64,000 nt of DNA, taken from NCBI RefSeq assembly GCF_041381155.1, contig NC_091137.1:19823655-19887654 (forward strand). The letters are read 5' to 3'. The notes beneath the pieces are model-generated. The model did not search any database, had not been told where the DNA came from, and saw only the letters and a program-made list of their open reading frames with translations. Both the position numbers and the translations under genes were made by a program. Numbering within the stretch: position 1 is the stretch's first letter; every line of letters starts with the position of its first letter. Shown here one piece after another: positions 1 through 64,000 of this stretch. This stretch comes from Argopecten irradians. Taxonomy: Eukaryota > Mollusca > Bivalvia > Pectinida > Pectinidae.

Positions 1-1149
1 TTTGAAACCAAGTTATGAGATGTGTGTGGTTGAAATGAGATTCAGAGTACTAGAGATTAATGAATAGATAATTCAGATCAGTGCAGTGAATGTATGTATA
101 CATGGTTATTAGTATGTACTGACCTGTGTGTTGAGCTGTTAATTGATAGTCTCCCTTTGTTTTCTATATAGTAAATGTAACCTGAGTTTGCTTTGACCTT
201 GGCACTTGACTAAGGAATTCTGAGAGCCTCTACATTGGAAAGTTATTTGTCGTTATGTCCAAGTCCAGTGTTACTGTTAGGGTCAGAGAAAACTGAGGGT
301 TATCACTGACAGTCAACTACTCAGACTGTCGTATGTTGTTTGAGTATGCTCCCCTGAGTAAATGTGTCGGGGAAAGTCTGTTTTGTTAGATTTGTTATGA
401 TATGTGCCAAACAACATATTTGAGATACGTTAATGGGAGATTTATTTCTCTGTCAAACAAAAACTATTGTGATCAAATATATTTTTTATCTCATATTGTG
501 TTAAGATTAAAACAAAAACTTTGTTTCATTTAAGATAATTTCAAAAGTTTTAAATTAAATCAAAATATTTTAATAGAACATTTTCTATGAAGAGATTGCT
601 ATGAGAACAACAAAGAAATTTTGAATTAGAACAATACATTTTCTCTAGAAAGATATTTGAAATTCAATTAACACAGAAATTTATATTACGTTTTCAAAAC
701 TTAACAGTTTAAACAAAATTTAAATGTGATGAATTGACTTGCCATGTCTATAAATTTCATTGAATATTTCATATTTGATTGCTTTTACTCATTTCAAAAA
801 CTTCCTCATTTCATTTGTACAAAAATCATACTTCTGCAAGAAAAATCTTGTCTGCAAAAATAGAAAAGTAGAAAATGTAGTTATCGATAGATGACTAAAT
901 TATGGTGACATTTAAGAATATAATATGTCTTGCAATGTGCTTGTTATACGTGGAGAGTTTATCCTCCTTCGGTTATGTGGATATTATCTATCCAGGCTGT
1001 GAAAGCAGGGACTTCCCATGTTGTCTGAAGCTTGCACAAGATCTTTAAATAGGAGAATATAGAAGCAGATATTTCCATAATTTTGCATAATTATTATTAG
1101 ACTATTTCGGTCCTTTAGCATATTATACATACGACGGAGAGATTGATAT
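1..1149. other. AT-rich intergenic stretch
   Basis: No exon, RNA gene or repeat was recognised here on either strand. Stops are frequent in all frames and base composition is strongly AT-rich. It lies downstream of the minus-strand protease gene. Confidence 0.5.
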
Positions 1150-1400
1150 TGCTTAGCTGGCAAATTAATGAGGTTGATATAGGTCAGCTGGCATAATTAA
1201 TGAGGTTGATAGAGGTCAGCTGGCATAATTAATGAGGTTGATAGAGGTCAGCTGGCATAATTAATGAGAAGTTGATAGAGGTCAGCTGGCATAATTAATG
1301 AGAGGTTGTTAGAGGTCAGCTGGCATAATTAATGAGGTTGATAGAGCTCAGCTGGCATAATAATTAAAGGTTGATAAAGATTGGCTAGCTTAGAGAGGTT
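1150..1400. repeat. 32-bp tandem repeat, about 7 copies
   Basis: The unit reads GAGGTTGATAGAGGTCAGCT followed by GGCATAATTAAT. Copies start near 1170, 1202 and 1234, giving a 32-bp period, then a few units carry 2-bp insertions (GAGAAG, GAGAGG) before the array decays after about 1370. No coding potential. Confidence 0.85.
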
Positions 1401-2030
1401 TTTTTAGGTCGGCTGGAATAATTAACTAGGATCTTGTATCTTCTGAACTCATTAAAGATTAAACATATTACTTCTACAGGATTTTACAATGTCATTTTCT
1501 TTGACAATCTCATACTATTCCTGTGTCGGATATTTAAAATGTTATGGAGTTACTGATTGTACTGATCAAGTATTCAGGATATTCCCAGTCGATATTACAG
1601 CTTCGTTTAGAGAAGATCTTGTGCAACTTTCAGACAACACGTTGTTTATTCAACCTAATTCACATTCATGTATACTGAACTCCTACACATGTAGGCTGAA
1701 TGCCTTAAACATTTGTCCGTCGTGTTATTTTGTACCTGATGCAATTGACAATAAAAATAAGATTTATATTTTGTTTTTGTGCTTTATTTACGATTGTGAT
1801 TTCTTTGGAAAAGTTATTTTCAAAAATAGAATCATATCTTTTTTTGGAAATGAATTGTCATTTTACGTAAAGCAATATAGATCATTGACTTGGATTTTTT
1901 TTAAACGCTACCACTTACCAGCAAAACTAAAAATTAAATGTAGATGAAATTTACTTTTGAAAATAAAGAAGCTTTTCTTGCCATTACGGCAGACATTAAT
2001 CATTATTTATGTAGAATCGTCCCTTCCAGA
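1401..2030. other. 3' flank of the protease gene, no gene seen
   Basis: A 152-codon plus-strand frame at 1489-1947 has no recognisable domain, is rich in I/F/Y/C as expected from random AT-rich sequence, and shows no splice context. I do not support it as a gene. The protease 3'UTR on the minus strand should fall in this stretch. Confidence 0.4.
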
Positions 2031-5000
2031 TTACATGTTTCTGTACATGTTGATCCAGGTTAAGAACTTGCTGACTCTGACGTACACGCTGGGGAAACCC
2101 TCGCATGTGGTGATTCCCCAGGACGTGACTCCAGCCAACACATATTGATCGTCCACTCGGCAGACCAGTGGACCACCGGAGTCTCCCTACAACATACAGG
2201 ATACAGTGTGTATTGATGTATATAACAAACCTAATATTGGTGTTTTATAAACATGTTTGAACCGAATTTGAGTTAATCATGAGTATTTCACGAAAAACAC
2301 TAGATTGGATTGATAATTATGAGTTCATTGTTGAACTTCATCTTGTAATATCCGAACGCGCGAATCTTATTACGATATATTCAGATTTTATGACAATAGC
2401 TGTAGATGTAAGTTTTTATCAATCTTCCTGGGTGAGCCATACACAGGAAGACTTGAAACACACATGAAGACTTTATAAAAACTTCCTTCTTTATTGTGGT
2501 TATACGTACATTACATGCCGACTTTCCGACCGCCTCTATACAGATGTGAGTATCGTAAATACTGGCCCCCGATATCTGGGACCAACTCTGCTCACACTGA
2601 CCATTACTGATCACGCCCATCTGCGCCTCCATCAGGACCTCGGCTGTGCCACTATTGGCTGCAAATAGAGTCAGAAACGTTATACAATGTAAAGGACTCA
2701 ATTTCAATTTGCGAACTTAAAAAAAAATGATTAGAACGCTTACGACTGAAAATCGACACACCAAGAGAAGGATGAAAGAAGGTTTATGATTGTAAGGTCA
2801 AAATAAGGCTTACAATGAGCAACTTGAAAGAAGTCTTAAGGCTGACATGTTAAAACAAGGCATGTGATTAGCAAGAATGATTAGCTAGCCAAAAGGAGGT
2901 TACTTTGATTAGCAAACCAATAATTATCAAACCAAAAATTATCAATTCAACTTAAACATTTTATACTTGGAGGAAAGAAGAGTGTGATACCATCAGTCTT
3001 TTTCAATCCTGTGGTACCTACCGTCTGTTTTGCCCCGTTATGCGGTACCTATACCGTCTCTGTTTTGCCCCATTCTGTGACACCTTCCGTCTGTTTTGTC
3101 CCATCCCGCGACACCTACCGTCTGTTTTGTCCTGTTATATGGTACGTATACAGTTTCTGTTTTGCCCAATCCTGCGAAACCTACCGTCCTTTTCGCCCTG
3201 TCCTGTGGTATCTACCGTCAGTTTTGCCCAATCCTGTGGTATCTACCGTCAGTTTTGCCCTGTTATGTGGTACCTGCTGTCTAGTTTGTCCCGTGATGTG
3301 GTACCTGCCGTCTGTTTTGCCGCGTTATGTGGTGCCTACCGTCCTGTGATACGTACACCGTTTCTGTTTTGCCCGATTCTGTGACACCTACCGTCCTTTC
3401 TGCCCTGTCCTGTGGTACATACCGTCAGTTTTGCCCCACCCTTTGGTACTTATACCGTCTCTGTTTTGCCCCCATCCTGTGACACCTACCGTCCTTTTTG
3501 CCTCGTCCTGTGGCACCTACCATCAGTTTGGCCCCTCCTGTGACACCTACCGTCCTTTTTGCCCTGTCCTGTCGTATATACCGTCAGCTTTGCCCCGTCC
3601 TGTGGTACATTCCGTCCTTTTCGCCCTGTCCTGTGGTATCTACCGTCAGTTTTGCCCAATCCTGTGGTACCTACCGTCAGTTTTGCCCTGTTATGTGGTA
3701 CCTGCCGTCTAGTTTGCCCCGTGATGTGGTACCTGCCGTCTGTTTTGCCGCGTTATGTGGTGCCTATCGTCCTGTGATACGTACACCGTTTCTGTTTTGC
3801 CCCATTCTGTGACACCTACCGTCCTTTCTGCCCTGTCCTGTGGTACATACCGTCAGTTTTGCCCCACCCTGTGGTACTTATACCAACTCTGTTTTGCCCC
3901 CATCCTGTGACACCTACCGTCCTTTTTGCCTCGTCCTGTGGCACCTACACCATCGGTTTGACCCTCCTGTGACACCTACCGACCTTTTTGCCCTGTCCTG
4001 TGACGTACCTACCGTCCTTTTTGCCCCGTCCTGTGGTACATTCCGTCCTCTTTCGCCCTGTCCTGTGGTATCTACCGTCCTTTTTGCCCTGCCTGTGGTA
4101 CCTACCGTCTTTTTGCCCCATCCTGTGTGGTACCTACCTGCCGTCTAGTTTTGCCCCGTGATGTGGTACCTGCCGTCAGTTTTACCGTCCGTAGTACCTA
4201 CAGTCAGTTTGTGGTCCTATCGTCCTGTGATACGTATACCGTTTCTGTTTTGCCCCATTCTGTGGACCTACCTACCGTCCTTTTGCCCTGTCCTGTGGTA
4301 CCTACCGTCCTTTTTGCCCGTCCTGTGTGTACCTACCGTCAGTTTTGCCCCGTCCTGTGACACCTACCGTCCTTTTTGCCCTGTCCTGTCGTACATACCG
4401 TCAGTTTTGCCCCGTCCTGTGGTACCTACCGTCAGTTTTGCCCATCCTGTGACACCTACCGCCCTTTTTGCCTGTCTGTGGTACCTACCTCCTTTTGCCG
4501 TCTTGGACCACCGGCCTCTTTGCCCTGTCCTGTGGTACCTACCGTCCTTTTTGCCCTGCCCTGTGGTACCTACCGTCCTTTTTGCCCCATCCTGTGGTAC
4601 CTACCGTCAGTTTTGCCCCGTCCTGTGGTACCTACCGTCAGATTTAACCCGTCCTGTAGTACCTACAGTCAGTTTTTGCCCTGTCCTGTGTGGTACCTAC
4701 TGTCAGTTTTGCCCATCCTGTGTACTGTGGTACTACCGTCAGTTTTGCCCCATCCTGTGGTACCTATACCATCTCAGTTTTGCCCTGTCCTGTGGTACCT
4801 ACCGTCCTTTTTGCCCCATCCTGTGGTACCTGCCGTCAGTTTTGCCCCGTCCTGATGTACCTACCGTCAGTTTTGCCATGTCCTGTGGTACATTCCGTCA
4901 GTTTTGCCCCGTCCTGTGGTACCTAACGTCAGTTTTGCTCCGTCCTGTGGTACCTACCGGCCTCTTTACCCTGTCCTGTGGTACCTACCGTCCTTTTTGC

Positions 5001-8000
5001 CCTGTCCTGTGGTACCTACCGTCAGTTTTAGCCCGTCCTGTGGACCTACCGTCCTTTTTGCCCTGCCTGTGGTACCTACCGTCCTTTTTGCCCTGTCCTG
5101 TGGTACCTACCGTCAGTTTTGCCCCGTCCTGTGGTACCTACCGTCAGTTTTAACCCGTCCTGTAGTACCTAAAGTCAGTTTTGCCCTGTCCTTCAGTACC
5201 TACCGTCAGTTTTGCCCCGTTTTGTGGTATCTACCGTCTGTTTTGCCCTGTCCTGTGGTACCTACCGTCCTTTTTGCCCTGTCCTGTGGTACATACCGTC
5301 CTTTTTGCCCTGTCCTGTGACACCTACCGTCTATTTTGCCCTGTCCTGTGGTACCTACCGTCTATTTTGCCCTGTCCTGTGGTACCTACCGTCAGTTTTG
5401 CCCTGTCCTGTGTACCTACCTCTTTTGCCTCTTCCTGTGAACCTACCGTTTTTGCCCTGTCCTGTGGTACCTACCGTCATTTTGCCCCGTCCTGTGGTAC
5501 CTACCGTCCTTTTTGCCCTGTCCTGTGGTACCTACCGTCCTTTTTGCCCTGTCCTGTGGTACCTACCGTCTTTTTGCCCTGTCCTGTGGTACCTACCGTC
5601 TTTTTGCCCTGTCCTGTGGTACCTACCGTCCTTTTTGCCCTGTCCTGTGGTACCTACCGTCAGTTTTGCCCGTCCTGTGGTACCTACCGTCCTTTTTGCC
5701 CTGTCCTGTGGTACCTACCGTCCTTTTTTGCCCTGTCCTGTGGTACCTACCGTCAGTTTTGCCCCCATCCTGTGGTACCTACCGTCTTTTTGCCCGTCCT
5801 GTGGTACCTACCGTCAGTTTTGCCCCGTCCTGTGTACCTACCGTCCTTTTTGCCCTGTCCTGTGGTACCTACCGTCTTTTTGCCCTGTCCTGTGGTACCT
5901 ACCGTCCTGTTTTTGCCCTGTCCTGTGGTACCTACCGTCAGTTTTGCCCTGTCCTGTGGTACCTACCGTCAGTTTTGCCCTCCTGTGGTACCTACCGTCT
6001 TTTTGCCCCGTCCTGTGGTACCTACCGTCTGTTTTGCCCCTACGTCCTGTGGTACACCTACCGTCCTTTTTGCCCCGTCCTGTGCACCTACCGTCCTTTT
6101 GCCCTGTCCTGTGGTACCTACCGTCCTTTTGCCCTGTCCTGTGGTACTTATACCGTCCTTTTTTGCCCGTCCTGTGGTACCTACCGTCCTTTTTGCCCTG
6201 TCCTGTGGTACCTACCGTCAGTTTTGTCCCGTCCTGCGGTACCTACCGTCAGTTTTGCCCTGTCCTGTGGTACTAACCGTCCTTTTTGCCCTGTCCTGTG
6301 GTACCTATCGTCAGTTTTGCCCCGTCCTGTGGTACCTACCGCTTTTTTTCCCCTGTCCTGTGGTACCTACCGTCCTTTTGCCCTGTCCTGTGGTACCTAC
6401 CGTCAGTTTTTGCCCACCCTGTGGTACCTACCGTCAGTTTTGCCCGTCCTGTGGTACCTACCGTCTTTTTGCCCTGTCCTGTGGTACCTACCGTCAGTTT
6501 TGCCCCATCCTGTGGTACACCTACCGTCAGTTTTGCCCTGTCCTGTGGTACCTACCGTCTTTTGCCCGTCCTGTGGTACCTACCGTCAGTTTTGCCCTGT
6601 CCTGTGGTACCTACCGTCTTTTGCCCTGTGCCCGTCGTTGCCCTGTGGTACCTACCGTCCTTTTTGCCCGTCCTGTGGTACCTACCGTCAGTTTTGCCCC
6701 GTCCTGTGGTACCTACCGTCAGTTTTGCCCTGTCCTGTGGTACCTACCGTCAGTTTTGCCCGTCCCTGTGGTACCTACCGTCTTTTGCCCATCCTGTGGT
6801 ACCTACCGTTCTTTTTGCCCTGTCCTGTGGTACCTACCGTCCCTCAGTTTTGCCCTGTCCTGTGGTACCTACCGTCAGTTTTGCCCCGTCCTGTGGTACC
6901 TACCGTCAGTTTTGCCCTGTCCTGTGGTACCTACCGTCAGTTTTGCCCTGTCCTGTGGTACCTACCGTCAGTTTTGCCCGTCCTGTGGTACCTACCGTCC
7001 TTTTTGCCCTGTCCTGTGGTACCTACCGTCCTTTTTGCCCTGTCCTGTGGTACCTACCGTCAGTTTTGCCCGTCCTGTGGTACCTACCGTCCTTTTGCCC
7101 TGTCCTGTGGTACCTACCGTCAGTTTTGCCCGTCCTGTGGTACCTACCGTCAGTTTTTGCCCCGTCCTGTGGTACCTACCGTCCTTTTCCTGTCCTGTAC
7201 CTCCGCATTTGCCGTCCTGGGTACCTACCGTCTTTGCCCTGTCCTGTGGTACTACCGTCCTTTTTGCCCTGTCCTGTGGTACCTACCGTCATTTTGCCCT
7301 GTCCTGTGGTACCTCCGTCTTTTGCCCTGTCCGTGACTACCGTCAGTTTTGCCTGTCCCCTGTGGTACCTACCGTCCTTTTTTGCCCCGTCCTGTGGTAC
7401 CTTACCGTCGTTTTTTGCCCCTGTCCACTGTGGTACCTACCGTCTTTTGTGGTAACCTACCGTCCCATTTTGCCCTGTTCCTTTGCCCTACCCGAGACGC
7501 CCTGTATATCCTTACCTACTTTTTTCCCAGTCCTTTGGTACCTACAAACTTTTTTTCCTGTGGTACCTACCGTCCTTTTTCCCCTGTGGTACCTGTCAGG
7601 TTTGTCCAACCTACCGTTTTGCTGTTGTGCCCCGTCCTGTGGGTACCTAACCGTCAGTTTTGCCCCGTCCTTTTGTGACCTAATCCGCTACTGTTTTGTC
7701 CTGTCTCCTGTAGGTACCTACCGTTTTATAAATTTTTTGCCCTTCCCCTGGGAATCCTATGGTACCTACCGTCAGTTTTGCCTGTCCTGTGGTACCTACC
7801 GTTCTGTTTTGTCCTGTGGTAACCTACCGTCAAGTTTTGCCCCGTCCTGTGGTACCTACCGTCATTTTTGTCCTGTCCTGTCAGTACCTCCCGTTCCTTT
7901 TTGCCCGTCCTTTGGAACTACCGTTTTTGCCCTGTCCTGTGGTACCTACCGTAGTTTTGCCCTATGTAGTATCCGTTATGCCTGTCATTTTTTTGCCCTG

Positions 8001-11000
8001 TCCTTGGTCTTTTGGTCTGTGGAACGCTTTTTTTGGCCACCGTCCTTTTGCCTGTCTGTGGTACCTACCGAGTTTTGGTCCTGTGGTAAACCGTCATTTT
8101 GCCCATCCTGTGTACCTACCGTCAGTTTGCCCCAACCTGTGGTAACGTCCTTTTTGCCCTGTCCTATGGTACCTACCGTTTTTGCCCTGTCCTGTGGTAC
8201 CTACCGTCCTTTTTGCCCTGTCCTGTGGTACCTACCGTCAGTTTTGCCCTGTCTGTGGTACCTACCGTCATTTTGCCCTCCTGTGGTACCTACCGTCAGT
8301 TTTGCCCCATCCTGTGGTACAACCGTCCTTTTTGCCCTGTCCTGTGGTACCTACCGTCAGTTTGCCCCTCCTGTGTACCTACCGTCCTTTTTGCCCTGTC
8401 CTGTGGTACCTACCGTCAGTTTTGCCCCTCCTGTGGTACTACCCCTTGTACTACCGTCAGTTTTGCCCCTGTGGTACCTACCGTCAGTTTTGCCCTGTCC
8501 TGTGGTACCTACCGTCAGTTTTGTCCCCTGTCTGTGGTACCTACGTACCGTCCTTTTTGCCCTGTCCTGTGGTACTACAGTCAGTTTTGCCCTGTCTATG
8601 GTACCTACCGTCTTTTGCCCTGTCCTGTGGTACCTACCGTCAGTTTTGCCCTGTCTGTGGTACATACCGTCCTTTTTGCCCTGACCTGTGGTACCTACCG
8701 TCAGTTTTGCCCCGTCCTGTGGTACCTACCGTCAGTTTTGCCCCATCCTGTGGTACCTATACCGTCTCTGTTTTGCCCCACCCTGTGACACCTACCGTCT
8801 ATTTTGCCCTGTCCTGTGGTACCTACCGTCAGTTTTGCCCCATCCTGTGGTACCTATACCGTCAGATTTGCCCCGTCCTGTGGTACACTACCGTCTATTT
8901 TGCCCTGTCCTGTGGTACCTACCGTCAGTTTTGCCCCATCCTGTGGTACCTACCGTCAGTTTTGCCCCATCCTGTGGTACCTATACCGTCTCTGTTTTGC
9001 CCCACCCTGTGACACCTACCGTCTATTTTGCTCTGTCCTATGGTACCTACCGTCAGTTTTGCCCCATCCTATGGTACCTACCGTCAGATTTGCCCCGTCC
9101 TGATGTACCTACCGTCAGTTTTGCCCTGTCTGTGGTACATACCGCCCTTTTTGCCCTGTCCTGTGGTACCTACCGTCAGTTTTGCCCCGTCCTGTGGTAC
9201 CTACCGTCAGCTTTGCCCTATCTTGTGGTACCTATACCGTCTCTGTTTTGCCCCACCCTGTGACACCTACCGTCTATTTTGCCCTGTCCTGTGGTACCTA
9301 CCGTCTATTTTGCCCTGTCCTGTGGTACCTACCGTCAGTTTTGCCCCATCCTGTGGTACCTACCGTCAGTTTGGCCCCATCCTGTGGTACCTACCGTCAG
9401 TTTTGCCCCATCCTGTGATCCAGCAATCATTATTGCCCAGGAATCCCATGGTCGCTTCTGGCAGTTCGACAGTTTTGTGTGTTAGACTGAACGGCTGAGA
9501 CATTTTCAATATGGCGATGTCGTTGGGGAAACCAGCTCCAGCATTGTCATACTGTGAGTGCTATAACAAAATCATTGGGAAAGTAAGCCATCAAAATCCA
9601 CAACCTTAACGCGAGGGGTTAATTTACGCTAAATACGCTAATTACGCGTAGGTCACTTGATCACGAAAATTTCCCCCGCGCATAATATTTTGTAAATGTT
9701 TCAACTTCGTTGATAAAGTCTGAAAGTGTATCTATCGTGAAAATAACAACACCGCGAAAATACAAATCGCAAAAAATAAGCACTTTTTCACAAAATTTCC
9801 ACGTTTATTGCAATGTTATCGTTCTAAAACAAGAAGGCATGAATGTGTCTATATTTATGTAGATATATGACTTACCATTATGATACTAGACACCGTGATA
9901 CTCTGAGAATCGGCAGTTGAACCTTGACGATGAAGACCTGCCACAACTGTTACTGTAGATGGACTGACACAAACAAAAACAAAGAGATTACGATGATGAT
10001 CATATAAATTAATTACATGTTCTGAGTTTCTCTATTGGTACAACAGTAAGATATGGTAGGACAAAAGCCTTTAAAAGAGTTTCTTCTCAAACAATTCTCA
10101 CCAATTGTTATTTTTAAATATTTCATGATTAAGGTAAAGCCTTGTAAAATCATTCATCTAAAAGGTTTAAATGTATAATTATACGAATTGATTTGTTCAA
10201 ATTATACAATATTTTCATTAATAACAAATAACCATCGAGGAATGCTACCTTTTGTGACCACATTTTCCAATTATTTCTAACATAGATTTATCCTAATGTT
10301 ATAGTCGATTCTTAGTCAGTTTGCAGTTTTGGAAAGGGATTTATACTTGATATGAAGAATTGACGCACCTGGTTCCGTCAACACAGTGCGCAGCTGTCAA
10401 CACCATATCCGGGGCTATAAGAGAGCCACCGCAGAAGTGGGAGGGAGGAAGGAAGAAGATGGAACGTTTCTGTAACGATACCTGCCACGGCCATTTGTTG
10501 GACTCGGCCGGGACACCCCCGACAATTCGGCTACTGGGCCCCGCCCCTGTCACAAATGAGAAATATTTCATATCAATATATTTATCCCAAGAGTTTAAAC
10601 TGCACAAATGGTAAAATACAATGTATTCCTTTCCAATGCGTACTCATTTTTACTGTCACGTCGATTGCATCTTGTTCAGCGAAACAACAAAACGCTCCTG
10701 GTGGATTTGGAAACTAGTAGGTTGTAAATAAAGGGTTGTAAGTTAAAAATCTTAACAATAATCATCATTGTTATAAGATCAACAACATATTTTTATTTTT
10801 CCAATACTTAGTTTTGCTTTCAACATCGTTGAGTATTTTAATGATAAACAAATTACATGAAAACAGTCGTTCATTCACACGGAAAATGGTTTATTTTCAA
10901 AAAGGCATGGATAACAAGCCCGCCCGCTTTGATTGGTCACAAAATATATTATAAGTAATACGATCCAAAATAGTTTATTTCATCAATGAAAATAATTATT

Positions 11001-11682
11001 AATTACCCTTGCAAAATACAATATATTAATGTACCCAAGTCTTGTGGTAAAATCGTATAAAATATTTTGTCCGAAAGTTCAATATACTTACCTTAAAATA
11101 CTTGACAACAACAACATTGAAAGTTTAACAAACAAAACTGCATTTACATTTACTCACAATTTCAGTAAAGTTTTATTTATTAATTTAAAATACTGACCAA
11201 CAATCTTGTATATTCAACTGGTAGAAAAGAATACTGTGAATGAGGATATATTCGCGAACCGATATTTTCACCAAGCTAGCCCTTACATTGTTCGTGATAA
11301 TTTTTCGTGCTGTGAATATAATATAGTTAAATGTCATTCATATGCCCATGTATACACTATGTTCTCGCGTTGGTGTATTTGCGGAGATTTATGAAAGTGA
11401 CATCAGGGAAAACGAATTACCAATAAGTCACGCAATCTTCGTATAATAAAACCATTTCCCCCATTTTCAAATCGTGGAAAGTGATGGTGATTTTATGAAA
11501 GCCTGCTTAATCATATTTTTGTCATCGATTTAATTGAATCTTGAGCAACCCGTTTAGATAGGTAAGTTATACAAAAGTAATTAACTTAATAACAGTGTTA
11601 AAATTGATATACATGTAGATATAAAACACTTACCCACAAAGACTGCCACAGCAGAGAGAACAACAACAGTACTAATTAACAT
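2031..11682 (-). CDS. Secreted chymotrypsin-like serine protease (S1A), 6 exons, 258 aa
   Basis: Extracellular endopeptidase zymogen of the trypsin/chymotrypsin family. Coding exons on the minus strand: 11682-11634, 10546-10369, 9963-9876, 9551-9395, 2658-2510 and 2186-2031. All have GT/AG borders with matching phases, and the total of 777 nt is 258 codons plus TAA. Exon 1 encodes a signal peptide ([16 protein letters not shown]). A short propeptide ends in PSSR before the activation site IVGG at residue 24. The triad is visible: His70 in TAAHC, Asp116 in NDIAIL and Ser210 in GDSGGP. Ser204, six residues before the catalytic serine (chymotrypsin 189), suggests chymotrypsin- or elastase-like rather than trypsin-like cleavage. 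Gly226 of chymotrypsin appears as Ser (FPSVYVRV), and the loop is one residue short. Intron 4 (6.7 kb) is filled by a 31-bp array copied from the exon 4 donor junction. A digestive or haemolymph role is possible but not shown by sequence. Confidence 0.93.
2990..9394. repeat. Giant 31-bp minisatellite derived from an exon/5'-splice-site junction
   Basis: About 200 units of 31 bp fill most of intron 4 of the protease gene. Read on the gene's strand, each unit has 22 nt matching the 3' end of exon 4 (ACAGGATGGGGCAAAACTG then ACG) plus the first nine intron bases, GTAGGTACC. The exon itself (9395-9416) is the proximal copy, and the next unit begins 31 bp away at 9364-9385. Each unit carries GGTACC and a donor-like ACG|GTAGGT. 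The distal part (about 2990-4200) has variant units and a 428-bp higher-order repeat, and about 7150-8150 is dense in small indels. Because 31 is not a multiple of three, each plus-strand frame cycles through the same 31-residue period without stops, giving long frames (for example 5181-8684) that are not genes. On the minus strand TGA and TAG recur every 93 nt. Confidence 0.95.
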
Positions 11683-11730
11683 CGTTACGTGTCCAGTGGT
11701 ACTAAATTCCAGTACAGGTCAGTTTACGTG

Positions 11731-11737
11731 TTATATA
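11731..11737 (-). promoter_or_regulatory. TATA box of the serine protease gene
   Basis: On the minus strand the sequence reads GGGTATATAACACG, a strong TATA element about 50 nt upstream of the ATG at 11682. This predicts a start site near 11705 and a short 5'UTR, as is common for highly expressed secreted enzymes. No experimental support is available from the sequence. Confidence 0.6.
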
Positions 11738-11744
11738 CCCTTTG

Positions 11745-13560
11745 CATTTTATTGCATCTTTATGATCTCGTCTTCAGAGAGGGCCCAACTGCTCAGTTCT
11801 CAGATCATAGGACATTGTTTATTGGTTAATGGTCAAACCATCTCCTATATAATCTAATAACACGGCAACATCAAAACAGTGACAGTAACGCTTACGTGTA
11901 TACCGTACAGTTTAATTGTACTTGAAGTGGTTATTATGCGAAATTCACAAAGTACATGTATAACAACACGATAGCCAAGGAAAGATACCACGGGACAGTC
12001 GTAAACAGCAGTCACGTGCAGTTCCCAATAGTATTATTAACATGTGTCATCTGCTATATAATTGCACCTTTACATGGGTACGTTCGACCTCCTGATGTAG
12101 AATGAACAATAGAAAATAACCCCTCAAAATGTTGAAATTAACGAAGACGCAAAATACTGTACAATTGTGTACATGTGAAAATAAAGTGATTTACAAGTAG
12201 TCAAAATATCAAATACATCTCACGAAATAAATTTAACCTCTTAAAGTGTTTTATAACAGTCTCCGACTCAGTTTAGTATATCAGAATCGATAATCAATTT
12301 ATGAATAAAACTGTAAATCTGTATAAAACATGAATTTTGTGTAATCAATGACAAAAATATACATTAGCCTTCTGCGATAGATAAAACATTTAGTTGATAA
12401 GTGTCAAAATAATAAAATGATTCGCACTTAGAACCAACCCCAATAGAAAAGATATTAAACTAATAAAGAAAATCATGGCCTCTATCTTAGTAACAGACAC
12501 ACTACCTCAGTAACATTACTTTATCATTCATCTTTTTGTTATTGTGTCTTCTACTATTCAATATCTTGAATTGCAGGTTGTGGTTCGTTAGATTGTATTT
12601 GCACTTTTTGTAGGACTCCTCAAGAATCTTTCACTTCATCTGATGATTTTGTCTTTCTGTCTATGTAAATATTTGCCATCCTTTTTGCATTTCGTGTGTT
12701 ATTTGAGTCTGCTTTAAAATTTGTTGAGTTCGCTATGGTTACTTTGCTCTACGTTGATCAACTTTTTATCTTATTTTCTTATAGATCTATTCTTTATGCT
12801 GTCGTGTTTATGACTTATAAAGCGGTAAGAGTTCACTTTGTTTGTTTGATTAATTAACATCCTATTAACTGCTATGGAATCTAGTAATCTGGTTAGTGTT
12901 TTCACAACCTGGTCTACTTAGTTTGAGAGATATTCCTATCAGTTACTCATACACCGCTATTCACAAAATGTAGGCTTTTACGTTAACTAATGCATATGTT
13001 TAGATACCAAGATACAAGTCTATTCAAATCTACTTGTAGGTCTTTTTCAGGTTTTTTTTTTCACTTTTGTCGAACTTTTTTTTTCATTTGCAAACCATTG
13101 CTTGAGCTGCACCCGATTGGTACTTATATTGGTCCTAGCAAACTCTCTTATTAATTGCGGGCCTATTCACCAAATAGTTTCTAACCACTAAAACTGTAAC
13201 TTTCCGCGATTTGGGTGCATTCTGAAAGTTTGACCATTACATCGATTTATTGAAGTAGTGTGGCCTTTTTTCAATTTCAACAATATTTTATTGATATTAT
13301 GTACATCAATAGGATTGGACATCAGGCTACGCCTATTTAAGTCCTCTCCAGATCTTATTTTAAAGTATAAACATGAATTCATTCTGCAATTCATTAATAC
13401 ATATATTTATATATACAAATAAATTGAATTAGTTACAGTATATATAGTGATAATAATATTAATAATTACTAATTAAAGGGGGATAACTCCAATTTTATTT
13501 TTAATAGAAAATGTTTCAGAACAAGTTTAGTTATTTGGATTTCATATTCCTAATAATTGT
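11745..13560. other. Intergenic region upstream of the protease gene
   Basis: AT-rich sequence with no supported gene. It should contain any distal protease promoter elements. The 68-codon minus-strand frame at 13188-13394 has no recognisable domain and is not supported. Confidence 0.45.
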
Positions 13561-13569
13561 AGTTTTTGG

Positions 13570-16500
13570 ATAGGGATAAGAATCATGCTCATTTATTGAC
13601 AGACTAACATACATACACACCATGAGATATTAGGCCAAAAAGTCCCTGTGCTTATCCCTTTGGAATATGTATGAGAGTCTGACAACAAATGAGCATTTTG
13701 TCTTCAGTATGAAAAAAAAATTGGTAGGAGATTGAATGCAAGTTTTTTTTTATACAATTGAAGTTAACCAACATTTATGATTCTAATATGTACATAGTTT
13801 GCTTATTCAATTAGATAATTATTATAGTATAACAGATTCTCAATATTCGATAAACAGTATTCAGTATCCATCCAGCCAGGATAGTTTAGAGTAAATTAGA
13901 AATAAATATTAACATATACAATAGTTTAGATGTTTAATTGCACTGCTAGATAGTATTTTGACTATCAAGTACTTAGATATGGGTACTTGTTACTTGTTAT
14001 TATTTGCTTATATATGCAGAGGGCTATATGATACATGTATATAAAATATGTTTATCAAAAATCAAATCTTTTAGTATGGCATATATATTCAATCACGCAT
14101 TGTAAAATATCTTTGTTAATATCATTATTGCAAAATTTACATCCATTTAATAGTTTTTCAATGTTTAAATGATTATGATTATCTGGTAAACCTAAGTTAT
14201 TTATTTCCTGTATAAGAACTGCTCTCTGTTCATAGAAGTGCCTACAGTCAAAGAAAAAGTGATTTGAATTTTCATTGGTATAATAGCAGGAACAGGCTGG
14301 AGAATCTCTTAAATGATCGTGATAAAGATCAGAGTTTAAATTACTTGCTTGGTTTCGTAGCTGGCACAGAATAATGTTATATTTACGGTCGCCATGATAT
14401 TTAAAAATATTAGAAATATCTGTAGTAGGAATATCATTATCAATTTTGATACTTTTTGTAAATTGTTCTAATGAATTATTAAATATGAGTTCTATATCTG
14501 TTTGATTAAATTCTCTTAGCATTGAGGGAATAAAGCTGTTGGGAGTATAATTCAGTTCTACAGAGGGGGGATTAAACAGGCGGTTATTCCTTAATGTGTA
14601 AGGAGTATTATTATTATCATTAAAGAATGGTTCAATCAAATTAGTAAGATATCTAGGGGATTCATTATTTACAATTTTAAACATTAATATTGATTGATGG
14701 AGTTTTCGTCTGAATGCAAGTGAATCAAGTCCAACTTCAGCATAAAGTTTATTATGCGATGTTCCTCGCCTCAGGCCTGTTATAATTCTTATTGTATCTA
14801 TCTGTACAGATTCTAATAAGTCTTTATCTTGTTTTGTACAATTATCCCAAATGACATCACCATATTCTAGGTCTTATAAAGGATGTATATTTTTAAATGG
14901 CTCTTTTTATCTACATTATATTTAAGTAATCTTAAAATATTTAGTCTTTTAGAGGCCTGAGTATAAATATTGTTAATATGTTTGGACCATTTACCATCAC
15001 TACTGAAAGTTACCCCCAAATGTTTATGAAATAGAACAGAGTTTACAATATCATCTGCAAATAGAATATCGTGATTGAATATATGTCTTTTTCTTGAGAA
15101 AAGTACAGTTTCTGTTTTTGAAGGATTAAAATTAATGTCCCACTTCTTTGCCCAATTATTGATATTACTTAGATCATTGGTTAGATTATCTGCAATTTCT
15201 ACATGGTTATCAGTTATTATTTCATAAAGTGAAGTATCATCAGCAAAGAGTTTAATTTTACTATTTACACATTCAGTTATGTCATTAATATATAATAAGA
15301 ATAGGAATGGCCCTAAGACAGAACCTTGTGGTACACCGGCATTGTCATTTTTAAAAGAAGATAGGAAACCCTCAGTAGATACTCTTTGTTTTCGATCAGA
15401 AAGATAATTTCGAAACCACTGTAACACTCTCCCTTTTATACCATAGGACTCTAATTTGAATAATAATCCTTCATGCCAGACTCTGTCGAAAGCTTTGCTA
15501 ATATCGCAGAATATAAATTTTATTTCATTGTTTTTATCCAAATTATGCACTATCGTATTATAAATATCTAGTAACTGGATAACTGTAGAGTCTTTAGGCA
15601 AAAATCCTGATTGGTGCTTTGTTATAATATCACACCCTTTCATATAGTTAAACATATATTTAAAAATTACTTTTTCTATTATTTTACTAAAGCATGGTGT
15701 TACAGATATTGGTCTATAATTTGAAGCATTACTCTCGAGCCCTTTTCCTTTATAAATTGCATTGATATTAGCTGTTTTCCAAGATAATGGAATAACTCCA
15801 GTTTCTAAAGTTTTATTACACAGTAGAGTAAGAGGGTGTATAAGCGAAGGAGTTAGGTGTTTAATAATTTTTGGTATCATGTTGTCTGGACCAGGAGGTT
15901 TTTTTTTCATTAAGTAAGTCAAGTTTTTTATCTTTAATATCCTGTTCTAAAATAACAATGTTATCTAATCTAAAGGGGAAGGTGTTTTCCAAAGGTGGCA
16001 ATGGATCTAAATTAGCAGATGAAGTAGATATTGAACTGAAATAGTTATTAAGACACTCTGCTTTATCCAAAGGGTGATGTATATAGTAATTATTTTCAAA
16101 TAATGGAGGCAAAGAATGTGATATATTACTCGAGTTCATAACCGATTTGGCAATTTTCCACCATTTATTTAAAGGAATTGACTGATCTTGAAGGGATTTT
16201 TTTAGTTTATCGAAATGGTTTATTTTTTCAGTTCGAATTAAATCTATGACTTCATTTCTACTTTGCCTAAAGTTTGCCCAGTCAGTCTGTAAGTTAGTAT
16301 TTCTGGCTCTTGTATGTAATCTGTTTCTTTTTCTAATTTGTTGTCTTATATTATTGGTCATCCATGGTTTATCATTTGGGCGTACAGTAATAGTTTTAGA
16401 TGGAATAAATAGATTTATTTGTTCATTTATAGTATCAGTTAAAAGCTTATTGAATTCATTAGTGTCAAGGTTTTGTGTAATTACATCCCAGTTTACATTA

Positions 16501-17300
16501 TTGATATTTGAATTCATCTGTATGAAATTTGCATTATCGTAGAGAAAGATATTTTTTATAAGATTTTTGTTTGAATACAGAGTAGGAACAAGTAAAATGG
16601 ATAACTGAGTGATCACTGCATATTGGTGTACTCACTAAGGTATTTCTAATTAGATTAATGTTATTAGTAAAAAGTAAATCAATAGCAGTGGAAGTAGTAT
16701 CAGTTACTCTTGCAGGTTCATTGATTATACTGGTGAGATTAAATTTTGTTAACAGTCTGCTTAAATAGTGGTTGTCAGGAATATTTAACATGTTTACATT
16801 TGTATCACCAGTTATAATGATATCAGTACCTGTATTTTTGTTATAAACCTCATCAAGAACTGTATCAAGCTTATTCCAATATTCAACATTTGATTCCGTC
16901 TATAAATACATCCTAATATTATTTTTTTTTATTATTGATGAAAATATCCAGATGATGAGCTCCAGATCCTCATGTTCCAAGTCTTCTCTTCTTTTAGTGT
17001 TTATAGTATTTTTACAATATATAATTATTCCACCTCCTAGCCCAGTCTTTCTATCTAGCCTATGAATATTATTAGAAAATGAATTTATGTTTATGTCAGA
17101 GTTTGGGATAATTGGTGTGAGATGAGTTTCAGTCAAGCATAATATATCTTTATCATAAAGTTCTGCTTCAATAATATCAATTTTATTTCTGAGTGATCTA
17201 ACATTTAAATGAGAGATTTCAAGATTACAATGAGGCCTTTTTAACATTTTTGAAATGGTTGGTTGGTTGATTAGACTAATTAGCACCTAAGTCCATTTAA
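13570..17300 (-). mobile_element. APE-type non-LTR retrotransposon (Jockey/CR1-like), near full length, frames broken
   Basis: Endonuclease N-part at 17286-16900 (HLNVRSLRNK and the catalytic-Glu motif LTETHL). Endonuclease C-part at 16791-16534, ending with the active-site SDHS. Linker plus RT start at 16616-15861 (KPWMTNNIR). RT core at 15922-14867 with SNYRPISVTP, CDISKAFDRVWH, GVPQGSVLGPFLF and the catalytic FADDTS. C-terminal part at 14684-14055 with a Cys-rich motif (CSCYYTNENSNHFFFDC). The 3' tail runs to about 13570 with AATAAATGAG on the minus strand. At least four frame interruptions separate these blocks, and the one at 15899-15907 sits on a run of nine T. Key RT and endonuclease residues are intact, so this is a fairly young copy or one affected by homopolymer errors. 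Clade assignment is from motif feel only. Confidence 0.85.
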
Positions 17301-18995
17301 AGATGTTTCGGAAGGCTGTGGTATCGTCATGTTATATCTCCCTTTTATAGTAGGACTCTAATGTAAATGTTTTATTAATGTTTTTTTCTCTAATGATGGA
17401 TTCCCGTGGGGCGTTTTGGTTATTGTTTTGGGCTTCATCTTCCATTTGTGGATACCTATTTTCCAGATTTCAAGTTAATTTCTTTCCTCTTATGATTTCT
17501 TGACGATTATCTTGAGGATCGTTGGAGGAATTCATCAGGTCCTGATGTGATTTGCTTAGACTTCTTCGTCACCATTTCTTTTGTGATGTTTTACTTTACA
17601 TCAATTTGATGGGGACCCAGTAAAGATATGTTGGAGTTTTTGTTTTGTTTTTGTTTTTTAGAAGAAAAAATACAATGTTGAAATCGGAAGCTTTTTCTTT
17701 GTCAGTTATTTTTCTCGTTTATCATTCTTTTTCTTGTATAATAAGTTCCGAGTTGAAACCTTCATTTATGTCCGTATGGAAAAGTACTTGATGTTTTGTA
17801 ATTAAAACCATAATAATCTAGTAATCATCGTGTAAAATAGTTGTCAGACTTGAAGATTTAGTCAAAAAATGTTCTGGTTATACCACGTGTTCGCTGGAAT
17901 TTATTAAAAGAGAAATTTCGCGATACGGAATTCATTTTTACATAATTGCAGGCGATTATTTTATCAACTGTGTCAGCATTGTATAAACATGTGTTTTTCT
18001 GTCCGAATTTGGGTCCAAAATTCATTATAGTAACAGATATAAGAAGTACGATGCGCTGTCGGCGAAGAGTGAAGATAGTCTACTAGTATATAGATAAGAA
18101 CCCTAGACTACTTTTTAGACTGGACTATACCAGACACATCTACTTCCTAGACTTACTAGACATCAAAACAAATATATTTATCTGACAATGACTTTCTATT
18201 TCAGTTTCCAAACGTCACTCCACAATAATTTAACAATATATTTACGATGTCAAAAAGGGTAAACAATATAGTAAAAATATCATTGATATGCGCAACTCAG
18301 CAAGAGCTTGCAAATAAAATAATTTTGGGGTTTTTTTTCAATCGGATATGACAAACGTGCAAGAAAAATTTGTTTGCAGTTTGCTAATATCATGTTTTTT
18401 CTTGAACCAATGAATAACAACTCCAAATTTATTTTCATTCCATACATTTACGTAATCAGGCTAGCTTATCTTTTACTTGACATCATGGAAATTTGTTGGA
18501 GTTTGTCTTTTTATCAATTATCAAAAATGTATGATCTTCATCACGAACCCAAGTGAAAAGCTCAATTATCACTTCTAGTATATTCTAGTATAGTACATGT
18601 ATATCATAGTACATCGATACTGTAGTTTTTACATGGTACCAACAATACTCGTGTCTTTGAAAGAAATAATTAAGCAGAGTGTGCTGAAAAGTTGAAAGTA
18701 CTCTATGTATACATATTCTCATGTCGGAATTTTATAGTTCTATTAGCTTTTACATGAGTATTGGACTTGACCTTGAGTACAGTATGTCAGTTACATTGGC
18801 AGTGTGTGACCAGCTGGTGCAGATGTGCTGATTACAGTGTAAGGACACCGAGGACGTCCACTGATAAGATATAACAGAACATTCCATATCTCTCTTTCAG
18901 TACTGCCAGTCGGACCCTACAAGACGTGGTAAGTTGTCTTCAGTAAGTTTTCATAACAGTTAAACTTAAGGTACAGTTTGATCCAAAGTAGAAGT
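17300..18995. other. Region between the two LINE copies
   Basis: The first 260 bp next to the minus-strand LINE (to about 17560) probably belong to its 5' leader. The rest is AT-rich with no supported exon. A 60-codon plus-strand frame at 18374-18556 has no recognisable feature. Confidence 0.4.
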
Positions 18996-18999
18996 GAGA

Positions 19000-21860
19000 G
19001 GTAGTGTATCTATAGTATTAAACAATTTGATACTTGAATACTATGCTTGATCATGTTACTGATGACTCGAAACAAACAAATGTTGATATTATTATCACTG
19101 GTGACATTAATGTAAATATGCTCACCATACAGCCTAATTCCACTTTTAGTAGACTCCTCAGCAAATATAATATGACAAACTTTGTAAATGACTTTACAAG
19201 AGTAACACCTGATTCCTCTACCTCAATTGACATTGTTCTTACAAATAACAATACCATTGTTAAAAATACACATATACCACTTCCGATATGCAGTGATCCT
19301 TCTGTTATTAATTTCAGTTTTTGTCATTCTGTTTTTAAACAACATACATATGCTAAAAACATTTATCTCTATAATGAAGCGGATGTTGTCAAGATGAATC
19401 AAATGATCAATAATATTGACTGGGTAAGTATTGGTGAACACCATGATGTAGATAGTTTCAATTCCATACTTAGTGATACTATAAATAGGGTTATGAATGA
19501 ATTTATACCTCAAAAGAAAATAACTGTAAGACCTAATGACAAGCCATGGATGACAGGTGAGATTAGGCTAAAAATTAGACAGAGAAATAGAGTTCATAAA
19601 AAAGCAGTTCAAACCATTAATTCAGCTCATTGGGAAAATTTTAGAAATCTTAGAAATGAAACCATGACTTTGATTCGTAATGCAAAATCTGTATATTTGG
19701 AAAATTTAGAAAAATCTTTAAATGATATAAATACTTCTTCGTTTAAATGGTGGAAAACCGCAAAAACTCTACTTAAGTTCAATAATAAACACTCTATTAT
19801 TCCACCATTAAATTATAATAATTCTTTCTTGTTCCATCCCATAGATAAAGCCGAAGGTTTTGTTGACTATTTTACATCAATATCAACTTCTTCTGATAAT
19901 ATTGATCCTTTGCCTGCTGTCCCTGAATCTCCTAACATACTTGATAATATTTTAATTCAGGAACAGGAAGTCAGAGATCAATTAATTATAATAAATGGAA
20001 ATAAACCTGCTGGCTCTGGTGGCATAATACCTAAGGTCCTGAAACTTCTTTTATCATCAATTGTTACACCATTAACTATTTTATTCAACAAAACATTGTC
20101 AACTAGCTTTGTTCCTTCGTCTTGGAAACTTTCTAATATAAATGCTATTTATAAAGGCAAAGGTAGTGATAATGACATTTCAAATTACCGACCAATTTCA
20201 ATTACATCTTGTCTTAGTAAAATATTAGAAAAGATTATCTTCAAACATTTATATAATCATCTTGTTGAACATGAAATGGTATCGAAATTCCAATCAGGAT
20301 TTATTGGAGGAGACTCAACTATTTATCAATTACTCTCAATGTATGACACATTTATAAAAAAAATTAGATGAAGGGCTAGAAACTAGATCTATTTTTTGTA
20401 ATATTAGCAAAGCCTTTGATCGGGTTTGGCACCCCGGCTTACTTTATAAGCTTGAAATGTATGGTGTTAAAAGTAATGTCTTAAATTGGTTTTAAAGTTA
20501 TCTAGATAATCGTCAACACAGAGTTATAACTGAAGGTTTCTCCTCTTCATATCGTCAGGTAAGTGCGGGTGTCCCCCAGAGCTCAGTTCTCGGTCCTTTT
20601 CTTTTTCTAATCTATATAAATGACATAACTGATTGTATAACAAATGATAAAAGACTATTTGCAGATGATACCTCTCTTTTTAAGGTCACGGACATTTCTC
20701 CTTTAGATACAGCAAATAGTTTATCTGAGGACCCTGAAAATATAGATAAATGGTCTAAAAAATGGGATATTAAATTCAACCCAGATGATACAGAATCGCT
20801 TACTTTCAGTCGCAAAAGAAATATTATATGTCCAGATGTCTTATTCCAAAATGAGGTTATCAAAAATGTCAAAAACCACAAACATCTTGGCTTATTTCTT
20901 TCTGAGGATGGTAAATGGCACCACCATATTCACTACATTTACAAAAAAGCTTGTAATCGTATAAAACTTTTAAAAACTGTTAAATATAGATTGAGTCGAA
21001 AATCTTTAACTAATATTTATGTTTCATATATTAGACCGATATTAAAATATGGTTATATCTTGTTTGATAATTGTACACAGCAGGAAGCATTACTTCTTGA
21101 ACTATTCAAATAGAGGCTGTCCGAATTATCCCTGGACTGCGTAAGGGAACATCTCATTATAAACTTTACTCAGAACTTGGCTGGGATACACTTGCCACAA
21201 GGCGCAAAAAACATAGACTTGTCCTTCTTTATAAAAATTTTATAACTGCTCCCTCCTATCTAAACGAATTAATTGAACAATACTTTAATAATGAAAACCC
21301 ATATCTGTTAAGAAATGAAAGATTATTTGCAATTCCTTTTAGTAGATCTACCATTTATGCTAATAGTTTTATTCCAAAAACTCTGAAAGAATACAATGAA
21401 CTTGCACTTAGATTTGATTTAACCAGTATCACCTCTATTAACCAATTTAAAAAACTTCTAAGCCAGAATATTAGTGATATCACACCCACAGATAATGCCA
21501 AGTACAAAACTTTTTTAAATTCAGGCAAAAGGAAAGATAATATTTTGATATGTCAATTACGGAACTGTTGTAGTAATTTAAACTTTGATCTTTATAATGA
21601 TCACTTAGCAGAATCACCATTGTGCGAGTGTGGTAATGCATATGAAACCACTGAACATTACTTCTTCTCCTGTAGTAAATACAATTAACAGCGCAGAACT
21701 CTCCAAAATAAGTTAATAAATTTTACTTATAACCACTTTGACCTTCAAATACTTTTGTCTGGCTGTAATGATTGTAATAATGAAACAAACTTGAATATCT
21801 TTCAGTGTACACTAGATTTTGTAAGGGCTACTTATAGATTTCATAACATATAACCACCAT
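19000..21860 (+). mobile_element. 5'-truncated LINE copy, same family as the minus-strand element
   Basis: The copy starts inside the endonuclease domain (DIIITGDINVNM) and continues through the linker (RPNDKPWMTGEIR) into RT motifs SNYRPISITSC, CNISKAFDRVWHPG, GVPQSSVLGPFLF and FADDTS, then a Cys-rich C-terminal part near 21590-21670. The blocks match those of the minus-strand element along their length, so both belong to one family. It is dead: the endonuclease SDH is SDP, the RT motif VPQG is VPQS, there is a frameshift after 20369, a stop within the RT at about 20493, and further breaks near 21110. The 5' truncation is typical of target-primed integration. Confidence 0.87.
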
Positions 21861-22745
21861 CATAATTGTTTTACTTATTGATTCTTCCTTTTGTACTTCT
21901 AATTGTATGATTCATCAATAACTTTGATGAATTTATTAACTAATCGTGGTTAAAGATACCATACCTTTATTAATAAAATTAGTGTTCTGAAAAACACTTC
22001 TATAACAGCATCTGTTCCGATGGGCATTTATCATTTATTAGTTTACGTATTATTATATAAATTGTCATACTACATGTATTTAAAATATATGATTAATACA
22101 TTTATCTTAGCTACATATCTGTTTAGGTAATTGTTAAAATTAATGCATGTGTCATGACAAGTATAAATTTAGACCAAAATTTATCTCAATATTCTGCAAC
22201 ATTTTATCTCTTGAATCATATACATGAATACAGCAGCCATGGTAGAATTTCTGAATCCCATTGGTGGATGACCATCGGCTTATTAGCCACATGGGCTTTC
22301 TGGTCTGTATCTGGTGGGTGAAGGTAATTTCCTCATGGCTGCTGCATTCTCATTTCTTTATTATTATACTTTTTGAAAAAAAATTACTATCTATAATCTC
22401 ATTAATAATATATGATATATTGTCATGACTTATGAAACATGTACTTTCAAATGCTCTTTCGTGTTATTTGTATATATACATTTTGTTACCAGGGAGAGAA
22501 CTTACATAGGCACTGCCTGTTGTTCGATCCTATTTCACTTGTTTGAAATAAAATTTTGTTGAAATGAAAAATTAAACAATTCCTATACAAAACATATTGC
22601 ATATAAACACGTATACACAACTATATATTATGGTTGGAATTGTATCATTTTTAATCAGCATGAATAACAATATTGATATCCACTGTTAGTTTTCTGTCGT
22701 GTTTTCGCCTTTCTCTAAAAGTTAACGTAATTTCCTTTTCAGAAA
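21861..22745. other. Intergenic, upstream of the EF-hand gene
   Basis: It contains a short inverted pair (see the separate entry) and AATAAA-rich sequence around 22545. A CTTTTCAG acceptor-like site directly before the ATG at 22746 suggests that the EF-hand gene has a noncoding first exon somewhere in this stretch. Confidence 0.4.
22227..22347. repeat. Short foldback repeat
   Basis: GAATACAGCAGCCATGG near 22227 is matched in inverted orientation by CATGGCTGCTGCATTC near 22335, enclosing about 90 bp. It could be a small non-autonomous element or part of a larger repeat. No target duplication was identified. Confidence 0.45.
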
Positions 22746-25700
22746 ATGCTGAGACACATTTTGCTCGCCGCCACTGTGGCCGCTGTGGTGACCGCCCAGG
22801 CCGGGTAACTATATCTATTTACTTATAAACAAGCATTTATATCCGAGCCAAAACCCTTATTCTGGCAGTCATGTACATAATTTTGAGCCCATGAAAACGT
22901 TTGTAAAGAAACATAAAGCTGTTCCAATTAAGCCCAAATAATTGAAAATATTGTAACTCTTGTGGTGATGGTGGTGGTGGTGGTGGTGGTGAGTTTACCC
23001 AGATTGTTCTTATATTCCCTAATCACAACTTAAGGAGCTCAAAGGGACATTAACTCTTCAAGGAAATGCAAACTTTGTAATTCATATCAATTTTGTGTTT
23101 GTCCTATAGATAGTCTAGGGGGGTAGAGATCGTAAGTGATCAGAATCTCTAGAGTATCGAGGATGTCTTCCATACATGTAAACGGATACTATTTTCTACA
23201 GTCTACAGTAAAACATTTTATGTTAAAAAGCTAATGTTTTTGAACTTCTCTATGGTATCACATTGTAAAAGAAAAGGGAGTGGGTGGAAACGTAGTTTGC
23301 CATAGCTCTTCGCTGGTTGACTACATGTCATTCCCTTCGTTCTTCAGTTTGTAAATGATATATTACACATTTTATCAAAAGGAGTCCTTCTTATATTTTC
23401 AAAAGATGATCGCAAGGCAATAGAATACATGTTTTTGTAGAAGTTTTTGAAAACTTATGGGGGCCTGGGTGCACCCCTTGTTGGCCAGTTCCTTTCCTTT
23501 TTGTTTCAACAAAAATATATCTTAACGATAATACTATAAGATAGAACAAACGATGTTAAAAAGTATTGTACATGGCAAAAGGCTCCTAAATGTTTGCTGA
23601 TTTGTGGAAAGTGTTTCCTAAAAAAACAGGATGATAGTTATGATTCCTGGCAGCGTCTGGCCATGGACAGACCGCTAGCCTTCTTTTCTTTCATTGTACA
23701 ATACACGAATTATGAAGACTGAGTATGTTAGGGAAAAATTATCTAATCTGACAGATAATGCATAAAAGTAAATTCATATATTTTTTATTTTAGTCCTATA
23801 AAAACCTATAATAGGCGGCCCCCAGACCCCACCCTTTTCTTTGCTTCGTGCCTCTATAAATATTCAGATTTTAGGCATTGCAATTCTGTAACTTTTTATT
23901 TAAAATATGACATTAGACGTCAAAAATAATAAACTAAGATGTTTACATGACTTCAATTATTTTCTGAAAAAGCGTTCTTCATTGAAGTCCTCAAAATGCA
24001 TGAATTATTAGCATATATTCGAGAGCTTGTGGGGGACATTAGGCCTTTGACCCCCGCCCTTCTTCGTTTTACGTCCATGTAAATATTAAGATTTTGGTAT
24101 TGCAATTCTGGAAGTAACAAAATTGGGAAATTAAATTAAAACTTCAAATGAAAAATATTACACTAGACACGAAAATCAGAAATAAACCTCCTTAAATGGC
24201 TTCAATTATTTTCTGGAAAAAAAATCATTAGATCCTCATTATGCAGGATTTTGCATCATTTATTCGAGAGCTCCTAGGGGCATAGGCGGCCCCTAGACCT
24301 CTCGCCTGATTTGCTTGGTCTCAGGACCCCTCTAACCTCAAAACCTGAATCCTCCCTGTATGTATATGTATAGTAATGTTTTTTCCTATCTATTTGGTCC
24401 CTGGATATGTATATGAATAGTAATGATTGTTTTCTATCTGTTAGGCCCTGGATATGTAAATTAATTTTTGTATATATAGGAATTCATTTTTTCTATTTAT
24501 TAGGACCCTGGATATATATCGTGTTGGAACAGTTTGTATGTTAGTTCCTTGGATACATTGTATGTATATGCACATATGTGTAGTATTACAGTAGTGTATT
24601 TTTTCTATCTATTAGGCCCCTGGATATGTATGGTCTCATCAACGTGCTGTACATGAAGGCAGACAAGAACTTTGATGGCATAATCTCATCACAGGAACTA
24701 GACGACGTATTCACCGGCTTCGATCTTGACAGTAAACCATATCTAGCTACATATCAAAATATAATCCAAAATCAGCATGTTAAGACTAGTATATATATAT
24801 ATTAAGATCCATATCCGATTAAGATGTACAAACTGTTAAAATTTTTGTCCTCAGCCAACCACGCGTGGTAAAAATAAATGATAAAGAAACAAAAAGAAAT
24901 CTGTGTAAATGAATTACAAAGAGACAAAAGATCATGATTCAAAATGTATACGCATGATAAATTACTATATACACCATTAATTTGTCAGTATAATCTTTTA
25001 AGGAGGTAAATCATGGAGGTTCTGTTGTTATTACTAGAGGACGGTAGTGTGACGATGGCTGAATTCACTGGGCTATGGAAGCTACTGACACATCAGAGTC
25101 AAGAGCACGCTGAAGCCTTCTTCCATCTGGCTGATCTCACTGATGATGACGTCATCGACTCCAGTGATCTCAAACTCATGTACGGCGTATTCGACATCGA
25201 TCGTACGTTAAGTTTCTGGTATTTTTTCTCTCAATCCAAAAAATGTACATACAAGCAACAATAGCTTAGTCGGCTACAGCCATAGAGCATTAGGTGAAGT
25301 CCCAAAAGATCCAAAACTATACAACAATTTAAATTTCATAAGCAATCTCTTACAACATGGAGACATTTCAGTAAAGTGCACATTTTGCCAAAAACTAATA
25401 ATTCAGTAGCCAACCATTCTATTTAAATATATGCCAGATTTATAAAACTGTTATGATAAAATCTAAATTTCACTATTAGTATTTTGGCCAATTTTAACGA
25501 AAATCAATCTTCTAAAACTTATATACTTACATTTACATGTATATCAATTTCCAGATACGGGAACTGTAACTGCGAAGAATTTCGCCACAAAATGGGTTCA
25601 GGTAAGCGACGATAGTGACATATCATTATGATTCTCTGTTGTTTAAAAAGCGTCACACATGAGTGTTCGCGATTAATAAGCAGACAAAATAAAACGCATA

Positions 25701-27122
25701 AAAGGGTATCAACTTAAAAACAGAGAGAGGGGGGTAGACGAAGGGAAGCTCGTCACTGTGATGTTTGTGTCTACTTACAGATTATCCAGGAGACTCCATT
25801 CGCTGTATTGTTTGAGCGAGCAGACACAGATAACAACAACCAGTTGACATCTACAGAGTTCAATGGTTTCTTCAACTCCTTCGATTTCAACAGTAAGTAG
25901 GCACATAATATATTGATCATTGCTTTATCATTGTCTCTTTGCATGGTCCCCAGTCTCTAGAAATGTCAAGGGGGAGGGGGAGATATACCTTCGAATTGAC
26001 TGTTCAAGAGAGAGATTCTGCTTGGCACTATTTTAGTGGCGTGAACTACGGTGTTGGACAAATTCCCGACTTAGTTGAGTGATACTGGTCTTCGGGGAGA
26101 CTGACATTGAAAACACCGCCCAAAACGTAAATACAATGTCCATGGGCGACTTAACTATATATCATAATGCAATATGTTCATTCAAATAAAGATAGATAAT
26201 GTATATACGAATAATCTATAATACAGGTAATTTATCTCAGACCTTTATACAAAAAAATCGTATATAAGTTACTTATAATATGTAAATGCCTGATGAATAT
26301 ATTAAATTAAGATCTTCCTACAAAACTATTTTGAATTTGCAGCGTAAGTCCTTGTTGTAGGTATTGATTATGGCGTCATGTGTTTGTGAGCATTACGTCA
26401 TACTTTTCAGATATCACGACGTAGGTTTCGCTTACAAAAGGAACGACGGCACAATGGATACCTACGAGCAAGGGAGATAATTCTACAAAATGGAAAGGCG
26501 GAATATATCATACTTTTATGTCGTGATTTCGTTTTCTGCACAGGTGATGGTTCTGTAGACAAGGCCGAGTTCGAACACGGATGGACCTCATCTTTATTCG
26601 GGACGAGTGCTGATGCTGACCATATCTTCCCTCAGATTACGCAAGGAACCACAATTGGTGCCGCACAGATGCCACCACTATTTGCCAAATATAATACTGA
26701 CCGTACGTTATTTTTTCTTGGTGTATACAAAAAGTGCTTAATCAAACATTAATGTTTTACTAAATGATATGCATCAAGGCCATTGCTTTACTTTTGGCAT
26801 TGGCCACTACACTGGAATCATAAATTTGATTGAATGCATAAATGAGTGAATGATATTAATTAAATGTGATCCACCGCCTACAGAACATAAAAAATACTCA
26901 ACTGATTTTGCTTTTGATAATATTTTTCTCAGATGATGACCACATGACAATCATCGAAGCTGGCCAGGTAGAGTTGCTACTTTTTGTTATGTCATTTTAC
27001 AATATAAATGTTCCTGTTGCTGTAATCACGAAATCATTGATATATCCGATCGGAACACATGTTTGATTGTTAATCCTCAATTACAGATGGCCGTCATGCA
27101 GCCCCCACCACCATCATCCTAG
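22746..27122 (+). CDS. Secreted eight-EF-hand calcium-binding protein, 8 exons, 242 aa
   Basis: Coding exons are 22746-22804, 24616-24731, 25038-25202, 25555-25601, 25781-25892, 26544-26702, 26933-26967 and 27087-27122. All phases agree and the total is 729 nt. Exon 1 is a signal peptide (MLRHILLAATVAAVVTAQAG). EF loops: 36-47 (DKNFDGIISSQE), 56-67 (DLDKDGSVTMAE), 91-102 (DLTDDDVIDSSD), 111-122 (DIDHTGTVTAKN, weak), 144-155 (DTDNNNQLTSTE), 164-175 (DFNSDGSVDKAE), a degenerate loop at 197-208, and 217-228 (NTDHDDHMTIIE). The tail is MAVMQPPPPSS. The four pairs each have loops 20 residues apart. A secreted multi-EF-hand protein fits calcium handling in body fluid or shell matrix, but that role is inference. 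The family was not identified by name. Confidence 0.92.
22961..22992. repeat. GGT/TGG triplet microsatellite
   Basis: An interrupted run of GGT triplets, about 30 bp long, lies in intron 1 of the EF-hand gene. Confidence 0.8.
23800..24330. repeat. Diverged tandem repeat of roughly 230-250 bp in EF-hand intron 1
   Basis: Two main copies share, in order, 'attcagatttt...gcaattctg', 'acttcaattattttctg', 'attcgagagct' and a GC-rich stretch like GGCGGCCCCCAGACCCC. A partial related segment (GGGGGCCTGGGTGCACCCC) lies near 23460. Copies are well diverged, so the duplication is old. Confidence 0.6.
24375..24615 (+). repeat. Tandemly repeated 3' splice acceptor upstream of EF-hand exon 2
   Basis: The acceptor and exon start (TTTTCTATCTATTAG|GCCCC) is preceded by degenerate copies of the same pyrimidine tract, AG and CCCTGGATATGTA: near 24396 (AG changed to TG), 24444 (TTAG|GCCCTGG), 24503 (TTAG|GACCCTGG) and a weak one at 24544. 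The spacing is about 40-70 bp. Use of the 24444 or 24503 copies would not keep the reading frame into exon 2, so the site at 24615 is the supported one. Confidence 0.75.
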
Positions 27123-30100
27123 ACAGACACCCTCCTGTAGTGTGGACTTCATTATACCACTAGGTGGGTTATTCTGGTACGAGGAACGATAGTTTGGCCA
27201 TTACATGTTAAGGAAGAAGATCATTGATATTTCCATTGATTATTTTATTTATGATTGTTACATATTACAATTGGCCATTTATTGATGTTCTTATATCATA
27301 ATATTGAGCACGATTGTGTACGTCTAAGTGACGGTCTTTACGTTTAAACTGTAGCTATGTTATCTCATTTACCATTAATTAAGCAGTAAAGAGTAAAATT
27401 ATTCTTATTCTTTCATGTGCTAATATAACCTTGAGATTAAAACATATTTGTTATATTCGTATAAATTGATTGTAAAAATTATAAATTTTATTTCTCTTTT
27501 CCAGCCACCAACGTGTTTCAGAATAAAATCTTTAACAAATGATATGTGCTGTGAGTCAGTTTGTAATATTCACTGTATGAATTACCAGAGTATTATATTA
27601 TTTACTGAACGTCAAACTCCTGTGTTTAAACACAGAAAAAATCGTTTGTGATGTTTTAGGACTTTGACAGATGAAAAAATCTAAACCTGAAAAGGTTCAT
27701 TTTTTCTGTGGATCCACGATTTGTAAAAGAGGTTTTATGGGCCTAGACTGCTCCAGACCCCCTGTCTAATTGTTTTTTTTTTTTTTTTTTTTTTTCGTAA
27801 CCTATAGCTTTTAACATATTTGTTTGCCCAAATGAAGGCAAGCGCGACATGCGTATTAATATCAGACGCGTCATCACAGGCATTTTATATCATTTCACAT
27901 ATCTCATCAAACATAGCATTCCGTTATAGACAATAACAAGTAACGCAGAGTTTAAAAGTGATTCACACTTTTTATTGGCTATGATATGGCGCCATGTCTG
28001 TAAACATTTCCATTTTGTTACAACACAATATCGTCAAATATTTGAAAATTAAAATACATTTCGTACATTAGTATGGGTGTCAAATTCAAGAACAAATGAC
28101 AAACGAGAAAGGAAATATTATTAAAATCCATTTATTCAAGGGAACATGATATGGAAATACAATCAGCATTAGAATATAGAAATAGATATTCCAAGGGCCA
28201 CTATAGTCGTTATAATCATCCCTAGAAAGTGTCGCAGCAAAACTGAAGGATCTGTTTGAAATAACAGATGAACATGCAGTTTGGTCCTTTGACGTACATC
28301 AAACGACTATAAATACACTTTAGACTTATGACTTTTAGGTTAGCCGTCACTGTCTCTGTAATGTCCCAAGGTAATTTTTGCACGAAGTTGATTTTTCTCC
28401 TGAATTGGCCTCTGTTTTGCTATGACATATCCCAGGGGTGGATATAACGGCCCTAGAGTACAGAGGATGAGCGGGACCCGGGTATATTGAAATCTTCAGA
28501 AGAATGGCGATTTTCTTCTTATTATGAATATATTAATAAAACCATAGGGAAAAGACAACAAATGGGTGTTGCCAGAACCTACTCTCTAGTTTAGATTATG
28601 TGTTATATCAATATTTCCGAGATTATATTAAGTGGTTAATATACTGCATATGTTACTGACATAAACTCTTATTGTAAATGTAATCAGTAAATTAAGGAAG
28701 AATCACGACCTCCTAAGTGCTGACCATGTGGTACTAAATAAGGAAAAGAGTGTCATTTTGTTGTGATTACATATCTCAGCCCACCAACTGTATAAGGAAG
28801 TTAAAGTGCCACACTTCACACATTTTTCCGTAAACTTCACCCCTTGGCTTAAATCATAGGATTCATTTGGACCACAATCTCCAGCCGAACAAGGTAAGTA
28901 TTGTATATAGAATAATATCACACGGATCGGGATCGGGTTTGAAATGGTTACAAAAATATAAGGAGGTATCTCATTTAAAGGAATTTTATCAAACCATTTA
29001 GTTTTGTATCCTAAATCAAAACCAATATGCATTGCATGAAATTTAAACCTACCCACGAGTTTTACGTTCAACCGACTGCGCTTAAAGAGAAGTCCCTCTT
29101 TAGTTTGATGGATTGAGAGTATGACTGTAATAAGCCGGAGGTTCTTAGATCGATTTTCCTAGCAAAAGCAGTAAATGCATTCATATAAAATCACGGTCTC
29201 TGTTACATGAAATATTATAAAGAATAATAACAAGGAGAACATCTGTAATAGAATGAAGAAATCATAACAAAACTTTCAGATATAGCAGTGAACACGTCTC
29301 ATTACATATAGGGAATATTACAAAAATAATCTGAAGAGGTATCAAATGCATCGCGTATTTCAAACCGGTCTATATTGTTTTCAAACAAATCTATTGATAT
29401 AAAATGCAGCGAGTAATGCACTTTCTATTTTCGTACTTTCCGGAGTATAAGTCCCCTTTAAAATCGGAAGTGGGAAAAATGGAGCATCGAAAACGCAATA
29501 AACTGACGATGAAATGACTTAAGTTAAATGCTTTCTTCCAATAAAATTAAATCATGATACTAGCTGATAGCGATACATATCAATTTTTAAGGACAATATT
29601 TATTTGAAACATATGGGTACGGCGCATACTTATTAACTGGCTAATTTTATATTGTTACGGAAGATACCAGCACCATTCGCTCGACGCTAATCAATTTCAG
29701 ATCTGACTTCTCACTATAAAATCACAACTAACTTTACGCGGTAACTACCTTTGGTCATAGACGTTAAAACAGCGAAGAAAATTACTAACACTTTCCGATT
29801 AAAGGAATGTTCTAAATGTTTAAGTAGATACATATGATTTCAATATTCAAATCCATTGAAGCATTTTAGCTAGGTTTTGAACTAATCTCAAGAGCGTAGT
29901 TTCAAAGATAGTGCTGTCTTCAAACTTAAGTTATACCTTTAAACTTATTGCAACATCATCAAAAATTATGTTTATACGTTTTAAACAAAATACGTCATTC
30001 GTTTTTAAAACTGTGATACTCCAATAAATACATGAAATAAAAAACATTTTCCTCTGATAAACCACTAACTGTAAGTTTAGTAAAGTGACTTCTTGCTGTA

Positions 30101-30600
30101 TCCAACCAGACAATGCCCCGAAAAAGATAGATGTAGCCTTAAAGGAGATTGCTATTCTAGATTCAAATGGTCACTAAATAGGGTAAATACAAAGCTTGCT
30201 GAGGGCTTTACTGTGCAGTGCGCTTCCATTGAAAATACATTTACATTTACCTATCTTTCATATCGAATTTCACTATTTGTTGTCCTTTTAGTTCTGCATT
30301 AGTTTTTTTTTCTTTTTTTTTTTAACTTTAACTTATTTTGATCACCGCTTAATTTTCAAGAAGATAACATTGGGAAGATAATCTGTTGTTGAAAATTGCA
30401 ACCTTACGTTATGCTGAATATAAAAATTCGTTTGATTGTGCAAAACATTCAATTACCATACACTTCAGATACAGAAAAAAAATCTTTGTCTTGTCCTGTA
30501 TACGATCGCAATTTATTTTTAAAACATTCAAGATCTGACGAGGCTGAAAAAAGGAAAGAAATTAACTAGGTTGTATCAAATCAAAGTTGCAATGAAGTAT
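27123..30600. other. Region between the EF-hand and TLR genes
   Basis: The first few hundred bases should be the 3'UTR of the EF-hand gene; AATAAA occurs at 27523. A long T run lies near 27770-27796. A 122-codon minus-strand frame at 28703-29071 with several cysteines (GDCGPNESYDL, CVKCGTLTS) could be a terminal exon of an unknown minus-strand gene, with AATAAA on that strand near 28130, but no further exon was found. Before the TLR there must be a noncoding 5' exon, because an acceptor abuts its ATG. Confidence 0.4.
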
Positions 30601-30623
30601 TATATACATTTTACATTTACAGG

Positions 30624-33305
30624 ATGGCAGTACAATTTTCTGGAGCCTGGTTCGTCTCCGTGGCTTTAGTGTATGTGGTGGCAAAGGTTGAAACACATTG
30701 TGTTGATGTAGTCAACTGCTCTTGTTTCCAAGACAACGCCAATAACATAATTGCTGACTGCTCAAGAAAACAGTTGTTTTTCATTCCAAAGTTTCAAACT
30801 AATGTAACAATAATAGACCTCAGCTACAATAACATTTTCAGACTATTACCAGCCATTCACAACGGTGTAGGACTTGGTCGATCAGACGAGTCGATGAACG
30901 AAAGGAATCCATTTTTGTCCTTAACACGACTGAACGCCCTTGACCTTAGTAATAATAGACTGGAGTATACACGTGACGTGTTTCCCGCAGATGTGTTCCA
31001 GGGTCTCAAGAATCTAGAAGTGTTGAATATCCAGCAGAACAACAACTACAAAATGGACCAGAACCTCAGCTATCCAGGATGTCTCGGTCAACTCACAAAG
31101 CTAAAACGACTTGGGATCGACGGACTTGACGCTACCTTACGTATCCCGAGAACACTGCCAGCGATGTCAGCTTTGAAATCGCTAGATATGTCTGGTGAAA
31201 CAGGATTCTGTTATATGAAAGCGATCAGGTCGCAGTTTTTACGTGATGTTCCGAATCTAGAGTTTTTTAATGTTTCATCATGTGCATTGACATATATCGA
31301 AAACGGAACTTTCAAAGCGTTATCTAAACTCATATACCTTAACATATCGTACAACGATGGGTTGACGTTCGCTGTACTTCCCAATGTTACTTGTGACCTA
31401 CAGTACACAAACATCACAACACTGGACATCAGCGGACTACATTGTATGTATGGTGTGGGCACATTTCTCTTCGTCAACGACTTCAAGTGCTTACAAAATA
31501 CAAGCTTAGAAAATTTTGTGTGCAACAGTAATCGACTGGTACAGTTAGAAGACCAATTTACTTACCACTTTCCATCTACAGTGAAGTTCGTGGAAGCCCG
31601 GGACAACAGACTCACTTTCGGGATTTACGTATTGGAAATGGCGGGATTACTAAATTTAAAGCGAGGAGATTTCAGTAATCAGTACAATTCACACGATCCT
31701 TCCAAGCAAACACAACTGGATGACTGTTACGATTGGCGGGGTCCTCCAAAGGAAGGACATCTTAACTCGGTAAGCAGAACGAGAAACGTCTGGCGGAACC
31801 GGCCAAAGGATGGTCGGTCTCACTTAGTTAAAAACCAAAGATACAACTGGTGGGGCCCACCACAGGACGACCATCCATTCGTGGAAACAAGACAGGGAAA
31901 GACACGAGCGTTCACTTCTGACATTGTATATCAGAAGGTCGACAAGCCAATTCAATGGATATTTATTCCCCCGCCGAATATGACAGAATTGATATTTGAA
32001 AACGCAGATCTTGTTTATAAAATACCAAAATTGCTTATTGATGCAAACAATGATTTTCAAATGGTAAGTTTCAAAGGCAATTTCCTTCATACTTGGATTG
32101 GTCCTGTTACAAACCTGCACGCACTGGTATATCTGGATTTGTCCTACAACTACTGTTCCTACGTCAGCACTTTCTTCTTTAACCATACGCACAAGTTGCA
32201 GACACTACTCATCAGCCATAACTATCTAGGATTCATGCTGTTTGAGGACAGAGACGGCCAGACCTTTCAACACCTGGCTAACCTGGAAACCATTGATCTG
32301 TCATATAACAGGATCTCTGACCTTGGGTCAATGATATTGAAAAACCAAACCAATATGGTAACACTTAATCTGAGCTCTAACCTTTTACGACAGTTTAACG
32401 TTAAACTTGGTCACATGCAAAACCTAAAATACCTTGATTTATCAGACAACCAATTGCCGTATCTGAACCCCACAACCAGGTCAGAAATCAGCGATTTATT
32501 CACCCGAACCAATTTAAGCATTGATTTATCAAAGAATCCGTTTCAATGTTCGTGCGAGAAAAAGGATTTCCTTGGGTGGATAATGGAGAACAAAGGCTCG
32601 TTTTTGAAGTTTGAGAAGTATCAATGTTCTTTGAGCAATGGGACTGTCATGTCGTTCTGCAACCTGAGTTCTACTCTGGTCGAATTGGAGCGAAAGTGTG
32701 CTAGTTATGTTGTGCTGATTCTAGGAGTTGTATCGGCCATTGTTCTGGCCCTGTCAGTAACTATAGGTGGCCTTGTGTACCGATACAGGTGGAGGCTTCG
32801 CTATCTGTATTACATGGCCAGGAATAAATTCACACTGAAGGATCATGCAAGAGGCAAGGATAGGCTGATATATACATATGATGCCTTCATATCACATGCT
32901 GAAGAGGACTCGGAATTTGTCCTTGGCGATCTTCTTAAAAACCTGGAGGAAAATAGCCAGCTAAGTGTTTGCCTACATCAGCGAGATTTCATTGCGGGAA
33001 GGAATATAGCCGAGAACATTACAAACGCGATTCACAACAGTCGTAAAACCCTGGTAATTTTGTCCCCAGACTTTCTCCGCTCCAACTGGTGTATGTTCGA
33101 ACTCAACATAGCGCGGATGGAGGGGATATACTCAAGGGAAAACACAAACAACATATTCCTTGTGTTCTATAAACACGTGCGTCCAGAAGACATTCCTCTC
33201 CCTGTTATGGAGTTGGTCAACAGTAACACGTACTTGGAGTATCCTGGAAGTATCCATGGTGACGCTGTCTTCTGGGACAAAATGGCGCAAGCTTTGGTGG
33301 TTTGA
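30624..33305 (+). CDS. Toll-like receptor, single coding exon, 893 aa
   Basis: Innate immune receptor of the plasma or endosomal membrane. Visible parts: signal peptide (1-22); a Cys-containing N-cap (26-46); LRRs with the LxxLxLSxNxL pattern from about 60 to 635 (for example LNALDLSNNRL, LKYLDLSDNQL); a single LRRCT (about 638-692, NPFQCSCEKKDF), placing it with single-cysteine-cluster TLRs; a transmembrane helix (about 695-718); and a TIR domain (about 749-890). TIR box 1 is YDAFISH, box 2 is RDFIAGRNI and box 3 is FWDKM. The BB-loop proline typical of MyD88-using TLRs is Ala here. A charged insertion at about 365-430 with WxGPP-like repeats interrupts the LRRs. An acceptor (TTTACATTTACAG) ends one base before the ATG, so a 5'UTR intron is likely. 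A run of polyadenylation-signal repeats lies about 230 bp downstream. Confidence 0.95.
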   Translation: MAVQFSGAWFVSVALVYVVAKVETHCVDVVNCSCFQDNANNIIADCSRKQLFFIPKFQTNVTIIDLSYNNIFRLLPAIHNGVGLGRSDESMNERNPFLSLTRLNALDLSNNRLEYTRDVFPADVFQGLKNLEVLNIQQNNNYKMDQNLSYPGCLGQLTKLKRLGIDGLDATLRIPRTLPAMSALKSLDMSGETGFCYMKAIRSQFLRDVPNLEFFNVSSCALTYIENGTFKALSKLIYLNISYNDGLTFAVLPNVTCDLQYTNITTLDISGLHCMYGVGTFLFVNDFKCLQNTSLENFVCNSNRLVQLEDQFTYHFPSTVKFVEARDNRLTFGIYVLEMAGLLNLKRGDFSNQYNSHDPSKQTQLDDCYDWRGPPKEGHLNSVSRTRNVWRNRPKDGRSHLVKNQRYNWWGPPQDDHPFVETRQGKTRAFTSDIVYQKVDKPIQWIFIPPPNMTELIFENADLVYKIPKLLIDANNDFQMVSFKGNFLHTWIGPVTNLHALVYLDLSYNYCSYVSTFFFNHTHKLQTLLISHNYLGFMLFEDRDGQTFQHLANLETIDLSYNRISDLGSMILKNQTNMVTLNLSSNLLRQFNVKLGHMQNLKYLDLSDNQLPYLNPTTRSEISDLFTRTNLSIDLSKNPFQCSCEKKDFLGWIMENKGSFLKFEKYQCSLSNGTVMSFCNLSSTLVELERKCASYVVLILGVVSAIVLALSVTIGGLVYRYRWRLRYLYYMARNKFTLKDHARGKDRLIYTYDAFISHAEEDSEFVLGDLLKNLEENSQLSVCLHQRDFIAGRNIAENITNAIHNSRKTLVILSPDFLRSNWCMFELNIARMEGIYSRENTNNIFLVFYKHVRPEDIPLPVMELVNSNTYLEYPGSIHGDAVFWDKMAQALVV

Positions 33306-33534
33306 TTCCCTAACCAGGGAATGGTAAACAAGTGGATCAAATTTACATGGTTCAAATTTCGGCTGTGTAATTAACATTATAACCAAAGGACACTTATGTT
33401 TTTCTGTGACAACATGGTAAATATCTAAATGATAAGCGGGTTTACATTGTTTTATGTGGCCAAATGGCCAGTTTTAAATGATTCACTTAATTACGGAATG
33501 GCAAATTAGCACTTTCCCATGAATATATGTATGC

Positions 33535-33860
33535 AATAAACTGAAATAATCCCAAATATTCCATGTTTTGTATGCACATATATGGATATATCAATAAATT
33601 ACTGTTTAAACTAAAGTGAAATAATCCCAAATATTCCATGTTTTGTATGCACATATATGGATATATCAATAAAATACTGTTTAAACTAAAGTGAAATAAT
33701 CCCAAATATTCCATGTTTTGTATGCACATATATGGATATATCAATAAAATACTGTTTAAACTAAAATGAAATAATCCCAAATATTCCATGTTTTGTATGC
33801 ACATAATTATATGGATATATCAATAAAATACTGTTTAAACTAAAGTGAAATAATTTTACA
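33535..33860. repeat. 75-bp tandem repeat carrying AATAAA signals, TLR 3' flank
   Basis: There are about four copies. The unit contains TGAAATAATCCCAAATATTC, a TATGCACATATATGG stretch and TCAATAAAATACTG. AATAAA occurs at 33535, 33593, 33668, 33743 and 33822, four of these in successive units. The 25-residue periodic minus-strand frame at 33487-33804 is a by-product of the 75-bp period. This is probably in or just after the TLR 3'UTR. Confidence 0.88.
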
Positions 33861-34154
33861 CTTATTTTTGTTTTTATTTTTGCTGTTTTTGTCACATTCT
33901 GGAATTCATTATTATTGTCAGATTATAAAAAAGTAAAGTATAAAGTGGTATAGGTGTCTGATAGTATACATTATTAACGTACTAGTATATACTAAATGTA
34001 GTAAGTGTATTGTTTTCTGTGTTCAGAAGTTAAGGGTTTAGATTACCTGTTCCTGTGTTGTTAATTGAGTTCCTTGTACTGATCGTGCTCGAGCTTTATG
34101 GAAACCTTTATTGGGGGAAGTGATTACTTGTGAATGTTTTCCTTGTCCATGGAA

Positions 34155-34270
34155 GGTCAAGTGTTTGGTTAGTTTTACGTCCCTATTACCGCAGCAGTCA
34201 ATAAGGACATGCCAGCTGTAGAAGGTGGATGAAAACCTGACTACCAGGAGAAAAATACCAACCAGCGATC
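34155..34270. repeat. Degenerate interspersed repeat of bivalve type
   Basis: GGTTAGTTTTACGTCCCTATT, then AATAAGGACATGCC and ACTACCAGGAGAAAAATACC, resemble a very common bivalve interspersed repeat that I know from memory. No ends or target duplication were determined. Confidence 0.4.
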
Positions 34271-34310
34271 AATGTCACCATTTATAAAAATAGACATTTC
34301 TACCGGTGGC

Positions 34311-34952
34311 TGATTTGTACCATTTCGTCTTTCGCGAAAAGACGAAAATTAAGGTTTGCTACCTTTCCGAAACGTTTTTTGATTTTTAAAATGGGAATGT
34401 AAAACGAGATTAATAATTTAGTCGAGTGGCAAAAGTTATTAACTTAACGTTAATACTACACTTATTATCACCTCCTAAACAATTTAATTAAAATATATAA
34501 AATGTTAATTTTCATAACGCGGGTCGTCTTATGATTTTTCCCCCGTCGTCCTAAATACCGCGCGGTAGTTGACTATCACTGCGGCAGACGGTAAAACAGC
34601 GAAATGACTCTCCATTGTTATCATATATATTACGCAGGAAATCTTGCATATGTTTGGTGTTGTAACCTCATCTTAGGCCATCGGTATATATTTTCTGAGG
34701 TAATTAATGTTTTTAAAAAAATCTTTATATTTTGCTCCGGAAAGGTAATGGGCCTTTAGGTTAGTTAATTTTCGGAAAAAGAAGAGATTTTTGAAGGCGA
34801 AGACTGGAACTAAAGTCGCTAATAACCGTGTATCACTTTCGTCTTTTCGTGTTTTATTTTTCTTGTTTTCGTCTTTTCGACTCGAAAATACGAAATACAG
34901 AAATGTTTATTTTTCGTCTTTTATTGGCGAAAAGGCGAAATGGTACAAATCA
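34311..34952. mobile_element. TIR element, interrupted by a second MITE
   Basis: TGATTTGTACCATTTCGTCT at 34311 is mirrored by GGCGAAATGGTACAAATCA ending at 34952. Both arms continue with CTTTTCG/GACGAAA motifs that also recur inside (34845-34925). A 404-bp MITE (34352-34755) sits inside, so the outer element alone is about 240 bp. No coding capacity. Confidence 0.65.
34352..34755. mobile_element. TTAA-type MITE, copy 1, inverted, nested
   Basis: It matches, in inverted orientation, the elements at 46684-47082 and 47939-48228. Shared segments include CCGCGCGGTA, the ATAACGCGGGTCGT block, and ends like CTACCTTTCCGAAACG and GCTCCGGAAAGGTAATGGGC. The left flank is TTAA and the right flank TTAG, so the target duplication is slightly decayed. 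Confidence 0.75.
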
Positions 34953-35300
34953 CCCATCGTACATTACGTTTCTGTGCGAAAATATCAATTTCGATTTGGT
35001 CATTATTCTTCATAGGCACATTCCTAAAGGAAGGTAATTAATTTTAATTCAACGACGCAGGCAGCGGAAATCCCTTCACTGAACCTTGTGATTCTTGATA
35101 AGCAATAATATTGGGACTTCATGGCACTTATGATATATTATATAATAAAAGTATGCAATTTGCTCAATATAAAACATGGTAATAAAATTGATAATTTAAA
35201 GCAAATAACTCTTTGTGACCTAGATTTTGATTTTACTTTTATACAATGTTATATTTAGGACGGCTGCTTGGTGACTACAGAAACATATATACATGTACAT

Positions 35301-35754
35301 AGAGATTGGCAACTCCGCCATTTTCACGATCAGCAGATGTACCTCTGTATGTGCTTAGGGTTTTTTAAATAAACTCTTAAATAGTTAAATACAACATAAT
35401 AACTTTGATATAAAAGTTCAGTAATTTTCAAATGGTTTGAGTACGATTTTGGATAGAAAAAATAATATTTAACTTACGTATTAATAAAACAAAACGCATT
35501 TCCGGTTTTAAATGTGTGATTTTCGAAAAACCAGGTAAAATTGCCTATTTTCATGCTTTCAAAAATCATATTAAATAACATCAATCGGGAAAACCGGTCA
35601 CATCAAATCATGATATAATGTTTAAACTTTGTGTTGATGAAAAAATATAACGTTTAAAAGAATACACTTAAAAGTAGTTAGCCAAGGGAAAATGCCTATA
35701 AACGGGAGGTCCCTCTGCCTGTCAACAAAGGCAAAGAAGGAGTTGCCAATCTCT
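35301..35754. mobile_element. MITE with AGAGATTGGCAACTCC termini
   Basis: The 16-bp terminal inverted repeats are perfect (AGAGATTGGCAACTCC and GGAGTTGCCAATCTCT). The flanks also pair partly (ACATATATACATGTACAT versus ATGTTTATATGT), so the true inverted repeat may be longer. 454 bp, AT-rich, no coding capacity. Confidence 0.75.
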
Positions 35755-36238
35755 ATGTTTATATGTTTCTGGTGACTAGTATACATGTATGTGTACTAGA
35801 GCTGATACTTGCCAATTAGTCATATACTGTACAATTTACATATTAAAAGACACTGGTAAAACAGTCTTTGTCTTAATGGTAACAGAAACATCACATCTTG
35901 TGTAAATGTAACTTAACAGTAGACTACATATTACATATTTATACTAGGCCTACTACTTTAAAATGAACTGTAGACTACATGTATATATAAAAAATCGATT
36001 TTTAATTGTGGTTACAATATTATTTAACATTTGTTTTCTACTAATGCAAAAAGAACCGTACTTTAATTTAATTTTATTAATTTTCAAGTTAATAAAATTA
36101 AAATATGGATCTATTCTATACTGTATACTTAGAATGTATTGACAGTATGACTTTTGCTACTACATGTAACGTGCACAAATTCCGTACTTTTAGGGTGTCG
36201 GACTCTCTCTTACAATCAGTAGCTTATTTCCGGCGAAA

Positions 36239-39200
36239 ATGGACGACAACAAAATAACATCGAGAAAGCAACGTCTCAGAAGAAATACACTGGTGTCTCT
36301 TGAAGATAGACATGAGCGCAAAAAACACAGAGACAGGGATCGACAGAAGTCTCGCATTTGTGTCGGTCAACAAATAGGGCGATGGATGGCTGTTAAAGTT
36401 AGCATTGGTCTTGCAAAAAATGAAGATGTTGCTAAAATGTTGCTAGATAGGTAATTTTCACTGTCAGTTTTAATGTCGACACAATTTATTTATGTATTTT
36501 GTATAAACACATACCTGTGGCGCATTTAAATATAATTAAAGGCTTTGGTGCACGTAAATGATCACAGGGCCTCGTTACTAATGATGTATATATAAGATAG
36601 GTCACGTCTGTAAGTGTAAATAGACGTGACCTATCTTTGACTTATATATATCATCATTAGTAACGAGGCACTATGCACAGATCTAGACATGATCATGTTG
36701 TGGGAAGCCTCTAATTTGCGTATTTTACGCAAATAAACTGGAGTATTATATTATAATACTCTTCAATAGGACTATGGGATTTGTTACTTAAAATAGATAA
36801 AAATGCTTATAAATGAACTTTTTACCAAATATTTTGACAAATTAGATTCATTTGCATTTCAGAAAGTATTAAAAATAGATGAAAAACTTTGAGAAAAGGT
36901 CATCAAGTTCCTAAGTAACAACAGCTTCTAGTCTTAATGCGAGTTTTTGAAAAGTATAGTAAAAGTTAAGATTTAAGCAATTTGGGCTATTTTTAGTAAC
37001 AAGTCCATACTCCAATTGGGGTACAATACTCTAGTTTGCGTATAATGCACAAGCTAGTGGATTTCCCCGACCTGATGATTATAGAATACAAATTCCTGGT
37101 GGTAGTAGAATCGCTGAAGAGACGGTCAATATAGGGAAGTGTAAAATGATATCAGCACAATCTTACAAATATATACATATAACATTATAGATCTGTATGT
37201 TCCTTTCACTTGTACAGGTGCCACAAGCCTGGTAAATGACCCCATTCCCAATGCCAAACCCCCTACTTTTTACTCAATTTAGAATTACGATGAAAAATTC
37301 CCAAATAACACAGCTGAAAACAAATAAAACTGTCAATCTCTCCCCTTGTTGTGCAATCTAAAAACAAACTACTCTGAAACTGTTGTGATATTTTACAATA
37401 TCTAATCAACTATACATGTTCATGACCCAATAAGTGCCCATGTCCCTATAAGCGCCCCTCCCCCTTTTTGAGGCCTCAATTTCAATTGCCCAGGCATGAA
37501 TAAAGACCAAACTACAGAAAACTGTATAGATTTGCAATAATTTTGTCTTATTATAAGAACCTTTTCATTTTTAAATGCTCTGGGCGATTATTGGGTCGAA
37601 TATGGTATGTTAAAATAAAAAAATGATAGAAATCATGCACATGTATATATTTTAGTACAGATCATTATTTTTCATGTACATTGTATGTTGATATTCATTA
37701 TTAACATTATTAAATCTTTTTCAGTTGGTGTTTGATCAACAGTTTCTTTGTGGACGAGCATGGTAACTTTCCCGACAAAGACTATTGTCCAGAAATCCAG
37801 AAGCCTTCTTCTCCTCATTCTGATGATGGAGAAATGTGGTATGTACCACCAATCTTCTACACAATTAGGGAGACCTGATATTAGTTCCTTTGCTAGCTGC
37901 AATATTGTAGCTCTTTGGATTTTTAGCCCACCATCATCAGATGGTGGGCTATTCAAATCCCTTTTTGTCCGTGGTCCGTCCGTCCTTCCGTCCGTCCTTC
38001 CGTCCGTCCGTCCGTTAACAATTCTTGTTATCGCTATTTCTCAGAAAGCACTGAAGGGATCTTTCTCAAATTTCATATGTAGGTTCCCCTAGGGCCCTAG
38101 TTGTGCATATTGCATTTTGGGACCAATCGGTTAACAAGATGGCCGCCAGGCAGCCATCTTGGATTTTGATACTTAAAGTTTGTTATCGCTATTTCTCAGA
38201 AAGTACTGAAGAGATCTTTCTCAAATTTCATATGTAGGTTCCCCTAGGGCCCTAGTTGTGCATATTGCATTTTGGGACCAATCGGTTAACAAGATGGCCG
38301 CCAGGCAGCCATCTTGGATTTTGATACTTAAAGTTTGTTATCGCTATTTCTCAGAAAGTACTAAAGGGATCTTTCTCAAATTTCATATGTAGGTTCCCCT
38401 AGGGCCCTAGTTGTGCATATTGCATTTTGGGACCAATCGGTTAACAAGATGGCCGCCAGGCAGCCATCTTGGATTTTAATACTTAAAGTTTGTTATCGCT
38501 ATTTCTCAGAAAGTACTAAAGGGATCTTTCTCAAATTTCATATGTAGGTTCCCCTAGGGCCCTAGTTGTGCATATTGCATTTTGGGACCAATCGGTTAAC
38601 AAGATGGCCGCCAGGCAGCCATCTTGGATTTTAATACTTAAAGTTTGTTATCGCTATTTCTCAGAAAGTACTGAAGGGATCTTTCTCAAATTTCATATGT
38701 AGGTTCCCCTAGGGCCCTAGTTGTGCATAATGCGTTTTTGGATCGATCGGTCAACAAAATGGCCACCAGGCAGCCATCTTGGATTTTGATAGTTAAAGAT
38801 TAATATCGCTATTTCTCACAAAGTACTGAAGGGATCTTTCTCATATTTCATATGTAGGTTATGCCCTGAGTGATTTTTCGAGAACAGCAGTGACAACCAT
38901 TAACAGACACATAGGGGACCGAGATTTCGTACCAGGCCTGAAATGTATAGTAGGCCAGGTACTGGTTCTACCAATATATATTCGTTCTATTCCTTTGCTT
39001 GCATTCGGAAATATAGTCTGATGAGTAATGTCAAATACAGTAAACGTCTCAAATAAATACGGTGATCCAAGATATGTTTGTTAAAATATATTTATTATGC
39101 GCTTTCCTCATGAACAAAGAGACATTAGACTATGATGGTATATACATTTGTGCATGCCTAGATAAGGCCATTAGCAATAATGATTGTTGGATTAAAGGAG

Positions 39201-42200
39201 ATAAGAAAAGGGGCGTTTTATGCATGCTTTTGACGAAAATTACTAAATAGTATGTATTTATGACACAAGGCAAAAATGGATTAATGGCTTTCTCATGAAC
39301 AAAGAGACATTAGAGACTATTTGGTATATATACATGTGCATGCCTGATAGGCCTTTAGCATAATGATTGTTGGATAAAGGAATAAAAAGGCGTTTTATGG
39401 CATGCTTTTGACAAAATTACTAAATAGTATTATTTAGACACAAGGCAAAAGGATTATAATGCAATTGATTTCTAAAAAAAATATTAATTTGTCCGTAGTT
39501 AACCTTTCAGGATTCTGATAGTATTGGTTTGATAGTCATACTCTAAGTCAGTTCAAAAGTTGGCTATATAGAGTATGATCCTTGTTGGATGGTGTTGTAT
39601 TTTCTATGAAATGGACTGATAATTATGATCTGAATTACAAGGTATGAAATATACTCATTAGGCCTTGTGTCATGTATTTTCAGAAATCATACCATATGTT
39701 ATATATAAGACACATTGATATGTTACAGCTCCAAAACAATTTCACCATCGGTGGAAAAGACATCAGAATCGCAAAACATTACTGATAGTAGTCAAACTGC
39801 GAAGGACGTGGCAAGTGACTTTGTTATGATTGGTGTAGATGACTTGAGGCGGAAGACTGCAGAAGCTGAGGGAACTACAGACAGGTTATCCAATGTCAAG
39901 AACTCAGATGATCTATTACAAAGTGAGGGGTCAACTCATATAGAAGAGAATTTAGCTACCAAGGTGATAAAGTGTGAGCCCGATACCCATATGTACTTAG
40001 AGACGGAAAGGCATGGAGTAGCAGGTGGGGTAGCATCCTTTAGTGTGGATAGAGAGACAGAGCGACAGGAAATGGCAGGTGAGGATACATTAGAGGCAGA
40101 GAGACAGGGAGTGACAGGTGAGGCTACATCCTACAGAGTGGATAGAGAGACAGAGCGACAGGAAATGGCAGGTGAGGATACATTAGAGACAGAGAGACAG
40201 GGAGTGACAGGTGAGGCTACATCCTACAGAGTGGATAGAGAGACAGAGCGACAGGAAATGGCAGGTGAGGATACATTAGAGACAGAGAGACAGGGAGTGA
40301 CAGGTGAGGCTACATCCTACAGAGTGGATAGAGAGACAGAGCGACAGGAAATGGCAGGTGAGGATACATTAGAGACAGAGAGACAGGGACTGACAGGTGA
40401 GGCTACATCCTATGGTGTAGATATGAACTGTGAGGGGGAAGAATCTGACTCGGGGAATGATATGTCAGATATACCATATCATGGAAATGAAGATGAGTCT
40501 GTGGTTCATTATCAATCAATGACTTTGGAGGACAATGATGTGGTGCTAGATCTGAGCTGTAGTGAAGAGGACGGTGATAGCAACAAGTTAAACCCACATA
40601 CGTACACGTCAGACAATACCAATCTACAGCAAAGTCAAATGATCCCCTCCAAAAAACGAAAAGGAAGGAAAATGTCTACTCCAAAGTGTAAGGAGAAAGG
40701 TGCCATAAAAAGGAAACATACTTCCAGTCCGATCTACCGTCAGAGTCGGAGGTTACAGAAGAAAGGCCGTCGATCCTACATAGACGACCTAAAAGAAACC
40801 ATTGATGCAGAGGAGGATAAAGAGGTTAGTATAATATTTTAGTGGGGATTTATGGGGGTTATTAATATCTGATTTCTATTGTAAAGGGGAAGTGAGTTTA
40901 TATCATGGTGTGACACCCGTCATCACGTTGTTATATCTATACATGTAGGTTATCAGGCATAGGGCATCAACTTTTGCATAAGGGCACCAGGAAGAATTCA
41001 CAGTCTGGCTTGGTTGTGAGAGGGATATATACTGGGGCAAACTTGTTACTGCTAGCTTCCATCATTATAAAATGACTTCTTTTCAATAAAAAAATGTTCA
41101 TGAGACCTGATATTTTGCCTTTGACATGCTAAAATAAAGGCCTACCTAGTTTGCTTTAATTTTAAAATGATGTTAACCTTCATTCAAAAGCACAGGTGTT
41201 AAATAAGTAAATGACATCTTCTCAAATACCAAGAGGCTCAAGAGAACTGATATGGTACTGGACCTAAAGCATTTAATATGTGAGAAATACATACCCTTTT
41301 GGCCCTTGTGGAATTTTTCAATTATCTTATTAGTATATAATTGACCTGCTCTTTCATCATTTGGGAACTCTTTCTATCAAAAAGCTAACAAAAATTGATG
41401 TTGTAATAAGTACTCACTTATTATATGTTTTAGAGTTGGCCAGTTGATGAGAGTCTTCAGAGCCAGGAGAAGTTACAGTATAACTACACTAATGTTCACC
41501 CCAAAAAACGACACACTGCAAGATTCTCACAGACCAATACTTGTGTTATCCCTTTAGAGACAGTAGAAAATCCTTCTCAAAATAAAAAAGGTCACAGGGT
41601 AAGGGCAACAGTTCAAGGTAAAGGAGATCATACAGGGGTGCCTGAGGTACCGGCTGCCAGTTCCGATGTCTTCAGTGAACTACAGGACAATGATGAGACT
41701 GAAGAAGTTGATTTAGAATCAGACTTTTTGTCAGAACCTGATCCCTCTGATTCAGATTATGATCCAAATGTAGATGTACAGGTAACACCACCTAGGAAAA
41801 AGCGAAAATATACAAAGCGCAAAAAGGGAGGAAAGGAGAAACTGTCAGATGATGGAGAATGTGTAGAGGAAAATGATGATGGATTAGAGGGTAGGAAAAA
41901 ATCTGTCAAAAAGACACGAACCAAGCGGAAATCTCGCGCAAAAGGAGAAAAATTGAACTGTTTACCTGGAAGCAGACGTTCTGATAAGTACTTCCCAGAT
42001 ATCAATGTTCAGTTGGAGGACCACAAAGATAAATATGAAATCACCACATGGACAAGTCACTGTAAGAAAGATCGGGGTGTGGATGTGGAGCAGCGGTCGT
42101 TCCATGGGTACGGTTGTAAGTTGTGTGGAGGAGTGTTTAAAACCACAGACCGGGCAGTGATGGAGGTACATCTCAAGGAACACATGCAGGGCAAATTAAC

Positions 42201-44113
42201 GTGTGGTGAGTGTGGGCTCGTCTTTAGTTACTACACACAACTTAGGAAGCATCGTCTGAAGTTACACGTAGAGGCCAAGTACACATGTGAAGAGTGTGGC
42301 CAACAGTTCCACTACATCAAAGTCCTCCATACACATCTGTCTAAAGTTCATAACAAGAATGTCTACTCGTGCAAGAAGTGCCAGATGACCTTTCAGTCAA
42401 ACGCTGACCGTAAGGCACACAGCCTCGAAGTTCATCCTGAATGTTTTGATAAGTGTAAGGTCTGTGGGGAAACTGTGAATATAACCCTGTGTAAAGACGC
42501 CATGGAGCGCCACATGCGGTCCTACTGGTGTCAGCGAACTGCCACTTCTATCTGCGAGATTTGTGGTAAGGAGGTTCAAAGGCTCTCCATTAAAACTCAC
42601 ATCCGACGTGTACATCACAAGACAAAGACACTGCGTTGTGATATCTGTGACTTCTCCACTCACCTGGGCTCTACTTATAGACTTCACATGATGACACACA
42701 CAGGTAAAACGATACAGTGCGCATCAATTATTTCAATGTCAATGGAGGCCTGTAGTTTTAGGCTTCAAGCCCTTATATATTTTATATGTAATATCAATGT
42801 TTCATTCTTTCAGTACTGTTGTCAATCGACAGGTTTTTCCCTCTCATCCCTGTTGACGTCAGGATTTTATCCTTTATTTCCCGTAACGTTCTTTCTTTAC
42901 AATAAAGCTTAAAATCTTTTTATATTCAAATTTTTATTGCAGTGATATATGAAAAGTAAAGGAATATTTATTTCGACCATGTTTATATAATTATATTCTT
43001 TATGGCAGAGGAACAATATAAATCACACTAACGTTATCATCATAAACAAAATGATAACTTGTTACATTTTTCGCTCCAGATTGCAATATCAGAAAAAATC
43101 TTGAATCAAGTTAAAATAATTCATAAATGATTTCAAAGTAAGTCTAAATAATTGCACTAAACTTAGCATGTATGGATTAAAAGAATTAGCATACAACAAT
43201 GGCACATGTTATCCGACATTTTCTCAAAAACTTCTGGGGGCGAGACTAATAACTACTTCCAGAATATAATCTGGAAAGAATACAAGGCACGAAAAATGTT
43301 TTAGGTTTGAGTCTAATGTTCAAACTAAACAGTCTTCAAACTGTCGGTGATTTAAATAGTGGGTGTGTTTGTTCATATAATTTATTAGTAGTGATTAATA
43401 TAACTACTGTCTGACTCTGAACATTGTCTTTATGATGCCTCGCTCTAATTTTGTGATGAAGGAAGAAAATTCATTCATGAAAGTTCATCATCAGATGCAA
43501 TATTTTTTGGAAGATTTACATCATACATGTACATGTATATTCGTCTGTGTAGCTCCACATCCTAATTCTTCTTACCTTTTTTCCAGGTGAACACCCAGTG
43601 AAGTGCTCGTTGTGTGATTTTTCCTGTATCCGTAGCTACCAGCTGACGTCCCACATGAGGACACATACAGGCCACAAACCATACAAGTGTGACCAATGTA
43701 ACTACGCCTCCGCGTGGAATGTCCAGCTCAAGGACCACAAGAAGGCTCACCAAAGTGAAGACCGAGTAAACTGTGATACATGTAACATCATGTTCAAAGA
43801 TCGAAGAGGACTCAATATGCACATTTCCAAGGAACATGCAAATACGTCTGTCCCAGACTCTCATATGGTAAAGAAAAAACCAGGCAGCTCGAACAATTGT
43901 ACCGAGAGCATAAGTTCTGCAGATGCTGGTTCCTACATTGTAAGAGGACATCAAGAGGCTCCCCGGGGGATAATTCCTTACAATGTAAATGGTAATCCAA
44001 GATCATCAGATAGTTTCATTGTACGTGGAAATCTGGGTGTACCGAACTCTTATATCAGAGGAAATCTGGCTATGCCAGAGGCTTACATGGCAAGGGGAGG
44101 TAGCCTATATTAA
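36239..44113 (+). CDS. C2H2 zinc-finger protein (paralogue 1), 5 exons, 1072 aa
   Basis: Likely nuclear DNA-binding protein. Exons are 36239-36450, 37725-37838, 39729-40824, 41434-42703 and 43587-44113; phases match throughout and the total is 3219 nt. The N-terminus is basic and contains a short domain, IGRWMAVK...LAKNEDVAKMLLD, shared with the next gene downstream. Exon 3 has four 31-residue repeats (about 215-338) in an acidic spacer, then a basic stretch (YRQSRRLQKKGRR). Exon 4 has acidic and Lys/Arg-rich segments, followed by about ten C2H2-type fingers from residue 700 to 985 (for example CEECGQQFHYIKVLHTHLSK, CDQCNYASAW). The finger array spans the exon 4/5 junction through a TGEHPVKC linker. 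The C-terminal tail repeats an RGN-L-x-x-P motif. Intron 2 carries 155-bp repeats. AATAAA lies at 44203. Targets are unknown. Confidence 0.92.
36569..36669. repeat. Long near-perfect hairpin in intron 1 of zinc-finger gene 1
   Basis: Arms start with GCCTCGTTACTAATGATG and end next to a 12-nt loop (GTAAGTGTAAAT) with GATAGGTCACGTCT. The right arm has about 7 extra bases (TCAAAG region). The arms are 41 and 48 nt long and otherwise essentially identical. It is probably a foldback element or an inverted duplication. Confidence 0.85.
37925..38016. repeat. Hairpin AGCCCACCATC/GATGGTGGGCT plus GTCC microsatellite
   Basis: A perfect 11-bp inverted repeat with a 4-base loop (37925-37950) is followed by GTCCGTCC/TTCCGTCC runs up to about 38016. 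It directly precedes the 155-bp tandem array, and I believe the combination is a recurrent composite repeat in bivalve genomes (from memory). Confidence 0.75.
38020..38870. repeat. 155-bp tandem repeat in intron 2 of zinc-finger gene 1
   Basis: Five full units plus a partial one. AAGTTTGTTATCGC recurs at 38176, 38331, 38486 and 38641, an exact 155-bp period. The central units are almost identical, and the last full unit (38.7 kb) is the most diverged. Each unit contains the inverted pair CAAGATGGC...GCCATCTTG around CGCCAGGCA, and the palindrome CCCTAGGG. Confidence 0.93.
39098..39462. repeat. Direct duplication of about 180-190 bp, second copy eroded
   Basis: Copy 1 (39098-39285) and copy 2 (39286-39462) both start GCTTTC.TCATGAACAAAGAG and share CATGC.TTTTGAC and ACTAAATAGTAT. 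The second is shorter through many one- to three-base losses. It lies in intron 2, just before exon 3 of zinc-finger gene 1. Confidence 0.8.
40045..40416 (+). repeat. 93-bp in-frame coding minisatellite, 4 copies
   Basis: Units begin GTGGATAGAGAGACAGAGCG at 40045, 40138, 40231 and 40324. Each encodes 31 residues with ETERQEMAGEDTLE and TERQGVTGEATSY. Near-identity at the DNA level indicates recent expansion. The spacer is hydrophilic and probably disordered. Confidence 0.93.
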
Positions 44114-45990
44114 TTTGATAAAAACTGTATGCAAAACAAAACAACTAATTCTTCACTTAGAATTAGAGCTTAACTGCGACCAAAAATGAATAGAGCTCGA
44201 TGAATAAAACTTAATGTGATAGGTTGTGACATTTATTTGTTTAAGTACATTGTTATTCTGTACTGATGTGTTGTTTACATTTATTTGATATTGTATGAGT
44301 ATTGGTGTCCTTATATAGCATTATAATGTATTGTTTAGATTGTTACTGCCTTTTTGTGAAGATTATATATATAAAAATGGTGTCACACCTGCACTACCAG
44401 TTGTATTTGTTAATGCCCAGACCAGATAGGCTTGCCGTTTTTTGGAGTTCACCTCTCATTCAAATATAACACATATACTTCAGCTTCCAGAGGTTAATTG
44501 GGGATTTTTTTTTCAATTTTATTAACTGATCAACAGATAATGACATTGTATTTCACCGCAAATAAGACCCCTCCTGCAAATAAGACCCCTATATTTCCCA
44601 CATTTCCAGACTTGGGGGGGGGGATTTCTGAAAGTAAGACCCTCCCCCCCTACCCCCAGGCTGTACTGGATTAATTTTTGCTTGCTTTAACAACAAAAAA
44701 TATCACATAGTAAACAACTGCTTGTGTTCATATATTGTGGCGAAAGTGTTAATTTGTAAGTTAAGAATAAATCTTATGGGCTTCAAAATGCTTTGTTATT
44801 GCTTATGCTTAAATTATAGAAGCTTGATAAGACATGTACACAAAAGGCTTTGGCCAATAGCCCCTTTATAACACACATGGTATGACATTGTCCACTTTAT
44901 AATTGATATGTCTAATACTTTATTGAAATATAATGGCAGTCTATAAAATATACTGCAATAAATATAAAATGAATGCAAGTTAAAATACATGTATATGCAA
45001 ACATAGGTGTAGACTAAGTGACATTGGCAACTGTGTAGTTGTCTTTTGTTTCCTTGATACAATTGGCAGATTTTCTCAGTGCAGCATATAACACTACCTG
45101 TGTTAGTACAGTCCTTGTACAAGGGCACTATCAGTAGCAGAGTCATAGCATTGTACGTTGTAAGATGTTCCATCTTCTCTAAAAGCTTAATTAAGCAGCA
45201 GTTAAGTTAGTAGAAGACTTTATTATATTACTGTTTATAATTTTTTGTACTTTTTAATCATTTCATGTATCTAGTGCCATATATCGTATGCAAATTGTGT
45301 AATCTTGTCTATAAGTACTTTGTAATTCTAGCTAGATTGTAACTTATCAGATATGACAAGTTTTTAGGTGTCAACATTAATTTTTACAATAAAAAGTATG
45401 AATCTCAATCTGACTGAAACAAAGATCCGACTTTGTTTCAGAGAGGATCTGACAAATAAGGTCATGTTCTGGTGACCTTTAAGATATTTGGTCTCTCTAC
45501 TCCAATGTGTAATGAATTCTCCCTCTGGCTATAGCACTGGTCTGCAGCTGACATTTCATCAAACCATGCAAAAAGCTGTATACCATTTGGAGAACTTTGG
45601 ACAGTTTGAATTAGATTCAAGCAGCGCTGCAATCTTTTTTCTTACAGTTAAGTTTATACTTAAAAGAGTCTGAAGGCAGAACATTTAATTTGATTGAACA
45701 GTCCAAAAGGTCACCAGAATTTGACCCCATACTGGAATGTTGTCATAACCTCTATAAAAACAAAGTGAGGATACAATGTGTACCAGGTATTTTAATGAAA
45801 TTGACAAGTCATCACTATTTTTAAAATGTTAAGATCCTGATCAATGATAGGCTATATACATATTTTTTGTATATTCTTAGGGGGACTGTTAACAAAAGGA
45901 AGCTTTTATATAATGTATTTAGTTTTTCGAATAACTTCATTTGTATATGGTATCTAAAAGTTTGTATATTTATTGATATTCCATTCCTAT
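44114..45990. other. 3'UTR and downstream flank of zinc-finger gene 1
   Basis: It contains AATAAA at 44203 and a small GCAAATAAGACCCCT duplication with G/C runs near 44555-44650. The 119-codon minus-strand frame at 44814-45173 and the 61-codon frame at 45488 have no recognisable feature. Confidence 0.4.
44203..44208 (+). promoter_or_regulatory. Polyadenylation signal of zinc-finger gene 1
   Basis: Canonical AATAAA 90 nt after the stop codon, the first on the coding strand after the stop codon at 44113. Later signals could also be used. Confidence 0.55.
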
Positions 45991-45997
45991 TACTTAA

Positions 45998-46354
45998 AGA
46001 TGCTCCACCGCTGACAGAGCAGAAATGATATTCATCATTTGAACAATAATTGGTGTTTAATCGTGTATTCATATGCTAATTAACACAAAAATAATATAAA
46101 ATAATTTATTTCGCCTTTGGTGCATGCGCAATCAGCTGTACTTCATTCCATATAAGATATAGTGCCACAGAATTTTTTAGGGATGCAATTAATTATTTTT
46201 CATATTTTTAACTTGAAGTAAAATTAGAAGTTCAAACTTTTCAATGGTGGTAATGGTGTAAAGTAAGTAACTTTTGTAACTGAAGAAAAATACTCGTTCG
46301 CCTGCTCCTGTTTTTGATAGTGAAAAAATACCATTTGTCAGCGGTGGAGCATCT
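45998..46354. mobile_element. MITE with TTAA target duplication, AGATGCTCCACCGCTGACA ends
   Basis: The 19-bp terminal inverted repeats AGATGCTCCACCGCTGACA and TGTCAGCGGTGGAGCATCT are perfect and flanked by TTAA at 45994-45997 and 46355-46358. 357 bp, non-coding. The interior has GGTGCATGCGCAATC. TTAA insertion suggests mobilisation by a piggyBac-like transposase, which is inference. Confidence 0.9.
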
Positions 46355-46683
46355 TTAAATAATCTTTCTAAAAGATTTAAATTATGGATCAGAGAATTTG
46401 ATACATGTTTACCGTTCCTCTAGATTAAGCATTGAGAGACATGAGGGCAGAATAACATGCATGACATAGACAATACATGACGTTATGATGGGCTATGTCA
46501 TATGTTCCATATACCAGTATGTTAACGTTATGCTGGTATGTTGTGTATTCTTTGATTGTGCCGTCATGTACCGTAATCTGTCCCTTCAAAAGTTTGTGTA
46601 GAAATGAGTTTGTTTTTATACACTGTATTTCATATTATTAACACAAAGCCAGTAAAACTGGTCTTTTTTTTGTTTTTGTTTAA

Positions 46684-47082
46684 AGGCCCATTACCTTTCC
46701 GGAGCAAAATATAAAGGTTTCTTAAAAAACATTAATAACATCAGAAAATGCATACCGATGACCTAAGATAAGGTTACGACACCAAACATATGCAAGTATA
46801 CTGCGTAATATATGAAAACGGTGGAGAGTCAATTCGCTGTTTTGCCGTCTGGCGCAGTGATAGTCAACTACCGCGCGGTATTTAGGATGACGGCGGGAAT
46901 CATAATACGACCCGCGTTATGAAAATAAATATTTTATTTATTATAATCAAATTGTTCAGAAGGTGATGATTAATGTAGTATTAACGGTAAGTTAATAATT
47001 TTTAAGACTCTACAAAATTATCGATCTTGTTTTACATTCCCATTTTAAAAATTAAAAGCCGTTTCGGTAAGGTAGTGGGCCT
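46684..47082. mobile_element. TTAA-type MITE, copy 2 (399 bp)
   Basis: Ends AGGCCCATTACCTTTCCGG and its mirror CGGTAAGGTAGTGGGCCT are flanked by TTAA at 46680-46683 and 47083-47086. It shares the CCGCGCGGTATTTAGGATGA core with copies 1 and 3. This is the best-preserved of the three copies. Confidence 0.9.
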
Positions 47083-47938
47083 TTAACTTGGACATTGAAG
47101 TAAAATTGTAGTAAAAACATTGTGTAATATCTATTAAAAGTGTCTGTTTATGTAAAAGTTCCATTGGTTTTGCACTTGCATTTTAAATACATTACAAAAT
47201 TCTAGAGCACTTGTATATAATCGTTAATCAATAAAATTGATGTCTAGGGATAATAAAAGAGTCTTATACAATCTGTAGTACCTTGTTTGTTGTCATCAAC
47301 AGTGGTCACAAAGCGCTGTAAATCCACAAGCTGTCAGCAAATGGTTGAGAGGTGAAAATCATGTTTTCAGGCAATCATATTAAGTTACTTTTAATAATCA
47401 GAAGGAATGAAGGTATGTATAAGTGACAGTCAATCATAATTGGTGTGAAGTTATTTGTTCAAACTTTCTATGTTATACTATCCATACTCTGACCGTTTGC
47501 TCTACCAATTTGTTTTCCATTTCTTCTGCTTATTGAAAAACAAATTGTAAACAGAAACTCATATACATAAGGTAAATTTGAAACTGTTTCATTACCTTTA
47601 AGGATACATGCATATGTGTATATGAAAAAAAATATAATTTCTCTATGCTTGTAGAATTCTTTATACAAGAACTTTACGGATGTACTCCTCTGAGAAGTCA
47701 AAATTTTCTTGTATTAAATTTTTTTTCTCATATAGATTTTTGGAAATAGAAGTTCATACCATGAATGGAAATGGAAGAAAAAACATATGTCTATTATGCG
47801 CTTGTTTTTGAGCTATTGTCACTCAAAGATACCTAAGTATCTCCTAGCCCCTCCCCCCTTTTTTCTGGATTAAAATGCACAGAATACTGCAAGTTTTACT
47901 TACCTTACACTTGATCAATATTTTTTATAGTTGTTTAA

Positions 47939-48228
47939 AGGCCCATTACCTTTCAGGAGCAAAATTTAAAGGTTTCTTAAAAACATTAATAGCATAAGAA
48001 ATTACATATCATCAATGGCATAAGATTAGGTAACAACACCAAGCTGTTTTGCCTTCTGGCACAGTGATAGTCGCCAGATACCACGCGGTATTTAGGACGA
48101 CCTGGGGGGGGGGGAGTTACAGGAAGTTATGTTAATAACTTTTGTGACTCTACAAGATTACCAATCTCAATTTACATTCCAATTTTCAAAATTAAAAGCA
48201 GTTTCAGAAAAGTAGCAATGGTGGGTCT
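47939..48228. mobile_element. TTAA-type MITE, copy 3, internally deleted
   Basis: It starts AGGCCCATTACCTTTCAGG after TTAA (47935-47938) and ends GGTGGGTCT before TTAA (48229-48232). A poly-G run interrupts the core and about 110 bp are missing relative to copy 2. Its right half was later duplicated (see the next entry). Confidence 0.85.
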
Positions 48229-48506
48229 TTAATGAGAATATAATCACAAGAAAAGCGTAAGTAACAGTATTTTTCTAGACCGCGAACTATAAATTTATTA
48301 CCTGTTTGACAATTTGGTGTTAATAACTTTTGTGACTCTACAAGATTACCAATCTCAATTTACATTCCAATTTTCAAAATTAAAAGCAGTTTCAGAAAAG
48401 TAGCTATGGTGGGTCTTTAATGAGAATATAATCACAAGAAAAGCGTAAGTAACAGTATTTTTCTAGACCGCGAACTATAAATTTATTACCTGTTTGACAA
48501 CGTTAT
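48131..48506. repeat. Recent 188-bp direct tandem duplication
   Basis: GTTAATAACTTTTGTGACTC occurs at 48131 and 48319, with near-identical sequence through AGACCGCGAACTATAAATTT. The only clear difference is AGCAATGG versus AGCTATGG. The unit includes the right end of MITE copy 3 plus about 85 bp of flank, so the duplication is younger than the insertion. Confidence 0.9.
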
Positions 48507-48823
48507 GAATATATTCTGTTAATTTGGAGTATTTGACATCAATATGGCCTAATAACCACCACCACCCCTTTTTTCAACATTCTTAAGCAGCCTTGGCGCT
48601 TATAGTAATAAAAATTCATTTTTTTATATCTGTATATATATGTATACAGTAAGTGTGGGACAAAATACCATCAATTTGCTGGATGAATAAAATTTCATAT
48701 TTAATGGTCATACAATTAAAAAAAATAACAATTATAAATTAAAAATAACCCGCCATCATTGTGTTTCGAACCCCTACCACACGGTGAGTAAATGTCAACA
48801 AAAACGCGCAAAGTACCGTGCAT

Positions 48824-48833
48824 TGCGCATGCG
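48824..48833. promoter_or_regulatory. NRF1-like palindromic site in the zinc-finger gene 2 promoter
   Basis: TTGCGCATGCGTAC, close to the NRF1 consensus GCGCATGCGC, lies 140 nt upstream of the ATG. No TATA element is evident, consistent with a TATA-less housekeeping-type promoter. This is a motif match only. Confidence 0.4.
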
Positions 48834-48973
48834 TACTAGGACTATGGCTGACTTCCGTGTGATTTGCACGTGTTGTTTTGAACAATGATAGACAAGGACA
48901 TTATTTCAATCCGATGATCACAAACTGTGTTGTTGGAAAAATAAGCATACTCTGCATCCAATCTTAGAAAAAA

Positions 48974-51900
48974 ATGGCTGCAGCAGTGCACCAACAACTT
49001 TCACCATCGCTGAATGAAAACTGGAAGAATGGGACACACGTGTGTAAATTATCAGCGCGTATCAATATCGGCAATCAGATAAAAAGGTGGATGACATTGA
49101 AAGCCGGCATGCGTTTGTGGAGAAACGAAGACGTGGCTAAAATGCTCATGGACTGGTAATGTATATTTCTTAATTGGCGTATAAGACTACACAATGCCAT
49201 CACGTGTACATTCCGTCCCAAGCTGTCTCGTAAACACCATTTCGGCCCAAATGTTAGTCATATCGACCCAAAAATTTAACACGAGCAATACTAAAAAGTT
49301 TATGCAATTCATTCTTTTACCTATTGAAAAAAACGATATTTTTATGATGTGCAATCGAAACTGTAAATTTGTCTCGCTCTTAAATCAAATTAAGTTGGAT
49401 TTTGTTAAATAACAACTAGGCCTACATGTGTACTGATGAGTAATCAGTCAAATGCATTACTGCCATAGTTGTGTTTGATGATTACGCCTTTCAATCTAAA
49501 TAAGCATATAAGGAAAATATTTGGCCCTGTCAATTAAACCTACACAAATTATTGGGATGCTGATGTACATGTATGTTGTGATAGAATATGGGACGAGTTG
49601 GGTTTCCAATTAGAGGTTTTATTAAAACTTGTCCCAAACTAAAGTTGATGTACATGTGCAACTTGTTCATAGTCTGTGCATGTATAAGTAACAGAGCATT
49701 GGAGCATAGACAAAGTTTGGTTTCCAGATGATAATATACTTGATTTAACTTTAACATACAACTTAGATATTTAAATGTAAAACTATAAAGAAATATCTTT
49801 GACAAGGAAGTTTTAGGGTTAAATTTGTTACAGTGTCAGGACAAGTCAAGGGTGCTGTAGATATATTACTGCATCATTATTATACATGTATTAACCCATA
49901 TGGTTTTCGAACACACAGCCCTTAGGCCCCTTACATTATCTAGTTTAAGCAGCAGTATTTATTGCATACTATTACTTGTATTGCATAACAGGAAAATACA
50001 TGACAGCCAGGACACAACATGGCAGCCAGGACACAATTGCAACATGACACTAGCCAAGACTGTCTGACACAACACGTCAGCCAGAATACAATGATGATAT
50101 AGACAGGAAACAGCAAAGACACAACATGACAGCCAGAATACAATGATGATAGCCAGGAGACAACAAAGACACAACATGACAGCCAGGACACAGACTGACA
50201 GCCAGGACACAACATGACAACCGCCAGGACACAACATGACACTGTCAAGACACAACATGACAGCTAGGGAACAATGTGACAGTCAAGACACAACATGACA
50301 GACAGGACACAACATGAAAGCCAGGACACAACATGAAAGCCAGGACATAACATGAAAGCCAGGACATAACATGAAAGCCAGGAGACACCATACCAGTCAC
50401 AACACAACATGGCAGCCAGGACATAACATGGAAGTCAACACACTATATGACAGCCAGGACACAACATGACAGCCAGGAGACAACATGATAGTCAGGACAC
50501 AACATGACAGCAAGAACACAACATGACAGCCAGGACACAACATGACAGCAAGAACACAACATGACAGCCAAGATACAACATGACAGCCAGGATACAACAT
50601 GACAGCCAGGACACAACATGACAGCCAGGACACAACATAATAGCTAGCTATAGGTCACCACATGACGGCCAGGACGCAACATGACGGCCAGGACGTAATA
50701 TGATAGCCAGGACACTGACACAACATGACAACCAAAACACTGACAAAACATGACTGCCAGGACACAACAAGACAGCCAGGACTCCACATTACAGCCAGGA
50801 CACAATGTGACAGCCAGGACACAACTTGACAGCCAGGACACAACATGACAGCCAAAACAACATGAAACCAGGACACAACATGACAGCTAGGACACAACAT
50901 GACAGCCAGGACGCAACGTGACAGCCAGGACACAACATGACAGCCAGGACGCAACGTGACAGCCAGGACACAACATGACAGCCAGAACGCAACATGACAG
51001 CCAGGACACAACATGACAGCCAAGACACAACATGACAGCCAAGACACAACGTGACAGCCAGGACACAACGTGACAGCCAGGACACAAAATGACAGTAGGG
51101 TCACAACATAATAGCTAGCTATAGGTCACCACATGACGGCCAGGACGCAACATGACGGCCAGAATGCATGCAACATGACGGCCAGGACGTAATATGATAT
51201 CCAGGACACTGACACAACATGACAACCAAAACACTGACAAAACATGACTGCCAGGACACAACATGACAGCCAGGACTCCACATTACAGCCAGGACACAAT
51301 GTGACAGCCAGGACACAACTTGACAGCCAGGACACAACATGACAGCCAAAATACAACATGAAACCAGGACACAACATGGCAGCCAGGACACAACATGACA
51401 GCCAGGACGGAACGTGACAGCCAGGACACAACATGACAGCCAGGACGCAACGTGACAGCCAGGACACAACGTGACAGCCAGTACACAAAATGACAGCAGG
51501 GTCACAACATGATAGCCAGGACACATGTCAGTGACAGCAAGGACACAAAATAAAAGCCATAGTACACAATGACAGCCTAGGGAACGAAGTAACATCCAGG
51601 CATACATGACAGCTTTGGTACAATGACAACATGACAGGCAGGGTACAATGTGACAGCAAAGGGATAAAAATAGCTTGATAGAAATAACAGCAAGGGAACA
51701 GCATGACAGCCAGGGTACAAAATGCATGACAGCCAGGTCACAAAAATGACAGCCATGTTACAAAAATTACAACCAGGGTACACAATGACAGCCAGGATAC
51801 AAAATGACAGCCAGGGTACAACATGAAAATTAGGGCACGACTTGAAAGCCAGGGTACTTTGAAGACAGGGAACAACATGACAGCCAAGGAATAATACAAA

Positions 51901-54900
51901 ATAACACACAGGCAACCAGGAAGTGACCATCATTGGTCAGAACCATTTTGGTCATAGAGATTATAATTGTAACATGGTGCTGGATTTTATATTTTGATAA
52001 AGTTCTGCATCTGCCAGGGACCTTATTTTGCAACTCTGGGTTAATGTTACTAGTCTGATGCTCAACCGATCAAGCAGAAGAGAAGTTCTTTCTAGCCGAG
52101 AGGTACGTTGTGGCTAGTATTGACTACAGGGGTAATCGTGGTACATCGATTTTTCAATTCCGTCTGAGTGGTACAACGGTATTTCAATTCCGTCATAGCA
52201 AAATGTTGGCTATAAATTCTGTCAGAGGGAAATGTGAGAGATAAGCGACTTTAATTCCATATAGAAAGGTTACTATTGTGTAATATGCTTCGATTATTGC
52301 AGTATGTTACAACATCACTATTTCGAACACTTTATAATTTGATTTTTGGCGAGTGTGAATATATAACTCCAGATAAATGCATATTTGTATAGGAAATATG
52401 TCAATTAATTTAAATTAAGTTTTGGATACATAAAAGTGTTCAGAAAAGTATTTTGTTAACAAAACAATATAAGGATATTATCATTGATCATAATAACAGA
52501 TCAAAGTCGGCAAAAAAGACAATTTTATTGCAGTTTGCTTTGATCGAAATAAAGTATTTGGAACAATGATACATTTTCCGTTCACTACTGATACAATTTT
52601 CATTACCTACTGATTGAAACATGATACAATTTCCGTTCATCTTCAATAAAGAAAATAAAAAGTTTAAAGTTCAAGAAAAGCGTTTTATTACTGTTGTAAC
52701 CGGGAAAAAAAATGTATATTAACTACGAATGCGAAGCACAACAAGTGAAAAAAAATATAAGTTTCCACCTCACTAGATGAAATATTACTGGTATTCATCA
52801 AGAAACAATGAATATTCTATTTATTACATTTTTTCTTGCTCTCATTTACAGAAGACCATCACTAATAGTTCCGTCAAAGGTTATCCCGTCATTGTATTTT
52901 AAAAGTTATTTGCCTTTTCGATTATTAAAGTTATATGTGCTGTATTTTTCATACTCACGAATCAAGATAAGCCTTTAATATTTTATTAATTACCAAAAGT
53001 TGCTAACATTTTGAAAATCACAGTACTTCGAATGCAATAGTTTTAATTTTACTAATACAAATCATATCAGAAAATGATTTCTAGCAGTACTGCCAAAAAT
53101 CATTATATGTACATCTATAGTGAAGTGAAATGTGTAACTACGGTCAAGCAATGAAGCCAAAATGTGGTCTCCAATTTCATTTAACTTTTTTAGTGTTGTT
53201 AGTAATGGTAAAGTGAATTCTACAGGAAAGTTTCCATCTGAACATGCATAAGGCATAGAAAACAACAATGTTACAGTACATAATTTCTGTGTTGTAACAA
53301 ACGTTCATAAGGCATCTGAAGCCATGTGAATGATTTTAACTCTTAATTCATCAAACCTTATGGTTTTCAATACATTAATGAAGAAAAATTAACATGACAA
53401 AATTTTCGTTCAGTTACGGAACAAACTATAAACTATTGACGTAGCAATCAAAATGACATTTTCACTGTCAATGCTGCATTCTTATTGGTCAAAAGCGAAT
53501 GAAAACATAAAAATTGATATTTTCACTGGAGTGATATATATCGTTTTTATGTTCACCTTATATTTTAATATGAAAAATGCACTAAAATCGTCCAATACCT
53601 TTTCAATTAAAAGGCACTGAAAAGTAGAAATATATGCTGACCAATGAGTAAAATAGACATCGCTGTGCAGGAAGGAGGAGTACCAGATCATCAGAGAGGC
53701 CAAGGAAAGAAAAGAGGATCTGGCTGTTATATGATTGAACCTGGCAAATGCGCATGGTTCACGCTGTAGAAGTACCATGTGCCGGGGAAGATAAGTCATC
53801 TACTAAAGGATTACTTTGACAGACTTCAGATGAAGTTTACAGTGCAGGATTACACAACCACCTGGTAGCGTCTAGAAGTTGGAATAGTTACCGGATGTTA
53901 CCGGATACACTGTATCAGTGATCTTATTCTCTGCGGCTATGAATCTGCTGGTTAAATAATCGGAAAAATTAGTAGAGGGCAATGGATGATAGCAGGTATT
54001 CGACAGCCTTCAGTCAGAGCTTTCATGGACGAGTTGACAGTAAGCACAAAGACGGTAGTCAAAGCTAGGTGGAATCTAAGGGAGATTGAGAACATAATCA
54101 GCTTGACTCGAATGAAGATCAAACCCACGAAGCCCAGGAGCTTGGTATCGAAGAAAGGGAAGGTTACCAACATACATTTGAGATTAGGAGAAGACAAGAT
54201 TCCAACCGTGTCCAAGAAACCAGTGAAATGCCTCGGTAAATAAATACTAAAACGATTCATTGAGTGACACCAAGAACGTGAGTGAAATGCACCAACTGAT
54301 GGAGAAGTTGATGGACATCCATAGACAGAAGCGGTCAACCTGAGAAATACAAGGCTTAGATTTATCAACACAGTGTGCTACCTCGAATTATTTGGCTTCT
54401 ACTAGTGTATGAATGCCAATGGCGACAGTCGATGGCTGAGAAGATGGCTGACAGTTCAGAGAAAAAGTTACAATTTCCCCTGATATCACTAACAGAGGAG
54501 TATAAGGTCACCCAAAGTTAGACAACTACTGATGTTAAGGAACAGCAAATATGCTAAGGTGAGAGGAGCGAAAGTGGACATCACAACTGGACGAAAATGA
54601 TTTGCAAAGAGGACAGTGAATGAAGTAGAGGCATAGTGACATCGCGTGAAGTATGGCAGTGGACAGGCAAGGACTTGGTGTAACAACTAGAGCAAGATGG
54701 GGAACAGCTACGGATGAGAAGAGACAGCTTGTATCGAAGGACGTCCGCCAGATTGAGGAACATACAAGAACGGTCCGGGCAACAAGCATAAAGAAACAGG
54801 GCAGTTGGTTAAATTGGGAAAGTACTCGTCCAAAGAAGTTGACATGGAGCGATATCTGGTCTATGGACGCACAGAAACTTCATTTCCAGCTGAAGTCAGT

Positions 54901-57900
54901 ATACCAACTATCACTAGTACTAGTATCACTAACAAACTTCGTAACATGGGATACCAGAGGAACCCAATTGCAAGCCCTGTGGCAAACCAGCAAATGTAGA
55001 GCACATCCTGTCTTCATGCTCAGTTGCGTTGGCGGATATACATGGCGTCACAATAAGGTATCTGTCCTTGCAGATGAATTAGAGAAGAACAGGAAAAAGT
55101 CAAGTAAGGACAAACGGGTATGAAATTTGTCACATTTTTCCGAACAGGGGAGCAGATTACGAAAGTGGTATGCAAGGAAGTTGGCTACTTGGTACGACTG
55201 CGGATTGGCAGTTGCGAACAAATCAGGAATGCCGAATGCAGTTTCCACCAGAGATAACAACTACAAATCAAAGACCAGGTATTGTTATATGGTCTTTGTC
55301 TACCAAACAGGTAGTGGAGTTGACCGTAAGCGGGCCAAATACCAGGCTCTAGTAGCAGACTGTCAGCAGGGACAATGGAAAGTATGATGCCTTCCAGTGG
55401 AGGTGGGATACCAGGGTTTTGTTGGACGGTCTACAAAGGCCCTGCGAATTATTGGTGCCACCTGAGCAGAGAGGAAAAAGTTGGCAGGATGTGTGTGCGG
55501 GGAGATAGAAATGGCTTCATTGTAGCTGTGGAGGAAACGAGAGGAACTGTGGAAAATGCTATACATGTAAGACATTTTTGTATAATCATTCATCGGGAAC
55601 ATACCAACTGATTGCAGCCATTCTAGATTGGCGGATAGCTGAGTGTTCCCAGGCTGGGACTTGATCATTCCAGTCGCCGTTGATTGAAGTGGACAGTGCT
55701 GAAACAATCGCGGAAGGAGGATCCACCTGATGACAGAATTTTGACTTAGGTAATATTGTTATCGTATTTTATTATGGGAAAAATAAGGAATATTCCAATA
55801 ATGTATGAACCATATTTGTATTCTAGTTTTGATTACAGCACAATGTTACCGGTCATTGTGAATTTAATGCAATCTAATATACAGGGTTATTCCGTGTCTC
55901 TTGGTGAATGATAGTGATGGTTCATCATGTAAGGTGGAGTTGCAAAAACGTATTTTATTCAATTTACTATTATTAACATTTTGCTTGCTTCCTTTCACCA
56001 GTTCCGTCAATAAAAACTCTCAATCTACCAGAGTTACTTACGATCCCTAAATGAGATATCATTCCTTGCGGGTAGGTACCGGTTACGTCTCATGTTTGTA
56101 ATATTGCGAGACCGAAAAATAACTGATAGTGATTGAAAAGTAACATAATTTTCGCACACAAACAATTAATGCCTGTCTTCTGTGGTATAATTCTTTGATA
56201 TACAAATTCTGAATATTTTCACAGTAAATACTGCATTCTGATAAGTCAAAGGCTATTTACAATATCAACGCTATGTCGCGGTGTTTTAGAGGAGTATACG
56301 TGTATTAATGAAAAAGACTAATTACAATCAAGACAACCACAACACTACTGCAATGCAATGGTTAATTATTGTGGTTGTTTTGAATTTCGTCTTTATTCCC
56401 TTCCAAATAAGAAAACTGAACCTGAAATGGTCGTCTAATGAACTTAACAAATATAAAAAGTTTTGTTACAACAAAATAAAAGGATTAGAATAAGAAATAC
56501 GGATATATACGCTACAAATGTCTTCATTGATGTAAATGGGATATCTGGAAGACCTGGCGGAATTTGTATCATCCTACATTTTTAACTTGACGGAAATTGT
56601 ATCATTGAATTTTATGTACAGTGAAAAAATATACAAACCATGATTTTGCTTAGCAAAAGGTCACTTATTACACAAATATAACAATTATCTTGATAATTAC
56701 TCTAGTTATGATCCATTGAAAATACGAAATACATTTAAAAACACATAGAAAGCAATTTTTACCAACTTTCAAGGAAATCGTGATATAATTCAATAAAAAC
56801 TATCAATAGGTATGTATTACCTTAGCTAGACATTAAATATGTTTCTATATCCATACTACGCAAGTAAAAAGATGATTTCAATCACATATACTTTCTTTTT
56901 TTTTTCTGCTTCAAAGTGTCAATGTGTAGCTTTTTTCCTCTGACGGAATTTATAGCCAACATTTTGCTCTGACGGAATTGAAATACCGTTGTACCACTCT
57001 GACGGAATTGAAAAACCGATGTACCATGATTACCCCCGTGTTGACCAGGGTTAAATACTCCTCCCTCAGGAATGAAGTTTCCAGGGGGTCACAACGATTC
57101 AAATTCCTTTGCATGTACTGTTGAGTATCAATACCAAGTCCCTACATGTAAGATGATGCAGGATTGATAATAAATTTAATCACTGCCTCTGTCTTGGATT
57201 AAACTTGGGATCCATGGATCACTAGCTAGTCCGACACTAAACAGATTGCACTAAAGAGAAGTTCTCTCTTGCCGATTGGTACATTGCTGCTAGTATTGAC
57301 CAGGTTTACATTATGCTAAACACAGCACATCAAACAAATTCCAAAAATATTTTACCTCTCTAAAACACATGAACAACTGTTTAATTCCTGGTGCTTCTTG
57401 CTTTATAAGGATATTGGTTAACTGTATATCTTTCCTAGTTTCCTGGTCACCATCTTACTTCAAATCGGTATCATTCTAGATCTTTCATTTCAAGAATCAG
57501 CTATGTCAATTCTTACATGTTTGTCACCTAACACTTCGGTAGAATAGGGATTCAACCACACTTGTATTTTCTTTAAGAGCGGTGATAGGCACATTGTGCT
57601 CCTCAATCCCACACACAGATAGTCACCATAGCTAATGCCTTAAGCTTCTTGTGCTAAACTGCCGGCTCAAGCCCTTCTACAAGTTTCTGCAGCCATCGTA
57701 GATCTGGCTACATTGAGTAGTACTCTCTTCATTGTGTTTGCCTTTCAGTACACCTTTTCCAATTGATTTTTAATCCACAAATTGTATGCTCCGGTATTAC
57801 CTTTGCCATCATTGATACCTTATGCTGCCTTGCTGAATATGAAAATTCCTCGCGGTCATTTATTATATTTACCTGAGGGTATGCTTGAATGGGTCTTGTA

Positions 57901-60900
57901 TCTTCAACCTTAATGGTTTTACTTCTGGCAACAAATCACTAACAGGTGCTTTAGAAAGTCTTGAATTCAGATCAGCTAATTCAAAAGCCTTGTCAGGTCG
58001 TTATCCTTGCACTACTCGGTTCAACTAGAGACTGTTCATTATCATACCTCTGTTTGTTGTTGATTCAATTTTTCCACAAATACCATAGCAAGTGATGTAC
58101 CGTATAATTCCCTCTGTGTTAAGGAAAATCACGACATTGATTCAAAAAGAAGTTTAGACACAAGAATGCAGTCAAAAGTACGTGTCAAAATATTATTTCA
58201 GAGACGGTCATTTAGAAAAGATTTATCAGTTAAAATTGAAAAAGTGATGGCGGGTTATACCGTCTCATATCAAGCTCAAGATGAAGATCGTATTTGAATC
58301 AACCAACACATTCAATGCTAGCAACCAGGATCTGACAAACAGACTAATGTTCACACAAACCATTCTACAATGGATTCATTCCTGCCATGATACTCATATG
58401 CACATATTCACAGCTGTGTCATTCTTCAGATCCATTTTTTCCACGACCCTTTTCATCGCTGACCTTGAAATAGTGGAATGTCCGTGACATCTATTCTAAA
58501 TGTCATTATTTTAATCTGCAATACATACAGAGAATATCATATTCTCAGTTCAATTTTTGTTTTAATTTTTGTCCTCCACCAAACTTAAAGATTCTATGTC
58601 ATTCCTTACTAACGACTTTCCCTCTATCATCTTGGTTAAGATATGCAGGTCTTACCACAAATTTTGCTGCTACCTAAGTTACTCTGCACAGTTACGGGCA
58701 TCAGCTCCAAGCTGTACATCGTCCTCCTTATATGGTAACATGTGAATAATACATTCGGAATGCTCTTCAACAGTATATTCTTTAACCATACATTTTACTA
58801 GCCGTCTGACCACTCAGCGGTATAATTCTTCAAACCAACATGTCAGAATCATATCATGCATGTAGTCATGAAGGCGTATAGGAGTAATATTTTTAGGTCA
58901 TCTGACCATAAAATGATTGAAAACCTTGAACCTCGGACGTCCACCCTTGCTATTGAGTTTCCTCTCCTCATTCGCTTCTGCTAAGTATGCTGGTTCAAGT
59001 TTGCTATTTTGTGCATCGCTTTTAACAACCGTCTCCCATAATTTTTCTCAATGATGACTTCCTCATACAAATTGCCACGGTTTTTAAAATCCATGCCTGT
59101 AAGGAACTCTTTGGTAATGTTTGCTTTTCAGAGTAATTTTAATTCAAGGATTTCTGACGATATTTTCCCTTTCAATCCGCCTGTTCATGAAATCGAGGTT
59201 TACCATATTACCATTTATTCGATGGTGTTCACTTCTGGCAAGATGCATCATTTTTTTGCCAGACTGTTGGTGAAGTCGTCATTGTATAAATGTTTATCAA
59301 GAAGATTAACAAGATATTCAATTTTTTAAGTCTGTCTTTCTTTAGAGAATCTAGAGATATTTGGTCAACAATTCTATGTTCATCTTCTTCATGCAAGGTT
59401 AGAGCAATTGCTACACCTTCCTTTGCTTAGAAAGCATTGTTTTTTCATTCCAAGCTAGCAATTTCTTTTCATAGAGTTCATAAGATTTTCCAATGTGAAA
59501 AGTGGATAGGTTCACTTTGGTTGTCATTCTTTCTTTTGTTTTCCACACTGTACACGTGTAAATATCTACTAGACGCTTCAGTGTTATTTTGATACATATT
59601 CTCCTTCAAAAAATTGTCAAAGTTCGCTCTGTTAACAAACACATTATTTTTGTACACCTTGAGCTTGTAATTATGCCATGGCGCGGCAGCCGTCAATATT
59701 TCCTTTAAATCGCCTTTAGTCATGAAGTACCCATGTGCCTCTTGCTTCACAGGCAGAAATCAACTTAAATGTTAGAACTGGTGAAACATTTATTGGAGTT
59801 ATCTTTCCTAGTCAATAACATTAGATTACCAGAAATGGAAAATGAACGATATCACAAAACAACCACTAATAGGTAAGGACACAATTTTATAATGACTATC
59901 AGAAAAAATATAACAATGTACATGCAGTAACATACAAATATTTCAGATTTTGGCCATGTATTATCACATTCTCAAACCGTTTGGCATAAACGTGTGTTTA
60001 TACAGTGACCTAGTACTCCACTTACAATGAGATAGATCAAACCATCAATTTTCCTTGTTATAGTCAATTCTTGTTGTAGACTGTATTTTTTAGATGATGT
60101 GTGTGATAATTGAGGATTTTATTTGATGTTTTTGTCATTTTTCCAGTTGGTCGTCTGTTTACGGTATCATGTTTTTGTCATTTTTCCAGTTGGTCGTCTG
60201 TTTACGGTATCATGTTAGATGATGGTTCTGAACTCCCAGCTGAAGCTTCGGATACAGAAGTTCAGAGCAATGAACCAGATGACTACAGTGTGACAGATGA
60301 GTGAGTGGTTTCATATTTTTTTAATTCCTTTGTGGCAAGATATTGCTTGTATTAATCAGGGGTGTGTAGGACATCAACAATTCAACCAACTCTTGTTTAA
60401 GTCGAAAAATTGTATTAAAAAAATGCATACACAGACTTTTGATATTTTTTTACAAAACAAAAACAGCAATGAAGCAATTGGTATTTAAGAAATCTGCTGT
60501 ATACATTCTAATGCGCAATATGCATCCATTTGCCGTCTTATTTCAACTTTCCCATGGTAAAAACTCTATCTTCCCAATTACCAACACACTAGATTCAGAG
60601 ATTTTTAAGCTGGCCTTCAGAAATGACAGACAGTGTCAAAGGATTCGATTTTGGAATCTCTGAAGTTTGACAATATGAATGCGGGATAACTGGATCATTT
60701 ATTCGTATGGACACATAGAGGTTGACAATTAAACATCCAGTGTCAAAAATGAATTACATTTTCCTGAATCGTTGAGATTGTTTTAGTCTAGAAACAACCT
60801 TAGGAATAGAAGAACTAATATTTTGTTTAAATTGTGTAGGACCTTTCTAGAACTGGAAGGGCGGGGTCTATGAAGATCAATTAAAACCAATCCTTTTATG

Positions 60901-63900
60901 CCTTGGTGCATATTAACTGAAATTTTCAGGCGAGTTATCGATGTAGTTCATAAACATGGCCTTCTTGTTTTTAAAAAGTACATTCCTGAACTATTATTTG
61001 GACATATAACGGTTATCATTGTGTTGTTTCTATACAGAATACCTTTAGCAGAAGATTTGCCTATTTGGGAAAGACCGTTGGAAGACTGGGAGATATCGAC
61101 TTCTTCACTGAAAAATCCCAATGGAGATTTCTGTCCTTCTTTCTCAACTACACGTAGTCTGAAAAATTCAAACCACGATGTCGTCAATTCAGTATCGACT
61201 AGTCTGAAAAACTCAAACCGCGATGGCGTCAATTCAGTATCAACTAGTCTGAAAAGCACAAGCCAAGATGCTGTCAATTCAGTATCCACTACTTTGAAAA
61301 ACTCAAGTCATGTGGTATCTCGTGTAACAACTAGTCTGAAAACATCCAATCACAATGTTGTATCTTGCGTGTCAACTAGTCTGAAATCTGTCTATTGTGC
61401 ATCAACTCCAACCATGACCGTGAATGATGATATAAAGTAAGTGCAACGGTTTGTTTCTGAATGTTTCTCTTCCTCATTAAACTAAAACTATTTTTTTCTT
61501 AAGTAGTTTTAAAAAGAAAATGTTCAATAAACTAAGACATAAAAATCAAATATGAACCTAGAGAACCATCTATCACCTTAAAGGTAGGTTTCGCCCAACC
61601 AAATAAATATTTTTTTTTGTGAAATGCGATAAGCAGAAGAAAAGATGTAAAAACATATTAAAATATCTCAATTTAATTTCTTTATGTGTTTGAGATTGAA
61701 CAAATGTGTCTTGAATACAAAATTGAAGGAAATCCTTGATTTATTACGGTGTCCGTCAGACAAAATAATATGCAAATGAAGCTGCGATGGATTGCGTTGT
61801 CGAAGTTTGGCGCATGCGCATTGTCACGCACTAAAAGTAAACAAAATGGCTGAACGAAAGCGTGTGAGATGAAAAAAAAATCTGAATCGGCAACAAAGTG
61901 GAGGAAATTATAATGGATTCGGTAGCACCCTAGGATATCTATAGGGATTTAAATTCAGAGATGGCATGTAGCAATAGAAGAAACAGAAGCCACATCTCAA
62001 GCGGAACTTGCCGGGATCTGTTGGGACTCGTGTAACGGCATTGCACGTGGTGAGTTAAATTTCAACACATATGCCAGCGCACAAACAGCCGCAGACTTAC
62101 TACATGTATATTTGGTGTACAAAGTTAGCAAGCGTATGTAAGTAACATGAAGTGTTTTAGATTATATGATATGTATAAACAGTCCCTCGCACTTCGATTT
62201 GTTGTTGTTTTTTAAACTAAACATGCCGTGGCAAGACTGTCACTTCTATCTGACATTTTGTTGCACGCTTCCGTTTGTTGCTGCGGCCTCGTTTTGGAAA
62301 AAATACGTCATGTTCTATGTAAAGCTTGACTTCGCTCTATTTTTAGAGGAGTATTTTCCTGGTCAAGCTAGGCAACTGACCACCCATATTGTTCGCTGTA
62401 TGCATTGAAAATGATCTGAAGATTATATCTATGTATAGGATAAATTTCAATTTCGTAGTCTTTATATTTCATTGGGCGAAACCTATCACCTTAAATCTTT
62501 CATACAGGATCTGACGTGGTAAACATGTATATACAATAGCGAATTATAGTGTGCTTGGGTAGTGTGTGGGATAAGATAAAAATCAAACATGGTATTCTGG
62601 TGATACATGCAAGTTCTCTTTTTTCCTGGTTTCACGAGTATTGACTATGTTGAAATACAATGTCTTTGGAAAATCATTTCCATTATGTGCATCTTTATGC
62701 TTTTCTATAAATAAATCTCTGTAAATCCTTTTTTATTTACTATTTATTTTAGAAATTTGATACTTTTAGCATTAAGTGAAGGTTTTTTTTCTGGATGCAG
62801 GTCATCAGTTTATCAGAATACTATTCCGACATTGAAGCACTCTGACAGTCACCAACGCTTGCTAGCAATACCTAAAGTAGATAACCAGGTGGTACAGATC
62901 CAGAAGGCCCAAGGAAAACCTCAAACGGCCAGTCTTCGGACTCTACTAACAGAGAAAACAGTGCCGTGTCTACCAAAGACCAACAAGCATCTGTTGTTGG
63001 TACCTGACACAGTAGGGATGCCAATGCTACTGCTCCTTCCCGATGGAAAACTTGTGCCTGCAGAAAGTTGTAAGAATTCATGTGACATCACAGCAAGTAT
63101 TTCGCAAACAAAGAAAGACAATATATTTACTCCATTTACCTCAACAACTGCGCATCATTTGATAACGTCAAAAAGTGGCAGGTCATCTGTGACAAGTAAT
63201 ACTAGTGTTTCCCAGTACTGTAACATCGGACAGACACCTTCAACAGTTGCAGGAAGCGTTCCTCAATCGCTAAACCAAAAGGTCCGCCTTTTAAATGTTA
63301 ATACTTGTAGTCTTTCTCACCATAATAAACGAAAACAAGCTCTTCATTCAAGGATTGTCACATCATCAGTGCTGTGTAAAAACATCAAACAAGAAGAGGA
63401 CATTGGGGACAAGGTTAAATCGGATACTCAGATAAGTGATACCGAGAATAGGGATATCTGTGGTAGCCAAGAACTTATGAAGCAGGGTGTTGAGAGTAAC
63501 CTGGGTAACCAGCAAGTTGTGAAGCCAGTATCAAGATGTATCCATGGTAACAAACTTGATGCAAGCCAGACTCAAAATATTAACAAACAAGATATGAACC
63601 AAATTCGAAGTAGCATCCATGGTAACATTCCAGATTTGAAGCAGATTCAAAGTAGTAAACATGATAGCCAACGGCGGAATGTAATTCAGATATTCAGAAG
63701 TGACAATGATGGTGGAGCAGTCGACAGTGATTTAGTTCTAAACATGTACTGTAGCACAGACGAAGATGCTGATGACGAAGGTGATGAAACAAAAACGGGG
63801 TCAAAGTTGGAGGTCAGTCTAACAAAACGAAAACTTATTAAAACAGAGAGGAAACAGGCTAAAAGAAAGCACACAGCATGTGTATCAAGTGATACTGATG

Positions 63901-64000
63901 TCACTCCCAACTCTGTAAAACAACACTTAGAACCCCATACTACTACCTCCTATCGCAGTGAAAGACTAAGGAAGAGAGCCAAAATATCATTCACTGAACT
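48974..64000 (+). CDS. C2H2 zinc-finger paralogue 2, N-terminal part, runs off the window
   Basis: Exons are 48974-49155, 60190-60300, 61038-61436 and 62801 to beyond 64000. Phases 2/1 match at every junction, and exon 4 stays open for 400 codons to the window edge, giving at least 630 residues. The N-terminal domain IKRWMTLKAGMRLWRNEDVA and the following CWSSVYGIMLDD align with paralogue 1 (IGRWMAVK.., SWCLINSFFVDE), with the intron at the same place and phase. Exon 3 holds six 15-residue SLKNSN.D.VNSVST repeats. Exon 4 is Ser/Thr/Gln-rich, then acidic, then has a basic YRSERLRKRAKIS segment matching the equivalent YRQSRRLQKKGRR of paralogue 1. Zinc fingers are therefore expected downstream but are not in the window. 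Exon 2 has a duplicated acceptor. Intron 1 is 11 kb and loaded with repeats. Confidence 0.85.
49982..51870. repeat. 19-bp minisatellite in intron 1 of zinc-finger gene 2
   Basis: The unit is GACAGCCAGGACACAACAT (19 bp), close to 100 copies with substitutions, decaying at both ends. A higher-order copy is present: TAGCTAGCTATAGGTCACC at 50641 and 51112 starts about 250 bp of near-identical variant pattern, a 471-bp offset. Minus-strand frames (for example 50655-51104, 51119-51727) show a 19-residue period and arise because 19 is not a multiple of three. They are not genes. Confidence 0.93.
52129..57037. mobile_element. 4.9-kb inverted-repeat element with mirrored GACGGAATT motifs
   Basis: About 100 bp at 52129-52229 (from GGGGTAATCGTGGTACATCG) is mirrored at 56936-57037 (to ATGTACCATGATTACCCCC). 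Each arm has three evenly spaced GACGGAATT-type motifs, with two more of the form TGATACAATTTCCGT further in on each side (near 52580 and 52630; 56570 and 56595). Subterminal repeats of this kind are typical transposase-binding sites. No transposase was seen; the interior holds a dead LINE. No target duplication was identified, so the exact ends are uncertain. Confidence 0.65.
53650..55740 (+). mobile_element. Remnant of an RLE-type (R2-like) LINE, 5' truncated and frame-broken
   Basis: Recognisable blocks on the plus strand: RT region with a FMDELTVST catalytic motif (53986-54243), then QGSWLNWESTRPKKLTWSDI and YTWRHNKV (54653-55123), then KRAKYQALVADCQQGQWKV (55319-55387) and a WRWDTRVLLDGL-like region. 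The RHN motif after a zinc-binding region and the later acidic residues fit the restriction-like endonuclease of site-specific LINEs; clade assignment is from memory. The second Asp of the usual MDD is Glu. Several frameshifts and stops show it is dead. It lies wholly inside the 4.9-kb inverted-repeat element. Confidence 0.7.
57250..57305. repeat. Segment duplicated on both sides of the inverted-repeat element
   Basis: AAGAGAAGTTCTCTCTTGCC...CTAGTATTGACCAGG matches 52075-52130 (AGAGAAGTTCTTTCTAGCC...CTAGTATTGACTACAGG) in direct orientation, at about 75-80% identity. It could be a diverged flanking repeat into which the element inserted, or part of a larger composite. Confidence 0.5.
58100..59760 (-). 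mobile_element. Fossil LTR-retrotransposon fragment (copia-type gag-like), broken
   Basis: The clearest piece is a 90-codon minus-strand frame at 59478-59750 that looks like the start of a copia-type gag-like protein. Weaker similarity continues towards 58.1 kb. It is heavily broken and no terminal repeats were found, so it looks old. It is an intron 1 passenger of zinc-finger gene 2. Confidence 0.35.
60104..60190 (+). repeat. 43-bp tandem duplication of an intron end, acceptor and exon start
   Basis: ATGTTTTTGTCATTTTTCCAG followed by TTGGTCGTCTGTTTACGGTA occurs twice, with acceptors ending at 60146 and 60189. Only the second keeps the reading frame (CWSSVYGIMLDD). Use of the first adds 43 nt and meets a stop within exon 2. 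The copies are essentially identical, so the event is recent. Confidence 0.93.
61156..61400 (+). repeat. 45-bp in-frame coding minisatellite in zinc-finger gene 2 exon 3
   Basis: Units start at 61156, 61201, 61246, 61291, 61333 and 61378 (spacing 45, 45, 45, 42, 45 bp). Each encodes a version of SLKNSNHDVVNSVST. Copies are moderately diverged at the protein level. Confidence 0.9.
61582..62490. mobile_element. TTAA-flanked non-autonomous element, 909 bp, in intron 3
   Basis: The left end AGGTAGGTTTCGCCCAA and the right end TTGGGCGAAACCTATCACC are inverted and flanked by TTAA at 61578-61581 and 62491-62494. The interior has GGCGCATGCGCATTGTCACG and short frames (for example 62166-62408) that I do not recognise as transposase. 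It is probably mobilised in trans. Confidence 0.85.

Follow-up and report, generated by a model that had tools for sequence, protein, structure and literature searches.

A minisatellite of some 6.4 kb, made up of about 208 units with a 31-bp consensus, fills most of the 6.7-kb intron 4 of an S1A protease gene in Argopecten irradians. The tandem repeats span the exon 4–intron 4 boundary, which is the defining property of the arrays known as mirages, and the GT of the true donor lies inside the first unit with further units extending into the intron, as in the human ABCA7 repeat. By its anatomy the array is of a known kind; its likeness to arrays in lancelet genes and in human ABCA7, F7 and IFI6 is drawn from their descriptions, and we do not claim homology. 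The window analysed is a 64,000-nucleotide stretch of contig NC_091137.1, and all coordinates are given within it.

The protease gene lies on the minus strand, running from 11682 to 2031, and its six exons join into a single open reading frame of 261 amino acids; its five introns are each bounded by GT and AG. Exon 1, the coding part of which (11634–11682) supplies the start codon and a hydrophobic N-terminus, is followed by exon 2 (10369–10546), bearing the IVGG start of the protease domain and the TAAHC motif, exon 3 (9876–9963) and the 166-nt exon 4 (9395–9560). Intron 4 (2659–9394, 6736 nt) comprises the array, about 350 nt of non-repeat sequence and the acceptor, ...TATTTGCAG; beyond it lie exon 5 (2510–2658) and exon 6 (2031–2186), which extends from GDSGG through the stop codon. 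The S1A (trypsin/chymotrypsin-like) class of the product is evident from the presence of both the TAAHC and the GDSGG motifs and from a match to Pfam Trypsin (PF00089, E=9.6e-60) that covers the whole of the Pfam model (1–220 of 220). The best solved relatives among the matches listed for the protein are plasminogen catalytic domains, in which the aligned counterpart of the GWGKT segment encoded by the end of exon 4 is GWGET. A tblastn search of the window with the protease protein returned its own exons, fragments of the array and weak matches only. One candidate paralogue at 39170–39199 (E 1.1; a 19-nt DNA match with E 0.008) lies inside an unrelated tandem repeat and was dismissed as a chance match.

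Tandem Repeats Finder places the array at 3007–9417. When the sequence was aligned in wraparound fashion to a 31-nt unit, 211 rows covering 9466–2988 resulted, and removal of two flank rows before 9417 and of a weak last row (3013–2988) left 208 units running on the minus strand from 9417 to 3014, with the consensus CACAGGACAGGGCAAAACTGACGGTAGGTAC. Unit 1 (9387–9417) joins the last 23 nt of exon 4 (9417–9395) to the opening 8 nt of intron 4, which begin with the true donor GTAGGTAC, and units 2 and 3 directly adjoin it without a gap. The alignment thus bears out the sequence-only reading in its central points, that the unit joins the end of exon 4 to the start of intron 4, that the exon end is itself unit 1 and that the copies behind it continue in phase. 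Its split of the unit into 22 and 9 nt describes the same unit shifted by one base from the 23+8 division found here. The range that it assigned, 2990–9551, contains a real array, but the upper limit takes in most of exon 4, of which only the last 23 nt are repeated. That every 31-bp unit is a copy of the junction holds in the sense that 208 units can be aligned, but lengths vary, with exactly 31 nt in 95 of the 211 rows, and the exon 31-mer is matched exactly by just eight of the 208 units, unit 1 and seven others. The array consensus has also lost the Trp codon: it differs from the exon copy at two positions, both in that codon, where TG is kept in 24/208 units and the consensus has CA. Most of the variation among units is carried by four columns (8, 9, 18 and 19), which define shared subtypes.

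The base composition of the array, at 53.5% GC, stands apart from the 37.1% of the window. The hexamers AATAAA and ATTAAA are absent from the array because of the sequence of the unit. On the plus strand, opposite to the gene, a stop-free stretch of 1172 codons extends over 5166–8681; among 50 dinucleotide shuffles none exceeded 647 codons (mean 312). This stretch arises because the 31-nt unit has no stops in that direction, and it is no evidence of a gene.

Several further features were recorded in the window. Downstream of the protease gene, at 1155–1376, lies a 32-bp minisatellite of 6.8 copies with a consensus unrelated to that of the intron 4 array, and a long array of a 19-bp unit, in about 80 copies, occupies 49998–51886. 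Tandem repeats of 93 and 45 bp lie inside open frames at 39997–40412 and 61155–61306, respectively; their unit lengths are multiples of three, so they are probably protein repeats, and the frames that hold them have no match in Pfam. Two copies of a 177-bp repeat were found at 39101–39450, the second of which lacks single bases in several places and looks like consensus error or decay. A 911-codon frame (stop to stop) at 30570–33302 on the plus strand encodes leucine-rich repeats and a TIR domain, of Toll-like receptor type. LINE-like reverse transcriptase frames lie at 14870–15946 on the minus strand, above the Pfam cut-off, and at 19031–20368 on the plus strand, just below it. Intron-bearing genes, the Toll-like frame and these reverse transcriptases give the window a eukaryotic character.

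The true donor reads ACG/GTAGGTAC, the stroke marking the exon end. In the aligned columns its GT is kept in 186 of the 208 units and GTAGGT in 155, so that the units carry splice signals, as those of mirages do, and the proposal of roughly 200 tandem donor-like sites is upheld. Of the 428 GT sites further along the array, 130 equal or surpass the true donor in pairing with the 5′ end of U1. Shuffling the array with dinucleotides preserved (n=50) leaves 13.1 such sites on average and 20 at most, and the remaining 57,391 bases of the window contain five on the minus strand and 18 on the plus strand. When donors at the exon end and at +31, +62, +93 and +124 were tried, only the exon end kept the frame into exon 5. 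With one to four units added to exon 4, a stop follows residue 169 each time, as the sequence-only reading had anticipated for the first decoys, and this predicted stop lies upstream of the exon encoding GDSGG. Regular splicing of the host gene would accord with the open frame, which the exon-end donor alone provides among the five tried.

Could RNA structure hide the decoys? In a local folding model, the chance of being unpaired is 0.0014 for the true donor against a median of 0.0060 for 52 decoys between 9393 and 7000, six of which are as closed as the true donor or more so. The start of the array (221 nt) folds no better than its shuffles, of which 95 among 200 do as well (z −0.07). The true donor is thus not predicted to be more open than the decoys, and concealment of the decoys by structure was rejected. 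Neither the donor sequence nor the predicted structure marks the true donor, so order or exon context would remain as the distinguishing feature.

Conservation of the donor columns was compared with that of the rest of the unit, leaving out the four subtype columns. Substitutions number 76/1872 in the nine donor columns and 174/3744 in the 18 others (p=0.34); when deletions are also counted, the figures are 113 and 275, respectively (p=0.07). The donor stretch has the fewest changes (113) of the 31 circular nine-column windows, in a comparison that includes the subtype columns, and this could hint at constraint. Overall, there is no clear selection on the decoys, with some doubt attaching to this conclusion.

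The farther a unit lies from the exon, the greater its substitution distance to the exon unit tends to be (rho 0.30, p 1e-5): the value is 0.081 for the first 26 units and 0.1725 for the last 26, or 0.033 and 0.124 when the subtype columns are omitted. The increase is not monotonic: without the subtype columns, it is units 79–130 that are closest to the exon unit (0.010 and 0.007). The middle of the array is the most uniform part and the distal end the most diverged, the pattern of turnover associated with mirages. Units resemble one another most at lags of 14 units in the distal part (0.873, the median being 0.783) and of 15 units among the first 40 (0.930 compared with 0.898). These lags and distances are consistent with the turnover of a minisatellite whose distal edge is old. 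The exon end has to be the older part, given that the segment it encodes can be aligned with those of other S1A proteases. The middle blocks are nearer to the exon unit than is the exon-proximal block, so the array may, at most, have grown from the exon end.

Arrays of comparable construction have been described, and the view of the sequence-only reading that none was known cannot be maintained: five papers describe boundary-spanning repeats in lancelets and in human ABCA7, F7 and IFI6 (PMC3087553, PMC3902484, PMC5954066, PMC6627357, PMC4526556). The mirages of lancelets are there presented as minisatellite-like tandem duplications across an exon–intron boundary, with many copies bearing splice signals; they occur in Adh3 and the globin genes BflGb6 and BflGb9, have unstable lengths and reportedly leave regular splicing undisturbed (PMC3087553). 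The units of the Adh3 mirage are given as 10–72 bp. Further mirages, again with regular splicing, are reported in PGBD5 and TnC (PMC3902484). The protease array shares with them the boundary-spanning tandem units with splice signals, and differs in copy number, about 208 units against the three and six stated for BflGb6 (PMC3087553).

In human ABCA7, the intron 18 VNTR has a 25-bp unit in about 12–427 copies, reaching 10.7 kb, and lies directly behind the exon, starting with the GT of the exon 18 donor; retention of one unit, which is no multiple of three, leads to an early stop, and the account given associates longer VNTRs with more exon 19 skipping and lower expression, the share of unit retention being unchanged (PMC5954066). 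The protease array resembles it in having the true donor in the first unit, a unit length that is no multiple of three and a predicted early stop on retention. The ABCA7 VNTR is described as starting at the GT, whereas 23 of the 31 nt of the protease unit are exonic. Intron 7 of human F7 contains 37-bp repeats in variable number, with the true donor in the first repeat, and the most upstream 5′ splice site is reported as the only one normally used (PMC6627357). These donor-bearing repeats, with the true donor in the first, are thus arranged as in the protease array, the unit being 37 bp against a 31-bp consensus here. F7 is a gene of the same protease class as the host gene; its repeats sit in another intron of the fold, in alleles with few units. 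In the human IFI6 (6-16) minisatellite, the repeat units act as splice donors, and two downstream units are stated to be really used, giving three mRNAs (PMC4526556). This sets IFI6 apart from the protease array, in which we infer use of the 5′-most donor. The accessible portions of PMC3778950 and PMC2423196 contain nothing on such repeats, and PMC2572611 merely cites the IFI6 paper.

We consider it quite probable that the array is of the mirage type, is removed with the intron through the 5′-most donor and is largely neutral. The exon 4–intron 4 junction of the S1A protease gene would have been duplicated in tandem, with slippage or unequal exchange then spreading further copies into the intron. 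In keeping with such an origin, exon 4 shares an exact match of 23 nt with its own intron 4, where the longest match of mononucleotide-shuffled exon 4 is 12 nt or less (n=100) and those of the five other exons are 7–11 nt; among 12 exon ends, start and stop ends included, only the exon 4 end is repeated within 3 kb over more than 11 nt. The spliceosome would take the 5′-most donor, in line with the account of the human F7 repeats, and the array would then be removed as ordinary intron. Small amounts of a one-unit-extended transcript with an early stop might be produced, as in ABCA7.

Of the other explanations, the insertion or expansion of an unrelated satellite beside the exon, with the match to the exon end secondary, is barely plausible, even in a window rich in other tandem arrays. 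The exonic part of the unit codes for a segment that aligns with other S1A proteases. Outside the array, the window holds no match to the unit longer than 10 nt, which answers, within the window, the worry that the resemblance to the exon is coincidental. A search with an exact 19-nt pattern from the unit returned 0 matches from each of viral_contigs and genome_contigs, a result of little weight as these are viral and prokaryote contigs. Rfam gave 0 matches in the window. It is unlikely, too, that copy number or unit variants are in part an artefact of assembly, a shorter or cleaner array having been spoiled by long-read consensus errors. An indel-rich block on the minus strand at 7455–7941 (units 49–64) has about 4.9 indel bases per unit, many of them single-base, compared with 0.56–2.94 in the 12 other blocks, and may represent real decay or consensus errors; the second copy of the unrelated repeat, at 39288–39450, is likewise short of single bases present in the first. 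Units near the exon are clean, however, and random errors would not be expected to produce subtypes common to many units or block repeats that extend over thousands of bases.

The remaining two explanations give the decoys a function. That they form a regulatory ladder, on which use of a downstream donor leads to the stop after residue 169 and so to decay or an inactive truncated protease, with array length tuning output, we regard as distinctly unlikely. Such a role is in keeping with the uniform early stop, upstream of the GDSGG exon, on extension by one to four units, and with ABCA7, for which a one-unit-retention isoform, an increase in PTC transcripts with cycloheximide and lower expression with longer arrays are described (PMC5954066). 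The same source nevertheless reports unit retention to be constant across array lengths (PMC5954066), lancelet mirages are reported not to disturb splicing (PMC3087553) and the donor columns here have no clear excess of conservation. Strong donor-like sites occur in the array at about 20 per kb in a single orientation, and it is conceivable, if highly unlikely, that the array is a landing strip along which U1 is loaded over the 6.4-kb intron, the first of some 130 equal donors being picked by order. If so, the speed of splicing or the output of protease would be tuned by array length, and nature would have provided at this locus a very large test of 5′-most donor choice. The suggestion that the array acts as a sink for U1 or regulates protease output finds no support so far, in that the donor columns are not clearly better kept and no fold marks the true donor.

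The protease minisatellite, probably a largely neutral array of the mirage type, is a long, natural, high-copy case of a known kind that is useful for the testing of donor choice. If it is spliced as expected, one donor is chosen among about 130 further sites of equal or better match to U1, and with a copy number far above that of the lancelet globin example, the gene lends itself well to testing, outside mammals, whether the ‘first donor wins’. Donor arrays of this kind can also mislead gene prediction. Variable repeats at exon–intron boundaries may, according to PMC2812944, give rise to new introns, and the array adds a case for the idea, put forward for the mirages of lancelets, that introns change with duplicated boundaries as their raw material.
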